This document shows positions 1-64,000 of a stretch of DNA of 64,000 nucleotides, piece by piece (positions within the stretch are counted from its first letter, which is position 1; every line of letters begins with the position of its first letter). Below the pieces are notes generated by a model. The model made no database searches, was not told the DNA's origin, and saw only the letters and a program-made list of their open reading frames with translations. The position numbers were made by a program, and so were the translations under genes. Source of the stretch: Ensifer sp. Root278 (GTDB taxonomy: Bacteria; Pseudomonadota; Alphaproteobacteria; Rhizobiales; Rhizobiaceae); the NCBI RefSeq assembly GCF_001429285.1, contig NZ_LMJJ01000013.1:1-64000 (forward strand), read 5' to 3'.

Positions 1-683
1 GTGCCGGTCGAGCCGGTGAAGGTGATGGCGTGGATATCGGGGCTGTCGAGCATCGCCTGGCCGACGACCGAGCCCTTGCCCATGACGAGGTTCAACACGC
101 CCTTCGGCAGGCCGGCGCGATGGAGGATGTCGACGATGGCCCAGGAACTGCCGGGCACCAGTTCGGCCGGCTTGAAGACGACGGTGTTGCCGTAACAAAG
201 CGCCGGCGCGATCTTCCAGGCGGGGATGGCGATCGGGAAGTTCCAGGGCGTGATGATGCCGACGACGCCGACCGGCTCGCGGGTGATCTCGACGCCGATA
301 TTGGGTCGCGCCGACGGCAGAACTTCGCCCGCCAGTCGCAGGCATTCGCCGGCGAAGAAGTCGAAGATCTGGCCGGCACGCACCGTCTCGCCGATGCCTT
401 CGACCAGCGTCTTGCCTTCCTCGCGCGACAACAGCCTTCCGAGCTCGTCCTTGCGCGCGAAGATCTCGTCGGCGGTCTTCCTCAGGATCGCGTGGCGCTC
501 GAGGATGCCGGAGTGCGACCAGGCCGGAAACGCTTCCTTTGCAGCGGCGATCGCGGCGCGGGCATCGTCGGCAGACGCACGGGCATATTCGCCCACCACA
601 TCGTTGGTGTTCGATGGATTGATGTTGCGGGACACTTCGCTACTGGCGATCCATTCCCCGTCGATCAGGTTCTTCTGCACCAT
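1..683 (-). CDS. Aldehyde dehydrogenase (NAD(P)-dependent), 3' end cut by window edge
   Basis: Reading the minus strand from the ATG at 683 gives 227 residues with no stop. They match the N-terminal half of an aldehyde dehydrogenase: the PWNFP signature, a VVFKPAE segment and the FTGSTG cofactor-binding turn at the left edge. The catalytic cysteine and the rest of the protein lie outside the window. A GGAGG sits about 7 bases upstream of the ATG. The gene diverges from the ABC transporter starting at 904 and shares a 220-base regulatory region holding two TTGCC-N5-GGCAA sites. It probably oxidises a semialdehyde made from the imported substrate; which one cannot be told. Confidence 0.9.
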   Translation of the reverse strand, partial: MVQKNLIDGEWIASSEVSRNINPSNTNDVVGEYARASADDARAAIAAAKEAFPAWSHSGILERHAILRKTADEIFARKDELGRLLSREEGKTLVEGIGETVRAGQIFDFFAGECLRLAGEVLPSARPNIGVEITREPVGVVGIITPWNFPIAIPAWKIAPALCYGNTVVFKPAELVPGSSWAIVDILHRAGLPKGVLNLVMGKGSVVGQAMLDSPDIHAITFTGSTG

Positions 684-775
684 ATCTATACCTCCGCGGC
701 GTTCAGACTTTGATCCTGTCTTCGCTTATCGGACGGGATCGAACTCGCACAAAGCACAATCTTTCGAGCCCGCCA

Positions 776-790
776 TTGCCGAAACGGCAA
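776..790. promoter_or_regulatory. Putative LysR-type operator 1 (TTGCC-N5-GGCAA)
   Basis: TTGCCGAAACGGCAA is a perfect 5-bp-arm inverted repeat in the divergent region between the aldehyde dehydrogenase and ABC transporter genes. A second copy starts 35 bases downstream and a third lies upstream of the ferredoxin gene at 9914. The size and symmetry fit LysR-type operators; the candidate regulator is the LysR gene at 7019. This assignment is inference. Confidence 0.6.
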
Positions 791-810
791 ACCTGAATGG
801 CCCTTGAGCG

Positions 811-825
811 TTGCCATATCGGCAA
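811..825. promoter_or_regulatory. Putative LysR-type operator 2 (TTGCC-N5-GGCAA)
   Basis: TTGCCATATCGGCAA keeps both 5-bp arms of the sites at 776 and 9914 with a different centre. It lies about 80 bases before the ABC substrate-binding gene. The 35-base offset from site 1 places the two nearly on the same DNA face, as for a LysR tetramer with recognition and activation sites. Confidence 0.6.
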
Positions 826-903
826 TACCAACCGCTAAAAATTGTGCTTTATGAGATGCCAAATTCCATCATCATCGACCCCATAACAAGCAAGGGGAAC
901 GAT

Positions 904-1938
904 ATGTCTCGTTTTATGATGAACCGCCGAGGTTTCCTTTCGAATGCGGCCGCAATGGGCGCGATTGCTGCGACCCATAGCCTTATCAATGTTTCGCCCG
1001 GTCTAGCCGCCGATTCCACGACGATTCGGATGCAGCTCGGCTGGCTGCCTTCCAACGGGCTTCTTGGAGAACTCGTTGCCCGCAGGAAGGGTTACTACGC
1101 CGAGAAGAGCATCGAGCTCGAAATCGTGCCTGGCGGACCGAATGTCGACGGCGTTGCTGGCGTCGCCGTCGGCCAGTCGACGATCGGCCAGATCTCCTCC
1201 AGCCCATCGGTGATGCTGGCACGTTCGGCCGGCGCGCCGATCAAGGCATTCGCAGCCGGCTACCAGAAACATCCCTTCGCGTACTTCTCCCGCAAGGCAA
1301 ACCCGATTGCCAAGCCTCAGGACATGATCGGCAAGACGATCGCAGCGATCCCGACTTCGGTCATTCTGCTTCGTGCGCTCCTCGCCAAGAACGGGATATC
1401 GGAAGACCAGGTCAAGATCGTCAACATGGGTTCGGACATGAACCAGCTCGTGACCGGCCAGGCTGATGCGGTCTGTGGCTGGCTGACGAATGTCAACGCC
1501 TTGAAGGTTCTGGGTGATGACCGGGTCGACCTGACGCTATGGGACGGCGGTATCCGCCTCTATGCCAACGTCTACTATACCACCGACGACCAGCTGCAAA
1601 ATCACGCGGACCACCTTGCTGCATTCGTGTCGGGTTCGGCACGCGGATGGGGCCATGCGCGCGATCACCAGGAAGAGGCCGTCGACATCCTGCTCGAATC
1701 CTACCCGAACCTGGACAAGGCGAGCGAGATCGAGGCCATCGGGCCGCTGATGAAGTTCGTGTTCAACGAAACCACCGCTACCGAGGGATGGGGTGGCATG
1801 GACCAGGCAAACTGGGAAGAGCAGATCAAGACCTATGCGGATCTCGGACAGTTCACGGGCCCCGTCCCGAATGCAGACGACGTCTACACGATGGCAATCC
1901 TGGATGCGACAGCCGATGTCCGCAAGAGCGTAGGTTAA
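904..1938 (+). CDS. ABC transporter substrate-binding protein, NitT/TauT (SsuA-like) family
   Basis: This 344-residue periplasmic binding protein is of the nitrate/sulfonate/taurine/thiamine-precursor class. The N-terminus carries a twin-arginine signal (NRRGFL, residues 7-12) and a hydrophobic stretch ending near an A-x-A cleavage site, so a folded protein is probably exported by Tat. I chose the ATG at 904 because AAGGGGAAC lies just upstream and the signal follows at once; earlier in-frame starts would put about 30 extra residues in front of it. It is followed at 4 bases by its ATPase and then the permease. The ligand is unknown; the neighbouring CoA-transferase and hydratase suggest an organic acid rather than a sulfonate. 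Confidence 0.88.
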   Translation: MSRFMMNRRGFLSNAAAMGAIAATHSLINVSPGLAADSTTIRMQLGWLPSNGLLGELVARRKGYYAEKSIELEIVPGGPNVDGVAGVAVGQSTIGQISSSPSVMLARSAGAPIKAFAAGYQKHPFAYFSRKANPIAKPQDMIGKTIAAIPTSVILLRALLAKNGISEDQVKIVNMGSDMNQLVTGQADAVCGWLTNVNALKVLGDDRVDLTLWDGGIRLYANVYYTTDDQLQNHADHLAAFVSGSARGWGHARDHQEEAVDILLESYPNLDKASEIEAIGPLMKFVFNETTATEGWGGMDQANWEEQIKTYADLGQFTGPVPNADDVYTMAILDATADVRKSVG

Positions 1939-1942
1939 GGCG

Positions 1943-2746
1943 ATGCTGGAAACGCGTAGCAGACCCAACCAGGCAGCAGTCGGTAGCTCCGCCGTGTCGG
2001 TGAAGAATCTTCATATCCGCTTCGGCGCAGATGACTCCGGCTTCACCGCACTCTCCGACGTCTCGGTCGAGATACCTGCCGGCTCGCTCGTGACCATGCT
2101 CGGCCCGTCCGGCTGCGGCAAGTCCACCCTGTTGCGCACGGTCGCGGATCTCGTGCACATCACCGATGGCTCCGTGTCCGTGCATGGCCAGACGCCGCGC
2201 AAGGCGCGCGAGGGCCGCGATTTCGCCTTCGTCTTCCAGGAGGCGACGTTGCTGCCATGGCGCAATGTGATCGACAATGTGCGTCTCCCGCTGCTGGTGG
2301 GAAAACGCGAAGCGGGTGCGACCTACGCGGATCCGGAAGAACTTCTGGCTCTCGTCGGGCTGAAGGGGCGCGAAAAGGCGATGCCGCACGAACTGTCGGG
2401 CGGCCAACGCCAACGCGTGGCGATCGCCCGCGCGCTGGTGACCCGGCCCCGCATCCTGTTGATGGATGAGCCCTTCGGCGCGCTCGACGAGATCACGCGC
2501 GACAAGTTGAACGAAGAGTTGCTGCGCCTCTGGCAGGAAACCGGGACCACCATCCTCTTCGTTACCCATTCGATCCCCGAGGCGGTCTTTCTCGGTCAAC
2601 ATCTGCTGATGCTCGCGGCCCATCCGGGCCGAGTGAAGGAGTTCATGAAGGTCGACTTACCCTATCCGCGGTCTCTCGCGATGCGCGACACGGTCGAGTT
2701 CATTAAGGTTACCGCCTATCTGCGCAAACTTTTGGGAGAATGCTGA
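1943..2746 (+). CDS. ABC transporter ATP-binding protein (SsuB/TauB type)
   Basis: The 267-residue cytoplasmic ATPase energises the importer. It has Walker [10 protein letters not shown] (about residues 54-62), a Q-loop in FVFQEATLLPW, the signature LSGGQRQRV (about 151-159), Walker B ILLMDEP and an H-loop in FVTHS. The domain is short, without the C-terminal sugar-type extension, as is usual for SsuB/TauB. Its stop overlaps the permease start (TGATG), which supports translational coupling. Confidence 0.93.
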   Translation: MLETRSRPNQAAVGSSAVSVKNLHIRFGADDSGFTALSDVSVEIPAGSLVTMLGPSGCGKSTLLRTVADLVHITDGSVSVHGQTPRKAREGRDFAFVFQEATLLPWRNVIDNVRLPLLVGKREAGATYADPEELLALVGLKGREKAMPHELSGGQRQRVAIARALVTRPRILLMDEPFGALDEITRDKLNEELLRLWQETGTTILFVTHSIPEAVFLGQHLLMLAAHPGRVKEFMKVDLPYPRSLAMRDTVEFIKVTAYLRKLLGEC

Positions 2747-3582
2747 TGGCAAATGCCCTACCATCACAAGCGGATGGCCGCGACTTGACTGACGGCAACA
2801 GGTTCAGGGCGCTCGACGCTGCCGTCAGCGCTGCCCTGCGACATCTGCCGGCGACGCTTGCGATCCTTGGTTGCATCCTGCTTTGGCAGCTCGTCGTCTG
2901 GGGCTTTTCGGTGCCAACGTTCATGGCGCCCGGGCCAGTCGACGTCATCAAGGCCTTCGGCGAAAACGCCGGCATCCTGTGGACGAACTTCTGGCCGACG
3001 CTCATGGAAGCGGTTCTCGGCTTCATATTCGGCAATGTCATTGCCGTTCTTCTGGCGGTCTGGTTCGTCCACAGCCCGCTCGCCGAGCGCGCCTTCTATC
3101 CGATCGCCGTGATCATCAAGTCGATCCCGATCATCGCGCTGGCGCCGATCCTGGTGCTGCTCGTCGGCAACGGCATCGCACCGAAGATCATCATTGCAGG
3201 CCTGATCTGTTTCTTCCCGACCCTCGTCAACATGGTCCAGGGACTGAAGTCGGCGAGCCCCGCAATGCTCGATCTGATGCGCATCCTGTCTGCCAGCAAC
3301 TCCGAAATCTTCTGGAGGGTTCGCCTGCCAGGCTCGCTGCCTTTCCTTTTCGCTGCGCTGAAGATTGCGGCAACCAGCAGCGTGATGGGCGCGATTGTCG
3401 CCGAGTGGATCGGCTCCAGCTACGGCCTCGGCGCCCTGATCATCGAGGCGACCTACAATTTCCGTTCGCCTCTGCTCTATGCGACAGTGGTGATTGCGGC
3501 TTCGCTTGCCGTGGTTCTCTTCTTCGCTGTTTCGTTCGCGGAATCGAAGATCGTCCGTTGGAAACCGACGACGGACCACTGA
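2746..3582 (+). CDS. ABC transporter permease (SsuC/TauC type)
   Basis: The protein has 278 residues and about six hydrophobic segments. The cytoplasmic coupling loop near the middle-to-late part (SASNSEIFWRVRLPGSLPF) is the EAA-type contact with the ATPase. I prefer the ATG at 2746 because GGGAG is 7 bases upstream and the start overlaps the ATPase stop; an ATG two codons earlier is too close to that site. With the two genes before it this completes a single importer of homodimeric permease type. Confidence 0.9.
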   Translation: MANALPSQADGRDLTDGNRFRALDAAVSAALRHLPATLAILGCILLWQLVVWGFSVPTFMAPGPVDVIKAFGENAGILWTNFWPTLMEAVLGFIFGNVIAVLLAVWFVHSPLAERAFYPIAVIIKSIPIIALAPILVLLVGNGIAPKIIIAGLICFFPTLVNMVQGLKSASPAMLDLMRILSASNSEIFWRVRLPGSLPFLFAALKIAATSSVMGAIVAEWIGSSYGLGALIIEATYNFRSPLLYATVVIAASLAVVLFFAVSFAESKIVRWKPTTDH

Positions 3583-3694
3583 CCCCCAAACCCCTTGCTG
3601 CCGGACCTGGATATCCGGGTCCGGTCAACCGACGAAGTCACTGGCTGTGAGCTCCTCACATTTCGCCGGACAGGTCCCCTATGGAGGAACGATT

Positions 3695-5050
3695 ATGGAA
3701 ACAATCAAAGAACCCTCGCGCAATGCCAGGATCGTCGACCGCTCCGACGTGGTCGTCGTCGGCGGCGGACCGGCTGGCATCTCCGCCGCGGTTTCGGCGG
3801 CGCGCACGGGAGCGAGCGTCACGCTGCTGGAACGCTACCCCTATGTCGGCGGCCTTGCCGCTGGCGGCATGGTTCTGGTCCTCGACGACATGGTCAACGG
3901 GCTTGAAATCACCGTGCGCGGCATCTGCATGGAGATGATCGAACGGATGAAGACGCTCGGTCTCTGCGTCACCCCAACGGACGGCGACCGCCAGCTCGAC
4001 TTTCGCGACACGCCGGAAGCCTGGCAAAAGTGGGCGCGCTGGGGCTTGTTCGACTTCCACACGCCATCCGCGCCACATCCGATCTGCTATGCGGCCGCCT
4101 TTGATCCGGACGCGTTCAAACGGGTCTCCTATGACATCCTTCGCGAATCCGGCGTGAAGCTGAGGACGCACAGCTGGTTCTCCTCGGCGATCGTCGAAAA
4201 CGGCACGATGAAGGGCGTGGTCTGCCAGACGAAATCCGGTCGGGAGGCCATCATGGGCGACGTCGTGATCGACGCCTCGGGCGACCTCGACGTCGCTGCC
4301 GACGCCGGCGCCCAGCATACGGACGGCAATTTCATCCTGACGACCGTTTCCCGCTGGGGTGGGATCGACACCGCCGCAGCAGAGCGCTTCGAATTCGAAG
4401 AACCGGAAAAGTTCAAGGCGATCGATCATGAGGCCAAGCGTCTGATCGGCGGTTGCTGGTCGTTCTGGTGGTTGAAGACGCCGCTGCCGGGCGTCATCTG
4501 GCTGAACTGCCCGCACATGCCGAAGCTCTCCGGCCTCAACGTCGAAGACCTGACCTACGCGGAACTCGAAGGGCGGTCCCGCATTGCTCGCCTGCTCGAC
4601 TTCGCGCGGGCCAACTTGCCGGGCTTCGAAAATGCCCATGTGATCGATTTTGCACCACAGACGGGCGTGCGCCAGTCGCGACTGCTCCAGGGCGAATATG
4701 TCGTTACCAAGGACGACGTGATGAACCGCCAGCACTTCGCCGATACGGTGTGCCGCGGCCGCGACTACTACACGCCCTACCGGGCCATGCTGCCGAAAGA
4801 AGTCGACCAGCTGATCGTCGCGGGCAGGCACTATTCGGCGACGATCCAGGCCCAGAAGTCGAGCCGCGAAATCCCGCCGTGCATGGCGATGGGCGAGGCT
4901 GCCGGCGTTGCCGCCACCGTTGCGCTCAACGCCGGCGTGAAGGTGCGGGACGCCGATGTCCGGGCAATCCAGAAGCAGCTGCGGGCCCAGGGCGCCGATC
5001 CCGGCGACGTACCATCCGATAATGCAACCTATCTGGAGGCCGCAGAATGA
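3695..5050 (+). CDS. FAD-dependent oxidoreductase (FAD_oxidored family)
   Basis: A 451-residue flavoprotein. VVVGGGPAGISAA near residues 16-28 is the Rossmann GxGxxG fold for FAD. The C-terminal block with HYSAT and GEAAGVAAT is typical of fumarate-reductase-like FAD oxidoreductases of the PF12831 type. A GGAGG at 3683-3687 precedes the ATG at 3695 by 7 bases; the open frame extends further upstream but without a comparable site. The stop overlaps the CoA-transferase start by four bases. It may dehydrogenate a hydroxy- or saturated acid before or after CoA activation; the substrate is not identifiable. Confidence 0.87.
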   Translation: METIKEPSRNARIVDRSDVVVVGGGPAGISAAVSAARTGASVTLLERYPYVGGLAAGGMVLVLDDMVNGLEITVRGICMEMIERMKTLGLCVTPTDGDRQLDFRDTPEAWQKWARWGLFDFHTPSAPHPICYAAAFDPDAFKRVSYDILRESGVKLRTHSWFSSAIVENGTMKGVVCQTKSGREAIMGDVVIDASGDLDVAADAGAQHTDGNFILTTVSRWGGIDTAAAERFEFEEPEKFKAIDHEAKRLIGGCWSFWWLKTPLPGVIWLNCPHMPKLSGLNVEDLTYAELEGRSRIARLLDFARANLPGFENAHVIDFAPQTGVRQSRLLQGEYVVTKDDVMNRQHFADTVCRGRDYYTPYRAMLPKEVDQLIVAGRHYSATIQAQKSSREIPPCMAMGEAAGVAATVALNAGVKVRDADVRAIQKQLRAQGADPGDVPSDNATYLEAAE

Positions 5051-6204
5051 CATCTCTTCCCCTCAACGGTATCCGCGTCGTCGATTTCACCCAGGTCATG
5101 CTGGGCCCGTGCTGCACGCAGATGCTGGCCGACTATGGCGCCGAGGTCATCAAGGTCGAAAAGGCCAAGATCGGCGATCTCTCGCGCTGGTCACTGGGGT
5201 CGGATCCGGACGGCCTCAACAATCCGGTCTTCTCGTCGCTCAACCGCAACAAGAAGAGCCTGGCGCTCGACCTCAAGCAGGATGAGGCGCGTGCCGCGGT
5301 GCGCGCCCTGATCGACACGGCCGACGTGGTCGTCAACAATTTTCGCCCCGATGTCATGGAGCGCATGGGCTTCGGTTATGAAGAGCTCAGGAAGAGCAAT
5401 CCGCGGCTGATCTACGCCGTCGGTACGGGCTTTGGCCTGGAGGGGCCTTATCGGCACAAGGGCGGACAGGACATCCTCGCGCAGGCGCTTTCCGGTGTCA
5501 TGCGCCGCAAGTCGGACGCGAGCCATCCGCTGTCGATCTACGCGACGCCGCTTGCCGACTATTCGGCCGGCATGCACCTCGTCCAGGGCATTCTGCTTGC
5601 CTTGCTGCACCGTGAAAAGACCGGCCACGGCCAGCAGGTTGCGGTCAGTCTCTACAGCTCGATGCTCGCCATGCAGATGCAGGAAGGCACCACGCACATG
5701 ATGCGGGAGAAGGACCTGAACTGGGGCGCTTTCCCTCTGACAGGCGTGTTCGAGACCACCGACGGCGCCATCGTCATGGTCGGCGCGTTCAAGCAGAACC
5801 CGCTGCGCGACATTTGCACGGCATTGGAGATCGAGGATCTGTCCCTACGGCCGCAATTTGCCGATTTCGACGCACAGATGCAGCGCCGGCCGGAATTGCA
5901 GCAGGTCTTCCGCGAGGCGTTCGCGAAGAACAGCAGCGCCCATTGGCTCGGCCGGCTGGAGCAGGTGGACATTCTCTGCGCGCCGGTACGCTCGCTTCCC
6001 GAAGCACTCGACGACGAGCAGACGGTGATCAACGGCATGATCCTTCACGCCGGCGAAACGAAGGCCGGTCCGATCCGGCTGGTCGGTTCGCCGATCGATA
6101 TGTCGGCGGCGACCGTAACGGTGCGCATCGCCCCGCCGAAGCTCGGCGAGCACAATGACGAGATACTCTCGGGGCTCCCCGTTCGCCAGGGAGATGCGGC
6201 ATGA
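5047..6204 (+). CDS. CoA-transferase family III (CaiB/BaiF)
   Basis: The 385-residue protein starts with the family pattern LNGIRVVDFTQVMLGP and has the conserved catalytic aspartate in LADYSAG (D171). Enzymes of this family move CoA between acids through an aspartyl-CoA anhydride without free energy input. It overlaps the preceding and following genes by four bases (ATGA), so FAD oxidoreductase, CoA-transferase and hydratase are translationally coupled and probably act on one substrate. Family membership is clear; the donor and acceptor acids are unknown. Confidence 0.92.
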   Translation: MTSLPLNGIRVVDFTQVMLGPCCTQMLADYGAEVIKVEKAKIGDLSRWSLGSDPDGLNNPVFSSLNRNKKSLALDLKQDEARAAVRALIDTADVVVNNFRPDVMERMGFGYEELRKSNPRLIYAVGTGFGLEGPYRHKGGQDILAQALSGVMRRKSDASHPLSIYATPLADYSAGMHLVQGILLALLHREKTGHGQQVAVSLYSSMLAMQMQEGTTHMMREKDLNWGAFPLTGVFETTDGAIVMVGAFKQNPLRDICTALEIEDLSLRPQFADFDAQMQRRPELQQVFREAFAKNSSAHWLGRLEQVDILCAPVRSLPEALDDEQTVINGMILHAGETKAGPIRLVGSPIDMSAATVTVRIAPPKLGEHNDEILSGLPVRQGDAA

Positions 6205-6974
6205 GCGTCGAGTTCGTCGTAAAAGACCGCGTTGCGACGGTCACGCTAAACCGTCCGGAACGGATGAATGCGGTGGACGCAGCGACCGAAGGCGAACTGG
6301 AGGCTATCTGGCAGGAGATTGAAGCCCGCGACGACGTAAGCTGCGTCGTGCTGACGGGCGCAGGCGAACGGGCATTTTGCGCCGGAGCGGATCTTAAAGG
6401 GGCCGAAAAGACCGGCCTCGACTACTGGAGCGAGAGCCGGCCGAACGGTTTCGGCGGGCTCGCCTTTCGCCGCTCGCTGGATGTTCCTGTAATCGCCAGG
6501 GTCAACGGCTATGCGCTGGGCGGCGGATTCGAGATGGTTCTCGGTTGTGATATCGTCGTTGCCTCGACGAAGGCGGCGTTCGGTCTGCCCGAGGCCCGCG
6601 TCGGACGCCTGCCGCTCGATGGCGGCATGGTGCTTCTCCAGCGCAGGATCCCTCACAATCTCGCGATGGGCGTTTTGTTGACCGGCCGGCGGTTTTCCGC
6701 AGCCGAGATGCAAAGCTTCGGCATCGTAAACGAGGTGGCTGAACCCGAGGAGCTCGATGCCGCCGTTGCCCGCTGGGTGGCCGAAATCGTCGCCTGCGCG
6801 CCGCTTTCGCTTCGCGCGATCAAACAGACTGTCAATCGCACCGGGCATCTGTCGCCGGCGGAAGCACAAGGGCTGCGCACGCCTGCACTCGTGAAGGCGC
6901 TTAAAAGCGAGGATGCTCTGGAAGGCGTCAGCGCCTTCCAGGAGAAGCGCGCGCCCGTTTGGAGGGGACGATGA
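6201..6974 (+). CDS. Enoyl-CoA hydratase/isomerase family protein
   Basis: A 257-residue crotonase-fold protein. The oxyanion-hole segments are visible in CAGADL (60-65) and GYALGGGFEM (103-112), and a conserved glutamate in AFGLPEARVG (E131). It probably hydrates or isomerises the unsaturated acyl-CoA made by its two upstream partners; carnitine-type racemisation is another option for this CaiB/crotonase pairing. The start overlaps the CoA-transferase stop. Length is normal for the family. Confidence 0.92.
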   Translation: MSVEFVVKDRVATVTLNRPERMNAVDAATEGELEAIWQEIEARDDVSCVVLTGAGERAFCAGADLKGAEKTGLDYWSESRPNGFGGLAFRRSLDVPVIARVNGYALGGGFEMVLGCDIVVASTKAAFGLPEARVGRLPLDGGMVLLQRRIPHNLAMGVLLTGRRFSAAEMQSFGIVNEVAEPEELDAAVARWVAEIVACAPLSLRAIKQTVNRTGHLSPAEAQGLRTPALVKALKSEDALEGVSAFQEKRAPVWRGR

Positions 6975-7018
6975 GCGTGTTATAGGTCGGAGCCCAGGGG
7001 AGGGGAGGTTCCAATCGA

Positions 7019-7942
7019 ATGCACGCCAGCATCCTGAAATATTTCGTCTCGGTCGCGCGGTCCGGGTCCATTCGCAAGGCCTCCGAGGAGCTTCACGTCG
7101 CATCCTCGGCGGTCAGCCGGCAGATCAAGAAACTGGAGGACGAGCTCGGGATCGCCCTGTTCGAACGGCTCTCGAACGGCCTGAGGCTGACCGTCGCCGG
7201 GGAAAACGTGCTGCGCCACGCCCGGGTCACGCTTGAGAATTTCGAGCTTCTGCGCAGCGACCTCGGCGCCTTGCAGGGAAAAAAGGCCGGTCGCGTGCAA
7301 ATGTCTTGTCTGGACAGCCTGGCCATCCAGTTCCTGCCGGACATGGTCAACACGTTCCACAGCATCCATCCGGGCGTGAGCTTCCATATCCACACCGCCG
7401 GTCACGGCAACATCAGCAGCCTGGTTGCCGAAGGTGATGTCGACATGGGGTTGACCTTTGATCTCGCCCGTCCAGACGACACGGAGATGCTCTTTCGCGT
7501 ACCGATGCCGCTGATGGCTTTCGTCGGACGGGGACATCCGTTGGCGAAGCAGCGGCAGGTCTCGCTCGCCGAATGCGCTCAGTACGACCTGCTTCTGCAA
7601 CTCGATACGCAGCCGATCCGCTCGCTCATCGAAATCGAACTCTCGGTCTTCGAACGAACCGGGCGGCCCTTTGTGCTGTCGAACAGCCAGATGATGCTCA
7701 AGCCATTCATCATCTCGGGGCAGGGAGTGGCTTTCTTCACGCCGATCGGCTTCCTCGCGGAAATCAAGGCAGGCGATGTCGTTCCGATACCGCTTTCCGG
7801 ATCGCGCCTTCAGAACCTGCATATCGGAATTCTCGTGCAGCGACGCCGGCAGCGAACCCACGCGGCCGAAGCCGTCATCGAATTCGTTGGTGCGGAACTG
7901 CTGAGGTTCAGCGACCAGATCATGGAGGCAATCAATCCTTGA
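7019..7942 (+). CDS. LysR-family transcriptional regulator
   Basis: A 307-residue regulator with an N-terminal winged helix-turn-helix (about residues 5-62, ASSAVSRQIKKLEDELGIALF) and a two-lobed effector domain. GGGGAGG precedes the ATG. It lies 44 bases after the hydratase gene in the same direction rather than divergent, so it may be co-transcribed with the genes it controls. It is the natural candidate for the TTGCC-N5-GGCAA sites at 776, 811 and 9914. The coinducer is unknown. Confidence 0.92.
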   Translation: MHASILKYFVSVARSGSIRKASEELHVASSAVSRQIKKLEDELGIALFERLSNGLRLTVAGENVLRHARVTLENFELLRSDLGALQGKKAGRVQMSCLDSLAIQFLPDMVNTFHSIHPGVSFHIHTAGHGNISSLVAEGDVDMGLTFDLARPDDTEMLFRVPMPLMAFVGRGHPLAKQRQVSLAECAQYDLLLQLDTQPIRSLIEIELSVFERTGRPFVLSNSQMMLKPFIISGQGVAFFTPIGFLAEIKAGDVVPIPLSGSRLQNLHIGILVQRRRQRTHAAEAVIEFVGAELLRFSDQIMEAINP

Positions 7943-9336
7943 GTGAACGCCAGGTCCCCGGGCGACTTCTTTTGCATCCTGGCCACGAGGCCGCAAGGCG
8001 TGAGCCAAACCTCTTGCGGCATCTGCCTGACGGTGCCTCCTCGGCTGCGATCCCGGCCAATGCCCTCCTGATGCCGCCGCCCGTCAACGCGCATGACCAC
8101 GGCTATGGCATCCGCACGCTCGATTTCGGCAATGTCGACGATGCTCTGGAAGTTTGGATCCCCGGGCTTCGGCTCCGACCGCGCACCGATCCCTACCTGG
8201 AAGCGCTCGTGGCATTCTCCCGGCTGGCGCAAACGGGCATCGGTGCGACCATGCATTGTCACAATTCGCTGAATGTCGACCGACTGGTGGAGGAGGCTGG
8301 TGCGGTGATGCGCGCGGCCCGCGACGTAGGCATCAGACTTGCGCTATCCTGCCCGCTTCTCGACTACGATCCGTGGGCTTATGATGGCGGGCCGCAGCGA
8401 TTGCGGCCGTATCTCGCTCCGGCAGACTGGGACGAACTCAGTGCCTCGATCCCCCAATATGCCCCGCCTTCAATCCAGATTTCGGCGGCCGACTCGGTCG
8501 CCGCAGCCAACACCAACCCGCTGATCGATGTCCAGTACGGCCCGATCGGGCCGCAGTGGTGCTCCAATGCACTGCTCGAAAGCATCGCCGAGGCCTCTCA
8601 CGCAACGGGTCGTCGCATTCACATGCATCTCCTCGAAAGCCCAAGGCAGAGGCTGTGGCTGGACAGGCGCTTTCCGCAAGGGGTCGTCCGATACCTCGAC
8701 GATATCGGCTTCCTCTCGCCCCGCCTTGCCGTTGCCCATGGCGTTCAACTGCGGCCGGATGAGCTGGGGCTGCTGGCAGCAAGGGGTGTGCAACTTGTTT
8801 CGAACCCGTCGGCAAACTTGCGCCTGCGTTCAGGCGTGGCGCCGCTCGCTGCCATTCCGGCAAGCGGGCCCGCCTTCGCTTTCGGCCTCGACGGCACGGG
8901 GTTTGACGACGACCAGGACCTTTGGCGCGAACTGCGCCTCGGCCATCTGTTGCACGGTGGCCGCGACCTGGCGCGGACCTTTACGGCACGTCGCGTCTTC
9001 GATGCCGCGATCCATGTCGGCGCCAAGGTTGTGAATGCGCCAGCGAACGAAGACCTCGTCCTCGTGGACTACGGTGCGCTGATCGCCGATAGCTTGATAG
9101 ACGATCTGGACGAGGCCGAGGTTCTGCTCACGCGAATGACGGCGGCGCACGCGAAGGGACTTTACGTCGGCGGACAGGAGATCATGCGCGATGGGAAGCT
9201 GACTCAGGTCGATTTCGAAGGTGCCCGGGCCGAACTCCTGCAGCAGGCGCGTGCGGACCTTCCGCGGCTGAACTGCGAGCGTGAACTCGTGACCAAGCTC
9301 GCCGCGGCGACGCGGGCCTATTATTCCGGCTGGTGA
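7939..9336 (+). CDS. Amidohydrolase-superfamily protein (cytosine deaminase/chlorohydrolase-like)
   Basis: Starting at the TTG at 7939, which overlaps the LysR stop and has GGAGG about 10 bases upstream, the protein has 465 residues. The metal-binding pattern of the superfamily is visible: H-D-H in NAHDHG, a histidine in HMHLLES, a histidine in VAHGVQL and an aspartate in FGLDGTGFDDDQD. These enzymes hydrolyse C-N (or C-Cl) bonds of cyclic or heteroaromatic compounds in the cytoplasm. Its place directly behind the LysR gene suggests it belongs to the same pathway. The open frame reaches further upstream inside the LysR gene, but that part is a shadow. Confidence 0.82.
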   Translation: MSERQVPGRLLLHPGHEAARREPNLLRHLPDGASSAAIPANALLMPPPVNAHDHGYGIRTLDFGNVDDALEVWIPGLRLRPRTDPYLEALVAFSRLAQTGIGATMHCHNSLNVDRLVEEAGAVMRAARDVGIRLALSCPLLDYDPWAYDGGPQRLRPYLAPADWDELSASIPQYAPPSIQISAADSVAAANTNPLIDVQYGPIGPQWCSNALLESIAEASHATGRRIHMHLLESPRQRLWLDRRFPQGVVRYLDDIGFLSPRLAVAHGVQLRPDELGLLAARGVQLVSNPSANLRLRSGVAPLAAIPASGPAFAFGLDGTGFDDDQDLWRELRLGHLLHGGRDLARTFTARRVFDAAIHVGAKVVNAPANEDLVLVDYGALIADSLIDDLDEAEVLLTRMTAAHAKGLYVGGQEIMRDGKLTQVDFEGARAELLQQARADLPRLNCERELVTKLAAATRAYYSGW

Positions 9337-9490
9337 GCCCAAGCGGCGAGGCCGCAAAAACATCTCGGGATACGTGCGGCGAGGGCCGAGATGGGACGGC
9401 TTTCTACCGGCCTCAAGTTTCGTTTCTCTGGGCAACCGTCGACCTGCGTCTGTGCAGCTGCCCTGTCTTGCTCCTGTGGATCAGGTCTGC

Positions 9491-9829
9491 TTATGCGACG
9501 GTTACCGCTTTCTCGAAGGCGGCAACGAAGGGATGGTCCTGCACCGTCGAGCACTCCTTGCTCCACCCGCCCGGTGAGCCCATTCCGGTGACGTCGGCTC
9601 CGAAGAACTCCTTGTTCACAGCGATGAAATGGCGCTGGTTGTCGGCGATCTCGTGATCCCAGACGATGGCATCGACGGGGCAGATCGAAAGACAGAGCCC
9701 GCAATTTATGCATTCATCGGGGTGGATGTAGAAGGTACGGCCACCCTCGTAGATGCAGTCGACAGGGCAGGCGGCGGTGCAGTCGCCATCCTTCACGTCG
9801 ATGCAGGGTTCGGTAATGACATAGGCCAT
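9491..9829 (-). CDS. Seven-iron type ferredoxin (FdxA-like)
   Basis: 112 residues beginning MAYVITEPC. The cysteine pattern in the N-terminal half (CTAACPVDC then CINCGLCLSICP) fits a [3Fe-4S] plus [4Fe-4S] ferredoxin of the FdxA type. Such proteins carry electrons to oxidoreductases or oxygenases. I chose the ATG at 9829 because it gives the canonical N-terminus; an open extension of 61 residues upstream looks non-coding. It converges on the amidohydrolase gene and has its own copy of the TTGCC-N5-GGCAA site 85 bases upstream. Confidence 0.93.
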   Translation of the reverse strand: MAYVITEPCIDVKDGDCTAACPVDCIYEGGRTFYIHPDECINCGLCLSICPVDAIVWDHEIADNQRHFIAVNKEFFGADVTGMGSPGGWSKECSTVQDHPFVAAFEKAVTVA

Positions 9830-9913
9830 CTTGCTGGTCTCTGAAGAGTTGCTTGCACGGCCAATTATCCAGAGTTTCCCTTGCCGAAGAAGCACAGATA
9901 TTCGCAACGTCGA

Positions 9914-9928
9914 TTGCCAAAAAGGCAA
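9914..9928. promoter_or_regulatory. Putative LysR-type operator 3 (TTGCC-N5-GGCAA)
   Basis: TTGCCAAAAAGGCAA lies upstream of the ferredoxin gene on the minus strand. Both 5-bp arms are identical to the two sites before the ABC transporter, while the centre differs. This points to one regulator controlling both units. Confidence 0.6.
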
Positions 9929-10064
9929 CGTCCGGTGCTTCTTCGATCTTGTTTGATGTCGCCGCGTGGCGAAGTTTTGCGGTAAGCGCCAACCTGAAAC
10001 GAGCTTGATCACCCGGCCGTACAGCCCAGGATCGTGCGCAAGCGCCTTTGTTCGCTCGCCGGGC

Positions 10065-10697
10065 TTAGGGCTGCCGGAGGATACCTCTCAGGATCGTCTC
10101 GGTGATCGTGGCCGCCGCCTTTTCGTAGTCATCGGCTTTCAAACGGGGCTTTTTGAGCGCGTCGACGGCGACGGGTTCGAAGTCCGAGTAAAACTGGGTC
10201 GACGCCCAGAGCATGATGAAGAGATGACGTGGATCGACCGGCAGCATCTTGCCAGCGGCGATCCAGCCCTCGATGACCGCGACATGAGTATCCGTTACCT
10301 GACGGATGTGTTCGCGATCCTTCTTGGTCAGGAAGCGGGCGCCTTGAATGATTTCGCTGGCGAAGAGCCGGGACTCGGCCATGTTCTTGCGCGTGTATTC
10401 CAGCTTCGCCTTGATGTAGAGCCTGAACGCCTCCGCCGGTTCGCGCTCCGGCGAAATGTATTTCAGTGCATCGTCCCAACTGGCGAGCAGATGCGCGATG
10501 ATGGCGGTGTAGATCTCCTCCTTGGACGAGAAGTAGTAGTAGACGTTTGCCTTGGGCAGGCCCGAAGCCTCGGCAATCTCGGCGATGCGCGTGCCATCGA
10601 AGCCCTTGCGGGCAAATATCTCGATCCCCGCCTTGATGATCAGCCGCACGTTACGTTCGCGGATGCGCTCTTCGGGATCTCGTACTGCCCTTGCCAT
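10065..10697 (-). CDS. TetR-family regulator, RutR-like
   Basis: 210 residues: a TetR helix-turn-helix at about 20-65 (IAEASGLPKANVYYYFSSKE) and a ligand-binding domain. The late segment WIAAGKMLPVDPRHLFIMLW followed by ASTQFYSDF closely parallels E. coli RutR (as I recall it), the uracil/thymine-responsive repressor of pyrimidine-ring degradation. It diverges from the operon at 10932, and three TTGAC-N6-GTCA boxes resembling the published RutR site (TTGACCA-NN-TGGTCAA) lie in the shared intergenic region. The effector may be a pyrimidine or related ring; that is inference. Confidence 0.88.
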   Translation of the reverse strand: MARAVRDPEERIRERNVRLIIKAGIEIFARKGFDGTRIAEIAEASGLPKANVYYYFSSKEEIYTAIIAHLLASWDDALKYISPEREPAEAFRLYIKAKLEYTRKNMAESRLFASEIIQGARFLTKKDREHIRQVTDTHVAVIEGWIAAGKMLPVDPRHLFIMLWASTQFYSDFEPVAVDALKKPRLKADDYEKAAATITETILRGILRQP

Positions 10698-10816
10698 ATG
10701 GTTTCGCCTCCATCTCGCCGTCGCTTCCTACCAGGCAATCATGCGTGGTGGCGAGATTGCCTTTGCAATTGCCGCGTTTTCCAGCGAAATGCAAGCGTAT
10801 CGCCCTTCGCCATAAG

Positions 10817-10832
10817 TTGACGATGCAGTCAA
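10817..10832. promoter_or_regulatory. RutR-like operator box 1 (TTGAC-N6-GTCAA)
   Basis: TTGACGATGCAGTCAA has perfect 5-bp inverted arms with a 6-base centre, the layout of the RutR consensus. It lies between the divergent TetR and UDG-like genes, 22 bases (two helical turns) from box 2. Confidence 0.6.
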
Positions 10833-10838
10833 GAAACG

Positions 10839-10854
10839 TTGACCGAGTCGTCAT
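10839..10854. promoter_or_regulatory. RutR-like operator box 2 (TTGAC-N6-GTCA)
   Basis: TTGACCGAGTCGTCAT keeps the left arm in full and four bases of the right arm. It is the middle of three similarly spaced boxes. Confidence 0.55.
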
Positions 10855-10872
10855 TTTTTTTGCTTTTGAAAG

Positions 10873-10888
10873 TTGACACTTTGGTCAG
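10873..10888. promoter_or_regulatory. RutR-like operator box 3 overlapping a -35 element
   Basis: TTGACACTTTGGTCAG fits TTGAC-N6-GTCA and matches most of the RutR consensus on its right side. Its first six bases are also a consensus -35 hexamer (TTGACA, 10873-10878), with TAGTCT 18 bases downstream as a weak -10. Binding here would block the promoter of the operon starting at 10932. Confidence 0.6.
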
Positions 10889-10931
10889 CTTTTGTCTAGT
10901 CTCATCCTCAATGAACGGAAGGAGAGCCGTA

Positions 10932-11783
10932 ATGCCGATGCGCTTGAAGGAGGCAATGGCGGAGACGTTTGCAGGCTGGGAGGGCGACCTTCCGAATGCA
11001 TGGCGCGATGCGCTCGGCCCCGTCGGCGACGATTTCGCCCGTATCGATGCGGACCTCGAACTGGAGCCGTGGGAGCCGATCTTCCCGGCGCGCCGCGGCA
11101 AGGTTTTTCCCGGTCAGCCAAGGGGCGCGCATGCCCTGGCGGCGTTCGACGGAATTGCGCCCGATGGCGTTCGCTGCCTGGTTCTTGGGCAGGATCCTTA
11201 TCCCGAACCGGGTTTTGCGACGGGGCGCGCTTTCGAGGCCGGCAATCTCGCCGCCTGGGGTGAGCTGGACAAGATGTTCTCGAAGAGCATTCGCGCCTAC
11301 ATGCAGCTGATTGCGGCCGCACGCCTTGGTGACGAAAGTCTGGCGCGCGATTTCGACCACTGGCCCGATGTGCGGCATCTGCTGTGCGATCCGGCGGGTT
11401 CGTTCGAGCCGCCGAGCCTGATCGCCGACCGTTGGGTCGGGGAGGGTGTTCTCCTGCTCAATGCCTCGCTGACGCTCTCTCGCTTCCGTGTCGATATCGA
11501 TCCACACCAGTCGCGCGGGCATCTGTCCTTCTGGCGGCCGTTGATGCTGCGCGTGGTCGAAATGCTTGTGGCGCGAGGCAAGCCGGTCGTTTTCCTCGGC
11601 TTCGGCGCGGCTGCGGCTGACATTTTTTCGGAAGCCGGCGTTGCCGAGGGGCGCACGGACCATGTCGCCTATGTCCAGCGCGAGCATCCCGCCTTTGCCG
11701 ACAAGGTGCTCGGCCGAGAAAATCCGTTCCTTCTCTGCAATTCTTATTTGGAGGCGATGGGCGGCCGGCCCATCGCGTGGTGA
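10932..11783 (+). CDS. Uracil-DNA glycosylase-superfamily protein
   Basis: 283 residues, longer than typical Ung (about 230). The catalytic motif GQDPYPEPG (86-94, D88 as the water-activating aspartate) and a late HP motif in REHPAF resemble family 1 UDGs, with LLLNASLT as the central strand. AAGGAG lies 7 bases before the ATG at 10932. It is the first gene of an operon continuing into a GMC oxidoreductase, a NIPSNAP protein and a nucleoside-type transporter under RutR-like boxes, an unusual setting for DNA repair. It may be a true glycosylase or a UDG-fold enzyme acting on free nucleosides; the sequence does not decide. Confidence 0.85.
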   Translation: MPMRLKEAMAETFAGWEGDLPNAWRDALGPVGDDFARIDADLELEPWEPIFPARRGKVFPGQPRGAHALAAFDGIAPDGVRCLVLGQDPYPEPGFATGRAFEAGNLAAWGELDKMFSKSIRAYMQLIAAARLGDESLARDFDHWPDVRHLLCDPAGSFEPPSLIADRWVGEGVLLLNASLTLSRFRVDIDPHQSRGHLSFWRPLMLRVVEMLVARGKPVVFLGFGAAAADIFSEAGVAEGRTDHVAYVQREHPAFADKVLGRENPFLLCNSYLEAMGGRPIAW

Positions 11784-11786
11784 ACC

Positions 11787-13412
11787 ATGGCGCGTAACCC
11801 GGAATATGATTTCATCGTCGTTGGCGCGGGCTCGGCCGGTTGTGTCCTTGCGAACCGTCTGTCGAAGAACCCGGCAAACCGCGTGCTTTTGATCGAGGCT
11901 GGCGGCAAGGATCGCAACCCGCTGTTCCGGCTGCCGATGCTGATGGGCAAGCTGTTCCATTCGGGCATCTACAACTGGCATTATCACACCGAGCCCGAGC
12001 CTTATCTCAATGGCCGCTCGCTCTATTGGCCGCGCGGCAAAGTGCTGGGCGGGACCTCCACCATCAACGGCATGATCTACGTGCGCGGCAATCGCCACGA
12101 CTACGATCGCTGGTCGCAGCTCGGATTGCCCGGCTGGTCCTATGAGGAAGTGCTGCCGGCATTCCGACGTTCCGAAACGCATGTACAGCGGAAGGATGCC
12201 TTCCACAGTGGCGACGGGGAACTCACCGTCTGCCGAGCCCGTGGCAACAATCCGCTGATGGACGTGTTCTGCGAGGCGGGCATCCAGGCCGGCTATCCGG
12301 CCAACGATGACTTCAACGGAGAGACGCAAGAAGGCTTTGGCCGCTATGACTTCACCATCCGCAAGGGAAAGCGCTGGTCCACATCATGGGCGTTCCTGCG
12401 TCCGGCACTCGGCCGCAAGAACCTCACCGTGCTGACGGGGGCGGAGATCACGCGCCTGATCATCGAAGGCGACCGGGCGTGCGGCGTCGAGTATTTTAAA
12501 GACGGCGTGCTGGGACGCGCCCGTGCGGGGCGGGAGGTGATCCTCTCCTCAGGGGTGGTCAATTCGCCCAAGGCGTTGCTTCTGTCCGGAATCGGACCCG
12601 CGGACGAGCTCCGGGCGCTTGGCATCGAGCCGGTGTTGGACCTGCCTGGCGTCGGCAAGAACCTCCAGGACCACGTCGACTGCGTCATGAGCTGGGAATG
12701 CCGGGAGCCGATCACGCTCTTCAGCGAGCTGCGGGCGGACAAGCTTATTCCCGCCGTTGCCCAGGGCATGCTGTTCGGTGAGGGCGTCACCACGACCTTC
12801 CCCTATGAAGCCGGTGCCTTCATCCGCTCGAACGACGGCCTGGTTGCGCCCGACATACAGCTGCACTTCATGCCGGCGCTGGAAAAGACGGCCAACCTGC
12901 ACTTCCCCAATCCGTTCCGGAAGAAGCAGGCCGTAGAGGCCAACCACGGGTTCACGATCCGCGTCGGCCCCGTCAATCCGGTGAGCCGCGGCGAGATCAC
13001 GTTGCGCTCGGCGAACGCGACGGACAAGCCGAAGATCCAGGCCAACTACCTCCGTGACGATTTCGACGTTCGCACGATGATCGATGCCATCCGGCTGACC
13101 CGTGACATTGTCGGCCAGAAGGCTTTCGACCGCTATCGCGGCAAGGAGCTGGCACCGGGGCCGGAAGCGCTCGACGATGCCGCTTTGACGAGCTGGTTGC
13201 GGGCGACCGCCATGACAACCTTCCACCCGGTTGGAACCGCCAAGATGGGCAACGACCCCATGGCTGTGGTGGATGCGCGACTCAAGGTGCGCGGTATCGA
13301 AGGGCTGCGTGTCGCGGACGCCTCGATCATGCCGGTCATCTCAAGTGGCAACACCAACGCGCCAGCCATCATGATCGGCGAGAAATGCGCCGAATTCGTC
13401 CTGAACGCATAG
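11787..13412 (+). CDS. GMC-family FAD oxidoreductase (choline/alcohol dehydrogenase-like)
   Basis: 541 residues. The FAD-binding fold VVGAGSAGCVLANRLS is at the N-terminus, PRGKVLGGTSTINGM is the GMC signature 1 region, a GREVILSSGVVNSPKALLLSG signature-2-like block follows, and the C-terminal catalytic histidine is in TFHPVGTAKMG. No signal peptide is seen, so it is cytoplasmic and reduces an internal acceptor. It starts 3 bases after the UDG-like gene stops. It probably oxidises an alcohol such as a sugar or ribose moiety; the substrate is unknown. Confidence 0.93.
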   Translation: MARNPEYDFIVVGAGSAGCVLANRLSKNPANRVLLIEAGGKDRNPLFRLPMLMGKLFHSGIYNWHYHTEPEPYLNGRSLYWPRGKVLGGTSTINGMIYVRGNRHDYDRWSQLGLPGWSYEEVLPAFRRSETHVQRKDAFHSGDGELTVCRARGNNPLMDVFCEAGIQAGYPANDDFNGETQEGFGRYDFTIRKGKRWSTSWAFLRPALGRKNLTVLTGAEITRLIIEGDRACGVEYFKDGVLGRARAGREVILSSGVVNSPKALLLSGIGPADELRALGIEPVLDLPGVGKNLQDHVDCVMSWECREPITLFSELRADKLIPAVAQGMLFGEGVTTTFPYEAGAFIRSNDGLVAPDIQLHFMPALEKTANLHFPNPFRKKQAVEANHGFTIRVGPVNPVSRGEITLRSANATDKPKIQANYLRDDFDVRTMIDAIRLTRDIVGQKAFDRYRGKELAPGPEALDDAALTSWLRATAMTTFHPVGTAKMGNDPMAVVDARLKVRGIEGLRVADASIMPVISSGNTNAPAIMIGEKCAEFVLNA

Positions 13413-13423
13413 GAAGCAATCTG

Positions 13424-13744
13424 ATGATCCTGGAACACCGCACCTACACCTTCAAGCCCGGCACGGTCGACAAGTGGATGAAGAAGTACGAGGCCGACGG
13501 CCTTCCCGTGCAGAAGCGCCATCTCAACAAGTTCGTCGGTCTCTATGCCTCGGAACTGGGAACGCTTCACACGACCGTGCTGATGTGGGCCTACGACAGC
13601 CTCGCTGACCGCGAAGCGCGCCGCGCGGCCATGTATGCCGATCCGGACTGGCAGAAGTTCATTTCCGAAGTCTGGGCGCTGGACGCGATCCAGAAGCAGG
13701 AGGTGATGATTATGAACCCGGCCTCCTATTCGCCGCCGCTTTGA
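13424..13744 (+). CDS. NIPSNAP family protein
   Basis: 106 residues starting MILEHRTYTFKPG, a typical NIPSNAP (ferredoxin-like, dimeric alpha-beta barrel) beginning. The ATG at 13424 has AGGAAG upstream; a longer open frame exists but would overlap the GMC gene. Small NIPSNAP proteins often accompany oxidoreductases in catabolic operons, with a biochemical role that is still poorly defined. It sits between the GMC gene and the transporter. Confidence 0.85.
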   Translation: MILEHRTYTFKPGTVDKWMKKYEADGLPVQKRHLNKFVGLYASELGTLHTTVLMWAYDSLADREARRAAMYADPDWQKFISEVWALDAIQKQEVMIMNPASYSPPL

Positions 13745-13821
13745 GGCGGCAACTGGCGCCAGTACCGCCAGCGCCGTGGCAAATGCGAATGAGAAACAAC
13801 AAGATAAAAGAGGGAACGATC

Positions 13822-14883
13822 ATGACAGACAAGACTGGGAAGATTACACAGCACATGATGCAGCGCCGGACATTCCTGCAGGCGAGCGCGGGTGCCGCGG
13901 CGCTCGGCTTTGCAGCCAGCATCGTGCCCGAATTCGCCCGTGCGTCCGGCGGGCTGGTCGCGCTGGTCCACACGCAAGCTGCAGGCGACAATGGTCCGGT
14001 GGACCAGATGATCGCCAAGCTCAAGCAGCTTTCGGAAGAAAAGGGCTTCGAATACCGCGCTGTCTACGCGCAGGATCCGGCGACCTACGAGACGGTCTAC
14101 CGCACGCTGGGAGATGCGGGCGCGGCGATCATCGTCTCGACCTTCAACGAAGTGGCCGAGCCCTTCAAAGCGCTGGCGCCGTCCTATCCCAACACCAAGT
14201 GGATCCAGCTTTTCGCCGACCCCTTCGAGCCGGCAATCCCGAACGTGGTGACCGTTTCCTACGACTACTATCTTGGTTGCTATCTGTCGGGAGTTTTCGC
14301 GGCCAAGATGTCGTCGACCGGCAAGACCGGCTTCATCGGCGGCGTTTCCATCCCGCCTCTCAACGCAGACTTCAACGCCTTCAAGGCCGGCGTGCATTCC
14401 ATTCGACCGGATGCCTCCGTCATCGCCGCCTTTGCAGGCTCGTTCCAGGACCCTGCAAAGGGTCAGGAAATCGCTACCCAGATGTACAATGACGGCATCG
14501 ACTACATCCAGACCGATGCGGCGGCCACCGACGGCGGCATCATTGCCGCGGCCAACGAGAAGGAAGGGCGCATGGTGAGCTGCCTCGCGCCCGGACAGTA
14601 TGAGCTCGGTCCGAAATCCCTGATATCGATCGTCAGCCTGGACTTCGGCGCCTCGCTCTACAACGAGGCCAGCAAGGCGGTTGGGCCCGAATGGAACGGC
14701 GGAGCGCACGAGCATACGGGGCTTGGCACCGGCGTCATCGACTTCATTCTCTCGCCGGTCTTCACCGAACAGGGGCCGGCGGATCTGAACGCCAAGGCGA
14801 AGGAAGCGCTGGTCGAGGTCGCCAAGATTCGCGCCGGCATCCTGGATGGATCGATCAAGGTTCCGTTCAACACCACCCTTTGA
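13822..14883 (+). CDS. BMP-family ABC transporter substrate-binding protein
   Basis: 353 residues of the BmpA/PnrA (basic membrane protein) family, which binds nucleosides or related compounds in several bacteria. A Tat-like signal (QRRTFLQAS, about 14-22) leads to a cleavage site near RASG. GAGGGAACG precedes the ATG at 13822; earlier in-frame starts add an unlikely leader. Two stable hairpins follow the gene before the ATPase gene, consistent with higher expression of the binding protein. Confidence 0.9.
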   Translation: MTDKTGKITQHMMQRRTFLQASAGAAALGFAASIVPEFARASGGLVALVHTQAAGDNGPVDQMIAKLKQLSEEKGFEYRAVYAQDPATYETVYRTLGDAGAAIIVSTFNEVAEPFKALAPSYPNTKWIQLFADPFEPAIPNVVTVSYDYYLGCYLSGVFAAKMSSTGKTGFIGGVSIPPLNADFNAFKAGVHSIRPDASVIAAFAGSFQDPAKGQEIATQMYNDGIDYIQTDAAATDGGIIAAANEKEGRMVSCLAPGQYELGPKSLISIVSLDFGASLYNEASKAVGPEWNGGAHEHTGLGTGVIDFILSPVFTEQGPADLNAKAKEALVEVAKIRAGILDGSIKVPFNTTL

Positions 14884-14892
14884 TCTCCTGAC

Positions 14893-14911
14893 GCTGGCTC
14901 GCGGAGCCAGC
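14893..14911 (+). other. Stem-loop after BMP binding-protein gene
   Basis: GCTGGCTC and GAGCCAGC form an 8-bp stem with a 3-base loop, just after the stop codon. There is no T tract, so it is more likely an mRNA-stabilising or attenuating structure than a full terminator. Confidence 0.55.
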
Positions 14912-14937
14912 CCGAAGTTTCGAAGGACGTCGGCACA

Positions 14938-14960
14938 GACCTTCCCTCTTGGGGAAGGTC
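14938..14960 (+). other. Second stem-loop between BMP gene and ATPase gene
   Basis: GACCTTCCC and GGGAAGGTC form a perfect 9-bp stem with a 5-base loop. With the hairpin at 14893 it separates the abundant binding protein from the membrane and ATPase genes; no T run follows. Confidence 0.55.
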
Positions 14961-15031
14961 ACTGGGGTTCGCGGATCGTTTCCAGCCCTGTTGACAGCCG
15001 CGAACCTCCCGCTCTCGATGGGAACCATTGC

Positions 15032-16612
15032 ATGTCCAATTCTCCGAAATCGGCCCTGGAGTGCCGGAACGTCACCGTCAAATTCGGAGACGTGACGGCG
15101 TTGTCGGAGGTTTCAGCTTCGTTCGCTCCTGGCCATATCCATGCGGTCGTCGGTCAGAACGGGGCCGGCAAGACCACCTTCGCACGGGTTGCCGCCGGCC
15201 TCGTCCAGCCGACCTCCGGCGCGGTCAACGTGATGGGAGACGACATCCGGACGGGGCGGGTCAGCGAAAGCCGGGCCGCGGGCGTGGAGCTCGTCCACCA
15301 GAGTTTTGCGTTGCCACCGTCCTTTACCGTCGCCGAGACCATGGAGTTTGGCGCTACGGGCAAGGGCGGCATCTATAGCCGCAAGGGGCTCGCTAAAAAA
15401 TGGCGGGCGCATCTCGCGGGGCTCGACGTCCAGGTCGACTTGAACCGGCGTATCCGAGACCTGCCGATCGAGACCCAGCAGGGCATAGAGATTGCCCGCG
15501 CGCTGGTCACGGATGCGCGCGTCCTCATTCTTGACGAGCCGACCGCAGTCCTGTCTCCCGCGGGCATCGACATGCTGTTCGCGCGCGTTCGCCGCCTTAG
15601 GGAACGTGGGGTGACAGTTATCCTCATCCTGCACAAGATCCGCGAGGTGCTGGGCATCGCCGACACGGTCACGGTGCTGCGGGGCGGCCAGAAGGTCGAA
15701 GGGCCGCTTCCGGTGGCTGAGGTTTCGGGCGAGCGATTGGCCAACCTCATCGTCGGTGAGGCTGTAGCGAAGACGCTCGATCGGCACGATCGCGATGCAT
15801 TGGTCGGAACGAAGTCACCGGTCCGTGGGGACTCCGATCAGCCGGCGCATGCGGCCGGCCCTGCCATCCTTTCGATGAAGGCCGTCTCCACCCGGCCGGA
15901 CAGCGGGGGCATTGCCCTCGATGGCATCGATCTGGAGATCCGCCCGGGTGAGATCGTGGGTATCGCCGGGGTGGAAGGCAACGGGCAGAAGACGCTGGTG
16001 CGGGCTATCTCTGCTCTCGCCGACCTGACAAGTGGATCGATCCAGCTTGCAGGCCATGACGTGACTGGCGAACCTCTCGCCGACCGTCGCGCGATCGGTC
16101 TTAGGATCATTCCCTTCGAGCGCAACGTCGAAGGTCTCAGCCTCACGAGTTCGCTCTGGCAGAACTGGAGCGCGAGGGAGCTGCTGCAGGGCAGGCTGCT
16201 CAAGCTGATCCGTCCCTCGGCAGTGCGCGATGCCTGCGACCGGTCACTCAAGGAATGGAGCGTTCACTACCACAATTCCGCGCAGAAGGCGGGGTCCCTG
16301 TCGGGCGGCAATGCGCAGAAGGTGATCCTCGCCCGGGAGATCGATCCCGATGCGAAGCTGATCATCGCAGCCCAGCCGACCCGCGGCCTCGATATCGGGG
16401 CCACCGCCTTCGTTTGGCAGGCGCTCCGGCAGGCGCGCGACCGTGGCGCGGCCATACTGCTGATCTCGTCGGATCTCGACGAGCTCTTCGACATATCGGA
16501 TCGCGTCGTGGTGATGCTGTCGGGACGCCTGAACGGCGAGTTCCGTGCGCCCTTCGACATAGGGTTGGTGGGAGCGGCCATGACCGGTGCCGTTGCAGGG
16601 GCAAGCGCATGA
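15032..16612 (+). CDS. ABC transporter ATP-binding protein with two ATPase domains (nucleoside/simple sugar type)
   Basis: 526 residues with two tandem ATPase domains, as in MglA/RbsA and in BMP-type transporters. The first has Walker A VGQNGAGKTTF and Walker B VLILDEP. The second has a degenerate Walker A (VEGNGQKTLV) but an intact LSGGNAQKV signature, a common asymmetry in this class. The start at 15032 gives MSNSPKSALECRNV; the ribosome site is weak (GGGAA). The gene overlaps the first permease by 4 bases. Confidence 0.92.
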   Translation: MSNSPKSALECRNVTVKFGDVTALSEVSASFAPGHIHAVVGQNGAGKTTFARVAAGLVQPTSGAVNVMGDDIRTGRVSESRAAGVELVHQSFALPPSFTVAETMEFGATGKGGIYSRKGLAKKWRAHLAGLDVQVDLNRRIRDLPIETQQGIEIARALVTDARVLILDEPTAVLSPAGIDMLFARVRRLRERGVTVILILHKIREVLGIADTVTVLRGGQKVEGPLPVAEVSGERLANLIVGEAVAKTLDRHDRDALVGTKSPVRGDSDQPAHAAGPAILSMKAVSTRPDSGGIALDGIDLEIRPGEIVGIAGVEGNGQKTLVRAISALADLTSGSIQLAGHDVTGEPLADRRAIGLRIIPFERNVEGLSLTSSLWQNWSARELLQGRLLKLIRPSAVRDACDRSLKEWSVHYHNSAQKAGSLSGGNAQKVILAREIDPDAKLIIAAQPTRGLDIGATAFVWQALRQARDRGAAILLISSDLDELFDISDRVVVMLSGRLNGEFRAPFDIGLVGAAMTGAVAGASA

Positions 16613-17646
16613 AAGACAGTCTCATCACCGTCGTCCGCAGTCTGATCTTTGTGATCTTCGCGCTCATCCTCTGCGCGCTCGTGTTCCAGCTTGCCGGTTA
16701 CAATGCCCCGGTGACGCTCTGGGCGGTGCTCGATGGAGCATTCCTGCGAAGCGGCGCGATCGAGCAAAGTCTCAGATGGGCGCTGCCGCTGTTCATAACG
16801 GCCGTCGGCGTCGGCATTTCCTTCCGGGCGGGTTTCTTCAACATCGGTGCCCAGGGCCAGTTCTATGTCGGTGCCATCTGTGCCGCCTTTGCTGCCGAAG
16901 CTCTGAAAGGCGGACCAGCCTTTCTGGTTATCCCGGCCTTGCTTCTTGCCGGCATGCTCGGGGGTGCTCTCTGGGCGCTGTGGCCGGGATTGCTGCGGCT
17001 CCGCTCCGGCACCGACGAGGTCATCACAACGCTGATGGGCAACTTTATGGCCGGCCTGCTTCTGGTCTATGTCACCTCAGGGCCGCTGAAGGATCCCTCA
17101 GGTTCCGGCCAGCAGGCATCGAGCCGCCCGCTTGATGCGGCCTACCGCATCTCGAATTCTCTCGGTCTCTCCCCGGCGATCATCGCAATCGCGGTGGTCG
17201 TTGGCATCTTCATGTGGCTGCTGGTGAACCGAACTTCCTACGGCGTCCTGGCAAGCCTTGCCGGCCGCAATGGCACGATGGTGGAATGGCAGGGCGCGCG
17301 CCTCTGGAAGCTCGGCCTCTCCAGTTTCCTCATTTCGGGGGCGCTTGCGGGCCTTGCCGGCACCATCGAGTTCATGGGGCCGAACGGCCGCATCGCCTCG
17401 GGCTTCCTGCCGGCGCACGGGTTCACCGCGATCCTGATCGCGCTTGTCGCCAATCTCTCCGTTCTCGGAACGGCGGTTGCTGCCGTGTTCTTCGGCGGCC
17501 TTGCCTCGGCGGCACTCTATCTGCCGATCATGGCGGGGCTGCCGTCGGCGGCGATCGACATCATCAACGCGGCGATCGCGCTGTTCATAACCGCGCGCTC
17601 TACCTTCATCGACAAGGTGCTGCGCCTTGGAGGGCGTTCGACATGA
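16609..17646 (+). CDS. ABC transporter permease 1 (BPD_transp_2, BMP-type system)
   Basis: 345 residues with about nine or ten hydrophobic helices. Motifs of the branched-chain/sugar/nucleoside permease family are present, such as FFNIGAQGQFYVGA and GTDEVITTLMGNFM. The ATGA overlap with the ATPase gene fixes the start. It forms a heterodimeric channel with the next gene, which overlaps it by 4 bases. Confidence 0.9.
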   Translation: MKDSLITVVRSLIFVIFALILCALVFQLAGYNAPVTLWAVLDGAFLRSGAIEQSLRWALPLFITAVGVGISFRAGFFNIGAQGQFYVGAICAAFAAEALKGGPAFLVIPALLLAGMLGGALWALWPGLLRLRSGTDEVITTLMGNFMAGLLLVYVTSGPLKDPSGSGQQASSRPLDAAYRISNSLGLSPAIIAIAVVVGIFMWLLVNRTSYGVLASLAGRNGTMVEWQGARLWKLGLSSFLISGALAGLAGTIEFMGPNGRIASGFLPAHGFTAILIALVANLSVLGTAVAAVFFGGLASAALYLPIMAGLPSAAIDIINAAIALFITARSTFIDKVLRLGGRST

Positions 17647-18536
17647 ATGAGATCTTCATCGCCATCTTGCGCTCCGGTACGCCGCTGATCTACGTCACGC
17701 TCGCCGGCGTTATCGCGCAGCGGGCAGGGGTCTGGAACCTCGGTCTCGAGGGCCTGATGATCATCGGCGCCTGCGCGACAATTCTCGGCATCATGCTCAC
17801 AAAGTCCGTCGGCGCCGCCATCCTCATCGCCATCATCGCCTGCGTGCTGGCCTCGGTGCTTCTCTGGTTCGTCATCGACAGGTTGAAGGCCAATCCTATT
17901 ATCGCCGGCCTCGGGCTGACTGGTCTCGGCATCGGCGGTACGGCGCTCGCCGTCCAGTCTATCTTCGGCAGCCAGGCAACCGTAACGGCACCTTTCGGCA
18001 TTCCAAAATTGGGGCCGGCCTTCGGTTCCTATGGCGTGCTGTCGGTCTCGGTTGCGGCCATGCCGCTCGTCGTCTTTGCCATGTGGGTGCTGTTGCGGCG
18101 AACGCGCTTCGGCCTGCGGCTGGCCGCCTGCGGGGAGCATCCGTTCGCTGCGCGCGGCGTCGGCGCCAACCCCTCGCGCATGCGGCTCGTGGCGCTTTCG
18201 ATCGGTGGGGTGCTGTGCGCGATTGGCGGCGCAGAACTTGCCGCTGGCAGCCTGCAGTTCTTTGCCCAGGGCATGACGGCCGGTCGCGGCTTCATGGCGT
18301 TTGCTGCCGTCATCTTTGGCGCGGCCCATCCCGTGGGTGCCACCTTCGCCGCCTTGTTCTTTGCCATCGTCGGCGCCATCGGCATCCGGGCGCAGTTGAC
18401 GTTCGGCGACAGGATTCCGCACGATCTCCTGCAGGCATTGCCCTATCTCGCGACGGTTTTCGGCGTCTGGCTGTCCGGAAAGCTTCGCGGCGGCGCGAAA
18501 GCCGCAAGCTCGTTCGCCGAGCTCAGGGATCAGTAA
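17643..18536 (+). CDS. ABC transporter permease 2 (BPD_transp_2, BMP-type system)
   Basis: 297 residues, strongly hydrophobic, with VWNLGLEGLMIIGA near the N-terminus (the usual partner motif to NIGAQGQF in permease 1) and an ARGVGANPSRMR loop. It completes the four-gene transporter and is followed after 58 bases by the amidohydrolase gene. Confidence 0.9.
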   Translation: MNEIFIAILRSGTPLIYVTLAGVIAQRAGVWNLGLEGLMIIGACATILGIMLTKSVGAAILIAIIACVLASVLLWFVIDRLKANPIIAGLGLTGLGIGGTALAVQSIFGSQATVTAPFGIPKLGPAFGSYGVLSVSVAAMPLVVFAMWVLLRRTRFGLRLAACGEHPFAARGVGANPSRMRLVALSIGGVLCAIGGAELAAGSLQFFAQGMTAGRGFMAFAAVIFGAAHPVGATFAALFFAIVGAIGIRAQLTFGDRIPHDLLQALPYLATVFGVWLSGKLRGGAKAASSFAELRDQ

Positions 18537-18594
18537 TCATGATGCGCGGCGGACGCCATCCTCAGGTCATTCGGTGGTTTCCGGGGCATTTGTC

Positions 18595-20103
18595 ATGAGC
18601 GAAATTCTCATCCGCAATGGGACGATAGTTGCGATGGACCGCGCTCACGGCGCAACACCATTTGCCGCTGACATCCTGATCGAAGGCACCGAGATCAGAT
18701 CGATCGGGTCGGGCCTTGCCGCCAGGCCCGACGCCCAAATTATCGAGGCACGCGGCAAGCTGGTCCTGCCGGGACTGGTCAATGCCCATACGCATTCCAG
18801 TGAGACATTCCTGCGGGGGCGCTATGAGCGCATGCCGCTCGAACTCTGGCTGCTCTATGCCTATCCGCTGTTGATGAACGACCCGATCGGCGAGCGCCTG
18901 CTGTACCTGCGCAGCCTGCTGCTGGCGATGGAATCGCTGCGCAACGGCGTCACGACGCTCTGCGACGATTTTTTCGACCCGCCCCGGCACGATCTCGACC
19001 GGCTTGCCACCGTCTTTCGCGCCTACGACGATGCCGGAATCCGCGCCAATATTTCCAGCGCGGCGATGAATGTGCATACGCTTGATGCGCTGCCTTTTGT
19101 GCGCGAGATAATGCCCTCGGCGATGCAGGATCTTCTCGATTTTGGTCCGCCGATGTCGGCAGGAGCGTATGCGGACTATTGCCGCGCTGCCTTTTCCAGC
19201 CTGCACGGGATGTCGGGCCGCCTGCAGTTCATGATCGCACCTTCCGCGCCGCAGCGCTGCACGCCCGATCTCATGGCGGCCTGTATGGAGCTGGCAGTTG
19301 AAAGGCATGTGCCGTTCCACACGCATGTCCTCGAGACCAAGACGCAGGCGGTGACGGGGCTCGTTCATCACGGCAGGTCCTTGATCGCCTATATGCACGA
19401 TCTCGGCCTTTTGAAACGCAACACGACCATCGCGCATTCGGTGTGGGTCAGCGACGAGGACATCGAGCTGATGGGGGAGGCGGGCGTCTCCGTTGCCCAC
19501 AACGCCGTCTCCAACCTGAAGCTTGGGGCCGGGATCGCGCCGATCCGCCGCCTGCTCGATGCCGGTGTGACGATCGGCCTTGGCACGGATGGCGTTTCGT
19601 CGAACGACACGTCTCGCATCTTCGACGTCATGCGCGTCGCCGGTCTCGTTCATAGTGCCGCCGGTCCTGACTACGAGAAATGGCTCAGGGCGGACGAGAT
19701 CCTCACCATGGCGACCATCGGCGGCGCCAAGACGGCGATGCTGGAACAGGTGACCGGTTCCCTGGAAGTCGGCAAGTCGGCCGATCTTCTTGTCCTGGAT
19801 ATGCGAAATTATCCCTTCGTGCCGCTCAACGATGTCGCCAAACACCTTGTCTATTCGGAAAACGGATCGTCGGTGGAAGCAGTGATGGTTGCCGGACGAA
19901 TCGTCATGCAGGGCGGACGCCTGACCACGGTGGATGAACAGGCCGTCTTCGATGAAATTTCCGAACTCGTGCCGGCATATCTTGCCGAACACGCCGAACT
20001 TGAGCGCCGCAACGCGATCTTCGAACCCGTGCTGGCAGAGGTCCATCGAATGGCGACCGCGATGGACATTTCTCTCAACCGATACCAAGGCGATGCCGTA
20101 TGA
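18595..20103 (+). CDS. Amidohydrolase, nucleoside/SAH deaminase or chlorohydrolase type (MtaD/TrzN-like)
   Basis: 502 residues of the ATZ/TRZ/MtaD group: H-x-H in NAHTHSSE, a histidine in FHTHVLET, a histidine in IAHSVWV and the aspartate in LGTDGVSSND. Members deaminate adenosine derivatives, guanine or triazines. Placement behind a nucleoside-type importer and RutR-like control suggests nucleobase or nucleoside deamination. The ATG at 18595 is preferred; a GTG 21 bases upstream is possible, and neither has a strong ribosome site. The remaining 270 bases to the next gene hold nothing I recognise. Confidence 0.88.
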   Translation: MSEILIRNGTIVAMDRAHGATPFAADILIEGTEIRSIGSGLAARPDAQIIEARGKLVLPGLVNAHTHSSETFLRGRYERMPLELWLLYAYPLLMNDPIGERLLYLRSLLLAMESLRNGVTTLCDDFFDPPRHDLDRLATVFRAYDDAGIRANISSAAMNVHTLDALPFVREIMPSAMQDLLDFGPPMSAGAYADYCRAAFSSLHGMSGRLQFMIAPSAPQRCTPDLMAACMELAVERHVPFHTHVLETKTQAVTGLVHHGRSLIAYMHDLGLLKRNTTIAHSVWVSDEDIELMGEAGVSVAHNAVSNLKLGAGIAPIRRLLDAGVTIGLGTDGVSSNDTSRIFDVMRVAGLVHSAAGPDYEKWLRADEILTMATIGGAKTAMLEQVTGSLEVGKSADLLVLDMRNYPFVPLNDVAKHLVYSENGSSVEAVMVAGRIVMQGGRLTTVDEQAVFDEISELVPAYLAEHAELERRNAIFEPVLAEVHRMATAMDISLNRYQGDAV

Positions 20104-20371
20104 CGCGACCTCGATGGCAGACGATTTTTCCCAGTGACGTAGCCAGCCTTGTTGCAACGCTCCGTAGAAAAAATTGGGCAAATCGCATCATACGTGTGGC
20201 GCGAACCATGACAACAATCTATGGATGATACTGCACGCATAACTTGCGATTTTCTGGCTCACAAGCTGGGCAAAAGTTCTTCACTGTAGGAAAGCTCTGC
20301 TGCACCTGGGCATGGATTGCGGGTGCTTGCGCGATTTGGACGACCTTCGGGGGAAGGCGGACGGGGAACCG

Positions 20372-23300
20372 ATGACATCAACGATAGTTGTTCTTGTGCT
20401 TGCTTTTGCAGGCATGGCGTTCACATGGCTGAAAATGCTTAAGCGCTTTCTGTCGGCTCTCTCCGCCGCCGCCTGGATGCTCCGGGCCGTCACCAATGCA
20501 GTCCTTCGGCCGTGGAAGGCCTGGTTCGCCTTCGTGGCTGCCTTCTTGATCAGCCTGGCGTTTTTCCAGAGTGCGCACGCTCAATCGGCTGGTTGCAGTG
20601 CGATCAACGCAACGTGGGGGAGCGGCGTTTCCCTCTCGAATACAAGCGAGTTGTGGCAGGCTAACCTTAGCGTCCTCGCCGGCGAAAAAGTCACATACAG
20701 GGTTACTTCATCTGGCACTGTGAATTCGAACAGCGCAGGCTTCGCGATTTACAAGAACGCTGGCGTTAATATGTCTGACGGCACTTCATTTGAAGCATAT
20801 GCTGCACCCGGCGCGGAGTTGAATCTAAACGCTACATTGACAATACCCGCTGACGATACTCAATTTGTGGTTTACGCTTGGAGCGAGCCCGCTGGCGGAA
20901 CCGTACAGGCGACGGTCACATGCGTTGGAAAGAGCGACCAGACCATCACCTTCAACAACCCGGGCCCGCAGAATTTCGGCACGACGCCGACGCTGACGGC
21001 GAGCGCCAGTTCCGGGCTCAGCCCCGTCTTCACCTCCGCAACCACCGGCGTTTGCACCATTGACGGCGCAGGACAGCTGAGCTTCGTGACGACCGGGACC
21101 TGCACGATCAATGCCAACCAGGCCGGAGATGCGTCCTATAACGCTGCCCCGCAGGTACAGCAGAGTTTTGCCGTCAACCCCGCCGTTCCGATTGCCGGTG
21201 CGCTTTCGGCGACAGTCAGCGCCAACTCGTCGGCAAACCCCATCACCTTGAACCTTTCCGGTGGAACAGCGACGTCGGTGGCGGTCAGCGCGCCGGCTGC
21301 GCATGGCACGGCGACGGCTGTGGGAGCCACCATCACCTATACGCCGACGCCAGGCTATGCCGGCCCCGACAGCTTCACCTATACGGCGACAAATGCGGGC
21401 GGCACATCGTCGCCGGCGACGGTTACCATCACCGTATCGGCCCCGACCGTGGTCGTTTTGCCCAACAGCTCGCTGCCGGCCGGGACAGTCGGCACAGCCT
21501 ACAGCCAGACGCTGACGGCTTCCGGCGGCACAAATCCCTATTCCCTCTCTGCAGCCGGGACATTGCCGACCGGCCTTACGCTTGCTTCCGGTGGCGTGCT
21601 CTCCGGAACGCCGACCACCGCTGGGAGCTACAGCTTCGAGATCACCGCCACGGACAGCTCAACCGGCCTTAACGCGCCATTCTCGGGTTCCCGGTGGTAC
21701 ACGGTGAACGTCAACGAAATTCCCCCGGTTGCAGGCGCAGTAGCCGCGACGGTCAATGCGAACTCGTCGGCGAACCCGATCACGCTGAACCTTTCCGCCG
21801 GTACGGCGACGTCGGTGGCGATCGGCACGGCGGCTTCGCACGGCACGGCGTCGGCCTCCGGCACGACCGTTACCTATACGCCGATACCAGGCTACTCCGG
21901 CTCTGACAGCTTCACCTACACCGCCACGAATTCAGCCGGCACCTCTTCGTCCGCGACGGTCACCATCACGGTGAACCGACCCACACTGGCCCTGTCGCCA
22001 GCAGCAGGGCCGCTGCCCGGCGGCACGACCGACGTTGCCTATAGCCAGTCAATGACCGCATCGCTCGGCACCGCGCCCTATACCTATGGGCTCACCATTA
22101 CCTCCGGCACGCTCCCAACGGGGCTGTCTTTCAATACCGCAACAGGCACTCTTTCCGGCACCCCGACGACGACAGGCACCGTCAACTTCACCGTGTCTGC
22201 AGTAGACACCTACGGTGCGAGCGGCTCGGCCGCCTATTCGCTGACGACCATATTGGGGCTGCAGGCGCCCGTCGCCGGCAATGCGTCCGCGACGGTCGAT
22301 GCCAATTCGGCGAACAACGCAATCACGCTCGCCCTCACGGGCGGCGCCGCAGATAGCGTGGCAGTTGCGTCGGTACCGACCCACGGCACCGCGTCGGCTT
22401 CTGGCACGACAATCACCTACACGCCGACATCAGGCTATTCCGGCGCCGACAGCTTCACCTACACGGCCACCAATATCGCGGGCACGTCCGCGGCCGCGAC
22501 GGTCACGATCACCGTGAGTGCGCTGCCAAAATTGTCGATCAATGACATAAGCCAGGCCGAGGGTAGTTCCGGCACCACCAGCTTCACCTTCACGATATCG
22601 CTGGACAAACCGGCCGGTGTTGGCGGGGTGACCTTCGACATTGCGACGGCAAACGGTACGGCCAACGCCACTGGCGACTACACAACCAATTCCGCAAGCG
22701 GTCAGGTCAGCCAGGGTGCGACCGACGCCACGTTCACAGTGCTTGCGCTGGGTGATACGGACTTTGAGCCGAACGAGACATTCTTCGTCAATGTCACAAA
22801 CGTCGCCGGCGCGACGGTCGTCGACAACCAGGGTATGGGCACTGTCCTCAATGACGACGCAGCGCCTGCTCCGTCGATCGCCAACATCACCCCGAATGCC
22901 GGGGGCACGACCGGCGGCACGGTGGTCACCATTAGCGGTACGGGTTTCACCGATACGACTGCGGTTACCTTCGGCGGCGTTACCGGGAGCAACCTCACCG
23001 TCGTCGACGACGGTGAGGTCACGGTGACGACGCCCGCTCATGCCGCTGGAGCCGTAGTGGTTGCCCTTACTACTCCGAACGGAACCGATACGTTCAATGG
23101 TGGCTTTACCTACCAGACATCGGTTCCGACGATCACGGCATCGGCCTCCGACAGCAATCCGGTGCTCGGCACATCGGTGACCCTCACGGCGACCTTGGCC
23201 GGCGGCGCGTCGCCGACGGGAACCGTCACCTTCAAGAACGGATCCACGACGCTTGGAACCGGCTCCGTTTCCGGCACCACGGCCACGTTCAGCACCGCGG

Positions 23301-25231
23301 CGCTGGCCGTTGGCGTGCATTCCATCACCGCCGAATATTCCGGTGATGCCAACAATGCCGCTGCGGTCTCGGCCGCCGTGACCGTTACGGTCGGGCCGGT
23401 TGCTCCAAGGGTCACTGTCTCGGTCTCCGACAGCAATCCGGTGCTCGGCGCATCGGTGACCTTTACGGCGACCTTGGCCGGCGGCGCGTCACCGACGGGA
23501 ACCGTCACCTTCAAGAACGGATCCACGACGCTTGGAACCGGCACCGTGTCCGGCACCACGTCCGCCTTCAGCACCGCGGCGCTGAGCGTCGGCGCGCATT
23601 CCATCACCGCCGAATATTCCGGTGACAGCAACAATGCCGCTGCGACCTCAAGCGCTGTCACGGTCACGGTGGCTGCCTCGGCCATGACGTTCAGCCCCGC
23701 CGGCGGGGCGCTGCCCGAGGCCATGGCTGGTGAGGCTTACAGCCAGCAGATCTTCGCAACGGGGGGAGCGGGAGCGCTAAGCTACAGCCTCAAATCCGGC
23801 ACGTTGCCGGCCGGAATGATCCTCAACATCTCCACTGGCGAGTTGACGGGTCCCCTCGATACGGCGGCCGAGGCGAAGGACTTTAGCTTCACCATCGAAG
23901 CGCGTGACGGTCACGGCACCACCGGAACGGCAAGCTACACTCTGACGGTCAAAACACGCGCCGTCACCGTCACTGACAAGACAGTCGACGTTCCGTCTGG
24001 CAGCATGCCGGTCAATGTCAACCTCGAGGCCGGCGCCACTGGCGGCCCGTTCACTGATGCGAGCCCCACATTCGTGGAACCGGCCAATGCCGGCACGGCG
24101 AGCATCGTGCGGGGTGAATTTGCCGCAGCGGGTCCGACGCCTCTCGGCTGGTATCTGAAGTTTATCCCGAACCCGGCCTACTCGGGTACTGTGCGGGTTG
24201 GCTTCAGGCTGATGAACGCGCAAGGCGCCTCCAACACCGGTACGGTGACCTACAAGATCGGCTACAATCCTGCCGAGGTCGCCGATAATATTGATGACCT
24301 CGTGCACGGTTTCGTCCAGACCCGGCAGGGCCTGATTGCCTCTTCGATCAGGGTTCCGGGCCTTCTAGAACGTCGGCAGCTGGGCAACGCCACGGATCCA
24401 GTCACTGCCCGTATGACGCCTTCGGAAGATGGCATAACGGCCAGCTTCGCGACCAGTCTTGCGCAAATGGAATCGGCCGGCGGCTATGCCCCGCCGTTCA
24501 ACGTCTGGATCGACGGCACGCTGATGGCGCACAAGCGAGACGAGAACGACGACAAGTGGGGCAGCTTCGCCATGCTCAATCTCGGCGCCGATTATCTGAT
24601 TTCTGAAAAGGCGCTGGTCGGCCTGTCGCTCCATTTCGACCGGATGACCGATCCGACGAAGGAGGACGCCGAATTGACGGGCAACGGCTGGCTCGCCGGC
24701 CCCTATGCCTCGCTCGAGATCGGCAAGGGCGTGTTCTGGGATACAAGCCTGCTCTATGGCGGCTCGGCGAACGACATCGACACAGCCTTCTGGGACGGTT
24801 CGTTCGACACGAAACGCTGGTTGATCGACACGGCGATCATGGGCGAATGGCAAATCGACGAGGCCACGGTGCTGACGCCGGAGCTCCGGGCTGTCTACTT
24901 CAACGAGACGGTCAAGGACTATAGCGTGCGCAACGGTGCGGGCGACGAAATCACCATCGAGGGCTTCGACGCCGAACAGTTCCGAGTAAGTCTCGGGGCG
25001 GAGATCGGGCGTTCCTTCACCCTGGAGAACGGCTCCACTGTGACGCCGAAGCTCGGTGCAACAGCCGGTTATGCCGGTCTCGACGGCTCCGGCGCCTACG
25101 GCGCACTGACCGCCGGCCTGACGCTGGAGACCGTCGATTTCTGGATGCTCGACGCCAGCCTCCTTCTCGACATCGAGGGTGACGGCCAGAAATCTGTTGG
25201 CGGACGGGTGAGGGCTGCAAAGCAATTCTGA
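20372..25231 (+). CDS. Giant Ig-repeat autotransporter (surface adhesin-like)
   Basis: About 1619 residues. A long N-terminal region before a hydrophobic core ending FFQSAHA-QS resembles an extended signal peptide, so export is by Sec. The passenger is a mosaic of about 90-residue Ig-like units: at least three tandem units with YTPTPGY and DSFTYTATN motifs, putative-Ig units with GTLPTGL motifs, a Calx-beta-like unit (residues about 730-830), an IPT/TIG-like unit and two nearly identical Big_3-type repeats. The last about 250 residues alternate like a beta-barrel and end in KQF, the terminal aromatic expected of autotransporters. GGGGAA precedes the ATG at 20372; ATGs at 20312 and 20435 are alternatives. 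A terminator follows. The role, probably attachment, is inference. Confidence 0.85.
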   Translation: MTSTIVVLVLAFAGMAFTWLKMLKRFLSALSAAAWMLRAVTNAVLRPWKAWFAFVAAFLISLAFFQSAHAQSAGCSAINATWGSGVSLSNTSELWQANLSVLAGEKVTYRVTSSGTVNSNSAGFAIYKNAGVNMSDGTSFEAYAAPGAELNLNATLTIPADDTQFVVYAWSEPAGGTVQATVTCVGKSDQTITFNNPGPQNFGTTPTLTASASSGLSPVFTSATTGVCTIDGAGQLSFVTTGTCTINANQAGDASYNAAPQVQQSFAVNPAVPIAGALSATVSANSSANPITLNLSGGTATSVAVSAPAAHGTATAVGATITYTPTPGYAGPDSFTYTATNAGGTSSPATVTITVSAPTVVVLPNSSLPAGTVGTAYSQTLTASGGTNPYSLSAAGTLPTGLTLASGGVLSGTPTTAGSYSFEITATDSSTGLNAPFSGSRWYTVNVNEIPPVAGAVAATVNANSSANPITLNLSAGTATSVAIGTAASHGTASASGTTVTYTPIPGYSGSDSFTYTATNSAGTSSSATVTITVNRPTLALSPAAGPLPGGTTDVAYSQSMTASLGTAPYTYGLTITSGTLPTGLSFNTATGTLSGTPTTTGTVNFTVSAVDTYGASGSAAYSLTTILGLQAPVAGNASATVDANSANNAITLALTGGAADSVAVASVPTHGTASASGTTITYTPTSGYSGADSFTYTATNIAGTSAAATVTITVSALPKLSINDISQAEGSSGTTSFTFTISLDKPAGVGGVTFDIATANGTANATGDYTTNSASGQVSQGATDATFTVLALGDTDFEPNETFFVNVTNVAGATVVDNQGMGTVLNDDAAPAPSIANITPNAGGTTGGTVVTISGTGFTDTTAVTFGGVTGSNLTVVDDGEVTVTTPAHAAGAVVVALTTPNGTDTFNGGFTYQTSVPTITASASDSNPVLGTSVTLTATLAGGASPTGTVTFKNGSTTLGTGSVSGTTATFSTAALAVGVHSITAEYSGDANNAAAVSAAVTVTVGPVAPRVTVSVSDSNPVLGASVTFTATLAGGASPTGTVTFKNGSTTLGTGTVSGTTSAFSTAALSVGAHSITAEYSGDSNNAAATSSAVTVTVAASAMTFSPAGGALPEAMAGEAYSQQIFATGGAGALSYSLKSGTLPAGMILNISTGELTGPLDTAAEAKDFSFTIEARDGHGTTGTASYTLTVKTRAVTVTDKTVDVPSGSMPVNVNLEAGATGGPFTDASPTFVEPANAGTASIVRGEFAAAGPTPLGWYLKFIPNPAYSGTVRVGFRLMNAQGASNTGTVTYKIGYNPAEVADNIDDLVHGFVQTRQGLIASSIRVPGLLERRQLGNATDPVTARMTPSEDGITASFATSLAQMESAGGYAPPFNVWIDGTLMAHKRDENDDKWGSFAMLNLGADYLISEKALVGLSLHFDRMTDPTKEDAELTGNGWLAGPYASLEIGKGVFWDTSLLYGGSANDIDTAFWDGSFDTKRWLIDTAIMGEWQIDEATVLTPELRAVYFNETVKDYSVRNGAGDEITIEGFDAEQFRVSLGAEIGRSFTLENGSTVTPKLGATAGYAGLDGSGAYGALTAGLTLETVDFWMLDASLLLDIEGDGQKSVGGRVRAAKQF
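23144..23690 (+). repeat. Two nearly identical 279-bp in-frame repeats in the autotransporter gene
   Basis: The unit starting with CTCCGACAGCAATCCGGTGC at 23146 recurs at 23425, a period of 279 bases or 93 codons. The two copies encode Big_3-like Ig domains (TFKNGSTTLGTG, HSITAEYSGD) that differ at only a few codons. The strong DNA-level identity suggests recent duplication or gene conversion. Confidence 0.85.
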
Positions 25232-25255
25232 GCAGGCCTGACCCCGACTGAAACA

Positions 25256-25285
25256 GAAAGCCGCAGTGGACGCACAGCGGCTTTC
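25256..25285 (+). terminator. Probable transcription terminator after the autotransporter gene
   Basis: GAAAGCCGC and GCGGCTTTC form a 9-bp stem with a 12-base loop, 25 bases after the stop codon. The loop is long and the T tract is short (it sits within the stem), so it is a probable rather than ideal intrinsic terminator. Confidence 0.6.
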
Positions 25286-25421
25286 GTCCCTCTTGAGCCC
25301 CAACCTCTATTTCGCGTCATCGGAGGGTTGTTCGCCGTCTTGGCGGAGCGATGTCGGGCGCGAAGCTCTACGCAGCGATCATCTTCCAAGGCTTATGGTG
25401 GCGTTTCGATCGGGTGACCGC

Positions 25422-25449
25422 TTGACAATGGGGCCGGGTTTGAACTAAT
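25422..25449 (+). promoter_or_regulatory. Candidate promoter of the LacI gene
   Basis: TTGACA (25422-25427) and ACTAAT (25444-25449) are separated by 16 bases. The downstream edge touches the palindromic operator at 25449, so the regulator could repress its own gene. Confidence 0.45.
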
Positions 25450-25466
25450 GGGTAATCGATAACCCA
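25449..25466. promoter_or_regulatory. LacI-type operator before the fructoside regulator gene
   Basis: TGGGTAATCGATAACCCA is an almost perfect palindrome with the central CG typical of LacI-family sites. Its first ten bases recur at 26530 near the start of the binding-protein gene. Confidence 0.6.
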
Positions 25467-25481
25467 CAAAGGGCACAAATC

Positions 25482-26477
25482 GTGACAATCTCCCTTTCTG
25501 ACATCGCGGAGCGTGCGGGCGTCTCAGTGAAGACGGTCTCCGGCGCATTGCACGGCGGGTCCGCTCGAATGTCGGACGAGACCCGTCAGAAGGTCAAGGC
25601 GATTGCGGAGGAACTCGGCTATGTAACGAACCTGGCGGCGCGCGGCGTGCGTCAAGGCTGGCTTCCGCTGGTCGGCGTTGTGTCCGATGGGTTGATCACC
25701 TCGCCCTTCGCCACCGAAATTGTGCGAGGACTCGATGGGGCTGCGCGCAGCGCCGGCATGGCCGTCTTCGCTGTCAACCACAGCAGCGGACAGTCGATTG
25801 GCTCGGTGCTCGACGAAGTGCAGCAGTTCCGGCCGCGCGCCGTTGCCTACGCCGCCATGTATCACAAGGACGTCGATCTGCCGCCAACCCTGGCCGGTTC
25901 CGTCGGGGTCATGATCAACTGCCGCGAGGCCTCGGGCCGTGTCACGTCGCTGGTCCCGGACGAAGAGGGCGGGGCACGTGAGATCGTGCGTTACCTGCTG
26001 GCCGCAGGCCGGCGCCGTATCGCCTTCATCAACTTGCCGGGCATTCTGGCCGGGTCCTTGCGCGAGAAGGGCTTTCGTGCGGCGCTGGAGGAGGCAGGCA
26101 TCGACCCGCTCGGCGTGTTTCCGGCCGTGCGCCGCAGCGTTTACAGCGACCGCGCGCCAAGCCTTGTCTCGTCCCATGTGGAGGCACTTCTTTCCGGTCA
26201 GCGGCCGGACGCCATCCTGTGCGGCAACGACCGCGTGGCGATGGAGGTCTATGCCGCGCTTGCGCGTGCCGGCCTTCGCATCCCGGACGACATTGCGGTG
26301 GCAAGTTTCGACAACCAGGTCGAGCTTGCCTCGCGATTGGATCCGCCATTGACGACAATGGCCCTGCCGCACCGCGCGATGGGCCGCCTTGCCATGGAGA
26401 TCCTGCTCGCCGGGCAACCTGAGCCGCCGCATCTGCGGCAGTTGCCCTTCCATCTGGTCGAGCGGGCATCCGTCTAA
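25482..26477 (+). CDS. LacI-family transcriptional regulator of the fructoside operon
   Basis: 331 residues with a LacI-type helix-turn-helix (SLSDIAERAGVSVKTVSGAL, residues 4-23) and a periplasmic-binding-protein-like effector domain ending in a CGNDRVAMEVY block. The start is GTG with AAAGGG upstream. It lies directly before the importer and GH32 genes in the same direction and probably represses them until a fructoside or its product binds. The SGAL hinge-side variation is within the family range. Confidence 0.92.
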   Translation: MTISLSDIAERAGVSVKTVSGALHGGSARMSDETRQKVKAIAEELGYVTNLAARGVRQGWLPLVGVVSDGLITSPFATEIVRGLDGAARSAGMAVFAVNHSSGQSIGSVLDEVQQFRPRAVAYAAMYHKDVDLPPTLAGSVGVMINCREASGRVTSLVPDEEGGAREIVRYLLAAGRRRIAFINLPGILAGSLREKGFRAALEEAGIDPLGVFPAVRRSVYSDRAPSLVSSHVEALLSGQRPDAILCGNDRVAMEVYAALARAGLRIPDDIAVASFDNQVELASRLDPPLTTMALPHRAMGRLAMEILLAGQPEPPHLRQLPFHLVERASV

Positions 26478-26516
26478 ATTCAGTTTTGTGATCGCATTCA
26501 ACAGGAGGAGAAAACA

Positions 26517-27821
26517 ATGACTGCGCACTTGGGTAATCGTTTACGCAATGCACTCTGCGCCGCCACCGCGCTTTTGGGGAGCGGCGGTATTGCCGACGCA
26601 AAAACCGTCGTTCATGTCATGCACCAGGGCGATCCGGGCTGGGTGAAGGCCTATGGCGATGTCGCCAAGCGCTTCGAGGACGCCAATCCGGATGTCGACA
26701 TCGAACTGATCTACGCGCCGCACGACGCCTATAACGAGAAGTTCAGCGCCGCCGTCATGGCCAAGCAGTTGCCGGACGTGATGGAACTCGACGCACCGTT
26801 CCTCGCCAACTACGTCTGGTCCGGATACCTGCAGCCGATCAAGCCGCTCGTCGATAAGGATGTCCTTGACGACATGACCGGCTCGAACATCGCCCAGGGC
26901 ACTTATCCGATCGATAAGGACCTCTATGCGATCGGACTCACCGACTCCTCGGTCGTCCTCTACGGCAACAAGAAATATCTCGAAGCCATCGGCGCACGCA
27001 TTCCGAAATCCGTCGACGACGCTTGGACGCGCGAGGAATTCGAAGGATATCTCGAAAAGCTCTCCAAGCTCGAAGGCGTGAAGTGGCCGATCGACACGTT
27101 CCGCGGCTACGGCATCAAGACCGAGTGGATCACCTATGCCTATGGCCCGCTGCTCGAAAGTGCTGGCTGTGATCTGATCGACCGCAAGGCGTGGAAGGCG
27201 AGCGGTACGCTCGACAGCGAAGCCTGCGTCAAGGCGCTGACCATGATGCAGACGTGGGTAAAGAACGGCTGGGTCGTTCCGACGTCGTCGGGTACCAACC
27301 AGTTTTATGCCGAAGGCCAGCCGGCAGCACTCGCCATGGGCGGGCACTGGTTCTATGCGGAAGCCGCCGCCGCGATGAAGGACAATATCGTCGTCATGCC
27401 GCTGCCAAAGATCGGTAAGAAGGGCGTCAGCCCGAACGGCACCTGGATCTGGGGCATCTCGGCGACCTCCGAAAATCCTGAGGCCGCGGGCAAGTTCCTG
27501 AGCTTCCTTCTGAAGGACAAGGACTATCGCGACTACGCCAAGACCCAGTCGGCCTATCCGGGCCTGAAGAGCTTTGCAGCGGAATCCCCGCTCTACGCTG
27601 AAGGCGGACCGCTTGCTGTCGCCTTCGAACAGGCCTCGAAGTCCGCGGTCGCCCGTCCGCCGCACCCGGCCTATCCGACGATTACCTCGGCCTTCATGCA
27701 GGCGGTCGACAAGATCTTCAACGGCGGCGACGCACAGGAAGCCCTGACGGCCGCCGCCAGGAAGATCGACCAGGACATCGAGGACAACGCCGGCTATCCG
27801 CCGTTCGACGAACAGCAATAA
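26517..27821 (+). CDS. Sugar ABC transporter substrate-binding protein (family 1)
   Basis: 434 residues with a signal peptide ending near GIADA and the usual family-1 layout (VHVMHQGDPGW, later a WGISATSENPEAAG block). AGGAGG precedes the ATG. With two permeases, a GH32 enzyme and an MsmX/UgpC-type ATPase it forms one operon. The ligand is probably a fructose-containing oligosaccharide or sucrose, inferred from GH32. The operator-like sequence at 26530 lies inside codons 5-11. Confidence 0.9.
   Translation: MTAHLGNRLRNALCAATALLGSGGIADAKTVVHVMHQGDPGWVKAYGDVAKRFEDANPDVDIELIYAPHDAYNEKFSAAVMAKQLPDVMELDAPFLANYVWSGYLQPIKPLVDKDVLDDMTGSNIAQGTYPIDKDLYAIGLTDSSVVLYGNKKYLEAIGARIPKSVDDAWTREEFEGYLEKLSKLEGVKWPIDTFRGYGIKTEWITYAYGPLLESAGCDLIDRKAWKASGTLDSEACVKALTMMQTWVKNGWVVPTSSGTNQFYAEGQPAALAMGGHWFYAEAAAAMKDNIVVMPLPKIGKKGVSPNGTWIWGISATSENPEAAGKFLSFLLKDKDYRDYAKTQSAYPGLKSFAAESPLYAEGGPLAVAFEQASKSAVARPPHPAYPTITSAFMQAVDKIFNGGDAQEALTAAARKIDQDIEDNAGYPPFDEQQ
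26530..26547. promoter_or_regulatory. Operator-like sequence inside the binding-protein gene
   Basis: TGGGTAATCGTTTACGCA shares its first ten bases with the operator at 25449 and has a LacI-like CG centre. It lies in codons 5-11, which would allow roadblock repression or a loop of about 1080 bases with the upstream site. It could be chance in a signal-peptide region. Confidence 0.4.
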
Positions 27822-27893
27822 GGCGTTATCGCTGGGCCGTCACTCTGACCGGCCCTGCGCCATCTCGGGAGGATGAGCGATGAGGAGGAGACC

Positions 27894-28826
27894 ATGACTT
27901 TGCAACAGACGTCTGCGCCGGCCATTCCGCGCGTCGGCAGGCGACGTGACCGGCAGCGATTTTGGCAGGAAGTCGCGATGATCGCGCCCGCCGTGCTGCT
28001 GCTCGCCATCTTCCTGATCACGCCGTTCCTTCTGTCCTTCTGGACGGCGATGACCAACCAGCCGCTCGTACCGCGCCCGACGCCGGTGCGCTTCGTCGGC
28101 CTCCTGAACTTTCAGCGCGTCTTTACCGATCCGCTGTTCTGGACGTCGCTGTGGAACGTCACGCGCTTCACGGTCTGGGTGCTCCCGGTCCAGTGCGGTC
28201 TGGCCTTCCTGACGGCGCTGCTGCTCCACCAGAAGCTGCCGATACGCAATCTTCTGCGCGGCATGTTCTTCCTGCCGGCGATCACCTCCATGGTTGTCGT
28301 CTGCGTGATCTGGGGCACGCTGTTTCAGTATCCGAGCGGTCCGCTCAATCAGATCGTCGGCTTCTTGTCCGCTGGAATGATCCAGCCGATCGATTGGCTC
28401 GGCGACCCGAACTGGGCGATGTTCTCGATCGTGCTGCTGTCGGCCTGGCAGGCCTATGGCTTCCAGATGATCATCTACCTTGCCGGCCTGCAGGGCATTC
28501 CGGAAGAGCTTTACGACGCCGCCCGCATCGATGGGGCAAGCGCGCTGCGCCGCTTCTGGCACGTGACCATGCCGGGCCTGCGTCCCACCCATGTCTTCGT
28601 GCTGGTCATCACGACGATCCAGGCTTTCAAGCTCTACACCCAAGTTGCAATCCTCACCCAGGGCGGGCCGAAGGAAAGCACGGAGACCGTGGTGCACTAC
28701 ATGGTGCGCGCCGGTTTCGAGGAACAGAAGCTCGGATATGCCTCTGCCGTCTCCGTCATTCTCTTCGTCATCGTTCTTCTGATCGCGCTTCTCCAGCGCA
28801 AACTCCTGAGGCGCTTCGATGTCTGA
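27894..28826 (+). CDS. Sugar ABC transporter permease (MalF-type)
   Basis: 310 residues with six hydrophobic segments and the EAA-type loop EELYDAARIDGASALRRFWH. I chose the ATG at 27894 because AGGAGG sits about 5 bases upstream; the ATG at 27873 has its purine run directly adjacent, too close to work. It overlaps the next gene by 8 bases. Confidence 0.9.
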   Translation: MTLQQTSAPAIPRVGRRRDRQRFWQEVAMIAPAVLLLAIFLITPFLLSFWTAMTNQPLVPRPTPVRFVGLLNFQRVFTDPLFWTSLWNVTRFTVWVLPVQCGLAFLTALLLHQKLPIRNLLRGMFFLPAITSMVVVCVIWGTLFQYPSGPLNQIVGFLSAGMIQPIDWLGDPNWAMFSIVLLSAWQAYGFQMIIYLAGLQGIPEELYDAARIDGASALRRFWHVTMPGLRPTHVFVLVITTIQAFKLYTQVAILTQGGPKESTETVVHYMVRAGFEEQKLGYASAVSVILFVIVLLIALLQRKLLRRFDV

Positions 28827-29712
28827 TCTCGTGCTCAACCAGCCCGCCCCGCTGGCCATATCCCGGGGCAACAGCAAGACGGGCCTGCGGGCCGTCCAGA
28901 CCGTCTGCATCTTCATTGTTGCTCTGGTGATGATTTCGCCACTCTTCATGCTGCTCATTGCCAGCCTCAAGGACGACCGCTTCCGCATCCTTGCGGACAT
29001 GGGCAGCTTCCGCGCCTTCTGGGTGAGCGACCCGACGCTCTCGAACTACAGGGAGATCGCCAATTTCTCCGGCGAGCTTGCCTATGGCCGCTACCTGTTC
29101 AATTCGCTGGTGATCCTCGTTGTCACCGTCGTGTCGGGACTGATCATCAACTCCATGGCAGGCTTTGTGCTCGCCTGGGGCTCGCTGCGCGGCAAGGCGG
29201 TCCTGCTTGCGCTCGTCGTTGCGCTCTATGTCATCCCGCAGGAAAGCATCATCATGCCGCTCGTCGTCATGATGTCGCGGGCAGGGCTGACGGACACCTT
29301 TGCCGTCCAGATCCTGCCCTGGGTAGCAAGCCCGCTCTATGTCTTCCTCTTCTACCAGTTCTTCGCGCAACTGCCGAAGGAACTCTATGAAGCGGCGGAA
29401 ATGGACGGAGCCTCGGCCTTTCGCATCTACCGTTCGATCTACATGCCGCTCAGCCTGCCGGCGCTCGCAACGGTGTCGATCCTCATGGGGATCGAGAGCT
29501 GGAACCAGTATCTCTGGCCGACACTCGTAACGCAGACCGACCATGCAAGGCCGATCTCGGTCGCAATTGCCACCTTCTTTGGACAGGACAGCATCTACTG
29601 GGACCGCGCCATGGCCGCGTCCGTCCTGATGATGATCCCCGTCCTCATTCTCTACCTCGCCTTCCAGCGCTGGTTCGTAAGCTCGTTCGTCGGCTCCGCC
29701 GTGAAAGGTTGA
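28819..29712 (+). CDS. Sugar ABC transporter permease (MalG-type)
   Basis: 297 residues with six membrane segments and the EAA loop KELYEAAEMDGASAFRIYRS in the second half. It overlaps the MalF-type gene by 8 bases and ends 2 bases before the GH32 gene. It forms the second half of the importer channel. Confidence 0.9.
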   Translation: MSDLVLNQPAPLAISRGNSKTGLRAVQTVCIFIVALVMISPLFMLLIASLKDDRFRILADMGSFRAFWVSDPTLSNYREIANFSGELAYGRYLFNSLVILVVTVVSGLIINSMAGFVLAWGSLRGKAVLLALVVALYVIPQESIIMPLVVMMSRAGLTDTFAVQILPWVASPLYVFLFYQFFAQLPKELYEAAEMDGASAFRIYRSIYMPLSLPALATVSILMGIESWNQYLWPTLVTQTDHARPISVAIATFFGQDSIYWDRAMAASVLMMIPVLILYLAFQRWFVSSFVGSAVKG

Positions 29713-29714
29713 CT

Positions 29715-31421
29715 ATGACTTCCCAAACAAAACTCGCGAGCCCCGCGCTTGAAATCATTGAGGCCGCGTTTGCCGCCGGCACGGTGCTGCATCTCTGGAT
29801 CAAGGCGCGCGAAACTGGCGGCAAGGCGAAGCTCTTCGTGAGTGTCGAGCGCAATGACATCGCCGATCCGTCCACGCGCCGCACCGAGGAGTTCGAATTC
29901 TTCGCGGTGACGCTCGGGACCGGTGGCCACACTGTACTTGCCTATGATGCGGAAACGACCGCGCTCTCAGTGGTCTACGCATTCCATCCGCAGACGGTGC
30001 TGGAGGAGGGGATCCGCGTGTTGCACCACGACATGCGTACCGCACCGCCTCAGGTGCCGGCCGGCTACCACTTCCGGCCGCCCTTCGGCTGGATGAACGA
30101 CCCGAACGGTTTCGGCCGTTTCGCCGGCCGCGGCCATCTCTTCTACCAGCACTATCCGCACGGTTTGCGCTGGAACACCATGCATTGGGGACACGCCGTC
30201 TCGACAGATCTGATCCACTGGACGCACCTGCCGATGTTCCTCTTTCCGGCGGATCATCTGTCCGAAAGGGACGACGGCCGCGGCGGCGCCTTTTCCGGCT
30301 CGGCCATCCCCATTTCCGGACCTGAGGGGGAGGAGATCCGCGTCTTCTATACCGAACACGTTCGCGATCGGCAGCCGGAAGAGCAGATCCAGCTCTCCGC
30401 CCTCAGCCGCGACGGCATCGTCGCCGGTGCATCCGAGGTGGTTCTGCCGGTCCGTCCGGAAGGCTTGAACCTCACCACCGACTTCCGGGATCCCTACGTC
30501 TTCAGGGGCCCGGACGGCCGCTGGAAGATGCTGCTCGGCAGCCGCGACAGGTCGGGCGGCGTCGTTCTGCTCTATGAGACGACGGATCGACAAGGCGCTG
30601 CCGGCTGGACCTTCCTCGGCATCATTCATCGCGAGGACCGTTTCGGTATGACCGCAGCGGAATGCCCCTGCATGGTGCCGCTCGGTGGGAAGGCGGACGA
30701 TCCGGATACCCGTTGGGCGCTGATCTTCGGCCTGCTGACCAGCCGCGATCCCGCAACCGGCCGGCGTAACCTGACGTCGGTTACCGTCGGCCGCTTTGAC
30801 GGCCGCAAATTCCTGGCCGAGTTCGAGCAGGAGCTGGATTTCGGTTCCGACGCCTATGCCTTCCAGGCTTTCGTCGACGGCGACGAGCCGGTTGGCATCG
30901 CTTGGCTCGCCAACTGGACGGACTTTTCCAAGAAAGACGACTTCCCGACCGCAATGACGCTGCCGCGTCGTGTGCTTCTCGACGGAGATGCCGTTCTGAC
31001 GCCACCGAGCGTCGCAGCGGAAAGCCTCCGCCACATGCTGCTCGACGAAGCGGCGCTCGCTGCCGGCGAGACGGTTCCGCTTGAAAGCGGCGCGGTCGAG
31101 ATCGTACTCTCGCTGCCCAAGCCCGGCGCTTCGTTTGAACTCGCCTTCGATCACCCGGACGTCAAGCTCGGCGTGAAGCTTGATGGCGACGGCCTGGCGA
31201 TCCTCTTTGATGCCGGCACTGGCAAAGAGCCGCCGCGATACCTCGCATCCGGCGCCAAGCCTTCGGAGCTGCGCATCTTTCTCGACGCAGGTTCCATCGA
31301 GGTGTTCGCCGACAACGGCCGCTGGACCGGCACCAAGCGCATTCCGGGATTTTCCGCCGCTCGTTCGGCGACGCTAACCGGTGCCGCCGCCAGTGCAAAA
31401 ATCTGGCAACTCAAGCTTTAA
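29715..31421 (+). CDS. Glycoside hydrolase family 32 (beta-fructosidase)
   Basis: 568 residues. All three GH32 signatures are present: WMNDPNG (126-132, D129 nucleophile), RDP (258-260, transition-state stabiliser) and ECP (316-318, E316 acid/base), followed by a C-terminal beta-sandwich. About 120 residues precede the first signature, far more than the 20-40 usual for bacterial invertases; no signal peptide is visible, so it acts in the cytoplasm on imported sucrose, inulin- or levan-type oligosaccharides. The ATG at 29715 has AAAGG upstream; a TTG two codons earlier is possible. Confidence 0.93.
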   Translation: MTSQTKLASPALEIIEAAFAAGTVLHLWIKARETGGKAKLFVSVERNDIADPSTRRTEEFEFFAVTLGTGGHTVLAYDAETTALSVVYAFHPQTVLEEGIRVLHHDMRTAPPQVPAGYHFRPPFGWMNDPNGFGRFAGRGHLFYQHYPHGLRWNTMHWGHAVSTDLIHWTHLPMFLFPADHLSERDDGRGGAFSGSAIPISGPEGEEIRVFYTEHVRDRQPEEQIQLSALSRDGIVAGASEVVLPVRPEGLNLTTDFRDPYVFRGPDGRWKMLLGSRDRSGGVVLLYETTDRQGAAGWTFLGIIHREDRFGMTAAECPCMVPLGGKADDPDTRWALIFGLLTSRDPATGRRNLTSVTVGRFDGRKFLAEFEQELDFGSDAYAFQAFVDGDEPVGIAWLANWTDFSKKDDFPTAMTLPRRVLLDGDAVLTPPSVAAESLRHMLLDEAALAAGETVPLESGAVEIVLSLPKPGASFELAFDHPDVKLGVKLDGDGLAILFDAGTGKEPPRYLASGAKPSELRIFLDAGSIEVFADNGRWTGTKRIPGFSAARSATLTGAAASAKIWQLKL

Positions 31422-31433
31422 GGGAGGAAGACA

Positions 31434-32480
<1,047 letters not shown>

Positions 32481-32631
32481 AACGGCATGCATGTCGCGAG
32501 AGGCCGTTGACCCATTCGGGCAGAGACACGCCATCCGCCAAGCTCCTTTGGAGCGTATAAGGAGGCCGAGATCGATGCGGCGGCGGACGTTGGTTCGGAA
32601 TCATTGCTCCGCTCCAATGGCCCGTGTGACG

Positions 32632-32943
32632 TCACCAAAGGACCGACGACGCCTCGACGAACAACCCGTCGAGCACCTGGTTCAGTGTGCCGGTAATGAC
32701 CTCTAGCTCTACGTAGGTAGCGAGGACTACCGCTGCCAGCATGGACAAGGCCGATCCGATTTCGATCGCTGGCATGCGTTCGCGAGGAAGGGATATCGTA
32801 GCGCTCTCAGGAGTGGCGACGAACAGGTGATCGGCATCATGCCGGTTGTCGTTGGCTGCGCGAAGGAGACGAGACGGGCGAAAACGCTTATGTCCGCTCT
32901 TATCGCATAGGCTGAGGTATCTTTCGCAGGGTGAAGTGGGCAT
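32632..32943 (-). CDS. Hypothetical small protein (doubtful)
   Basis: An open frame of about 103 residues on the minus strand. It contains an AANDNR segment, which is frequent in short rhizobial proteins, and one possible membrane helix near ALSMLAAVVLATYVEL. I recognise no domain and see no good ribosome site. The region from 32481 to 33172 otherwise holds only scattered short frames and may be decayed sequence next to the insertion element. Confidence 0.3.
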   Translation of the reverse strand: MPTSPCERYLSLCDKSGHKRFRPSRLLRAANDNRHDADHLFVATPESATISLPRERMPAIEIGSALSMLAAVVLATYVELEVITGTLNQVLDGLFVEASSVLW

Positions 32944-33172
32944 CGGAAACGTCCATGACCGAACCAGAGTTGGATTACATTGTAGGCGACTCAACTGCAT
33001 CGACCGTTCCCGGGGTAACTGTTGCGCTGAGGTTTGCGTCGCGCCCGCGTTTCGCGGGAGGCCGGGTCAAGCGCGGCGAGGCAAGGATCAGCCGCAATCC
33101 ATGTTTTCCGGCATATCCGATAGTTCCATAATGTATGTTATGTGATCCTTGTGTGTAGCCGCAAAGTTAAAG

Positions 33173-33203
33173 TGTCCTGTTTCTGCAAAGTAAGAATGTC
33201 ACT
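33173..33203 (+). repeat. Left inverted repeat of the ISNCY/IS1202-type element
   Basis: It starts TGTCCTGTTT and contains GCAAAGTAAGAATGTCACT, matching the reverse complement of the right end at 19 of about 21 inner positions. A related motif (GCAAAGTTAAAG) directly precedes it. Confidence 0.7.
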
Positions 33204-33236
33204 CTCCCCGGGTTTTGATGACCTGGGAGATTGCGG

Positions 33237-34589
33237 ATGGGATTGATTGCGATGAGCGAGCGTGACCTGCAGCGGATCGAGATTTTGTCGAAAGTGACCG
33301 CCGGGCGGATGACGTTGGCGTCGGCGGCGCGCGTGCTTGAGCTGAGCACCCGCCAGGTGCGTCGGTTGCTGGAGCGGATCAACACCGGCGGTGCGGCTTC
33401 GATCCGTGCGGTGACGGTCGTTCGCGAACGCTATGTGGACTTTGGTCCGACGCTGGCGGCCGAGAAGCTTGCCGAGCGTGATGGTCTGACGGTGTCGCGC
33501 GAGACCCTGCGCCAATGGATGTCTGAGGCCGGCCTGTGGCTGTCGCGCAAGCAGCGGCGGACGTTTCATCAGCCACGCTTGCGGCGCGAGGCCTACGGTG
33601 AACTGGTGCAAATCGATGGATCCGAGCATCGCTGGTTCGAGGATCGCGGTGACCCATGTTCATTGCTGGTGTTCATCGATGATGCGACCGGCAAGCTGAT
33701 GCAGTTGCGGTTTGTACGCTCGGAAAGTGCGTTCAGCTATTTCGAGGCGCTCGAGCTCTATCTGAAGGCGCATGGGGCTCCCGTCGCCTTCTATTCCGAC
33801 AAGCATTCAGTGTTTCGGGTTGCGAAGAAGGATGCCAAGGGCGGTCAGGGCATGACCCAGTTCGGGCGTGCACTTTGCGAGCTAAACATCGAGATTCTTT
33901 GCGCAAACTCGAGCCAAGCCAAGGGCCGGGTCGAGCGGATGAACCGGACGCTACAGGACCGGTTGATCAAGGATCTGCGCCTGGAGGGCATCTGCGGCAT
34001 GGACGACGGCAACGCTTTCCTGCCTCGGTTCATGGAGCGCTATAACCGCCAGTTTGCCATTACCCCTGCCCGATCTGATGATCTGCATCGGCCGCTGAAC
34101 CTTGCCCCGGATCGGCTGCGCGACGTCCTGTGCAAACGTGAGCAGCGCTATGTCGGATCGCAGCTGACGTTTTCGTTCGAGCGCCAGCGGATCATGCTGG
34201 AGGAGACCGCGGTGACGCGCGGGCTGGTCGGTCGCTATGTCGAGACCTACGCGCTTGCCGACGGCAGGCTGGATGTGCGCTGGAAGGGGCATTCCCTAAC
34301 CTACCGGGTGTTCGACAAGGACCAGCGGGTGACGCATGCGGCGATCACCGAGAACAAGCGGCTCGGTGATGTCCTGGCCTACATCAAGGAGCGTCAGGAG
34401 CAGCAGACGAAGCCGGCCTTAAAGACGAACAGCGAGAAGATTGGCTACAAACCGCGGGGCCGCAAGCCGGGCAAGCGGACGGATTTCATGACCGATCCAG
34501 CGGTCATTGCTCGGCGGCGACAGGCGCTTTCCCAGCGAAGTGCGGTGGAGCAAGGGCAACCCTACCCGGCACAGTTCAATGGAGAATAA
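33237..34589 (+). CDS. ISNCY-family (IS1202-like) DDE transposase
   Basis: 450 residues: an N-terminal helix-turn-helix (ASAARVLELSTRQVRRLLER), then an integrase-like core with D in QIDGSEHRW, D in FYSDKHSVF and E in KGRVERMNR. Length matches intact members of the group. CTGGGAG lies 7 bases before the ATG at 33237. The last 14 bases overlap the end of the convergent gene. It looks complete and potentially active. Confidence 0.9.
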   Translation: MGLIAMSERDLQRIEILSKVTAGRMTLASAARVLELSTRQVRRLLERINTGGAASIRAVTVVRERYVDFGPTLAAEKLAERDGLTVSRETLRQWMSEAGLWLSRKQRRTFHQPRLRREAYGELVQIDGSEHRWFEDRGDPCSLLVFIDDATGKLMQLRFVRSESAFSYFEALELYLKAHGAPVAFYSDKHSVFRVAKKDAKGGQGMTQFGRALCELNIEILCANSSQAKGRVERMNRTLQDRLIKDLRLEGICGMDDGNAFLPRFMERYNRQFAITPARSDDLHRPLNLAPDRLRDVLCKREQRYVGSQLTFSFERQRIMLEETAVTRGLVGRYVETYALADGRLDVRWKGHSLTYRVFDKDQRVTHAAITENKRLGDVLAYIKERQEQQTKPALKTNSEKIGYKPRGRKPGKRTDFMTDPAVIARRRQALSQRSAVEQGQPYPAQFNGE

Positions 34590-35313
34590 ACTCGGACTGC
34601 ATGTCCGATTCCAGCTTTAAACATGCAGGCCACAAGGGTGTCTTGTGGTAAGTTCCGCGCTGCCAAATGGTCAGTCCCTCGCGCTCTTCGTGCAGCAATC
34701 CCAGCCAGCACAGCGGGCGAATGATATCGTAGCGGAGCGCCGACCGTTCCGCCCAGGTTTCGACAGTCATTTCTGCTGGCTCGGGGTACGATTCGCTCGG
34801 GTATAGCTCGTTCGCCAGGTCGTCCAACGAACAGCCCGTTTCTGCTTTCATATTGATAAGATTGAGAAAGACGTGCCACCAACGCATCCGATTACGGACA
34901 GCCTCCTGCGTCTGCCCGTAGTGGATATAAGCATAAAGATAATCCGTCGCGATCAGATCGAAGAAGGCCTGCGGTCTCGCCAGAAAGTCTCGGCCGCGTT
35001 GGGTTGGTACCAGTACGTCCTTTCGCCGCCGAAGAAGCCGCAAGTACTTGAGCATGTCACGCACGACCAAAAGCGGCGGCATATCGGCTTCGTTGAGAAC
35101 CTTGTTGATGCTGTATAAGTCGTCCGACGTGTAGCCGGGCCAATCGAAGTGAACAGCGGCCCAGTGGACGAACTTGCGGTTCATCGCCCCCGACGCGGTC
35201 AGACCGATGCCTCCCTGGGTCTCTGCGTAGGAAACCGTCATGGCCATGCCGCGAAGCAGTGGCGACAAAGCGGCTACATCGACGTCACCCATCAGCCTGA
35301 TTTCCGGAAGCAT
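34576..35313 (-). CDS. Hypothetical protein, possible IS passenger
   Basis: 245 residues from the ATG at 35313 (a GTG at 35334 is possible). I do not recognise the family. It is rich in tryptophan and aromatic residues (WAAVHFDWPGYTSDDLY, MRWWHVFLNL), with no signal peptide or obvious membrane helix, and its C-terminal half may be helical or winged-helix-like. It lies within the inverted repeats of the insertion sequence and its 3' end overlaps the transposase 3' end by 14 bases. It may be a passenger gene or a captured host gene, possibly missing its N-terminus. Confidence 0.6.
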   Translation of the reverse strand: MLPEIRLMGDVDVAALSPLLRGMAMTVSYAETQGGIGLTASGAMNRKFVHWAAVHFDWPGYTSDDLYSINKVLNEADMPPLLVVRDMLKYLRLLRRRKDVLVPTQRGRDFLARPQAFFDLIATDYLYAYIHYGQTQEAVRNRMRWWHVFLNLINMKAETGCSLDDLANELYPSESYPEPAEMTVETWAERSALRYDIIRPLCWLGLLHEEREGLTIWQRGTYHKTPLWPACLKLESDMQSEFILH

Positions 35314-35489
35314 CGCGAGATCCTGGCCCTGCACGTTCAGCTGCCAGCAACATCTACCAGGAACGCATTAATTGAAACTGAGAAAGCTAAAGCCGAAGGG
35401 GTGCCCTACGCCCGCCCCCTCCCTTCCCTTGCAACCCGGCCCAGCCGGTCCGGTCGGGGGCTTGCCTCAGCGCCAGTGGAGATGTCGGC

Positions 35490-35508
35490 TGTCGCATTTC
35501 TAAATGGC
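35490..35508 (+). repeat. IS-end-like motif TGTCGCATTTCTAAATGGC
   Basis: This 19-base motif is repeated in inverted orientation at 35586 and 35611 (as TGTCGCATCTCTAA plus AATGCC or CTGGC). Arrays of such motifs are typical of IS21-family ends. No transposase of that family is present, so this may be a leftover of an older element. Confidence 0.5.
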
Positions 35509-35523
35509 TGAAGACGTATCCAA

Positions 35524-35555
35524 AGTGACATTTTAACTTTGCGCCAAAGCGGACA
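35524..35555 (-). repeat. Right inverted repeat of the ISNCY/IS1202-type element
   Basis: Read inward on the minus strand it begins TGTCCGCTTT and contains GCAAAGTTAAAATGTCACT, closely matching the left end at 33173. Confidence 0.7.
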
Positions 35556-35585
35556 GTTCAACCTGGCCGCCACATGGTCTGTAGC

Positions 35586-35629
35586 GGCATTTTAGAGATG
35601 CGACACATAGGCCAGTTAGAGATGCGACA
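35586..35629 (-). repeat. Two tandem IS-end-like motifs outside the ISNCY element
   Basis: On the minus strand, TGTCGCATCTCTAACTGGC (35629-35611) and TGTCGCATCTCTAAAATGCC (35605-35586) follow each other with a 5-base gap. They are inverted relative to the copy at 35490. They look like the terminal repeats of a lost second element. Confidence 0.5.
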
Positions 35630-35702
35630 GTCGTCGCCCCGTTCTCCCTCTTGTCCTCGCCGCTAACAGCACGTCGACAAGATTGCCTCGCCGCGAGCGT
35701 CC

Positions 35703-36401
35703 TCACTGTTTCGGGGTCAGGCCATCGAGAAGGAAATCGAGGCCCTTCCTGAAGGTGCCGTCCCAATCGTTGTCCAGCAACAGCCGCGAGCGCTCGATCG
35801 TCGGATAGCGTTCACTGAGCTGCGTAAGGCGCTGCTGCGCGGCCGCTTTGTCTTCGTCCGATCGGTCGAAGCTCGCGAGCGTGACGGTGGCGCCCAGGAC
35901 ATGGTTCCAAAGCGACCAGATTGTCACGTTTAGATCCGCGTCTGCGACACCGGCTCTGGACAAGGCCGTGCCGAGCAGCTCCAGACGGCCGAGGACGTTT
36001 GCGCCAAGTGCCCGGCTCGGCAAAAGCAATGCCGACCAAGGATGACGCAGCATGCTGGCGCGCCAGTCTTCGAGCATATGGACGACTTCTGAACGCCAGT
36101 CCTGGGACTCACCTGTTTGCCAAGGGCCGCGATATTCGAGCACCGAGTCGAGCGCGAGATCGAAGACATCCTCCTTTGTGTCGACGTGCCAATAGAGGCT
36201 CATCACCCCCGAGCCGCAGCGATCGGCCAGCCGACGCATCGTCAACCCGTCGACGCCTTCAGCGTCAAGCAGTTCCACCGCGGTCGTTACGATACGTTCT
36301 AGAGAGAGCGAGGCGTCGCTACGCGGTTCCTGCCCGGGTTGGCGTTTCACATTTGCCCGTGGTGATCGTTTCGTCCGCGTGCCGCTACTTTTGGCCGCCA
36401 T
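35703..36401 (-). CDS. TetR-family transcriptional regulator
   Basis: 232 residues from the ATG at 36401, with a basic N-terminal tail, a TetR helix-turn-helix (about residues 35-80, LTMRRLADRCGSGVMSLYWH) and a C-terminal domain resembling the tetracycline-repressor type. An open extension to 36518 would run through the operator palindrome and is unlikely. It diverges from the RidA gene; the perfect palindrome at 36471-36516 between them is its probable operator. The ligand is unknown. Confidence 0.9.
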   Translation of the reverse strand: MAAKSSGTRTKRSPRANVKRQPGQEPRSDASLSLERIVTTAVELLDAEGVDGLTMRRLADRCGSGVMSLYWHVDTKEDVFDLALDSVLEYRGPWQTGESQDWRSEVVHMLEDWRASMLRHPWSALLLPSRALGANVLGRLELLGTALSRAGVADADLNVTIWSLWNHVLGATVTLASFDRSDEDKAAAQQRLTQLSERYPTIERSRLLLDNDWDGTFRKGLDFLLDGLTPKQ

Positions 36402-36470
36402 TCCGTCTTCCTCGTCAATCAGTCCATCGAATTTGGCCGGAAACACGATGAATGTCGACCCTCGCCCGTT

Positions 36471-36516
36471 GACTCGTACGCTGTACGATGCAAATAAATC
36501 GTACAGCGTACGAGTC
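36471..36516. promoter_or_regulatory. TetR operator: perfect inverted repeat with 19-bp arms
   Basis: GACTCGTACGCTGTACGAT and ATCGTACAGCGTACGAGTC are exact reverse complements separated by GCAAATAA. Each arm contains its own 13-base palindrome CGTACGCTGTACG, so the site looks like two adjacent TetR operators in the divergent TetR/RidA promoter region. Confidence 0.85.
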
Positions 36517-36630
36517 ATTCGTCAACTCATGGTCAAATCATGCCGGCGGGAGAGCCGTGCTCATGGCGTTGGGAGCGAGAAAATCATGTCACGCACAGTC
36601 AAGCATGTGCATATCGGAGGGCTAATCATC

Positions 36631-37068
36631 ATGAATATCGGAATCCCCAGTGCGGCAACGGCGAATGAGAGCAAGCTGACCATTGTCAATCCCAAGACCC
36701 TCTACGACCCCACGCCGAACGGCTATAGCACCGCGGTGGTCACGCCCCCCGGTGCTCGGGTGGCCTACATTTCCGGACAGGGCGGCCAAGACGGCACGGG
36801 CGCTTTGTCACCCGACTTCGCCGTTCAGGTTAAGCAAGCCTATGCGAATTTGCGCGCAGCCCTTGATGCGCTCGGCGCACGCCCGGATCAGGTCGCCAAG
36901 CTCACGATCTTCGTGGTTGACCACGACATGTCAAAGCTTGGCGTATTGACCGAGAACGTCAAGGAAATGTTCGGCACGGCGCTGCCGGCACAGACCCTGG
37001 TTCCCGTTCCCAAGCTTGCAATCGATCCTATGCTGTTCGAGGTCGAAGCCGTCGTCGTTCTGCAGTAG
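36631..37068 (+). CDS. RidA family protein (Rid/YjgF/UK114)
   Basis: 145 residues with the Rid fold: SGQGG, the ANLRAALDALGA helix, a KLTIFVVDHD strand and the late VPVPKLAIDPMLFEVEAVVVL. Rid proteins deaminate reactive enamine/imine intermediates, but many subfamilies lack the catalytic arginine near the C-terminus, and I do not see it clearly here. CGGAGGG precedes the ATG at 36631; an ATG at 36586 is the main alternative. It is the probable target of the divergent TetR gene. Confidence 0.88.
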   Translation: MNIGIPSAATANESKLTIVNPKTLYDPTPNGYSTAVVTPPGARVAYISGQGGQDGTGALSPDFAVQVKQAYANLRAALDALGARPDQVAKLTIFVVDHDMSKLGVLTENVKEMFGTALPAQTLVPVPKLAIDPMLFEVEAVVVLQ

Positions 37069-37190
37069 GAATGCGCGGACAAGGTCCGCGAGAAATTGTC
37101 TATAGAGCATCGCTTCCAGCGGGGCGTGAGATGCAACCCGCACCGCTGGACTTGCGCCCTGCCCTGGAACGACGCACCCGAGCGACGCAA

Positions 37191-38549
37191 TCAGCGAGGC
37201 GCTACCGTACCTGTCTGAAACGTACGGTCGGCCAACCGTGGCAGCATAAGTCGAAACGCAAGGCTGCGGGCACTTTGGAACAGGATCAGCGCGATCCATA
37301 GTCCGTCATTGCCGAAGACAGGCTGTAGGACCGCCCAGGCTGCAAAGTAGATGACCAGCGACGCCACCATCAGGTTTCGCATCTGTCGCGACCAGGTGGC
37401 GCCAATGTAGACGCCGTCCATCTGAAAGGCGACGATGCCGAAGATCGGAAGTGCTGCGACATAGGGCAAATACCTATGCGCGAGCGCGGACACGCTCTCC
37501 GTTGGGGCGGTGATGCCGATCACCCAGTCGCCGGCGGCAAGCAGCGCGAGTGCCACAAGACCGGCGAAGACGAAGCCCCACAATGTCGTCAGTCCCACCG
37601 CACGATCAAAGGCCGGCCGATAGCGTGCGCCGACCGCGCGGCCGGCAAGCTGCTCCGCCGCTGTTGCCACCCCGTCGAGAAAAGCGACGCCGAAGAAGTA
37701 GAAGCGTAGAAGGATCGTATTCGCCGCAAGAATCTCGATACCGAGCATGCCGCTCTGGCGCGTGAAGAAGGACAGGCCGATCAGAAGCGCGAAGGAGCGG
37801 ATCATCATGTCGCCATTGACCGAAAAGGCGCGACGGAAAGCAGCAAGGTTCGGCAGGTTCCATGCGGTTCGGTCGGTCTTCGCCCAGACGAGATAAAGTC
37901 CAGCCAGCGCAGTAACCGCCTCGGCCACCAGCGAGGCGGCCGCAACACCCGCCACGCCCCAGCCGAGGCCCAGGGCCCAGGAGATGCTCAACGCTGCATT
38001 CAGCGCATTCAGCAGGGTTTGCAGGATCATGCCCCAGAGCGCGTCGCCACGTCCGATGATCCAGCCGAAGACCACGAAATTGAACAGCACGAAGGGTGCC
38101 GACCAGACACGCCAGGCGAAATAGGTGGCGGCCGCCTCGGCGACCTTTCCTTCCGCTCCCATTGCGGCAAGGCCAAGCGCGCCGAGCGGCTTCTGCAGCG
38201 CGAGCAGCGCCAACCCCGCGACGAGCGCAATAATGAGACCGCTGGCGAGCATGCGCTGCCGTTCGCGCCGGTCACCCGCCCCTAGCGCCTGCGCGGTGAA
38301 ACCTGTGGTCGCACCACGCAGGAAGTTGAAGGTGACGAAGATGACGTCGAAAATGACGGTGGAAAGCGCCACGCCCCCGATCAGGGCCTCATCGCGCAAC
38401 TGACCAATGACGCCGGTCGCGACGAGCCCGACGAGTGGGCTCGACAGATAGGCGATCATCATCGGCAGCGCGATGCGGAGCACGTCGCGATGGGTGATGT
38501 CGAAGGGGCGGACCGTAAAGCCCGCGTGGTCGGAAGGCGCGTGTCCCAC
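37191..38549 (-). CDS. MATE-family multidrug/metabolite efflux transporter
   Basis: 452 residues, twelve predicted membrane segments in two homologous halves, the MatE pattern (PMMIAYLSSPLVGLVATGVIG at the start). The start is GTG at 38549, directly adjoining the CMD stop at 38550. As the last gene of the minus-strand cluster it may export a pathway product or toxic analogue using Na+ or H+. Confidence 0.93.
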   Translation of the reverse strand: MGHAPSDHAGFTVRPFDITHRDVLRIALPMMIAYLSSPLVGLVATGVIGQLRDEALIGGVALSTVIFDVIFVTFNFLRGATTGFTAQALGAGDRRERQRMLASGLIIALVAGLALLALQKPLGALGLAAMGAEGKVAEAAATYFAWRVWSAPFVLFNFVVFGWIIGRGDALWGMILQTLLNALNAALSISWALGLGWGVAGVAAASLVAEAVTALAGLYLVWAKTDRTAWNLPNLAAFRRAFSVNGDMMIRSFALLIGLSFFTRQSGMLGIEILAANTILLRFYFFGVAFLDGVATAAEQLAGRAVGARYRPAFDRAVGLTTLWGFVFAGLVALALLAAGDWVIGITAPTESVSALAHRYLPYVAALPIFGIVAFQMDGVYIGATWSRQMRNLMVASLVIYFAAWAVLQPVFGNDGLWIALILFQSARSLAFRLMLPRLADRTFQTGTVAPR

Positions 38550-39128
38550 TCAATCCAGCCGGTGCGGTTCGCCGAGCGTATGCATCAGCCGGTTGGCCCA
38601 GCCGAAGATCGCGACCGCATGAATGAGATCGATAATCTGGAGGTCGTCGAGACCGATCTCGCGCAAATGGTAGAACTGGTAGGCACCGACATTGTCGGGA
38701 TGGGCCGTAAGGTCAACACCGAAATTGAACAGCGCCTGCTCGAATTCCGGCAGGTTCGCGTCGAGGCCGCGGTCATAGATTTCGTCCACCACCTCCGGCC
38801 GCCTTTCGAGCTGGATGTAACGAGCCGCGTGGACGGACGCGCAATAGATGCAGTGATTGACGAAGGAGGCGGCGAGCGCTCCGATCTCCCGCCCGCCGCG
38901 GGAGAGCCCGCCCTCGCTATACATGATGTCGTTGAAGAGCGGCGTGCGCTCCTTCAAGGTTTCCGGCTCGTTGGCGAGCACCAGGACATAGTCCGAGATC
39001 TTCTTGTTGGAGGGCGTGATCTTCAGCGCATCGAGCTGTTCGACCGTCGCCGTTTCGACATCGACCGATTTGACATAGGGCTTCCAGTCGAGGGGCTCGA
39101 TGGTGAATTCGTGTACGGGTTGCGACAT
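38550..39128 (-). CDS. Alkylhydroperoxidase/CMD-domain protein (Avi_7169-like family)
   Basis: 192 residues. An AhpD-type CxxC with following histidine is visible (NHCIYCASVHA), in a six-helix CMD fold. The family is known from A. vitis as one of a side-by-side pair with the next protein upstream. AhpD-type proteins use the cysteine pair for peroxide or disulfide chemistry. Its start is 1 base from the partner's stop, so translation is probably coupled. Confidence 0.85.
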   Translation of the reverse strand: MSQPVHEFTIEPLDWKPYVKSVDVETATVEQLDALKITPSNKKISDYVLVLANEPETLKERTPLFNDIMYSEGGLSRGGREIGALAASFVNHCIYCASVHAARYIQLERRPEVVDEIYDRGLDANLPEFEQALFNFGVDLTAHPDNVGAYQFYHLREIGLDDLQIIDLIHAVAIFGWANRLMHTLGEPHRLD

Positions 39129-39129
39129 C

Positions 39130-39636
39130 TCAGTTGTCCCTCAGCATCTTGAGGCCGGCCACCACCAGCACCTGATAGTTCACGAAAGCGATGAGGCCGG
39201 CGAGCGTAACGATGTCCCGGTCGTCGAGCCCTGCGGCGGTGAGCTTTTCGATGTTGGCGCGCGTCGCCTCCTTCGGGGAAAGCGTGACAAGATCGACATG
39301 GGCGAGGATCGCAACAAGGCGCGTATCCGCACCTTCGGCCCCGTTGCCTGGATTGGCGATCGACACCAGGGCGGAGCCCCCCTCCTCACTCTCGAGCAAT
39401 TCCCGGAAGTGGGCGGCGAGCTCCTGCGACTTCCACAGTGCCGCCATGCGTGCGGCAAGCGCTGCCCTCAGCGCATAGGAGAAGTTGCGCGCTTCGGCGG
39501 GACGAAGGGCCGCCTGGTAGCTCGTCTGGCTCAGGTGCTTCAGCTTTGCCCGCTGTTCGCGCAGCGCCTGAAGGTCGGGGAAGCGATCAAGGCCTAGTAC
39601 GGTATCGATCACGTCGTTTGTCGATGGAGCGGTCAT
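39130..39636 (-). CDS. CMD-domain protein (Avi_7170-like family)
   Basis: 168 residues of carboxymuconolactone-decarboxylase type, without a CxxC: the helix AALRPAEARNFSYALRAALAARMAA and a later LDDRDIVTLAGLIAFVNYQ match the fold. It is the other half of the pair with the gene at 38550-39128. It probably dimerises with that protein or acts on the same intermediate; its catalytic role is unproved. Confidence 0.82.
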   Translation of the reverse strand: MTAPSTNDVIDTVLGLDRFPDLQALREQRAKLKHLSQTSYQAALRPAEARNFSYALRAALAARMAALWKSQELAAHFRELLESEEGGSALVSIANPGNGAEGADTRLVAILAHVDLVTLSPKEATRANIEKLTAAGLDDRDIVTLAGLIAFVNYQVLVVAGLKMLRDN

Positions 39637-39669
39637 TGGCTTTTCCAGTCGTCTGAAATTCGGAGGGGT

Positions 39670-41142
39670 TCATGCCGTCTTCTGTGCCGGCGTTGGCGCA
39701 TCGGCATCGACCCATTCGGTCCCGTCGAGTTCCGGCTTCTCGTAGGCGATGAGCGCTTCCCAATGGTAATCAACGTCACGAATGAAGAGCGAGGCGGCAA
39801 CACCGCGCGCCAACCACAGGGCGCCCTCGCTAATGGCAGGGATATCGCCGCTGACCTTGCCGACGCTGACGGATGCGCCGTAGTTGAAGCAATGGATATC
39901 CATCAGCCAGGGTGCTGCACCCGGCTCCTTCTCGGTGAAGGAGAAGTCTCCGTTCAGCCAGGGGAAGCGCCCAAGTCCGGGGTTCTCCTCGCCTGCCGGC
40001 GGCGTATAGCGGTGCTCCCAGCAGGCGATCTGGTCCTGATAGGGCGCTAGCTCGCCGCGGCTCCATGGATCGATGGTGAAACCCGTGCCGAGAATGACGA
40101 AATCGGTGCGGAAGACGCGGCCGCTGGTGGTGGTGATGACGACCTCGCCGCCCTCCTCCTTCATCGACCGAATACCGCAGTCGAAGTGGAAATAGGCGTT
40201 CGCATGCCGACTGACGCGCAGCGTCGAGTTGTGCGGCGCCGGCGTCTGCTGCTTGGCCGCATAATCCATCAGGCGCCAGCGCCATTCCGGTGAAATCTCG
40301 GCAAAACCTGCGGTGACCCCGTAGGAGCCGATGCCCATCAGCTTGTTGACCGTCGGCATCTCCTTGCGGCGGGCGAGAAGGCGCACCTCCCCTGCCCCCT
40401 GCTCCAACGCTTCTGCCGCATTGTCGACCGCCGAAGCGCCGACGCCGATGACGACGACGCGTTTGCCCTTCAGTCGATCGAAGTCGATGTCGTCGGCCGA
40501 ATGCGCCCAGGAGGTATGCCGCTCCATGCCCCTGACGAAGTCGGGAATAGTCGGCTCACCCAGACCGTCGCGGCCGGTGGCCATCACCAATTTGCGGGTG
40601 ACGATCGCAGGCTTTGCCCCACCGGCGATTTCAAGTTCCAGCAGCCCGTCGGCGCGCGGCACGACGCGGGTGACGTGCGTGTCGTTCTCGACCGGAATGT
40701 CCATCACATCGCGATACCAGCGCAGATAGTCCATCCACATCGGGCGCGGAATCCGGAACAATTCCTCCCATTCCGCTTCGCCATGGAGTGCCGTGAACCA
40801 GGCACGGAAGCTGAGCGAGGCAACCCCGAGCGCCGGGCCAAGAAGGATCTTCGGCGAGCGCAGCGTTTCCATGCGTGCGTAGGTTACCCATGGCCCCTCG
40901 AAACCCCTGGGCGCACGGTCGACGATGCGCAGATTGGCGATGCCGGCGCGCGTCAGGGCATGCCAGGCGACAAGCCCGCACATGCCGCCACCAATGACGA
41001 CCACATCGCTCACCGGGTCGCCGGCCGAGGTGGTGACGAGCTTCGACCAATTGGCTGGCGGGTAGTTGAGATAGCTGAGATCCTGCCTTACCCGCGCGTT
41101 CAGCTCCGCAAGCCGTTGCTGTTGTTGTAGATTGTTGATCAT
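39670..41142 (-). CDS. Flavin-containing NAD(P)H monooxygenase-like protein
   Basis: 490 residues. VVVIGGGMCGLVAWHAL (about 48-64) is the FAD site and VVVIGVGASAVDNAAEAL the NADPH site, as in Baeyer-Villiger and N-hydroxylating monooxygenases; an FxGxxxHxxxW motif is only loosely present near MERHTSWAH. The start at 41142 gives MINNLQQQQ with GGAG upstream; the frame is open beyond it. It lies between the transporter and the CMD pair and probably oxygenates the imported substrate. Confidence 0.88.
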   Translation of the reverse strand: MINNLQQQQRLAELNARVRQDLSYLNYPPANWSKLVTTSAGDPVSDVVVIGGGMCGLVAWHALTRAGIANLRIVDRAPRGFEGPWVTYARMETLRSPKILLGPALGVASLSFRAWFTALHGEAEWEELFRIPRPMWMDYLRWYRDVMDIPVENDTHVTRVVPRADGLLELEIAGGAKPAIVTRKLVMATGRDGLGEPTIPDFVRGMERHTSWAHSADDIDFDRLKGKRVVVIGVGASAVDNAAEALEQGAGEVRLLARRKEMPTVNKLMGIGSYGVTAGFAEISPEWRWRLMDYAAKQQTPAPHNSTLRVSRHANAYFHFDCGIRSMKEEGGEVVITTTSGRVFRTDFVILGTGFTIDPWSRGELAPYQDQIACWEHRYTPPAGEENPGLGRFPWLNGDFSFTEKEPGAAPWLMDIHCFNYGASVSVGKVSGDIPAISEGALWLARGVAASLFIRDVDYHWEALIAYEKPELDGTEWVDADAPTPAQKTA

Positions 41143-41155
41143 CCCGGTCTCCAGT

Positions 41156-42226
41156 TCAATTCGCCAGCAGGACGGCGTCCCGGTCGCGCCAGCCCACCCA
41201 CACGTCGTCACCCTCGATATGCGAAAGCGCGACGGGATCGATCTGGACAAGAAGGCTGCTGCCGTTTTCGAGAGCGACGGTCAGCGTGGTGTGCGCGCCC
41301 TTGAAGACACGCTGATCGACGCGTCCCTTGAGCGCCGGCCGTCCCTCGGGCTTGCTCGACAGGCAGTAAAGCGCCTCCGGCCGAAGCGCCAACGTGGCGC
41401 GTTCACCGGGCACGGGCGACGTCCCGTTCACGTCCGCGTGCACGACATTGCCGCGCCATTCGACAGCAGCGATTCCGTCCGAAACAGAGACGACGGCACC
41501 CTCGAGGAAATTGCTCTGGCCGATGAAATCCGCGACGAAGCGGCTGCGGGGCCGGGCATAGAGCTCATCGGGGCCGCCCATCTGCTCGATCCTGCCCTTG
41601 TTCATCACGACGATGACATCGGACATGGTCAGCGCCTCCTCCTGGTCGTGGGTGACGAAGATGAAGGTCTTGCCGGTCTTCTGCTGGATCGATTTCAGCT
41701 CGATCTGCATCTGCTGGCGCAGCTTCGCGTCGAGGGCCGAAAGCGGCTCATCGAGCAGCAGCACGTTCGGATCGGGCGCCAGCGCCCGCATCAGGGCCAC
41801 GCGCTGGCGCTGTCCCCCGGAGAGCTGGGCGGGCATGCGCTCGGCATGGTCCTGGAGCGAGACAAGGGAGAGAAGCCCGGTGACCCGTTTGTGGATCGCC
41901 GCGTGCTGCATCCCCTTCAATTCCAGGCCGAAGGCGATGTTGCGGCCGACCGTCAGGTGCGGGAAAAGCGCGTAGTCCTGGAAGACGATATTGACGTTGC
42001 GCTTGTTGGGCGGCAGGTGCGAGATCGGCTTGCCTTCGAGATAGATCTCCCCTGAGGTCGGGCTATCGAAACCGCCGAGCATACGCAGGGTCGTCGACTT
42101 GCCGCAGCCGGACGGGCCGAGCAGCGTGACGAACTGGCCCGGCTCTATCGCCAGGTCGAGATCGTCGACGGCGGTAAGGGCCCCATAGGATTTGTTGACG
42201 TTCTTGAAATGGACGACAGGCTGCAT
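41156..42226 (-). CDS. Polyamine-type ABC transporter ATP-binding protein (PotA-like)
   Basis: 356 residues: Walker [12 protein letters not shown], signature [15 protein letters not shown], Walker B LLLDEPLSALD, then a TOBE domain. The ATG at 42226 follows AGGAGCTGACGC. Together with the genes at 42232-45192 it forms a spermidine/putrescine-family importer; the true ligand is likely a nitrogenous compound. The frame extends far upstream but out of phase with the permease gene. Confidence 0.92.
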   Translation of the reverse strand: MQPVVHFKNVNKSYGALTAVDDLDLAIEPGQFVTLLGPSGCGKSTTLRMLGGFDSPTSGEIYLEGKPISHLPPNKRNVNIVFQDYALFPHLTVGRNIAFGLELKGMQHAAIHKRVTGLLSLVSLQDHAERMPAQLSGGQRQRVALMRALAPDPNVLLLDEPLSALDAKLRQQMQIELKSIQQKTGKTFIFVTHDQEEALTMSDVIVVMNKGRIEQMGGPDELYARPRSRFVADFIGQSNFLEGAVVSVSDGIAAVEWRGNVVHADVNGTSPVPGERATLALRPEALYCLSSKPEGRPALKGRVDQRVFKGAHTTLTVALENGSSLLVQIDPVALSHIEGDDVWVGWRDRDAVLLAN

Positions 42227-42231
42227 TCGCG

Positions 42232-43023
42232 TCAGCTCCTGGAACGGCGGGTGAAATGCTCGGCATAGATGCCGATGGCGGTGGTGACGACGAGAACGAT
42301 CGTTGCCATGGCGTTGATTTCCGGCGACATGCCCCCTTGCACCTTGGCGAAGATCAGCATGGGCAATGTCGGCTGGTAGCCGCCGAGGAAGAAGGTGCGG
42401 ACGAAGTCGTCGATGCTGGTCAGCACGCAGAAGATCATGCCGCCGAAGAGCGCCGGCATCAGATAGGGGATGGTGACGCGGAGGAAGGCGATGAAGGGAT
42501 CGGCACCGAGATCGCGCGCCGCATCCACGAGATTGGCCGGCATCGAGCGCAGCCGCGTCAGCACCATGATGACGACGAAGGGCACGGCATGGACCGTGTG
42601 TGCCAGGATGATCGCGAAGGTGCCGGTCGGAATGTCGACGGTGCGGATGAAGATGCGCATGGAAATGGCGTTGATCAGCCCCGGCACCACGGCGGGCAGA
42701 CAGGCGAGCGCGAAAATGACCGCCTTGCCCCAAATGTTTTCCGCCGAAACGAGAAGCGCGATCCAAACGCCGATGATCGTTGCCGAAACGGTGGTGGCGA
42801 GCGCGATGCCGATCGAATAGAGCGAGGCTTCGAGGAACTGCTTATCCTGGACCACCTTGGCGTACCAGGAAAGGGTCCAGTTGCCGATCGGGAAAGCGAT
42901 GAAGTTCGCGTCCTTGAAGCTCATCGCCGTCATCAGCGTCAGCGGCAAGACCAGATAGACGGCGAAGATCCAATAGGACGCGCCGAGCGCTGTTTTGGGG
43001 AGATCGTTGAAATAGGTTCGCAT
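42232..43023 (-). CDS. Polyamine-type ABC permease 2 (PotC-like)
   Basis: 263 residues with six membrane segments and the EAA loop ANLVDAARDLGADPFIAFLR. It is separated from the ATPase gene by 5 bases. Heterodimer partner of the next gene. Confidence 0.9.
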   Translation of the reverse strand: MRTYFNDLPKTALGASYWIFAVYLVLPLTLMTAMSFKDANFIAFPIGNWTLSWYAKVVQDKQFLEASLYSIGIALATTVSATIIGVWIALLVSAENIWGKAVIFALACLPAVVPGLINAISMRIFIRTVDIPTGTFAIILAHTVHAVPFVVIMVLTRLRSMPANLVDAARDLGADPFIAFLRVTIPYLMPALFGGMIFCVLTSIDDFVRTFFLGGYQPTLPMLIFAKVQGGMSPEINAMATIVLVVTTAIGIYAEHFTRRSRS

Positions 43024-43033
43024 CGGCCCGCCC

Positions 43034-44014
43034 TTACATCAGCCGGACCGAGCGGCCGCCGACGATCCGCATGAAAAGTCCGACGGTCGTCAGCGACACC
43101 ACGAGCATTATCATCGAGAACGCAGCGCCTTCCGGCCATTTGTCGTTCGACCCGTGGAACAGCGTCGCGATGACCTCGGGGAAAATGACTGAATTCGGGC
43201 CGCCCAGCAGCAGCGGCGCGGCGAAGACGCCGACGGCGGTCAGATAGACGAGGCTGCAGCCGGAGACGATGCCGTCCTTCGAGAGCGGCAAGATGACCCG
43301 GCGGAACCGTTGGAAGGGTCCGGCACCAAGATCGGCCGCCGCCTGGATCAGCGGTGTCGGGATCTTCTCGATCGCCGAATAGAGCGGCAGGAGCATGTAG
43401 AGCGCAAGCAGATAGATGACGCCGAAGCTCAGCGAAAAGAAGGTGTAGAGCATCGGGATCGGCCGGTCGATGAAGCCGAATTCCCTGAGGAGCACGTTCA
43501 GCGCTCCACGATTGGCAAGCAACATGATGACCGAAAAGGTACGGATCAGCTCGCCGGCCCAGAAGGGAATGAGCAACAGCAACAATGCCCGCATCCGGTT
43601 CTTCGGCTGCACCACCTTCGCGACGTAGTAGGCGACGGGATAGACGATCACCAGCGTCGAGATCGTGACCACCGCGGCAAAGACCAGGCTGCGGACGAAG
43701 GGCACGAAATAGAGCCGGTCGGAAAAGAAAAGCCCGTAATTTGCCAGCGTGTACTCGCTGCTCTTGTCGGGTTGCGGCGGATAGTTGGCGAGAAGGCTGA
43801 TATTGGCCATCTGCAAGATCGGCCCGATGTGCAGCATGGCGATCCACAGAAGCGGCACGCCCGCAAGCACGGCGAGACGCACACGTCGGCTGTCGACGAG
43901 AAGCCCGATCGTGTTGCGATAGAGTCCCGAACTCGCCGCCCTGCCGATCCATCCGGCGTAGCGCGGTGCCGTCGGCAAACCGACGGATCGCGGTTGCGTT
44001 GTCGTATCCAGCAT
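43034..44014 (-). CDS. Polyamine-type ABC permease 1 (PotB-like)
   Basis: 326 residues from the ATG at 44014 (GGGAAC about 8 bases upstream; an ATG at 44044 is possible). Six membrane helices and an EAA loop (LIQAAADLGAGPFQRF) are visible. It precedes the second permease by 10 bases, and a strong hairpin lies between it and the binding-protein gene upstream. Confidence 0.9.
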   Translation of the reverse strand: MLDTTTQPRSVGLPTAPRYAGWIGRAASSGLYRNTIGLLVDSRRVRLAVLAGVPLLWIAMLHIGPILQMANISLLANYPPQPDKSSEYTLANYGLFFSDRLYFVPFVRSLVFAAVVTISTLVIVYPVAYYVAKVVQPKNRMRALLLLLIPFWAGELIRTFSVIMLLANRGALNVLLREFGFIDRPIPMLYTFFSLSFGVIYLLALYMLLPLYSAIEKIPTPLIQAAADLGAGPFQRFRRVILPLSKDGIVSGCSLVYLTAVGVFAAPLLLGGPNSVIFPEVIATLFHGSNDKWPEGAAFSMIMLVVSLTTVGLFMRIVGGRSVRLM

Positions 44015-44050
44015 TCTTTTGTTCCCGGCTCTGGAAGAGTCCATTTTTTA

Positions 44051-44080
44051 TGGGTGACCGGCCGGAAGACCGGTCACCCA
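44051..44080 (-). other. Stem-loop between binding-protein and permease genes
   Basis: TGGGTGACCGG and CCGGTCACCCA form a perfect 11-bp stem with an 8-base loop just after the binding-protein stop on the minus strand. No T tract follows in that direction, so it probably protects the binding-protein message or attenuates the rest of the operon. Confidence 0.6.
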
Positions 44081-44091
44081 GAAGGCCGCAG

Positions 44092-45192
44092 TCAGGCTGC
44101 CTTGATCTCCGCAGCGGCCTTGTCGATCATGTCGTTCTTCATGTCGCGGTTGATCGAGCTGAAGAACTGGATGCGTTCGACCTGCTCGGGCGGCAGCGAC
44201 AGGGCCGCGCGCTCCTTGTCGTTCAGCACCTTGTCGACCCCGTCGAAGGCCGAAGAGAAGCCGGACTGACGGGTCATCGCCGCGCCGATTTCCGGCGAGG
44301 ACAGGATCGCATCAAGGAAGGTGTAGGCGGCGTCCGCGTTCGGCGCGTTGTTGACGACGTTGAACGAATAGAGGAAGCCGAAGGTCCCTTCCTTGGGCAC
44401 CGAGATCTCGATCGGATGGCCGTCCATGACGAGCTTGGCGGCCGGCCCGGACCAGGCCTGCGCCAGATAGATGTCCTCGTTGACGAACATCTGCTGCAGC
44501 TCGGAGCCCGCATCGTAGTATTTGCGCACCTTGTCCTTGTGCTGGATCAGGAAGTCACGCGCCTGGTTCGTTGCGGTCTGCGCTACATCGGGCTTGTCGC
44601 CATAGGTCACATAGTCGCCGTCATTGCCCTGGTAGCGCATGACGATGGAGAGGAAGTCGCTGACGATGTACGACGTCAGGTTCTTGTTCTCGTCATCGAA
44701 CATGATGCCCCAGCTATCGGAGGCCTTGGCGTATTCCGTGTTGCGTACGAGACCCTCAAAGCCCGCAAGCAGCGGCACGCCGAAGGTCTTGCCGTCCACG
44801 GTGAGCTGCGGCGCACCCTTGTAGGCGGCGGCAAGCTTGTCCCAGTTCTTGAGCCGCGCGGTGTCGAGGGACGCCAGCAAGTTGGACTTCATGAACTGAG
44901 ACAGGCGGTGGCCGGTAACGGTCACGATGTCCGTGGAAGGCGTGGCACCTTCGGCGGTCAGCAGGTTGTACTGCTTTCCCTGGTCGTCGGTCAGCCGGAT
45001 GCGGACCTCGATGCCCGTATCCTTCTGGAACTGGTCGATGAAGGACTGCGGTACGAATTTGTCATAGGTCGTGATGTTGACGACCTTACTCTCAGCAAAG
45101 GCGGGACGGATGATCGATGGCGCGGCCAATACGCCTGCGCCCGTCGCCAGCAGTTTCAAAGTCGAGCGGCGGGTTACGTCCAAATTTTTCAT
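44092..45192 (-). CDS. Polyamine-type ABC substrate-binding protein (PotD-like)
   Basis: 366 residues. A Tat-type signal (RRSTLKLLATG, from residue 8) precedes a cleavage site near AFA. The domain is of extracellular solute-binding family 8 type (spermidine/putrescine), with the VVNITTYDKFVPQSFIDQF start. It lies 23 bases after the LysR gene and is read in the same direction. Confidence 0.9.
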   Translation of the reverse strand: MKNLDVTRRSTLKLLATGAGVLAAPSIIRPAFAESKVVNITTYDKFVPQSFIDQFQKDTGIEVRIRLTDDQGKQYNLLTAEGATPSTDIVTVTGHRLSQFMKSNLLASLDTARLKNWDKLAAAYKGAPQLTVDGKTFGVPLLAGFEGLVRNTEYAKASDSWGIMFDDENKNLTSYIVSDFLSIVMRYQGNDGDYVTYGDKPDVAQTATNQARDFLIQHKDKVRKYYDAGSELQQMFVNEDIYLAQAWSGPAAKLVMDGHPIEISVPKEGTFGFLYSFNVVNNAPNADAAYTFLDAILSSPEIGAAMTRQSGFSSAFDGVDKVLNDKERAALSLPPEQVERIQFFSSINRDMKNDMIDKAAAEIKAA

Positions 45193-45215
45193 GTCGTTCT
45201 CCTCATTTTACGAGC

Positions 45216-46250
45216 TCAGTTTTCGTTCTCGGGCGTGTCGAGCTTTTGCTCCCCTTTATTTCGCTGCCGGTTGTCCGACAGCGTGCCATCGCCGGCATTT
45301 CGGCCGGCGAAGGTCTTTTCGGCGATGCGCGCCATCTGTCGCGGATCGTGGACGGTGAAATCCGGCATGCGCTCCGATGCGATCCGCGCGATGCGTTGAA
45401 CCAGTTCCTGGACGCCGGCCGAGAGCGGGCGCGAGGCCGCCGACAGGATCGCCCAAAGGAAGGGAATCTCGACATCAAGCGGGCGAACTGCGACGGGCGC
45501 CGATTGCAGGCCATAGGCCGTCGCTGGCTCGATGATCGCGACGCCGAGCCCGAGCGATGCGATCTGCACGGCATTGTTGGCCGCATTGGTCGCGATGACG
45601 CGATTGGGCCGCACGCTGGCCGCCTCCAGTGCTTCATCGACACGGCGGCGCAAACGAAACGGATTGGCCATGGTTATGAGGGTGCGTCCGGCGAGGTCCG
45701 CGATCGAAATCACGTCCTTCGCAGCCAGAGGATCATGCGGCGCTACCGCGGCCACGCAGCGCCCCTCGAAAAACCCCTGCACTTCAAGCCCCGGCTGATC
45801 GGCCGGCAGAGAGGTCACGCAGAAATCCGCAGTGCGCGCGAGCACCGACTGCACGGCCGCTTCCGCCGGCATGCTGCGAAGCTGGATTGTGTGCGGCAGA
45901 AAATGCTCGGGTAGTTCCGCAAGCGCGATCGGGATGATGCCACTCGCAAAAGCCGGCGTTGCGGCGATCTCGATCGGCTCGGGTTCCTTGCCGGCAATCG
46001 CCTTGGCTCGATTGCGCAGGTGGCCGATGCCGCTGAGAAAGCGTTCGGCATCTTCGTGGAAGGCAATCCCCTTGTCGGTCGGGGAGATCTTAGGTCCATT
46101 TCGCTCGAACAGCGCAAATCCAAGCGACGTTTCCAGATCCTGAATAAGCCGCGTCACCTGCGACTGCGATCGGTCAAGCATGCGGGCGGCGCCGGTGATG
46201 CTGCCTGTCGACATGACTGCGAGAAAGGCCTCGAGATCGCGAACTTCCAT
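45216..46250 (-). CDS. LysR-family transcriptional regulator
   Basis: 344 residues with a LysR helix-turn-helix at the start (ITGAARMLDRSQSQVTRLIQ, about 17-36) and an effector-binding domain; the C-terminal about 40 residues are basic and polar, longer than usual. It is the first gene of the minus-strand cluster that runs to the MATE gene at 37191 and probably controls it. An AT-rich stretch with ATGCGC and ATGCATT repeats at 46255-46315 may hold its binding sites. Confidence 0.9.
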   Translation of the reverse strand: MEVRDLEAFLAVMSTGSITGAARMLDRSQSQVTRLIQDLETSLGFALFERNGPKISPTDKGIAFHEDAERFLSGIGHLRNRAKAIAGKEPEPIEIAATPAFASGIIPIALAELPEHFLPHTIQLRSMPAEAAVQSVLARTADFCVTSLPADQPGLEVQGFFEGRCVAAVAPHDPLAAKDVISIADLAGRTLITMANPFRLRRRVDEALEAASVRPNRVIATNAANNAVQIASLGLGVAIIEPATAYGLQSAPVAVRPLDVEIPFLWAILSAASRPLSAGVQELVQRIARIASERMPDFTVHDPRQMARIAEKTFAGRNAGDGTLSDNRQRNKGEQKLDTPENEN

Positions 46251-46461
46251 GGATTATCATGCGCTCCATGCATTATGACTGACTCATACTGCATAAAACG
46301 CATTCTATGCGCTAGTGACAAAAGACAAGTTTCTTTGTTGGAGCCGTTCGTAGAAAATCCGATCAGCCGGCTCCTAACGGGACACATCGGCTCTTGGTCC
46401 GTTTCAATGACCGTGAGGGCCGATCTGCGAGAGCGACGGAAGCGATTGCAGGGAGGGGTTT

Positions 46462-46828
46462 ATGCGTCTCGGTGTTCTCGGCGCGGGTGCGATCGCTTGC
46501 GACATGGCGCCTTTCCTCGCCAAGGCCGGTCATTATCAGTTCGCACAGCTCCTTCGGTACGCTCTATCTGCCGCGGCGGCTGGCACGGAGGGCGTAAGCT
46601 TACCCATCAACGTCTGGGGCATGACGCTTCTGACCGGCCGTCAGCAAGCTGACCAGCCTTCTCTGCCGCATCGTCGGCCAACCCGCATCGTTGCTCGAGG
46701 CCAGCCTGTTCTCGGCGGCGATGGGCCGCAATCTCGTGGGCGACAACGACCTTTTGCCCGACCTCGCGCTCGACAAGCTTTCGCCGACGGCACTGATTGC
46801 GCTTTGTGAGGAATGGCCGTCCGCGTAA
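46462..46828 (+). pseudogene. Frameshifted remnant beginning with a Rossmann-type start
   Basis: The frame from the ATG at 46462 starts MRLGVLGAGAIACDMAPFL, a typical NAD(P)-binding beginning. Past about 46640 the sensible reading is one frame over, SLFSAAMGRNLVGDNDLLPD, ending at the TAA at 46826. The middle is missing, since a normal dehydrogenase would be at least twice as long. I could not assign the parent family. It diverges from the LysR gene. Confidence 0.55.
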
Positions 46829-46907
46829 AGCGACCGCCCAAGCGGCGTGCTTTGGTCGGGCGCCCCGGCCGGGCCAGCCGAGACGGCCATAATAACAGAC
46901 CTTGCGG

Positions 46908-47963
46908 CTATTGCCCGCTCAAACGCTCCGCCACCCAATCGGCGACGAGCGGGCGATAGAGCCAAGGGATGTTGTTGCAGACGTGGTTGCCCTCCTCGAA
47001 TATGTGTAGCCCGGCTCCACGAGAGCAGATGTCGGCACACTTCGCCGCTTCGGAGGATGGGAAGATCCTGTCACGGCCGCCGTGAAGAATGAGAGCCGGC
47101 ACAGTTGGCGGAGCGCAGCCCCTAAGCGTAAAGCAATCCGCGCGCTCGCGGACGTTCTCGCCGCCAAGTGAGAAGCGCATGTTGTCTCGATAGACTTGCG
47201 GGAGTTCGCCCCAGAACCCGCCGAGATCGAAGAAGCCGTTGATGGAGACGATGCCAGCCACGGTCGGGACCGACGCAGCCGCACGCAGGGCGAGAAAACC
47301 GCCGAAGGCCATGCCGACGAGGGCGACCTTTCCCGAAAGTCTCGGATGCGCTTCTACCGACGTGATTGCCGCCTGAACGGCCGGACCGATATCCGGGCGC
47401 AACGCTCCCATCGAACGCCCCTCGCCCTGCCCGGGACCGTCGAGAGACATGGTGGCAACACCGCGGGCATGGAAATGCCGCTCGAATGCCGGAAACTCCT
47501 CCTTGGTCGAATCCGAGCCGGGGATGATCAGCGCCAGCGGATAGCGGCTTTCTCCCTTCGGGATCCGCAGGGACGCCTGCAGGACCCCGCCTTCGAACGG
47601 TACAGCGATCATCTCAGCCGGCGGATCGAGCAAGGGAGCGGCGAGGTGGTAGAGTTGCACCTTCCGAGCGGCTGCCCTCGCCTTGGCTTCAAGGTCTTCG
47701 AACGCCATGAACTGTCCGAAATGATAGAAAAGGCTCGCGCGGGCATAGGCCTCGCCCGCTGTTAAGTGGCGACCGACAGCAAGAGCCATATCGCCGAGTT
47801 CGGCCTGACGCTCGCCCTCTTCGCTCCAAGTCGAAAGCCATTTTTGCCATACTCCGGCGCGCTCGATCACCGCGCGCGCCGTCACCGACGGTATCCCGGC
47901 AACCTCCATGCGCGGGAGCCAGTGCTCGACGACGCTGGCCAACCGGTTTTCACTCTGCACCAT
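46908..47963 (-). CDS. Alpha/beta-hydrolase fold protein with alanine at the nucleophile position
   Basis: 351 residues resembling the C-C hydrolase/esterase group of 2,6-dihydroxy-pseudooxynicotine hydrolase: a helical N-terminal domain, a GPGQGEG segment, the nucleophile elbow and the acid/base pair. The elbow reads G-M-A-F-G-G (A219) where the family has G-x-S-x-G, while the aspartate (GGRDRIFP, about 297) and histidine (GNHVCNN, about 326) remain. One base change (TCC to GCC) would explain it. GGGAGG lies 6 bases before the ATG at 47963. It is the last gene of the Liv-led operon. Confidence 0.85.
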   Translation of the reverse strand: MVQSENRLASVVEHWLPRMEVAGIPSVTARAVIERAGVWQKWLSTWSEEGERQAELGDMALAVGRHLTAGEAYARASLFYHFGQFMAFEDLEAKARAAARKVQLYHLAAPLLDPPAEMIAVPFEGGVLQASLRIPKGESRYPLALIIPGSDSTKEEFPAFERHFHARGVATMSLDGPGQGEGRSMGALRPDIGPAVQAAITSVEAHPRLSGKVALVGMAFGGFLALRAAASVPTVAGIVSINGFFDLGGFWGELPQVYRDNMRFSLGGENVRERADCFTLRGCAPPTVPALILHGGRDRIFPSSEAAKCADICSRGAGLHIFEEGNHVCNNIPWLYRPLVADWVAERLSGQ

Positions 47964-48123
47964 GCACGTCCTCCCGTATGCTGACACGTTCATCGAGCCG
48001 ACGTCACCGATCACCATTGCTCCCGGCGCTCGACCGTCGCTGGGGATGCGTGGCTCACGCACCCCCAGCCTGTACCGACCCGATGACCCCATCAATGCTC
48101 TCCACCAGTCTTCGGCGACGCTC

Positions 48124-48456
48124 TCAGGTCGGCATGGCGAGCAGGATGGACGCCGGCGCATTGGTGCGGTTGACGAGCGCGCGCGCCTCGCCGGGTGCCA
48201 GCCGGCAACTGTCGAGAAAGCCGAGCGTGGCGCTCTCGGTGCCGGTTTCGACCGTCACCTCGCCCGCAACGACGATGTAGATCTTTTCGACCGTGGCGTC
48301 TTTCAGCGACGTATGGCCGCCAGGCAGGAGGTGCGACAGGCCGATCCAGATCGTATCGGTCGTCGTCGCCTCCTTTCCCTGAAGCCGCAGACAATGCATG
48401 CCGTAATGCTCTGCCGCCTCGTATGGCTTGGCGCCGCCATAGCGTGTCACCTGCAT
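48124..48456 (-). CDS. Cupin-domain protein
   Basis: 110 residues with the small beta-barrel pattern of cupins: GGHTSLKDATVEKIYIVVAGE for motif 1, and a weaker motif 2 around LAPGEARALVN. Only one metal-type histidine is clear. It may be a non-catalytic binding protein or an isomerase-like accessory of the neighbouring catabolic enzymes. It lies 10 bases after the dehydrogenase gene. Confidence 0.75.
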   Translation of the reverse strand: MQVTRYGGAKPYEAAEHYGMHCLRLQGKEATTTDTIWIGLSHLLPGGHTSLKDATVEKIYIVVAGEVTVETGTESATLGFLDSCRLAPGEARALVNRTNAPASILLAMPT

Positions 48457-48466
48457 CGCCCGCTCC

Positions 48467-49471
48467 TTAAGGTACCAGCAGCACGCGCTCGGGCGTGCCG
48501 CGCAACACCGAAGCATAGGCCTTGGCGGCATCGGAGAGGCCGTAGACGGTCGCCGGATTGATGGGGAACGGCTTGAGCTTGCCCTCTTCGAACTTCGGTT
48601 TGAGCCTGTCGAAGATGCGCGCGCCCTCGACGGAAGACAGTGCCAGCGTGTCGATGCCGATATATTTGTGGCGGCCTCGGAAGAAGTTGAAGATATCGAA
48701 AGGCACTGCGCGATCGAAGGTGGAGATGAACACCTGTCGAGCCTGCTTCGCCATCGCGTTGTTGGCGATTTCGAAATAGGGGCTGCCGACCGTATTGAAG
48801 ACGATGTCGGCGCCGTGGCCGCCGGTCTTCTCGCGCACGATCGCGGCGACATCATCCTTGGCGCTGTTCAGCATCTCGACGGGCGCGTTGCTATGCGCCA
48901 GCAGCGGCTGCTCGTTGTATTCGACCGCAAAGACCTTGGCCCCCGCCATGGTCGCCAGCTGGATGACCGCCTGCCCGACCTTGCCATTGCCGCCGCAGAC
49001 GAGCACGACATCCGTCGGCTGCACGCCGCCGGCTTCGCGCAGGCCCTCATGGGCCGTGATGAAGGGCACGCCGATCGAGCCTGCTTCCTGCATCGTGAAA
49101 TTCGCGGGCTTGGCACGCACGGCCTTCTGATCGAGCACCATCCATTTGGCGTGGCTGCCGTCCTGGGTGATGCCGAGCTCGCCGCCGCCACCCCAGATCT
49201 CCATGCCAATCATCGATGACGGTCCTTCGCGCACTATGCCGCCGAAATCGCGACCGGGCGTGCGTGGCCAGACGGCGTGCGGCATATGTCCGAGGGATGC
49301 TTTCACGTCGCTGGGGTTTACCCCTGCCGCCATGATCTCCACCAGCACCTGGCCCGGTCCCGGTCGCGGCACTGCAACGTCGACGACGTCGATCTTGAGA
49401 TTGTCGAGATCGGGGGATTTTTCCGTCACCCTCAATGCCCGGGCGATCTTGGCGTCCACCTGAATGTTCAT
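48467..49471 (-). CDS. Zinc-independent MDR dehydrogenase (quinone oxidoreductase-like)
   Basis: 334 residues of the medium-chain dehydrogenase superfamily: GroES-like N-domain with GVNPSDVKASLG, cofactor fold VLVCGGNGKVGQAVIQLA. The structural-zinc cysteine cluster is absent, as in quinone oxidoreductases and enoyl reductases. It is likely to reduce an unsaturated ketone or acid using NADPH within the operon. Confidence 0.88.
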   Translation of the reverse strand: MNIQVDAKIARALRVTEKSPDLDNLKIDVVDVAVPRPGPGQVLVEIMAAGVNPSDVKASLGHMPHAVWPRTPGRDFGGIVREGPSSMIGMEIWGGGGELGITQDGSHAKWMVLDQKAVRAKPANFTMQEAGSIGVPFITAHEGLREAGGVQPTDVVLVCGGNGKVGQAVIQLATMAGAKVFAVEYNEQPLLAHSNAPVEMLNSAKDDVAAIVREKTGGHGADIVFNTVGSPYFEIANNAMAKQARQVFISTFDRAVPFDIFNFFRGRHKYIGIDTLALSSVEGARIFDRLKPKFEEGKLKPFPINPATVYGLSDAAKAYASVLRGTPERVLLVP

Positions 49472-49498
49472 TCTATGCCTCCTTGGAGATGTCGATGC

Positions 49499-50380
49499 TT
49501 ATGCGCGCAGTCCGAGGATCTCACGGGCCTGGGAAGGCTCGGCGATCCTTCCGCCGAGCTTCTCGATCAGGTCTCTTGCCCGTTCGACCAGTTCGCCATT
49601 GCCTTTGGCGAGCACGCCCTTGGCGATGTAGGAGTTGTCCTCCAGGCCAACGCGAACGTGACCGCCGAGCAGATAGGCCTGGACGGCCATCGGGAACGAC
49701 ATTCGACCGACACCGAACCCGGTCCAGACGGCGTCGCCGGGCAGCATTCGGGCGGCGGTCGCCATGACGTCGGTGGTCGACGGGAAGCCGTACTTGACGC
49801 CGGTCACGATCGTGAACATCGCCGGCGACTTCAGCACGCCCGCTTTCAAAAGGTCCTGTGCGAGCTGGATATGCCCGGTATCGAAGACCTCGAGCTCCGG
49901 CTTGGAACCCGCCTCGTTGATGATGTCGGCCATGATCTTTACGTTGGCCGGCGTGTTGATCACGACTTCCGACCCGAAGGTCATGGTGTTGAGATCGAGC
50001 GTGGCGATGTCCGGTTTCAGCGCGACGATGTGCTCGACCCGCTTTTCCGGCCGCATCAGCGTGGTTCGCGGTCCGGCGACCGCCGGGTTCTCGTCGCTCG
50101 GGTGATAGCGTCCGCCCGGCCCGGTCGTCACGTTGAGGATCAGCGCCGTGTTTTTGGCCCGTATGCGCTCGACGACCTCGCGGTAGTATCCAAGCTCCAT
50201 GGAGGGCTTCGCCGTAACCGGGTCCCGCACGTGAATATGCGCGATCGCCGCACCGGCATCGGCCGCTTCCAGGCAGGAATTGGCGATCTCCTCGGGCGTG
50301 ACGGGAAGTGCGGGGGTGTTCTCCCGGGTCGTGAGGTTACCCGTGACCGCACAGGTAATGATGACGTTCTGCTGCATCAC
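49499..50380 (-). CDS. Beta-keto acid cleavage enzyme (BKACE, DUF849)
   Basis: 293 residues of the 3-keto-5-aminohexanoate cleavage family, which splits a beta-keto acid with acetyl-CoA. The Zn-binding HIHVRD (about 48-53) and the ITCAVTGN start are characteristic. Members have diverse beta-keto substrates, so its presence in an aromatic-type operon suggests ring-cleavage products are processed through a beta-keto acid. The second ATG (50377) is an equal choice. Confidence 0.92.
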   Translation of the reverse strand: MMQQNVIITCAVTGNLTTRENTPALPVTPEEIANSCLEAADAGAAIAHIHVRDPVTAKPSMELGYYREVVERIRAKNTALILNVTTGPGGRYHPSDENPAVAGPRTTLMRPEKRVEHIVALKPDIATLDLNTMTFGSEVVINTPANVKIMADIINEAGSKPELEVFDTGHIQLAQDLLKAGVLKSPAMFTIVTGVKYGFPSTTDVMATAARMLPGDAVWTGFGVGRMSFPMAVQAYLLGGHVRVGLEDNSYIAKGVLAKGNGELVERARDLIEKLGGRIAEPSQAREILGLRA

Positions 50381-50416
50381 AGACTCTCCTTCCCAAGGAA
50401 TGATCCATTTGATCCG

Positions 50417-51361
50417 TCAGCCATGATGCGCCACCACCTTCTTTCCGGAGATCGGAGGCACCGGCAGGATCGATTGGCCCTCCACCAGTTTGAAGTGATA
50501 GTTGCAGCTGTAGAATGGCGCCTGGGCGCCCGGAAATCCGGAGTCCGGACTGTCGTGCCGGAAGAATTTCCCGACAATCTGCTGTTTCGCGCCGAAAACA
50601 ACGTCGGTTAGCAGGGCTTCGTGACTGTCGGAAAAGATCTGGGTGACGAGAGTCTTGTAGCTGGGTGCCGAGACGATGAAGTGGATGTGGGCCGGACGCA
50701 TCGGCGCCCGCTTCTGTGCCCGCAGGAGGTCGCCGACCGGGCCACCGGTTGGAACCGGATAGCCTGCCGGTTTCACGGACACGAAATGAAAGTTTCCATC
50801 GCTATCCGTCGTGAGCCGGCCGCGAAGGTTGAAGTCGTCCTGCGTCTCGTCCTGGTTCTCGTAGAGCCCGACTGGGGACGCCTGCCAGACATCGAGGGTT
50901 GCCCCCTCGACGGGCCGACCGGCGGGATCCGTCACACGACCCGTGAAATAGAGCTTAGGCTCAGGCGTATCGGAGCGCGCGATGCAGTCGCCGTTCACAC
51001 ATTTCGGCGCGCCACCGCGATAGAAAGGCCCGAGAAGCGCCGACAGCGTCTCGCCCTGCGTCCCGTCGATGTTGATCAGATCGATGAGCGTCGATGCGCC
51101 GAGCACGTCGGCGGCAAGCACCGTTCGTTGTGGGCCTCGTTGGTCGCCTGTCCGAGCGCCGTGATCCAGCGCAGGGCGTATTCGAACTCTGCCTCTGTCG
51201 GACGCGTCTCCAGCAGAAATGCATGCAGATGGCTGACCATCGCATCCATGAGCTGTTTGAGCCGCGGATCGTCTCCGTGCGACATGGCGGCAAGCACCGT
51301 CGGCGCGACGTCGGTTTCCTTCGAGATCAGTTTTTACTTCGGGGCTGATATGGCTGTTCAT
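50417..51361 (-). pseudogene. Intradiol (hydroxyquinol-type) dioxygenase with compensating frameshifts
   Basis: The open frame has 314 codons. From about codon 80 on it is a hydroxyquinol 1,2-dioxygenase-like catalytic domain (iron-ligand Y in VGLYENQ, second Y in AGYPVPTGG, HIHF in RPAHIHF). Between about 51330 and 51120 the proper N-terminal domain (MSHGDDPRLKQLMDAM, RWITALGQATNEAHNE) is instead in another frame. One extra A in AAAAA near 51330 and one missing base near 51120 would restore it. As read, about 70 residues are scrambled, so activity is doubtful unless these are sequencing errors. Confidence 0.75.
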
Positions 51362-51391
51362 CCTGTTCTCCTTTCCGCATCACTGGCCTGA

Positions 51392-52165
51392 CTAGGAGAC
51401 CCGAAGTTCGGGCTTCGCCGACCTCAGGTGCGGGTATTTTTCGGTCAGCAGCGACCCGTAGTAGTAGGTCTCGGTGAACGCGTCGGTTGCGCGGATGGCT
51501 TCGAGCCAACGCTGGATCGCCGGCGCATCCGCCCACATCGAGGAGAGACCGATATCGTCCATCCGGACGATCACCGGCATGATCGCGATATCCGCCAGCG
51601 TCATCTTATCGCCCATGATCCACGGTCCGCCATTGTCGGAAAGCCAGCTCGCCATGCGCTGAACACCGCGTTGCAGGCGGCCGAGCGCTTCGTTCATTTC
51701 CTGCTCCGGGAAGCCGGTGCGCCCCATCTTCATCAGGAACTCGCGACGAAGCGGCTTTGCGTCACAGACCGCCTGGAACTCCTCTGCCGTCATCGCCTGG
51801 TAGTGCGGCAGGAAGGCGAGGTTGTAGGAAGGCACCCGGATCGCCGGCGTCGGTACTTCGTCGATGAAGCGCATCATCGCCCGCATCTTCGCCGCTTCGA
51901 AGGCGTCCCATGGTCGAAACGCACCTGGGAGAATGTCCTCGAGATAATCCATGATGACGGCGGAGTCGGTGACCGCACGGCCCTGGTGAACGAGCGAAGG
52001 CACCACCCCGTTCGGATTGATCGCGAGGTATTCGGGTTTCAGCTGATCGCCGGTGAACAGATCGAGCTTGTGCTCCTCGAATGCGAGGCCCTTCGCGTGC
52101 AGAACGTATCGCACCCGTTGGCTGCACGTCGATTGAGGAGCGTTGTAGAGAATGAAGTCCTGCAT
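51392..52165 (-). CDS. Glutathione S-transferase, LigF (beta-etherase)-like
   Basis: 257 residues. The thioredoxin-like N-domain has the glutathione-side NPNGVVPSLVH and TDSAVIMDYLED motifs; the helical C-domain shares the pattern seen in LigF-type beta-etherases (TAEEFQAV, FPEQEMNEAL, MTLADIAIMPVIVRMDDI). Such GSTs break aryl ethers by glutathione attack. The ATG at 52165 follows GGAGG. The overall similarity was judged by eye; a maleylacetoacetate-isomerase-type role is an alternative. Confidence 0.85.
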   Translation of the reverse strand: MQDFILYNAPQSTCSQRVRYVLHAKGLAFEEHKLDLFTGDQLKPEYLAINPNGVVPSLVHQGRAVTDSAVIMDYLEDILPGAFRPWDAFEAAKMRAMMRFIDEVPTPAIRVPSYNLAFLPHYQAMTAEEFQAVCDAKPLRREFLMKMGRTGFPEQEMNEALGRLQRGVQRMASWLSDNGGPWIMGDKMTLADIAIMPVIVRMDDIGLSSMWADAPAIQRWLEAIRATDAFTETYYYGSLLTEKYPHLRSAKPELRVS

Positions 52166-52176
52166 GGTCGCCTCCA

Positions 52177-53220
52177 TCAATCCCAGTTGAGGACGCGGGG
52201 CAGCTTGCCCTTGCGGGCCAGCGTCCCGATCACGCCGTTGGGGAAGAACATCAGTCCCAGGACCATGACGAAACCGGTCGCCATGATGTTGATCTCGGAC
52301 GCGCCGAGCGTCGCCACGAAGATTTCGTTGAAGGCGACGATCAGAATCGCACCCACGACAGGCCCGGCAATCGTGCCCTTGCCGCCGAGGATGCACATCA
52401 GCACCAGGTTTGCCGAAACGAGGATGATCAGGAAGATGTTCGGCCGGAGATAGGTGAGGTATTCGCCCCAGACAGCACCCGCCATGCCGACGAAGAATGC
52501 CGACAACGCGAAGGCAAGGACCTTGTAGAATCGGGTGTTGATGCCGGCGCTCTCCGCCTTGACCTCGTCCTTGGAGAGCGCGCGCAGGCCGAGCCCGAAC
52601 TTGGAATGCTTGATGCGATAGGTCGCCCATACGGTGAAGGCAGCCATCAGCACAAAGGCATAGTAATAGGGCAGTTTGGCAGTCTCGACCGGCAGGTCGG
52701 TAACCGGCAGCGACAAGCCATTGGCGCCGCCGATGAACTCCCAGTGATCGAACAGGATACGGGCGATCATCAGGAGCGCGATGGAGGAGATGATGAAGCT
52801 CGGGCCGCGAACCTTCAGCGTGATGAGGCCGATGAGATAACCGCAGACGGCAGCCACCAGCCCGGCGAGCGGTGCCGTCAGCAGCGATGAGATCCCGTAT
52901 CGCGCCAGGAGCACGCCTGAGAAATAGCCGCCGATCGCGAAGAAGACCGCGTGTCCGAGCGAGATGTAGCCGGCGAAGCCGCCGATGATGTTCCAGCCGC
53001 TGGCCATGACCGCATAGGAGGCGGTGAACAGCACGAGATGCAGCAGGTAGTTGTAGTTGCCGGTCAGCTGCAGGAGCGGCAGGGCGAGCAGGACACCGAG
53101 CACGGCCACGGGAAACCATGTGGCGCGGGTCTGGTCATGCTGGCGCGCAAGCTTCTGATTGTGAATGCGACGGGCCTCGAGCACCGAGCTCGCGTCGGCT
53201 TGTTGCAGGTTTGCGGCCAT
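52177..53220 (-). CDS. Branched-chain-type ABC permease LivM
   Basis: 347 residues with about ten membrane segments and the GGFAGYISLGHAVFFAIGGY motif of LivM. The ATG at 53220 shares one base with the LivH stop. It is one of five transporter genes (55682-56965 and 52177-55584) that precede the catabolic genes. Confidence 0.92.
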   Translation of the reverse strand: MAANLQQADASSVLEARRIHNQKLARQHDQTRATWFPVAVLGVLLALPLLQLTGNYNYLLHLVLFTASYAVMASGWNIIGGFAGYISLGHAVFFAIGGYFSGVLLARYGISSLLTAPLAGLVAAVCGYLIGLITLKVRGPSFIISSIALLMIARILFDHWEFIGGANGLSLPVTDLPVETAKLPYYYAFVLMAAFTVWATYRIKHSKFGLGLRALSKDEVKAESAGINTRFYKVLAFALSAFFVGMAGAVWGEYLTYLRPNIFLIILVSANLVLMCILGGKGTIAGPVVGAILIVAFNEIFVATLGASEINIMATGFVMVLGLMFFPNGVIGTLARKGKLPRVLNWD

Positions 53221-54101
53221 TATGCCAACTCCGGTTTTTCGCCGAACAGCCCCTGGGGACGGATCAGCAGGATGACGAAGAGTGCGAGAAAGAAGGTCAT
53301 TGTCGACCAGGTGGCGCCCACCCAGGTGCCGACGAAGGCGGCGACGACCGAAAGAAGGAGCGAGGCGACGACGGTGCCGAGCACGCTGCCCATGCCGCCG
53401 AGGACGACGACCGACATCAGCATCGCGATCCATTCCCACTGCTTGGCGGGGAAGAAGCTGAAGACGAAGCTCACCAAAGAGCCTGCAGCGCCGGCAAGCC
53501 CGATCCCGATCGCGAAGGCCACCATGCTGATCAGGTTGACATTGACGCCGAGAAGCTCGGCAGCCTCACGGTTCTGGGTCGTTGCGCGGATGGCGTAGCC
53601 AAGCCGCGAGTAGTTGAGGAACAGCGTCAGCGCACCGATGATCGCCAGCGACACTACCCCGGCATAGAACTGCCCCTTCGGAATGAACAGGCTGCCGATG
53701 AAGAAGGCATCCGTCGCGTAATCGGGCGAAGTCACGCGCTGGGTGTTGGTGAAGGCGGCACCGAGGAAACCTTCGACGATCATGGCCAGTGCGAAGGTCA
53801 AAAGCACTGTCATTTCCGAGTAGCGCGCGCTTTTTGCCTGGCTTTCGAACATGAGGCGGTAGAGAAGCACGCCGATTGCAGCCATGATCAGTGCCGCGAT
53901 CGGCAACGTCGCGATCGGGTCGAGACCCCAAAGCTTGAATGCCCAGTAACTAACATAGGCGCCGCAGATGATCAGTGAGGGGTGTGCCAGGTTGACGATG
54001 CGCATGACGCCAAAGACCAGCGAAAGACCGGATCCCATCAGCGCGATCACGCCGCCAAGGGCGAGGCCGAGTATCAGTATCTGAAGAATGTCTGTCATCA
54101 T
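53220..54101 (-). CDS. Branched-chain-type ABC permease LivH
   Basis: 293 residues, seven to nine membrane helices, with LGGVIALMGSGLSLVFGVMR at the start and RATTQNREAAELLGVNV in the cytoplasmic loop. It forms the channel with LivM. It ends one base into the LivM start. Confidence 0.92.
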   Translation of the reverse strand: MMTDILQILILGLALGGVIALMGSGLSLVFGVMRIVNLAHPSLIICGAYVSYWAFKLWGLDPIATLPIAALIMAAIGVLLYRLMFESQAKSARYSEMTVLLTFALAMIVEGFLGAAFTNTQRVTSPDYATDAFFIGSLFIPKGQFYAGVVSLAIIGALTLFLNYSRLGYAIRATTQNREAAELLGVNVNLISMVAFAIGIGLAGAAGSLVSFVFSFFPAKQWEWIAMLMSVVVLGGMGSVLGTVVASLLLSVVAAFVGTWVGATWSTMTFFLALFVILLIRPQGLFGEKPELA

Positions 54102-54109
54102 GTCCTCCG

Positions 54110-54838
54110 CTACGCGACCTTGCGGCCGCCGAGGTAAAGTTCCTGGATGCGCGGGTCCGCCAGTACCGCTTCGGCCGGCCCTTCGAAGAGGGTGCGGCCG
54201 AGGTCGAGGACAACGCCCCAGTCGGAATTCTTGAGGCCCATCATCGCGTTCTGCTCGACGAGCAGCACCGTGACGCCCTCCTTCGACATCATCTTCATGA
54301 TGTCGAACATCTCCTGGACCACCTTCGGCGCGAGTCCGAGGGAGGGTTCATCCAGCATGACGATGTCCGGCTTGACGATCAGCGTCCGCGCCATGGCAAG
54401 CGTCTGCTGCTGGCCACCCGACATGGTTCCGGCATGCTGATCGGCCCGTTCGCGCAAGACCGGGAAGCGCTCGAGGATTTCGTCGATGCGGCGGTCGCGC
54501 AGTTTCGTGTCGTCGAGCACGTATCCGCCCATGCGCAGGTTTTCGCGCACCGTCATCTTCGGAAACAGCGCGCGTTCCTGCGGCACGAAACAGATGCCTT
54601 TGCGAAGGATCTGGTCCGGGCGTAGCCCGTTCAGACGCTCGCCCTTGAAGACGACATCGCCCTTGCGGATCGTCAGCATGCCGCAGATCGCCTTCAACAG
54701 CGTGGACTTGCCGGCGCCGTTTGGGCCGATGATGCAGTGGACCTTGCCAGGCTCGACCGTCAGACGGGCGCCATCAAGTATGGCAGGGCCGTCGCCGTAG
54801 CCGGCAGTGATGTTGGTGACTTGCAAAAGTTCGCTCAT
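54110..54838 (-). CDS. Branched-chain-type ABC ATPase LivF
   Basis: 242 residues with Walker A IGPNGAGKST, LSGGQ-equivalent MSGGQQQTLAMAR and Walker B IVMLDEPSLGLAP. LivF-type proteins end in a short helix as here. Start overlaps the LivG stop region by one base. Confidence 0.92.
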   Translation of the reverse strand: MSELLQVTNITAGYGDGPAILDGARLTVEPGKVHCIIGPNGAGKSTLLKAICGMLTIRKGDVVFKGERLNGLRPDQILRKGICFVPQERALFPKMTVRENLRMGGYVLDDTKLRDRRIDEILERFPVLRERADQHAGTMSGGQQQTLAMARTLIVKPDIVMLDEPSLGLAPKVVQEMFDIMKMMSKEGVTVLLVEQNAMMGLKNSDWGVVLDLGRTLFEGPAEAVLADPRIQELYLGGRKVA

Positions 54839-55584
54839 CAGGCCGCTTCCTCTTCCAGTACGCCGCCCAGATAGGCTTCGAGCACATGCGGATCGCGACG
54901 CACCACATCGGGCGTGCCGTCGCAGATCACCCGCCCATGCGCCATGACGACGACGCGGTGCGAAAGCCGCATGATCAGGTCCATGTTGTGTTCGACGATG
55001 AGGACCGTCAGCCCCTTGGCATTGAGCGCCTTGATGTGGCCAACGATCTCCTCGAGCAGCGTCGGATTGACGCCGCCGGCCGGCTCGTCCAGCAGAATGA
55101 TCTTGGGATCGGCCATCAGCAGCGCGGCCAGATCCATCAGTTTCTTCTGGCCGTAGGACAGGTTGTGCCCGTCCTCGTAGGCAATGCGGGTGATCCCGAG
55201 GAAATCGAGGATCGACATCGCCTTGTCCCGCTCATCCGCCGAGATTGCGGGCCGAAACAGCTCCGTGAACCCGCGGCAGCGCGCCTGGACGATCACGTTT
55301 TCCAGCACCGTCATGTCGGCGAGATTGCGTGAGATCTGGAACGTGCGGCTAAGACCCTTTGCGGTGATCTTGTGCGGGCGCAGATTGTCGATCCGCTCTC
55401 CGTCCAGCCAGACCTCGCCGGAAGTCGGAACGACGGTGCGACTGATGCAATTGAAGGCCGTGGTCTTGCCGGCGCCGTTCGGGCCGATGAGTGCCGTGAT
55501 CGAGCCTTTCTCGACCGTGAAGCTTGCGCCATCCACGGCGCGAATTCCGCCGTAGTGCTTGCACAGGTTCTTAACCTCGAGCAT
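54838..55584 (-). CDS. Branched-chain-type ABC ATPase LivG
   Basis: 248 residues: Walker A IGPNGAGKTT, LSYGQKKLMDLAALL as the signature, Walker B IILLDEPAGGVNP, as usual for LivG. About 100 bases separate it from the binding-protein gene upstream, with no strong hairpin seen there. Confidence 0.92.
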   Translation of the reverse strand: MLEVKNLCKHYGGIRAVDGASFTVEKGSITALIGPNGAGKTTAFNCISRTVVPTSGEVWLDGERIDNLRPHKITAKGLSRTFQISRNLADMTVLENVIVQARCRGFTELFRPAISADERDKAMSILDFLGITRIAYEDGHNLSYGQKKLMDLAALLMADPKIILLDEPAGGVNPTLLEEIVGHIKALNAKGLTVLIVEHNMDLIMRLSHRVVVMAHGRVICDGTPDVVRRDPHVLEAYLGGVLEEEAA

Positions 55585-55681
55585 CCGCGCGATCTCCTTT
55601 CAGTAGATATCTCAGTAGTAGATGCCTGCCGATCGGGAGGGCGCGCCGCAGGCGGAACGCCCTCCCCTATCTCGCAAACGG

Positions 55682-56965
55682 TCAGAAACCGGACTTGGGA
55701 TAGCGGAAGGGCACGACGCCCTCGAACTGACCGGTCGGGTAAACGAAGGTCAGCTTGCCGTCCTGCCACTGCGTCATGATGTGCGCCTTGTCGACGGGTA
55801 GGCCGAGATCGTCCCAACTGAAATTACCGAGAACCGTCTGAACCGGCTGCTCCTTTGTGCGGGCGTGCAGCCATTCGCCCATCTTGGCGTTATCCGTGGT
55901 GCCGGCCCCGACGATCGCCTGCTCGATGCCCTGGCAGACGGCGAAGGGAATGGCGCTGTCCTCATCCGGCTCGACGCCGTATTCGGCTTCGAATGCCTTC
56001 ACGAAATCCGCATTGTCGAACGGCTTTCCGGCGAGCGTACTCTTGAAGGGAACATCCTTGTGCCAGGTGGTGTGGATGACGACACCATCGGCCGCATCCT
56101 TGCCGACACCCTCGATGAATTCCGTCTGCGCGCCCTGGCTGAGATAGACGAGCTTCGCTGATGCACCGACGGTCTTCAGAGCGCGCATGAGCTGAACCGC
56201 TTCTTCCGCAGAAGCCGTCAGGCCGACGATCATTTCCGCGCCGGAGCGCTTGATCGAATTTGCAAGGTTCAGCCAGTCATTGAACCCTTCTTCGGGCCAC
56301 TTTTCCTCCATTACCACTTCGATACCGGCTTCCTTGAAGTAACCGGGAGCGAGGTCGGCGATTTCCTTGTCATTGGCCGGATCGATCACCTTCTGGCCGA
56401 GGAGGCCGGTGGCGATCGCGTTTGCGAAGAAGTCGTCCGCGTGGACGACCGCGACAGTCTTCGGCGCATCCGCCGGGTCCTTGATCTCCTTCAGGAGGCC
56501 GATCATGTCCTTGCCGGTATATTCGGCGGCATTGACCTGGAAGTAGAAGAGGTTCTTGTAGCCCTGGGCATAGATCCGGAGCGCCCCGCCCGAGGGAACC
56601 GGGTGAACCATGTTGTACTTGGACAGAACGTTGCCGACCGGAAAGGTCAGGCGGCTCGAGAAGGTGCCGTAGACGGCATCGACCTTGTCGACATTGATGA
56701 AGCGTTCGTACTGGTTGATGGCCGTTGCCGGATCAGAGCGATTGTCGCTGACAATCAATTCCACCTGCTTGCCGAGAATACCGCCCGCTTCGTTGATGAG
56801 CTTGTTGCAGAGCTCGTAGCCCCGCTTGTGCTTCTCGCCGCTGACCGAGAGGCCACCGGTAATCGGCAGCGACGCTCCGATCCGTATTGTTTCCGCAGCG
56901 CTGGCAACGGTGCTTGCTGAAAGCACACTGATGGTTGCTGCCGCGATCAGCCGATTGATTCCCAT
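55682..56965 (-). CDS. Branched-chain-type ABC substrate-binding protein LivK-like
   Basis: 427 residues with a signal peptide of about 22 residues ending ASA and the family-5/6 binding domain (IRIGASLPITGGLSVSGE). Such receptors bind many ligands besides amino acids, including aromatic acids. GGGAGGAG precedes the ATG at 56965. It is the first gene of the long minus-strand operon and diverges from the LacI gene at 57218. Confidence 0.92.
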   Translation of the reverse strand: MGINRLIAAATISVLSASTVASAAETIRIGASLPITGGLSVSGEKHKRGYELCNKLINEAGGILGKQVELIVSDNRSDPATAINQYERFINVDKVDAVYGTFSSRLTFPVGNVLSKYNMVHPVPSGGALRIYAQGYKNLFYFQVNAAEYTGKDMIGLLKEIKDPADAPKTVAVVHADDFFANAIATGLLGQKVIDPANDKEIADLAPGYFKEAGIEVVMEEKWPEEGFNDWLNLANSIKRSGAEMIVGLTASAEEAVQLMRALKTVGASAKLVYLSQGAQTEFIEGVGKDAADGVVIHTTWHKDVPFKSTLAGKPFDNADFVKAFEAEYGVEPDEDSAIPFAVCQGIEQAIVGAGTTDNAKMGEWLHARTKEQPVQTVLGNFSWDDLGLPVDKAHIMTQWQDGKLTFVYPTGQFEGVVPFRYPKSGF

Positions 56966-56989
56966 TTCTTCTCCTCCCAGAGGTTTTCG

Positions 56990-57003
56990 TGCAATCGTTT
57001 GCA
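56990..57003. promoter_or_regulatory. LacI-type operator a (TGCAATCGTTTGCA)
   Basis: A palindrome with a central CG, in the leader of the LivK-like gene. Two further copies (57106 and 57163) lie in the same 250-base divergent region. Reverse-complemented it reads TGCAAACGATTGCA, identical to the 57106 site. Confidence 0.75.
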
Positions 57004-57105
57004 TTCGAGTAAAAGACAAATCGCCCAGCTCCGCCGGACGCCACTCACGCCTTGTGTTCGATCGACGGCAGGGCAGCTCCTCAACTCCTTGCCGAAAACT
57101 GGATG

Positions 57106-57119
57106 TGCAAACGATTGCA
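57106..57119. promoter_or_regulatory. LacI-type operator b (TGCAAACGATTGCA)
   Basis: Same 14-base site in inverse orientation, with GTGCAA and TTGCAC arms. It lies 116 bases from site a, which permits DNA looping. Confidence 0.75.
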
Positions 57120-57162
57120 CGTCCGCGATTATGCGTACCGCTTGCGCTTTGTCAAGCGCCCA

Positions 57163-57176
57163 TGCGAACGATTGCA
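57163..57176. promoter_or_regulatory. LacI-type operator c (TGCGAACGATTGCA)
   Basis: One mismatch from site b and 57 bases further on, close to the start of the LacI gene, where it could autoregulate. Confidence 0.65.
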
Positions 57177-57217
57177 AAACTCCTGGCAAGATTTTAAATG
57201 GAGGAGCGAGGTGATAC

Positions 57218-58258
57218 ATGCAAAAGAAACGAACCACCCTGAAGGACATTGCGCGCGCGACCGGCGTTCACGTGTCGACCGTGTCGCGCGCGCTTGATCC
57301 CGCTGAGCGAAAGAGCATCACGCCGGAAGTCGTGGCAAAGATCCAGGCGGCGGCGGAACGGTTGGACTATCGCCCCAATCGCATTGCCTTCGGGCTCCGC
57401 ACCAACAGGACGATGACGGTCGGCGTGGTCATCCCCGACATCACCAACCCCATCTTCCCGCCGATCCTGCGCGGAATCGAAAGCGTTCTGGAACCGCTCG
57501 GATACGCGTCGATCATCGTCAACACCGATAGCGAACGCGAGCGCGAAATTCGTCTTCTCGAAGTGCTCAGGGACCGAGGCGTCGACGGCCTCATTCACGC
57601 GGCGGTGCTCAGAAGCGATCCCTCAATTGCCAAAGCCGCCCAGGATGGTCTCTCGGTGGTGACGCTGAACAGACGCGTGGAACGTTCGAACATCCCCTAC
57701 GTCATCAATGACGAGGACATGGGCATCTGCGAGATGCTGCGCCACCTGACGAAGCTCGGCCACCGGCGGATCGCGCATCTTGCCGGACCGCAGGATCTCT
57801 CGACCGGCCAGCTGCGCCTCGCGGCGTTTCGCAGCGCCGCCGAGAGAATGTCGATTGACTTCGATCCGGAACTCATCGTTACCGCCATACGCTTCGACGA
57901 AGACGAAGGCGCCCGCTGCACGCGCGACCTGCTTGCTTCCGGGCACGATTTCACGGCCGTGCTCTGCGCAAACGACCGCCTGGCGCTCGGCTGCATCGAC
58001 GTTCTGCGAGAGAATGGCCTCGATTGCCCGTCGGACATTTCCGTCAGTGGTTTCAACGACATGCCATTCCTCCATCTGGCGCGTCCACGGCTGACAACTG
58101 TCAGGATCCAGCAATACGATGCCGGCATCACCGCCGCGTCGATCTTGCTGCGCCTGATGAATTCCGGCGCAGACGACGATATCCCCTTGGAGACCGTGTT
58201 GCCGGTGGAACTCATGGAGCGCGACAGCACAGGGCCGGTAGCTGCGCGAAGTCGCTGA
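57218..58258 (+). CDS. LacI-family transcriptional regulator
   Basis: 346 residues with an N-terminal LacI helix-turn-helix (TLKDIARATGVHVSTVSRAL, residues 6-25) and hinge RPNRIAFGLR, and an effector domain. It diverges from the Liv operon, and three TGCAAACGATTGCA-like sites lie between. It most likely represses both units until the pathway substrate or product binds. GGAGG lies upstream of the ATG. Confidence 0.93.
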   Translation: MQKKRTTLKDIARATGVHVSTVSRALDPAERKSITPEVVAKIQAAAERLDYRPNRIAFGLRTNRTMTVGVVIPDITNPIFPPILRGIESVLEPLGYASIIVNTDSEREREIRLLEVLRDRGVDGLIHAAVLRSDPSIAKAAQDGLSVVTLNRRVERSNIPYVINDEDMGICEMLRHLTKLGHRRIAHLAGPQDLSTGQLRLAAFRSAAERMSIDFDPELIVTAIRFDEDEGARCTRDLLASGHDFTAVLCANDRLALGCIDVLRENGLDCPSDISVSGFNDMPFLHLARPRLTTVRIQQYDAGITAASILLRLMNSGADDDIPLETVLPVELMERDSTGPVAARSR

Positions 58259-58347
58259 CAATCGTTCCCTGCCGAACGGTCGCGCGCTGGTTGTCAACAG
58301 TGTCGGATTTCATTGGAGAGCCCCTCTCCTCTCCAGGCTCAAGCCTT

Positions 58348-59112
58348 ATGGCGTATCCGCGGTCCTTGGTTGGAAAGACAGTTCTCCTTATCGGCGGAAA
58401 CGGTGCGATCGGCGCCGCGACAGGGCGCCTGTTTGCGGAGGCAGGCGCAACGGTTCTCATCACCCATACGCCGAGCGAACAGAGCGTCTTGAGCGCGGAT
58501 GCGGCGCATTTTTCCTTTGCAAACGCGGAACGTCACGCGCGCTACGCCGCCGACATCACGGATTCCAGCGCCCTTAGCGGCCTCGCCAGCACCATCGAAC
58601 AGAAATTCGGCCGGCTCGATATCCTCGTCAATGCGGCCGGTTTCACCAAGCCAATCGCCCCCCGGGATCTCGATGCACTGACCGACGAACTGATCGACGA
58701 CATTTTCAAGGTAAATTGGCGAAGCCAGTTCGCAGCCATCCGGGCCTTCGCCCCTCTGTTGAAAAAGTCCGGCGATGGGCTCGTCGTCTCCATCTCGTCG
58801 ATCGCAGCCTTCACCGGCATAGGGTCGAATATCGCCTATTGCGCAGCCAAGGCTGGTATCGACGTCATGACCGAGCCCCTCGCCCGCGTGCTGGCGCCGG
58901 AGGTCAGGGTGCTTGCCGTTTCTCCCGGCGTCGTCGACACGCAATTCGTTTCTGGGCGGGGTTCGGGCTTCAATGAGAAGGTCGCGGCCTCGACCCCGCT
59001 CGCCCGCATCGGCGAGGTCGACGATATTGCTGCGGCCATCCTGGCCTGTGCGACGTTGCTCGGTTTTTCCACCGGTCATATCATCCAGGTGGATGGCGGT
59101 CGCGCGCTCTGA
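58348..59112 (+). CDS. Short-chain dehydrogenase/reductase (SDR)
   Basis: 254 residues with the SDR cofactor motif GGNGAIGAATG, the NAAGFT segment, a catalytic serine in VSISSIAAFTG and YCAAK (YxxxK). The ATG at 58348 has no good ribosome site; GTG or ATG alternatives upstream are possible. It follows the LacI gene by 89 bases in the same direction and may reduce or oxidise a keto/hydroxy intermediate. Confidence 0.88.
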   Translation: MAYPRSLVGKTVLLIGGNGAIGAATGRLFAEAGATVLITHTPSEQSVLSADAAHFSFANAERHARYAADITDSSALSGLASTIEQKFGRLDILVNAAGFTKPIAPRDLDALTDELIDDIFKVNWRSQFAAIRAFAPLLKKSGDGLVVSISSIAAFTGIGSNIAYCAAKAGIDVMTEPLARVLAPEVRVLAVSPGVVDTQFVSGRGSGFNEKVAASTPLARIGEVDDIAAAILACATLLGFSTGHIIQVDGGRAL

Positions 59113-59197
59113 CGCAGCAGCAATATCCGCGCGATGGAGCGACGGGGCCCGAAAGCCCGGCTCCGTCACCGTGTTCAATGTCTGGTTCAGGGAGAGC

Positions 59198-60032
59198 TCA
59201 GTCCCTCGGCGGCCAGATCGGAATGGTGCCTCTGCCCGAGGGGAACCGCACATTCTTGGAGCGCGTAAACTCCCGCAGAGTTTCCGCGGCGTTTTCCCTT
59301 CCAAAGCCGCTTCCCTTCTGACCGCCGAAGGGGGAGCCGAGGAAGGCGCGGCCATGTAGTTGTTGACGAAGATCATGCCGGCTTCGAGCCTGGCCGCACT
59401 CTTGCCGGCGTGGGCTTCGTCGGTCGTGCAGATTGCCGCCGTCAGGCCGTACTCGCTGTCATTGGCGATGCGGATTGCTTCTTCCTCGGTAGAAAACCGC
59501 ATGATGCTGGCGATCGGGCCGAACATCTCTTCGCGCGCAGGTCGGGCGTCACATCGGCAAGGACCGTGGGGGCGACCCAGTAGCCGCCTTTCAGGCGTTC
59601 CTCGGTCGGAAGTTTACCCTGGGTGACTAGGCGGGCTCCTTCCTTCAGCGCGATATCGAGATAGGCCAGCACCTTGTCGCGGTGCTTCGCATCGACCATG
59701 GCCCCAATATCTGTCGCGGGGTCAAGGCCGTCACCGACGACCAGCTTCTCGGTCGCACGTGCAAAACGCTCGAGGAACTCGTCATGCAGCGCATCGTGCA
59801 CGAGTATGCGTGACGTCGACGTGCATGCCTCGCCCTGGTAGAGCGCGACATCGATCGTGCGGATGCCGATCGTTTCGGCTCCCTCGAGGATCGAGCGCGG
59901 CAGTCGCTCGCCCGGGCTCATGTCCCATTCGCGCTGCCAGTTCGATCGAATGAAAGGCGTCACTGCGTCGTCGACGAACGCGCGGCAACTGTCGCGCATC
60001 AATCGCTGCTCCTGGGACAGGTGAGCCGTCAT
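59198..60032 (-). pseudogene. Chimeric remnant: acyl-CoA dehydrogenase start fused to aldehyde dehydrogenase C-terminal half
   Basis: The frame begins MTAHLSQEQRLMRDSCRAF, like an acyl-CoA dehydrogenase, for about 56 residues, then jumps at about 59860 into an aldehyde dehydrogenase (LYQGEACTSTSRILVH, catalytic C in EACTS). It then changes frame near 59535 (about two extra bases in CGCGCG) and again near 59350, after which FLGSPFGGQKGSGFGREN completes the dehydrogenase end. An internal deletion has joined two genes and the result has decayed. Confidence 0.75.
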
Positions 60033-60264
60033 CGGCGTGAATCATTTCTCGCTCCCTTGGTTCTTCTGGCGGGTTCCTCTTCCTGCCCTCAGATTCGTAG
60101 CGTGCTGCCTCGGTGCCAGTGAGGTTCTCACCGTGCTCTTTTGGTGAACTATCGTCCAATTCGACGTGGATTTTCTGCGCGGCATCGGAAGCATTTGAGC
60201 GATGGGCTCCGTCTCAATCGCTCCACTCCCTCAGATTGCCCCGACGCCCGCGGATAACGACGGC

Positions 60265-60745
60265 GTGCAGATGGGGCCGGGCTACCAAAGGAGGCGCGCG
60301 AAGAACTCATGAAAGTCGCGCTTTTCGCCGCAGAACGGCGCATCCCCATCGAGATCCATGCCTATACCGATGACGCCGCAAACGCGATCCTCGACGTCTT
60401 CGAAGCGGTGCACAAGACGCATCCGTTCAACGACTTGCGCTGGTCGATCGCCCAACACCGGATCGGAACGGACGCTCGACCGGATGCAGAGGATGGGTCT
60501 CGCCTATACCGTGCAGATGGGCCCTATTTCGAGGCCCCTGCCATCAGGGAAGCGAACGGTGCCGCGGTGGCCGCGGTCTCGCCACCGACGCGGCTCGCAA
60601 TCGACAAGGGAATCATGGTTGCCGGCGGCACGGTCTGGTACGACGAGAGTGTTGGACATATGCCAACCAGCCTGATCCATGATGAGGACGGCATACGCAT
60701 CGTCGGCGACATGACGGGCAATTTCGGCCAAATGCTGTGTCATGG
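60265..60745 (+). pseudogene. Amidohydrolase (YtcJ-like) C-terminal remnant with frameshifts
   Basis: The segments EIHAYTDDAANAILDVFEAV, LDRMQRMGLAYTVQMG and GPYFEAPAI read like the TIM-barrel of an amidohydrolase, but the second is in a different frame from the others (change at about 60465 and back at about 60520). The N-terminal part, with the HxH metal motif, is missing. It is a remnant; the parent group is a judgement by eye. Confidence 0.55.
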
Positions 60746-61597
60746 CGTAGGTGTCGCACCATGGCATGACCAGCGCTGCCGCTTTCCCAAGCTTCGGGCA
60801 GATGGCGCCGAAGATGTAGGCTGATCGGGTTCGCTGGTCGTGCGGTGCTGCGGATCGCGTTCCACGCTTCGATCGTTGGGCAACAGATCGTTTAACTTGT
60901 AGGCGACTTCGGTCCTGTTTGTCGCCTTGACCTTCTTCATAATGTTGCGGATATGAACCTTGACGGTGCTTTCGCGCAGGTTGAGTTCATAGGCAATGAT
61001 CTTATTGGCCTTGCCGCGCCGCAGCGCCTCGACCACTTCGGCTTGGCGGGAAGTGAACATACCCGCCAGCGGGTGTGGGACCGTGTTGCTCGACTCGAAC
61101 AGCTGGTGCATTGCGAACAGACAGCTGGCGGGAACGAAGACCCCGCCAACGAGAGCAAGATAGATCGCTTCGATGCAGACATCTATCGTGACCGAGGAAG
61201 GGATATAGCCCTTCGCGCCGCATTCGAGGGCTTTCATGATCTGCGCGAGTTCGTCCGTATCGGCCAGCACGATGACCGGCGTCGACGCGAATTCGGACGA
61301 GAGCCGGCGGATCTCCTCGGCCACATCCCGCTCGGCAATATTTCTGCCCCCGATATTCAAGAGAATCGCCGACAATGGCGGGTATTGCCCGCGATTCTGC
61401 CTCCATTCCTCAATTGATCCAAAGGCCAACACGAGCAGGTCCGTCTTGTGAGCAACAATGCTCTGCGCGAGGCATTGTCGATCGAGCGCACGGGTGTCGA
61501 TTATCACAAGCAGGCGCTCCCGTTGAGGTTCCGCACGCACGCTGACAGCGCCGATAAGCTCATTGAATGGGGGATAGTCAATATCATTTTCTTTCAT
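60740..61597 (-). CDS. LuxR-family regulator with a degenerate receiver-like domain
   Basis: 285 residues from the ATG at 61597 (GGGAGCAAGG upstream). Residues about 30-140 resemble a response-regulator receiver, but the phosphoacceptor position reads ILLNIGG (N instead of D). The C-terminal GerE helix-turn-helix is clear (FTSRQAEVVEALRRGKANK and STVKVHIRNIM), followed by about 45 polar residues. Similar phosphorylation-independent LuxR proteins control polysaccharide genes in rhizobia; a flippase gene lies 1.4 kb away. The upstream 61598-62020 holds no gene I can support. Confidence 0.85.
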   Translation of the reverse strand: MKENDIDYPPFNELIGAVSVRAEPQRERLLVIIDTRALDRQCLAQSIVAHKTDLLVLAFGSIEEWRQNRGQYPPLSAILLNIGGRNIAERDVAEEIRRLSSEFASTPVIVLADTDELAQIMKALECGAKGYIPSSVTIDVCIEAIYLALVGGVFVPASCLFAMHQLFESSNTVPHPLAGMFTSRQAEVVEALRRGKANKIIAYELNLRESTVKVHIRNIMKKVKATNRTEVAYKLNDLLPNDRSVERDPQHRTTSEPDQPTSSAPSARSLGKRQRWSCHGATPTP

Positions 61598-62020
61598 ACG
61601 CCTTGCTCCCGGGATCTTGGAGATAGTGGTTATACTGCCCTCCGCCTTAAATATTATCGTCGCCGCGCAACAGTACTGCCAATCGCCCTCGGCTTGTACT
61701 AACGGATTAAAGGAATACTCGGCGAATACGCCAAGCCAAACTACCGCAGAAATTCTCGGCGGTACTCTACTGCCTAAAGAATAGCGTACTACAAAGGCTG
61801 GCGACAGAACACATACAAATTGGGGCGCTGCGAGTGAAAAAAGAAGTAGATTACACGATACTGCGGTGAAATTAGTATTATATATGCTACTTGCGTAGTA
61901 GAGGTCGGAACAAGAATTGTTTCCCTCAAACACGCGGCCTTTATCAACCAAAAATAGCAATAACCTTGATAGCCAACGACTTCCATGCGATTCTTCGGGC
62001 ATGATCCGAAGGAGATGAGA

Positions 62021-62357
62021 ATGTCGGAAACGATGCTTGCAGCGCTTACCAACATTCGGACGGCGGAAGATATGATCGTGGCCTTTCGCGATGAGGCGCA
62101 GTGTCGGCGATTGCTGGAAAGCATGGTGTGGCCGGCCGGAAGAGTTTGCCCTGCCTGTGGCTACAAGCGCTCGATCGCGATCGCCGGGCGCGATATGGGC
62201 AAGCGGCGTGCGCATCCGGGTCTCTATCAATGTTCCAGCGGCGGATGTCGGTTCCAGTTTACGGTGACGACACACACACCGCTGCATTCCACAAAGCTTC
62301 CTCTGCGTGTCTGGCTGAAGGGCATGTGGCTGATGCTGCGAGGCCGAAAAAGGTCTA
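62021..62357 (+). pseudogene. IS1595-family transposase, N-terminal fragment
   Basis: About 112 residues: a zinc-ribbon start (CPACGYKRS and CSSGGCRFQFTVT) and the beginning of the transposase core (LPLRVWLKGMWLML). It breaks off near 62357, after which the sequence no longer fits the family. AGGAG lies a few bases before the ATG. The rest of the element and its other end are absent. Confidence 0.75.
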
Positions 62358-62384
62358 CCGAATACCCAGAAGACGCCTGTCATG

Positions 62385-62690
62385 GTGATCGTGCAGCGAC
62401 CAGATGACGTCACAACCGGCGCCAATGTGCGCGAGTGGCTCTATGTCGACGACTCCGTCGAATAGGCCGTTCGGACCCGGATCGAGTTCGTACAAGGCCC
62501 TCGTGCCGGCGTCATCGGAGAAGTAGAGGTGTTTGTTGATCGGGTTGTAGGCGACACCGGTCGGGTCATCGGAAAAGGCGAAGGCGGTAAGCGGGCTCAG
62601 CAGCGCCCCATGATCAGCAGTGGGTTGGCGATGTAGGTAACGCCTGAAGAGTCGGTGCTGCGCGTCGACTAGGTCGAGGTTTCGGTGGTC
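62385..62690 (-). pseudogene. Fragment of a calcium-binding-type/SdiA-regulated-like protein
   Basis: Read on the minus strand, the stretch gives FSDDPTGVAYNPINKHLYFS followed by LYELDPGPNGLFDG, typical of rhizobial secreted calcium-binding (RTX-like) beta-propeller proteins. No start or stop of its own is seen, and stops interrupt further upstream at about 62672. It is a decayed piece next to the transposase fragment. The stretch 62700-63010 shows no further gene. Confidence 0.45.
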
Positions 62691-63010
62691 CTCACCAAGG
62701 TCGTGGATGTCGGCAACTGACGAGGCGAGTCGCTCGTGACGTCTAAACTGAAGGATTCCACATCGCTGAATCTAGTCACTTGAAATCTCTCTTGGCAGGC
62801 CCGATCGCCACATCGCTAATGTGTCCGAGGGGACTGTTGTCATGCTGGTCGGGCCCGTCAAAGCGGCCAAGCATTTAAAGCGCCGCAGGCCAGCCGAGTG
62901 GGGACCCAGGCATGATAGGAAATGAGGCAAAGCGGCCCCATTTCAAATCAGGACTAGTCCTGAAGGGTGACAGGCATGGGGGGCCTCCTACCCGCCTTGC
63001 CGCCCCGCCG

Positions 63011-64000
63011 CTATGTTGGGCGGCGCTGGAGCCAAGCTGGGGCAAGGCTCATGAGGACTTGCAATGCCGACCTGCCATCGTGACCAAGGAACAACGCTGG
63101 TGCGCACCAGCACAACAGCGCGCTGGCAGGGGCCGTGGTAAGCACGATCATTCCCAGCAGGGAGAGCGGCGGCGTGTGAAGTTCTCGCAATAAATTCGCA
63201 AACATCCAGGCGCCGCCTCCTACCGTGACCGCTAGCGCCACGCCGGGTAGGTGCGCGACGGCAAAGTCCGACCACTTAAGTCCCGTAAGGCGGAGGCTGA
63301 GCTGCGCCATGAGAAGGAAGTTGCTCGCCACCGCTATGACGGCCCCAAGCGCCACTCCTGTCACACCCCAATGTTGCCCGATGAATGAGCCGGCCCCGAC
63401 TGCGAAGGCGAAAACGGCTTGCCGCCACGCGCGGGCGTATACGGCCCCGGTTGCCCGGGTAATCGAATCACTGAGCTTGTAACTGGTGCGGAATAGCATT
63501 CCCGCCGCCAGGATCTGAAGCGGGAGTACCGCGTTCTCCCATCCCGGGCCGAGCAGCACCTGTACCAGTTCCGGCAGGACAGCCATTACCACCACGCTGG
63601 CGGGAAGCACAAGCAATGCACAGGACGCGACTGCGCCGCGAAATGCGCGTGCCAATCGCGCCGGCTCCTGCTGGATCAGCGCCATCGTCGGAAACAAGAC
63701 CATATCGAGGGTCTGGCCAACAATGACTGCGGGTGCTGTCATCAGCTGCGATGCGAGCGCATACAGCCCCAGCGACTCAGCTCCTAGCCAACGCCCTACG
63801 ACCGCTTTGTCGGCCTGACCGGCCAGGTAATTGAATATGCGAGCGATGGTAAAGCCACCTCCAAAATAGAGCAGGTGTCCGATCGCGCGTCGTTCCAGCA
63901 GAAGCCGTTTCGGGTGCGGCTGTCCGATGAGCAGCGCAAGCATGCGCACGAAATGCTGGCACACCAGGGCGCCAATAAGGGCCCAGATCCCAAGCCCCCG
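63011..64000 (-). CDS. Polysaccharide/oligosaccharide flippase (Wzx-like, MOP superfamily), 5' end cut by window edge
   Basis: 330 residues to the right edge, still open there, so the N-terminus lies outside. Repeated hydrophobic helices with the family patterns NYLAGQADKAVVGRWLGAES and GLYALASQLM, and later VLLGPGWENAVLPLQILAAG, match lipid-linked oligosaccharide translocases. The C-terminus ends in a basic LQRRPT tail. It moves polysaccharide repeat units across the inner membrane. It probably belongs to a surface-polysaccharide cluster beyond the window. Confidence 0.88.
   Translation of the reverse strand, partial: RGLGIWALIGALVCQHFVRMLALLIGQPHPKRLLLERRAIGHLLYFGGGFTIARIFNYLAGQADKAVVGRWLGAESLGLYALASQLMTAPAVIVGQTLDMVLFPTMALIQQEPARLARAFRGAVASCALLVLPASVVVMAVLPELVQVLLGPGWENAVLPLQILAAGMLFRTSYKLSDSITRATGAVYARAWRQAVFAFAVGAGSFIGQHWGVTGVALGAVIAVASNFLLMAQLSLRLTGLKWSDFAVAHLPGVALAVTVGGGAWMFANLLRELHTPPLSLLGMIVLTTAPASALLCWCAPALFLGHDGRSALQVLMSLAPAWLQRRPT

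Follow-up and report, generated by a model that had tools for sequence, protein, structure and literature searches.

A RutR paralogue and a conserved pair of candidate operator boxes beside a putative pyrimidine-nucleoside operon in Ensifer sp. Root278

Introduction

The operator of Escherichia coli RutR follows a consensus of the TTGACC...GGTCAA type. According to the accessible portion of PMC10891134, this operator is a palindrome of approximately 16 bp, and in the protein the uracil ring is stacked upon by W77 and W167, uracil is bound by Q171 and, via water, by Y97, and Q179 of the other subunit lies within contact distance of it. For E. coli RutR, it is uracil and not thymine that is reported to be the relevant ligand (PMC6245113, in part), and RutR regulons were previously reconstructed in 68 genomes (PMC5343134, in part).

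Here, a stretch of DNA from Ensifer sp. Root278 (the window, i.e. the whole 64 kb that was analysed) is compared with this system. The original prediction for this DNA had placed three RutR-type boxes between a RutR-like repressor and a divergent operon, in a cluster lacking the rut genes, and had proposed uracil, thymine or a related ring as effector.

Results

Candidate operator boxes and promoter

The intergenic region between a TetR-family regulator gene (10065..10697, minus strand) and the first divergent gene (10932..11783, plus strand) contained three palindromic sites (no strand assigned), candidate operator box 1 (TTGACGATGCAGTCAA, 10817..10832), box 2 (TTGACCGAGTCGTCAT, 10839..10854), and box 3 (TTGACACTTTGGTCAG, 10873..10888), each an exact match to TTGAC-N6-GTCA. 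The three boxes were thereby confirmed, as were their predicted spacings of 22 and 34, counted from start to start. All three carry the TTGAC/GTCA core of the E. coli RutR-type operator, and the inner C and G vary. A scan of the window gave no exact match beyond these three; with one mismatch permitted, 15 matches were obtained against 10.67 expected, so that only the exact cluster is notable. The full palindrome TTGAC-N6-GTCAA occurred at 12 places in the 7.1-Mb genome against 7 for the backward pattern, and a lone box therefore carries little information, whereas clustering and conservation count. Among these 12 places, judged with crude ORF calls, no convincing second target was found.

Box 3 contains TTGACA (10873..10878, plus strand), a putative −35 hexamer of the divergent operon that is present in 17 of 22 aligned rows. 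It is followed, after a gap of 17 bp, by a putative −10-like element, CTAGTC (10896..10901, plus strand; 12 of 22 rows, from the closer relatives). The two elements at this distance fit a promoter, and a scan with the strict sigma-70 consensus found none.

The regulator and a canonical RutR elsewhere in the genome

The regulator (210 aa) has a TetR_N domain and the YcdC-like C-terminal domain PF08362 (133.2 bits; cut-off, 25). Its best solved match by sequence was E. coli RutR (E 2.3e-38), and by fold five RutR entries (Z 24.8 to 23.8) preceded the next non-RutR chain (Z 18.4), so the description of the regulator as RutR-like is upheld. Orthology with RutR is not: the protein failed the cut-offs of both RutR equivalog models, NF011584 (150.2 against 230) and TIGR03613 (176.9 against 368; a poor test, passed by 0 of 200 sampled genomes), and it fell outside the E. 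coli RutR clade in the phylogeny that had been proposed as a check, the first of the two findings named as speaking against the prediction.

In that tree (119 rows), the regulator belonged to a clade of its own comprising 65 rows (support 100/98), a branch with support 99/88 set 44 canonical RutR rows, including the E. coli RutR clade, apart from the other two clades, and Pseudomonas-type regulators formed the third clade (10 rows, 100/99); the tree was midpoint-rooted, long branches were noted, and its root leaves the sister pair among the three clades undecided. Near-copies (L016-L024, L057, L061, L078, L084, L097, L116, L117, L119, L121-L123), fragments (L063, L069), and duplicates (L125, L136) were omitted, and for L096, which has two regulator genes, one was taken as the tree row. 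Three sequences initially labelled RutR (L153-L155) were placed by the tree in the Pseudomonas clade, and the residue tallies include them under that clade.

The sole other PF08362 gene of the genome (L156:8778-9485) encodes a canonical RutR (52% identity to E. coli RutR, 34% to the window protein) that passed NF011584 (231.4 against 230), a model which thus separates the two paralogues. Its neighbours above cut-offs encode PreA (a dihydropyrimidine dehydrogenase subunit), dihydropyrimidinase, and a hydantoinase/carbamoylase-family amidase, and the one box found in 18 kb, TTGACCGGTTGGTAAA at L156:8681, lies before its own gene. Because a canonical RutR is encoded elsewhere in the genome, the window protein is, by these sequence relationships, a paralogue beside a true RutR, and RutR-like rather than RutR. 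A box with at most one mismatch was present in 27 of 46 canonical-type or unplaced RutR-like loci (L029-L044, L126-L155), some of these boxes probably by chance. No rut or pyd genes were found among the neighbours of the window regulator that were scanned or annotated, and the predicted absence of the rut pathway is borne out for RutA, the enzyme with which that pathway begins, as none scored above cut-off in the whole genome.

The divergent genes

The genes at 10932-20103, all on the plus strand and taken here as one operon, encode a uracil-DNA-glycosylase-like protein (UDGl, 283 aa, 10932..11783), a GMC (choline-dehydrogenase-like) oxidoreductase (11787..13412; PF00732, PF05199), a NIPSNAP-family protein (13424..13744; PF07978), a Bmp/PnrA-type ABC transporter substrate-binding protein (13822..14883; PF02608), an ABC transporter ATPase (15032..16612; in 60 of 65 clade loci), two ABC transporter permeases (16609..17646 and 17643..18536; in 59 and 58 of 65 loci, respectively), and a TRZ/ATZ-type amidohydrolase of 509 aa, a predicted deaminase (18574..20103, start possibly 18595; PF01979). 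The gene order is identical in the annotated record NZ_CP070354.1, in which the ATPase is annotated as an ATP-binding cassette protein and both permeases are likewise annotated. Within the fetched stretches and at 40% identity or more, the 65 clade loci contained UDGl (58), GMC (58), NIPSNAP (56), Bmp (60), and amidohydrolase (45) genes.

A nucleoside hydrolase gene was found in 27 of the 65 clade loci and a thymidine phosphorylase gene in 6; one or the other was present in 30 loci, in each case encoded in the same direction as the permease, and in L107 the nucleoside hydrolase was placed beyond the regulator. The nucleoside hydrolases (2 of 27 checked) matched best, below cut-offs, the models of RihA (pyrimidine-specific) and UriH (uridine-preferring), and the thymidine phosphorylases (2 of 6 checked) exceeded the cut-offs of NF004490 and TIGR02644. 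The window itself has no relative of a nucleoside hydrolase or phosphorylase at E 1e-5. The presence of such genes in the orthologous operons makes it likely that the operon serves to take up and degrade nucleosides, with a preference for pyrimidines. The nearest NCBIfam models of the amidohydrolase describe deaminases and hydrolases acting on N-heterocycles, namely triazine, 5′-deoxyadenosine, and 8-oxoguanine enzymes, all below cut-off. The Bmp-type transporter, whose family carries other solutes too, matched a single named model, that of a putative B6 transporter, at 41.8 against 400 bits.

Orthology of the operon amidohydrolase to Arad3529, a pterin deaminase of a rhizobial relative, was considered and dropped on length (509 against 399 aa). 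The length of 399 aa is that of a Variovorax enzyme 37.0% identical to Arad3529 (PMC9513972, in part). Among the papers listed, no title or abstract describing the operon or the UDG-like protein was found, and the accessible part of PMC9007349 holds nothing on the operon.

After the operon, the ORF list of the window shows a 1639-aa ORF (20312-25231) with many repeated stretches. A second cluster, upstream of the operon (811-9793), encodes an NMT1-type ABC transporter, an FAD oxidoreductase, a CoA transferase, an enoyl-CoA hydratase, a LysR protein, and an amidohydrolase, with a ferredoxin on the opposite strand; of the best 80 of 144 loci, L045 and L046 alone have it complete next to the operon, as does NZ_CP070354.1.

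Conservation of the boxes in orthologous loci

Loci were taken as the best 80 of 144 obtained from a scan of named genomes using the regulator, and at least 450 bp of upstream sequence was present in 77 of the 80 (64 of the regulator's own clade and 13 from Pseudomonas). Upstream of the regulator, at least one TGAC-N6-GTCA core occurred in 62 of the 64 own-clade loci and at least two in 54. A pair of boxes 32-35 bp apart was present in 51 of these 64 loci, which derive from the best 80 of 144, and one 21-23 bp apart in 11 of 64; the distance was exactly 34 bp in 41 neighbouring box pairs of own-clade loci. As a control, 5887 stretches of 480 bp were drawn at random from these loci; the core was found in 59 of them and the pair in 9. 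The exact pair was missing in 13 own-clade loci, 10 of which had one core or none, and no core was found upstream in L087 and L111 (2 of 64) or upstream of the Pseudomonas-type regulator in any of 13 loci. That the core letters do not vary among the 51 box pairs follows from how the pairs were selected and is no result, and a count of 109 cores in the foreground against 26 in the background was set aside because some palindromes had been counted twice. Absence of the boxes from orthologous loci had been named as the second finding that would speak against the prediction; the boxes are instead present, and their association with the regulator and the divergent operon is borne out across these loci.

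The intergenic regions of the window and 21 loci, which were picked for diversity once the boxes were known, were aligned, and at a mean column identity of 46% there were 19 invariant columns, of which 16 fall in the half-sites of boxes 2 and 3, the other 3 being at the start codon. Boxes 2 and 3, which are widely conserved, are read as ancestral, and the lineage-specific box 1 as one probably gained later, in the Ensifer/Rhizobium lineage. The UDGl-GMC genes of L087, of L089, and of the second unit in L096 have no regulator gene divergent to them; an exact box and a one-mismatch box, 34 bp apart, lie directly before these genes, and in L099 and L107 additional boxes lie upstream of the Bmp gene. 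The boxes and the operon are well supported.

Some loci are organised differently. L096 has, on one contig, two regulator genes and two units of UDG-like, GMC, and NIPSNAP genes, with a box pair before each unit. In the two Pseudooceanicola loci, the regulator orthologue is located away from the operon, with one box in L101 and none in L111, and the L101 regulator adjoins methylmalonyl-CoA mutase and propionyl-CoA carboxylase genes.

The uracil-DNA-glycosylase-like protein

In family-1 uracil-DNA glycosylase (Ung), the catalytic residues are the Asp and Tyr of GQDPY, the Asn of LLLN, and the His of HPS, and the Leu of HPSPLS intercalates into DNA. UDGl had no Pfam match at E 0.001 and scored below the cut-offs of all five NCBIfam ung models that it matched, and its predicted structure (pLDDT 91.6) resembled M. 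tuberculosis UNG (4wpk; Z 21.2, rmsd 2.7, 214 aligned residues, 28% identity). Residues G86 Q87 D88 P89 Y90 (GQDPY), N177 (LLLN), and H252 P253 (HP), which align to the motifs of E. coli Ung, were invariant in 35 of 35 rows. In the nine UDGl rows aligned with E. coli Ung, the intercalating Leu was replaced in all nine, and the PPSL loop was in all nine not at the aligned place, where the alignment is uncertain owing to a 27-residue insertion; a PPSL occurs further on in the window protein. The chain is 54 residues longer than that of E. coli Ung. Retaining the catalytic motifs and having lost the DNA-intercalating leucine, UDGl is the most novel element of the locus. As four other UDG-family genes of the genome scored above the Pfam cut-off, UDGl is not the sole repair candidate.

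All 4 Bmp-bearing loci that lack UDGl have a thymidine phosphorylase gene, against 2 of the 58 loci that have UDGl. Fisher's test for mutual exclusion gave p 2.7e-5, a value that ignores kinship; mapped on the regulator tree, the exchanges amounted to two independent events (sign test p 0.5), and gene absences may also stem from the fetched stretches being limited to 10 kb. The two enzymes are distributed as if they were alternative cutters of the same bond. Cleavage of free pyrimidine deoxynucleosides by UDGl is put forward here with low confidence; the near-exclusion with thymidine phosphorylase, with its two independent exchanges, points in this direction. A fuller scheme, in which a uracil-DNA-glycosylase fold would have passed from DNA repair to nutrition, UDGl would split free pyrimidine deoxynucleosides or short oligonucleotides, the GMC enzyme would oxidise the freed sugar, and the re-tuned RutR paralogue would sense the base or nucleoside, is rather unlikely. 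The oxidative deoxyribose route described in PMC6365646 uses a molybdenum enzyme, and the term GMC is absent from the main text of that paper, which therefore lends no support to the sugar-oxidation step.

UDG-like proteins also occur elsewhere. On a plasmid of Variovorax sp. RA8 (L160:10323-12855), a 36% identical one is encoded directly after an amidohydrolase and a cytochrome P460 gene, an arrangement which suggests that the link between UDG and amidohydrolase may extend past the operon. A plasmid collection gave 38 records carrying the UDG-like protein, 31 of them from Sinorhizobium meliloti, and all plasmids among the matches listed were large; where annotated, the plasmid-borne protein is named uracil-DNA glycosylase.

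The ligand pocket

Of the residues that contact uracil in E. coli RutR, W77, Y97, and W167 were kept in all 65 window-clade rows and Q171 in 59 of 65. Q179 was present in none of the 65, whereas all 44 canonical RutR rows and all 10 Pseudomonas-type rows have it. In the window clade its position is occupied by Val (27), Leu (22), Ile (10), Thr (3), or Met (3), and the complete five-contact uracil site (W77, Y97, W167, Q171, and Q179′) is therefore not retained there. Two further positions are changed: H172 is Phe or Tyr in all 65 rows, and L78 is Asp in 63 of 65. From these replacements, the paralogue would still hold a uracil-like ring, of which a different edge would be read, as in a substituted pyrimidine or a nucleoside. 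Because the inter-subunit contact Gln179 is replaced, plain uracil is probably not what the protein naturally binds; a substituted pyrimidine or a pyrimidine nucleoside is the more likely ligand. The prediction of a uracil- or thymine-type effector is thus divided: a pyrimidine-type effector has become likelier, as the orthologous operons carry pyrimidine-nucleoside enzymes, but with one of five contacts missing in 65 of 65 rows a simple carry-over of plain uracil or thymine as ligand is doubtful.

Discussion

The reading that we favour, to which we assign a probability of about two in three, is that the regulator is a local repressor of an operon for pyrimidine-nucleoside uptake and breakdown and is released by a uracil-like ligand, probably not plain uracil. 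A regulator dimer would bind boxes 2 and 3, which are the ancestral palindromes, and in the lineage of the window also the third palindrome, box 1. Occupation of box 3 would mask the −35 hexamer and silence the divergent genes, presumably a single transcript, the products of which would import nucleosides via the Bmp-type ABC transporter and then degrade them. The promoter would be freed when a uracil-like ring, sandwiched by the two conserved tryptophans, releases the regulator.

That the TTGAC-GTCA repeat arose by chance or from several −35 hexamers and is no operator is hardly credible. TTGACA is indeed a promoter element, and lone palindromes are common in the genome, as counted above; yet both half-sites of two boxes are invariant although the remaining intergenic DNA has diverged, and the pair is far more frequent upstream of the regulator than in the random stretches (51/64 loci against 9/5887). 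It is also quite unlikely, though more readily conceived, that the boxes serve the genome's canonical RutR as operators, either in trans or shared between the two paralogues, which would leave the adjacent regulator a smaller role. Given the similar box before the canonical rutR gene, canonical RutR might bind the window boxes too: the same TTGAC/GTCA core occurs at several canonical RutR loci, including that of this genome, exact palindromes occur at L029, L137, L147, and L150, and the recognition-helix residues K52, N54, and Y57 are common to both clades. Against this, the paired boxes at 32-35 bp accompany the window-type regulator gene, most canonical sites found have the inner letter of TTGACC or GGTCAA, a position at which window-type boxes vary, and recognition-helix positions 51, 53, 55, and 56 differ between the clades.

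The nature of the substrate leaves room for another reading, namely that the system serves purine-type or other N-heterocycles (8-oxoguanine, isocytosine, pterin, or vitamin-like rings) and that such a ring is the effector; we regard it as rather unlikely. It draws on the Pseudomonas-type regulators (L112-L124; 42-43% identity to the window protein), which in 13 of 13 loci stand by the same cluster of Bmp-type ABC transporter and amidohydrolase, the latter scoring 717.5 bits with an 8-oxoguanine deaminase model (cut-off, 532) in the one locus scanned (L118), and on the operon amidohydrolase, whose closest models, all below cut-off, include the 8-oxoguanine enzyme. The RihA/UriH-like nucleoside hydrolase and thymidine phosphorylase genes of the orthologous operons, and the catalytic and uracil-reading motifs of UNG retained in UDGl, argue instead for the pyrimidine-nucleoside operon proposed above.

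A subfamily of RutR-type regulators with a conserved double operator is defined here, which was found in Hyphomicrobiales and a few other Proteobacteria. As a single diagnostic change marks its pocket, a shift in sensing from uracil to another ring is directly testable. UDGl, hitherto named 'uracil-DNA glycosylase' by resemblance only, gains a hypothesis of function and may be a metabolic enzyme; it shares the fold and the GQDPY, LLLN, and HP motifs with family-1 Ung and differs from it in the missing intercalating Leu, in its longer chain, and in being encoded by the first gene of a putative catabolic operon.

Among described regulators, E. coli RutR is like the window protein in its fold, C-terminal domain, both stacking tryptophans, Tyr97, and mostly Gln171, in the TTGAC-N6-GTCA operator core, and in its orientation divergent to an operon. 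The window protein differs in sequence (37% identity) and clade, and its system in the absence of rut genes and in having two or three spaced boxes; where E. coli RutR regulates rut and carAB, the target here is a putative operon for nucleoside uptake. The genome's own canonical RutR belongs to the same family as the window regulator and has a similar operator core, with a single box found in 18 kb. The Pseudomonas-type regulators are likewise near a Bmp-type ABC transporter, but keep Gln179, form a separate clade, and are without the TGAC-N6-GTCA core in 13 of 13 loci.
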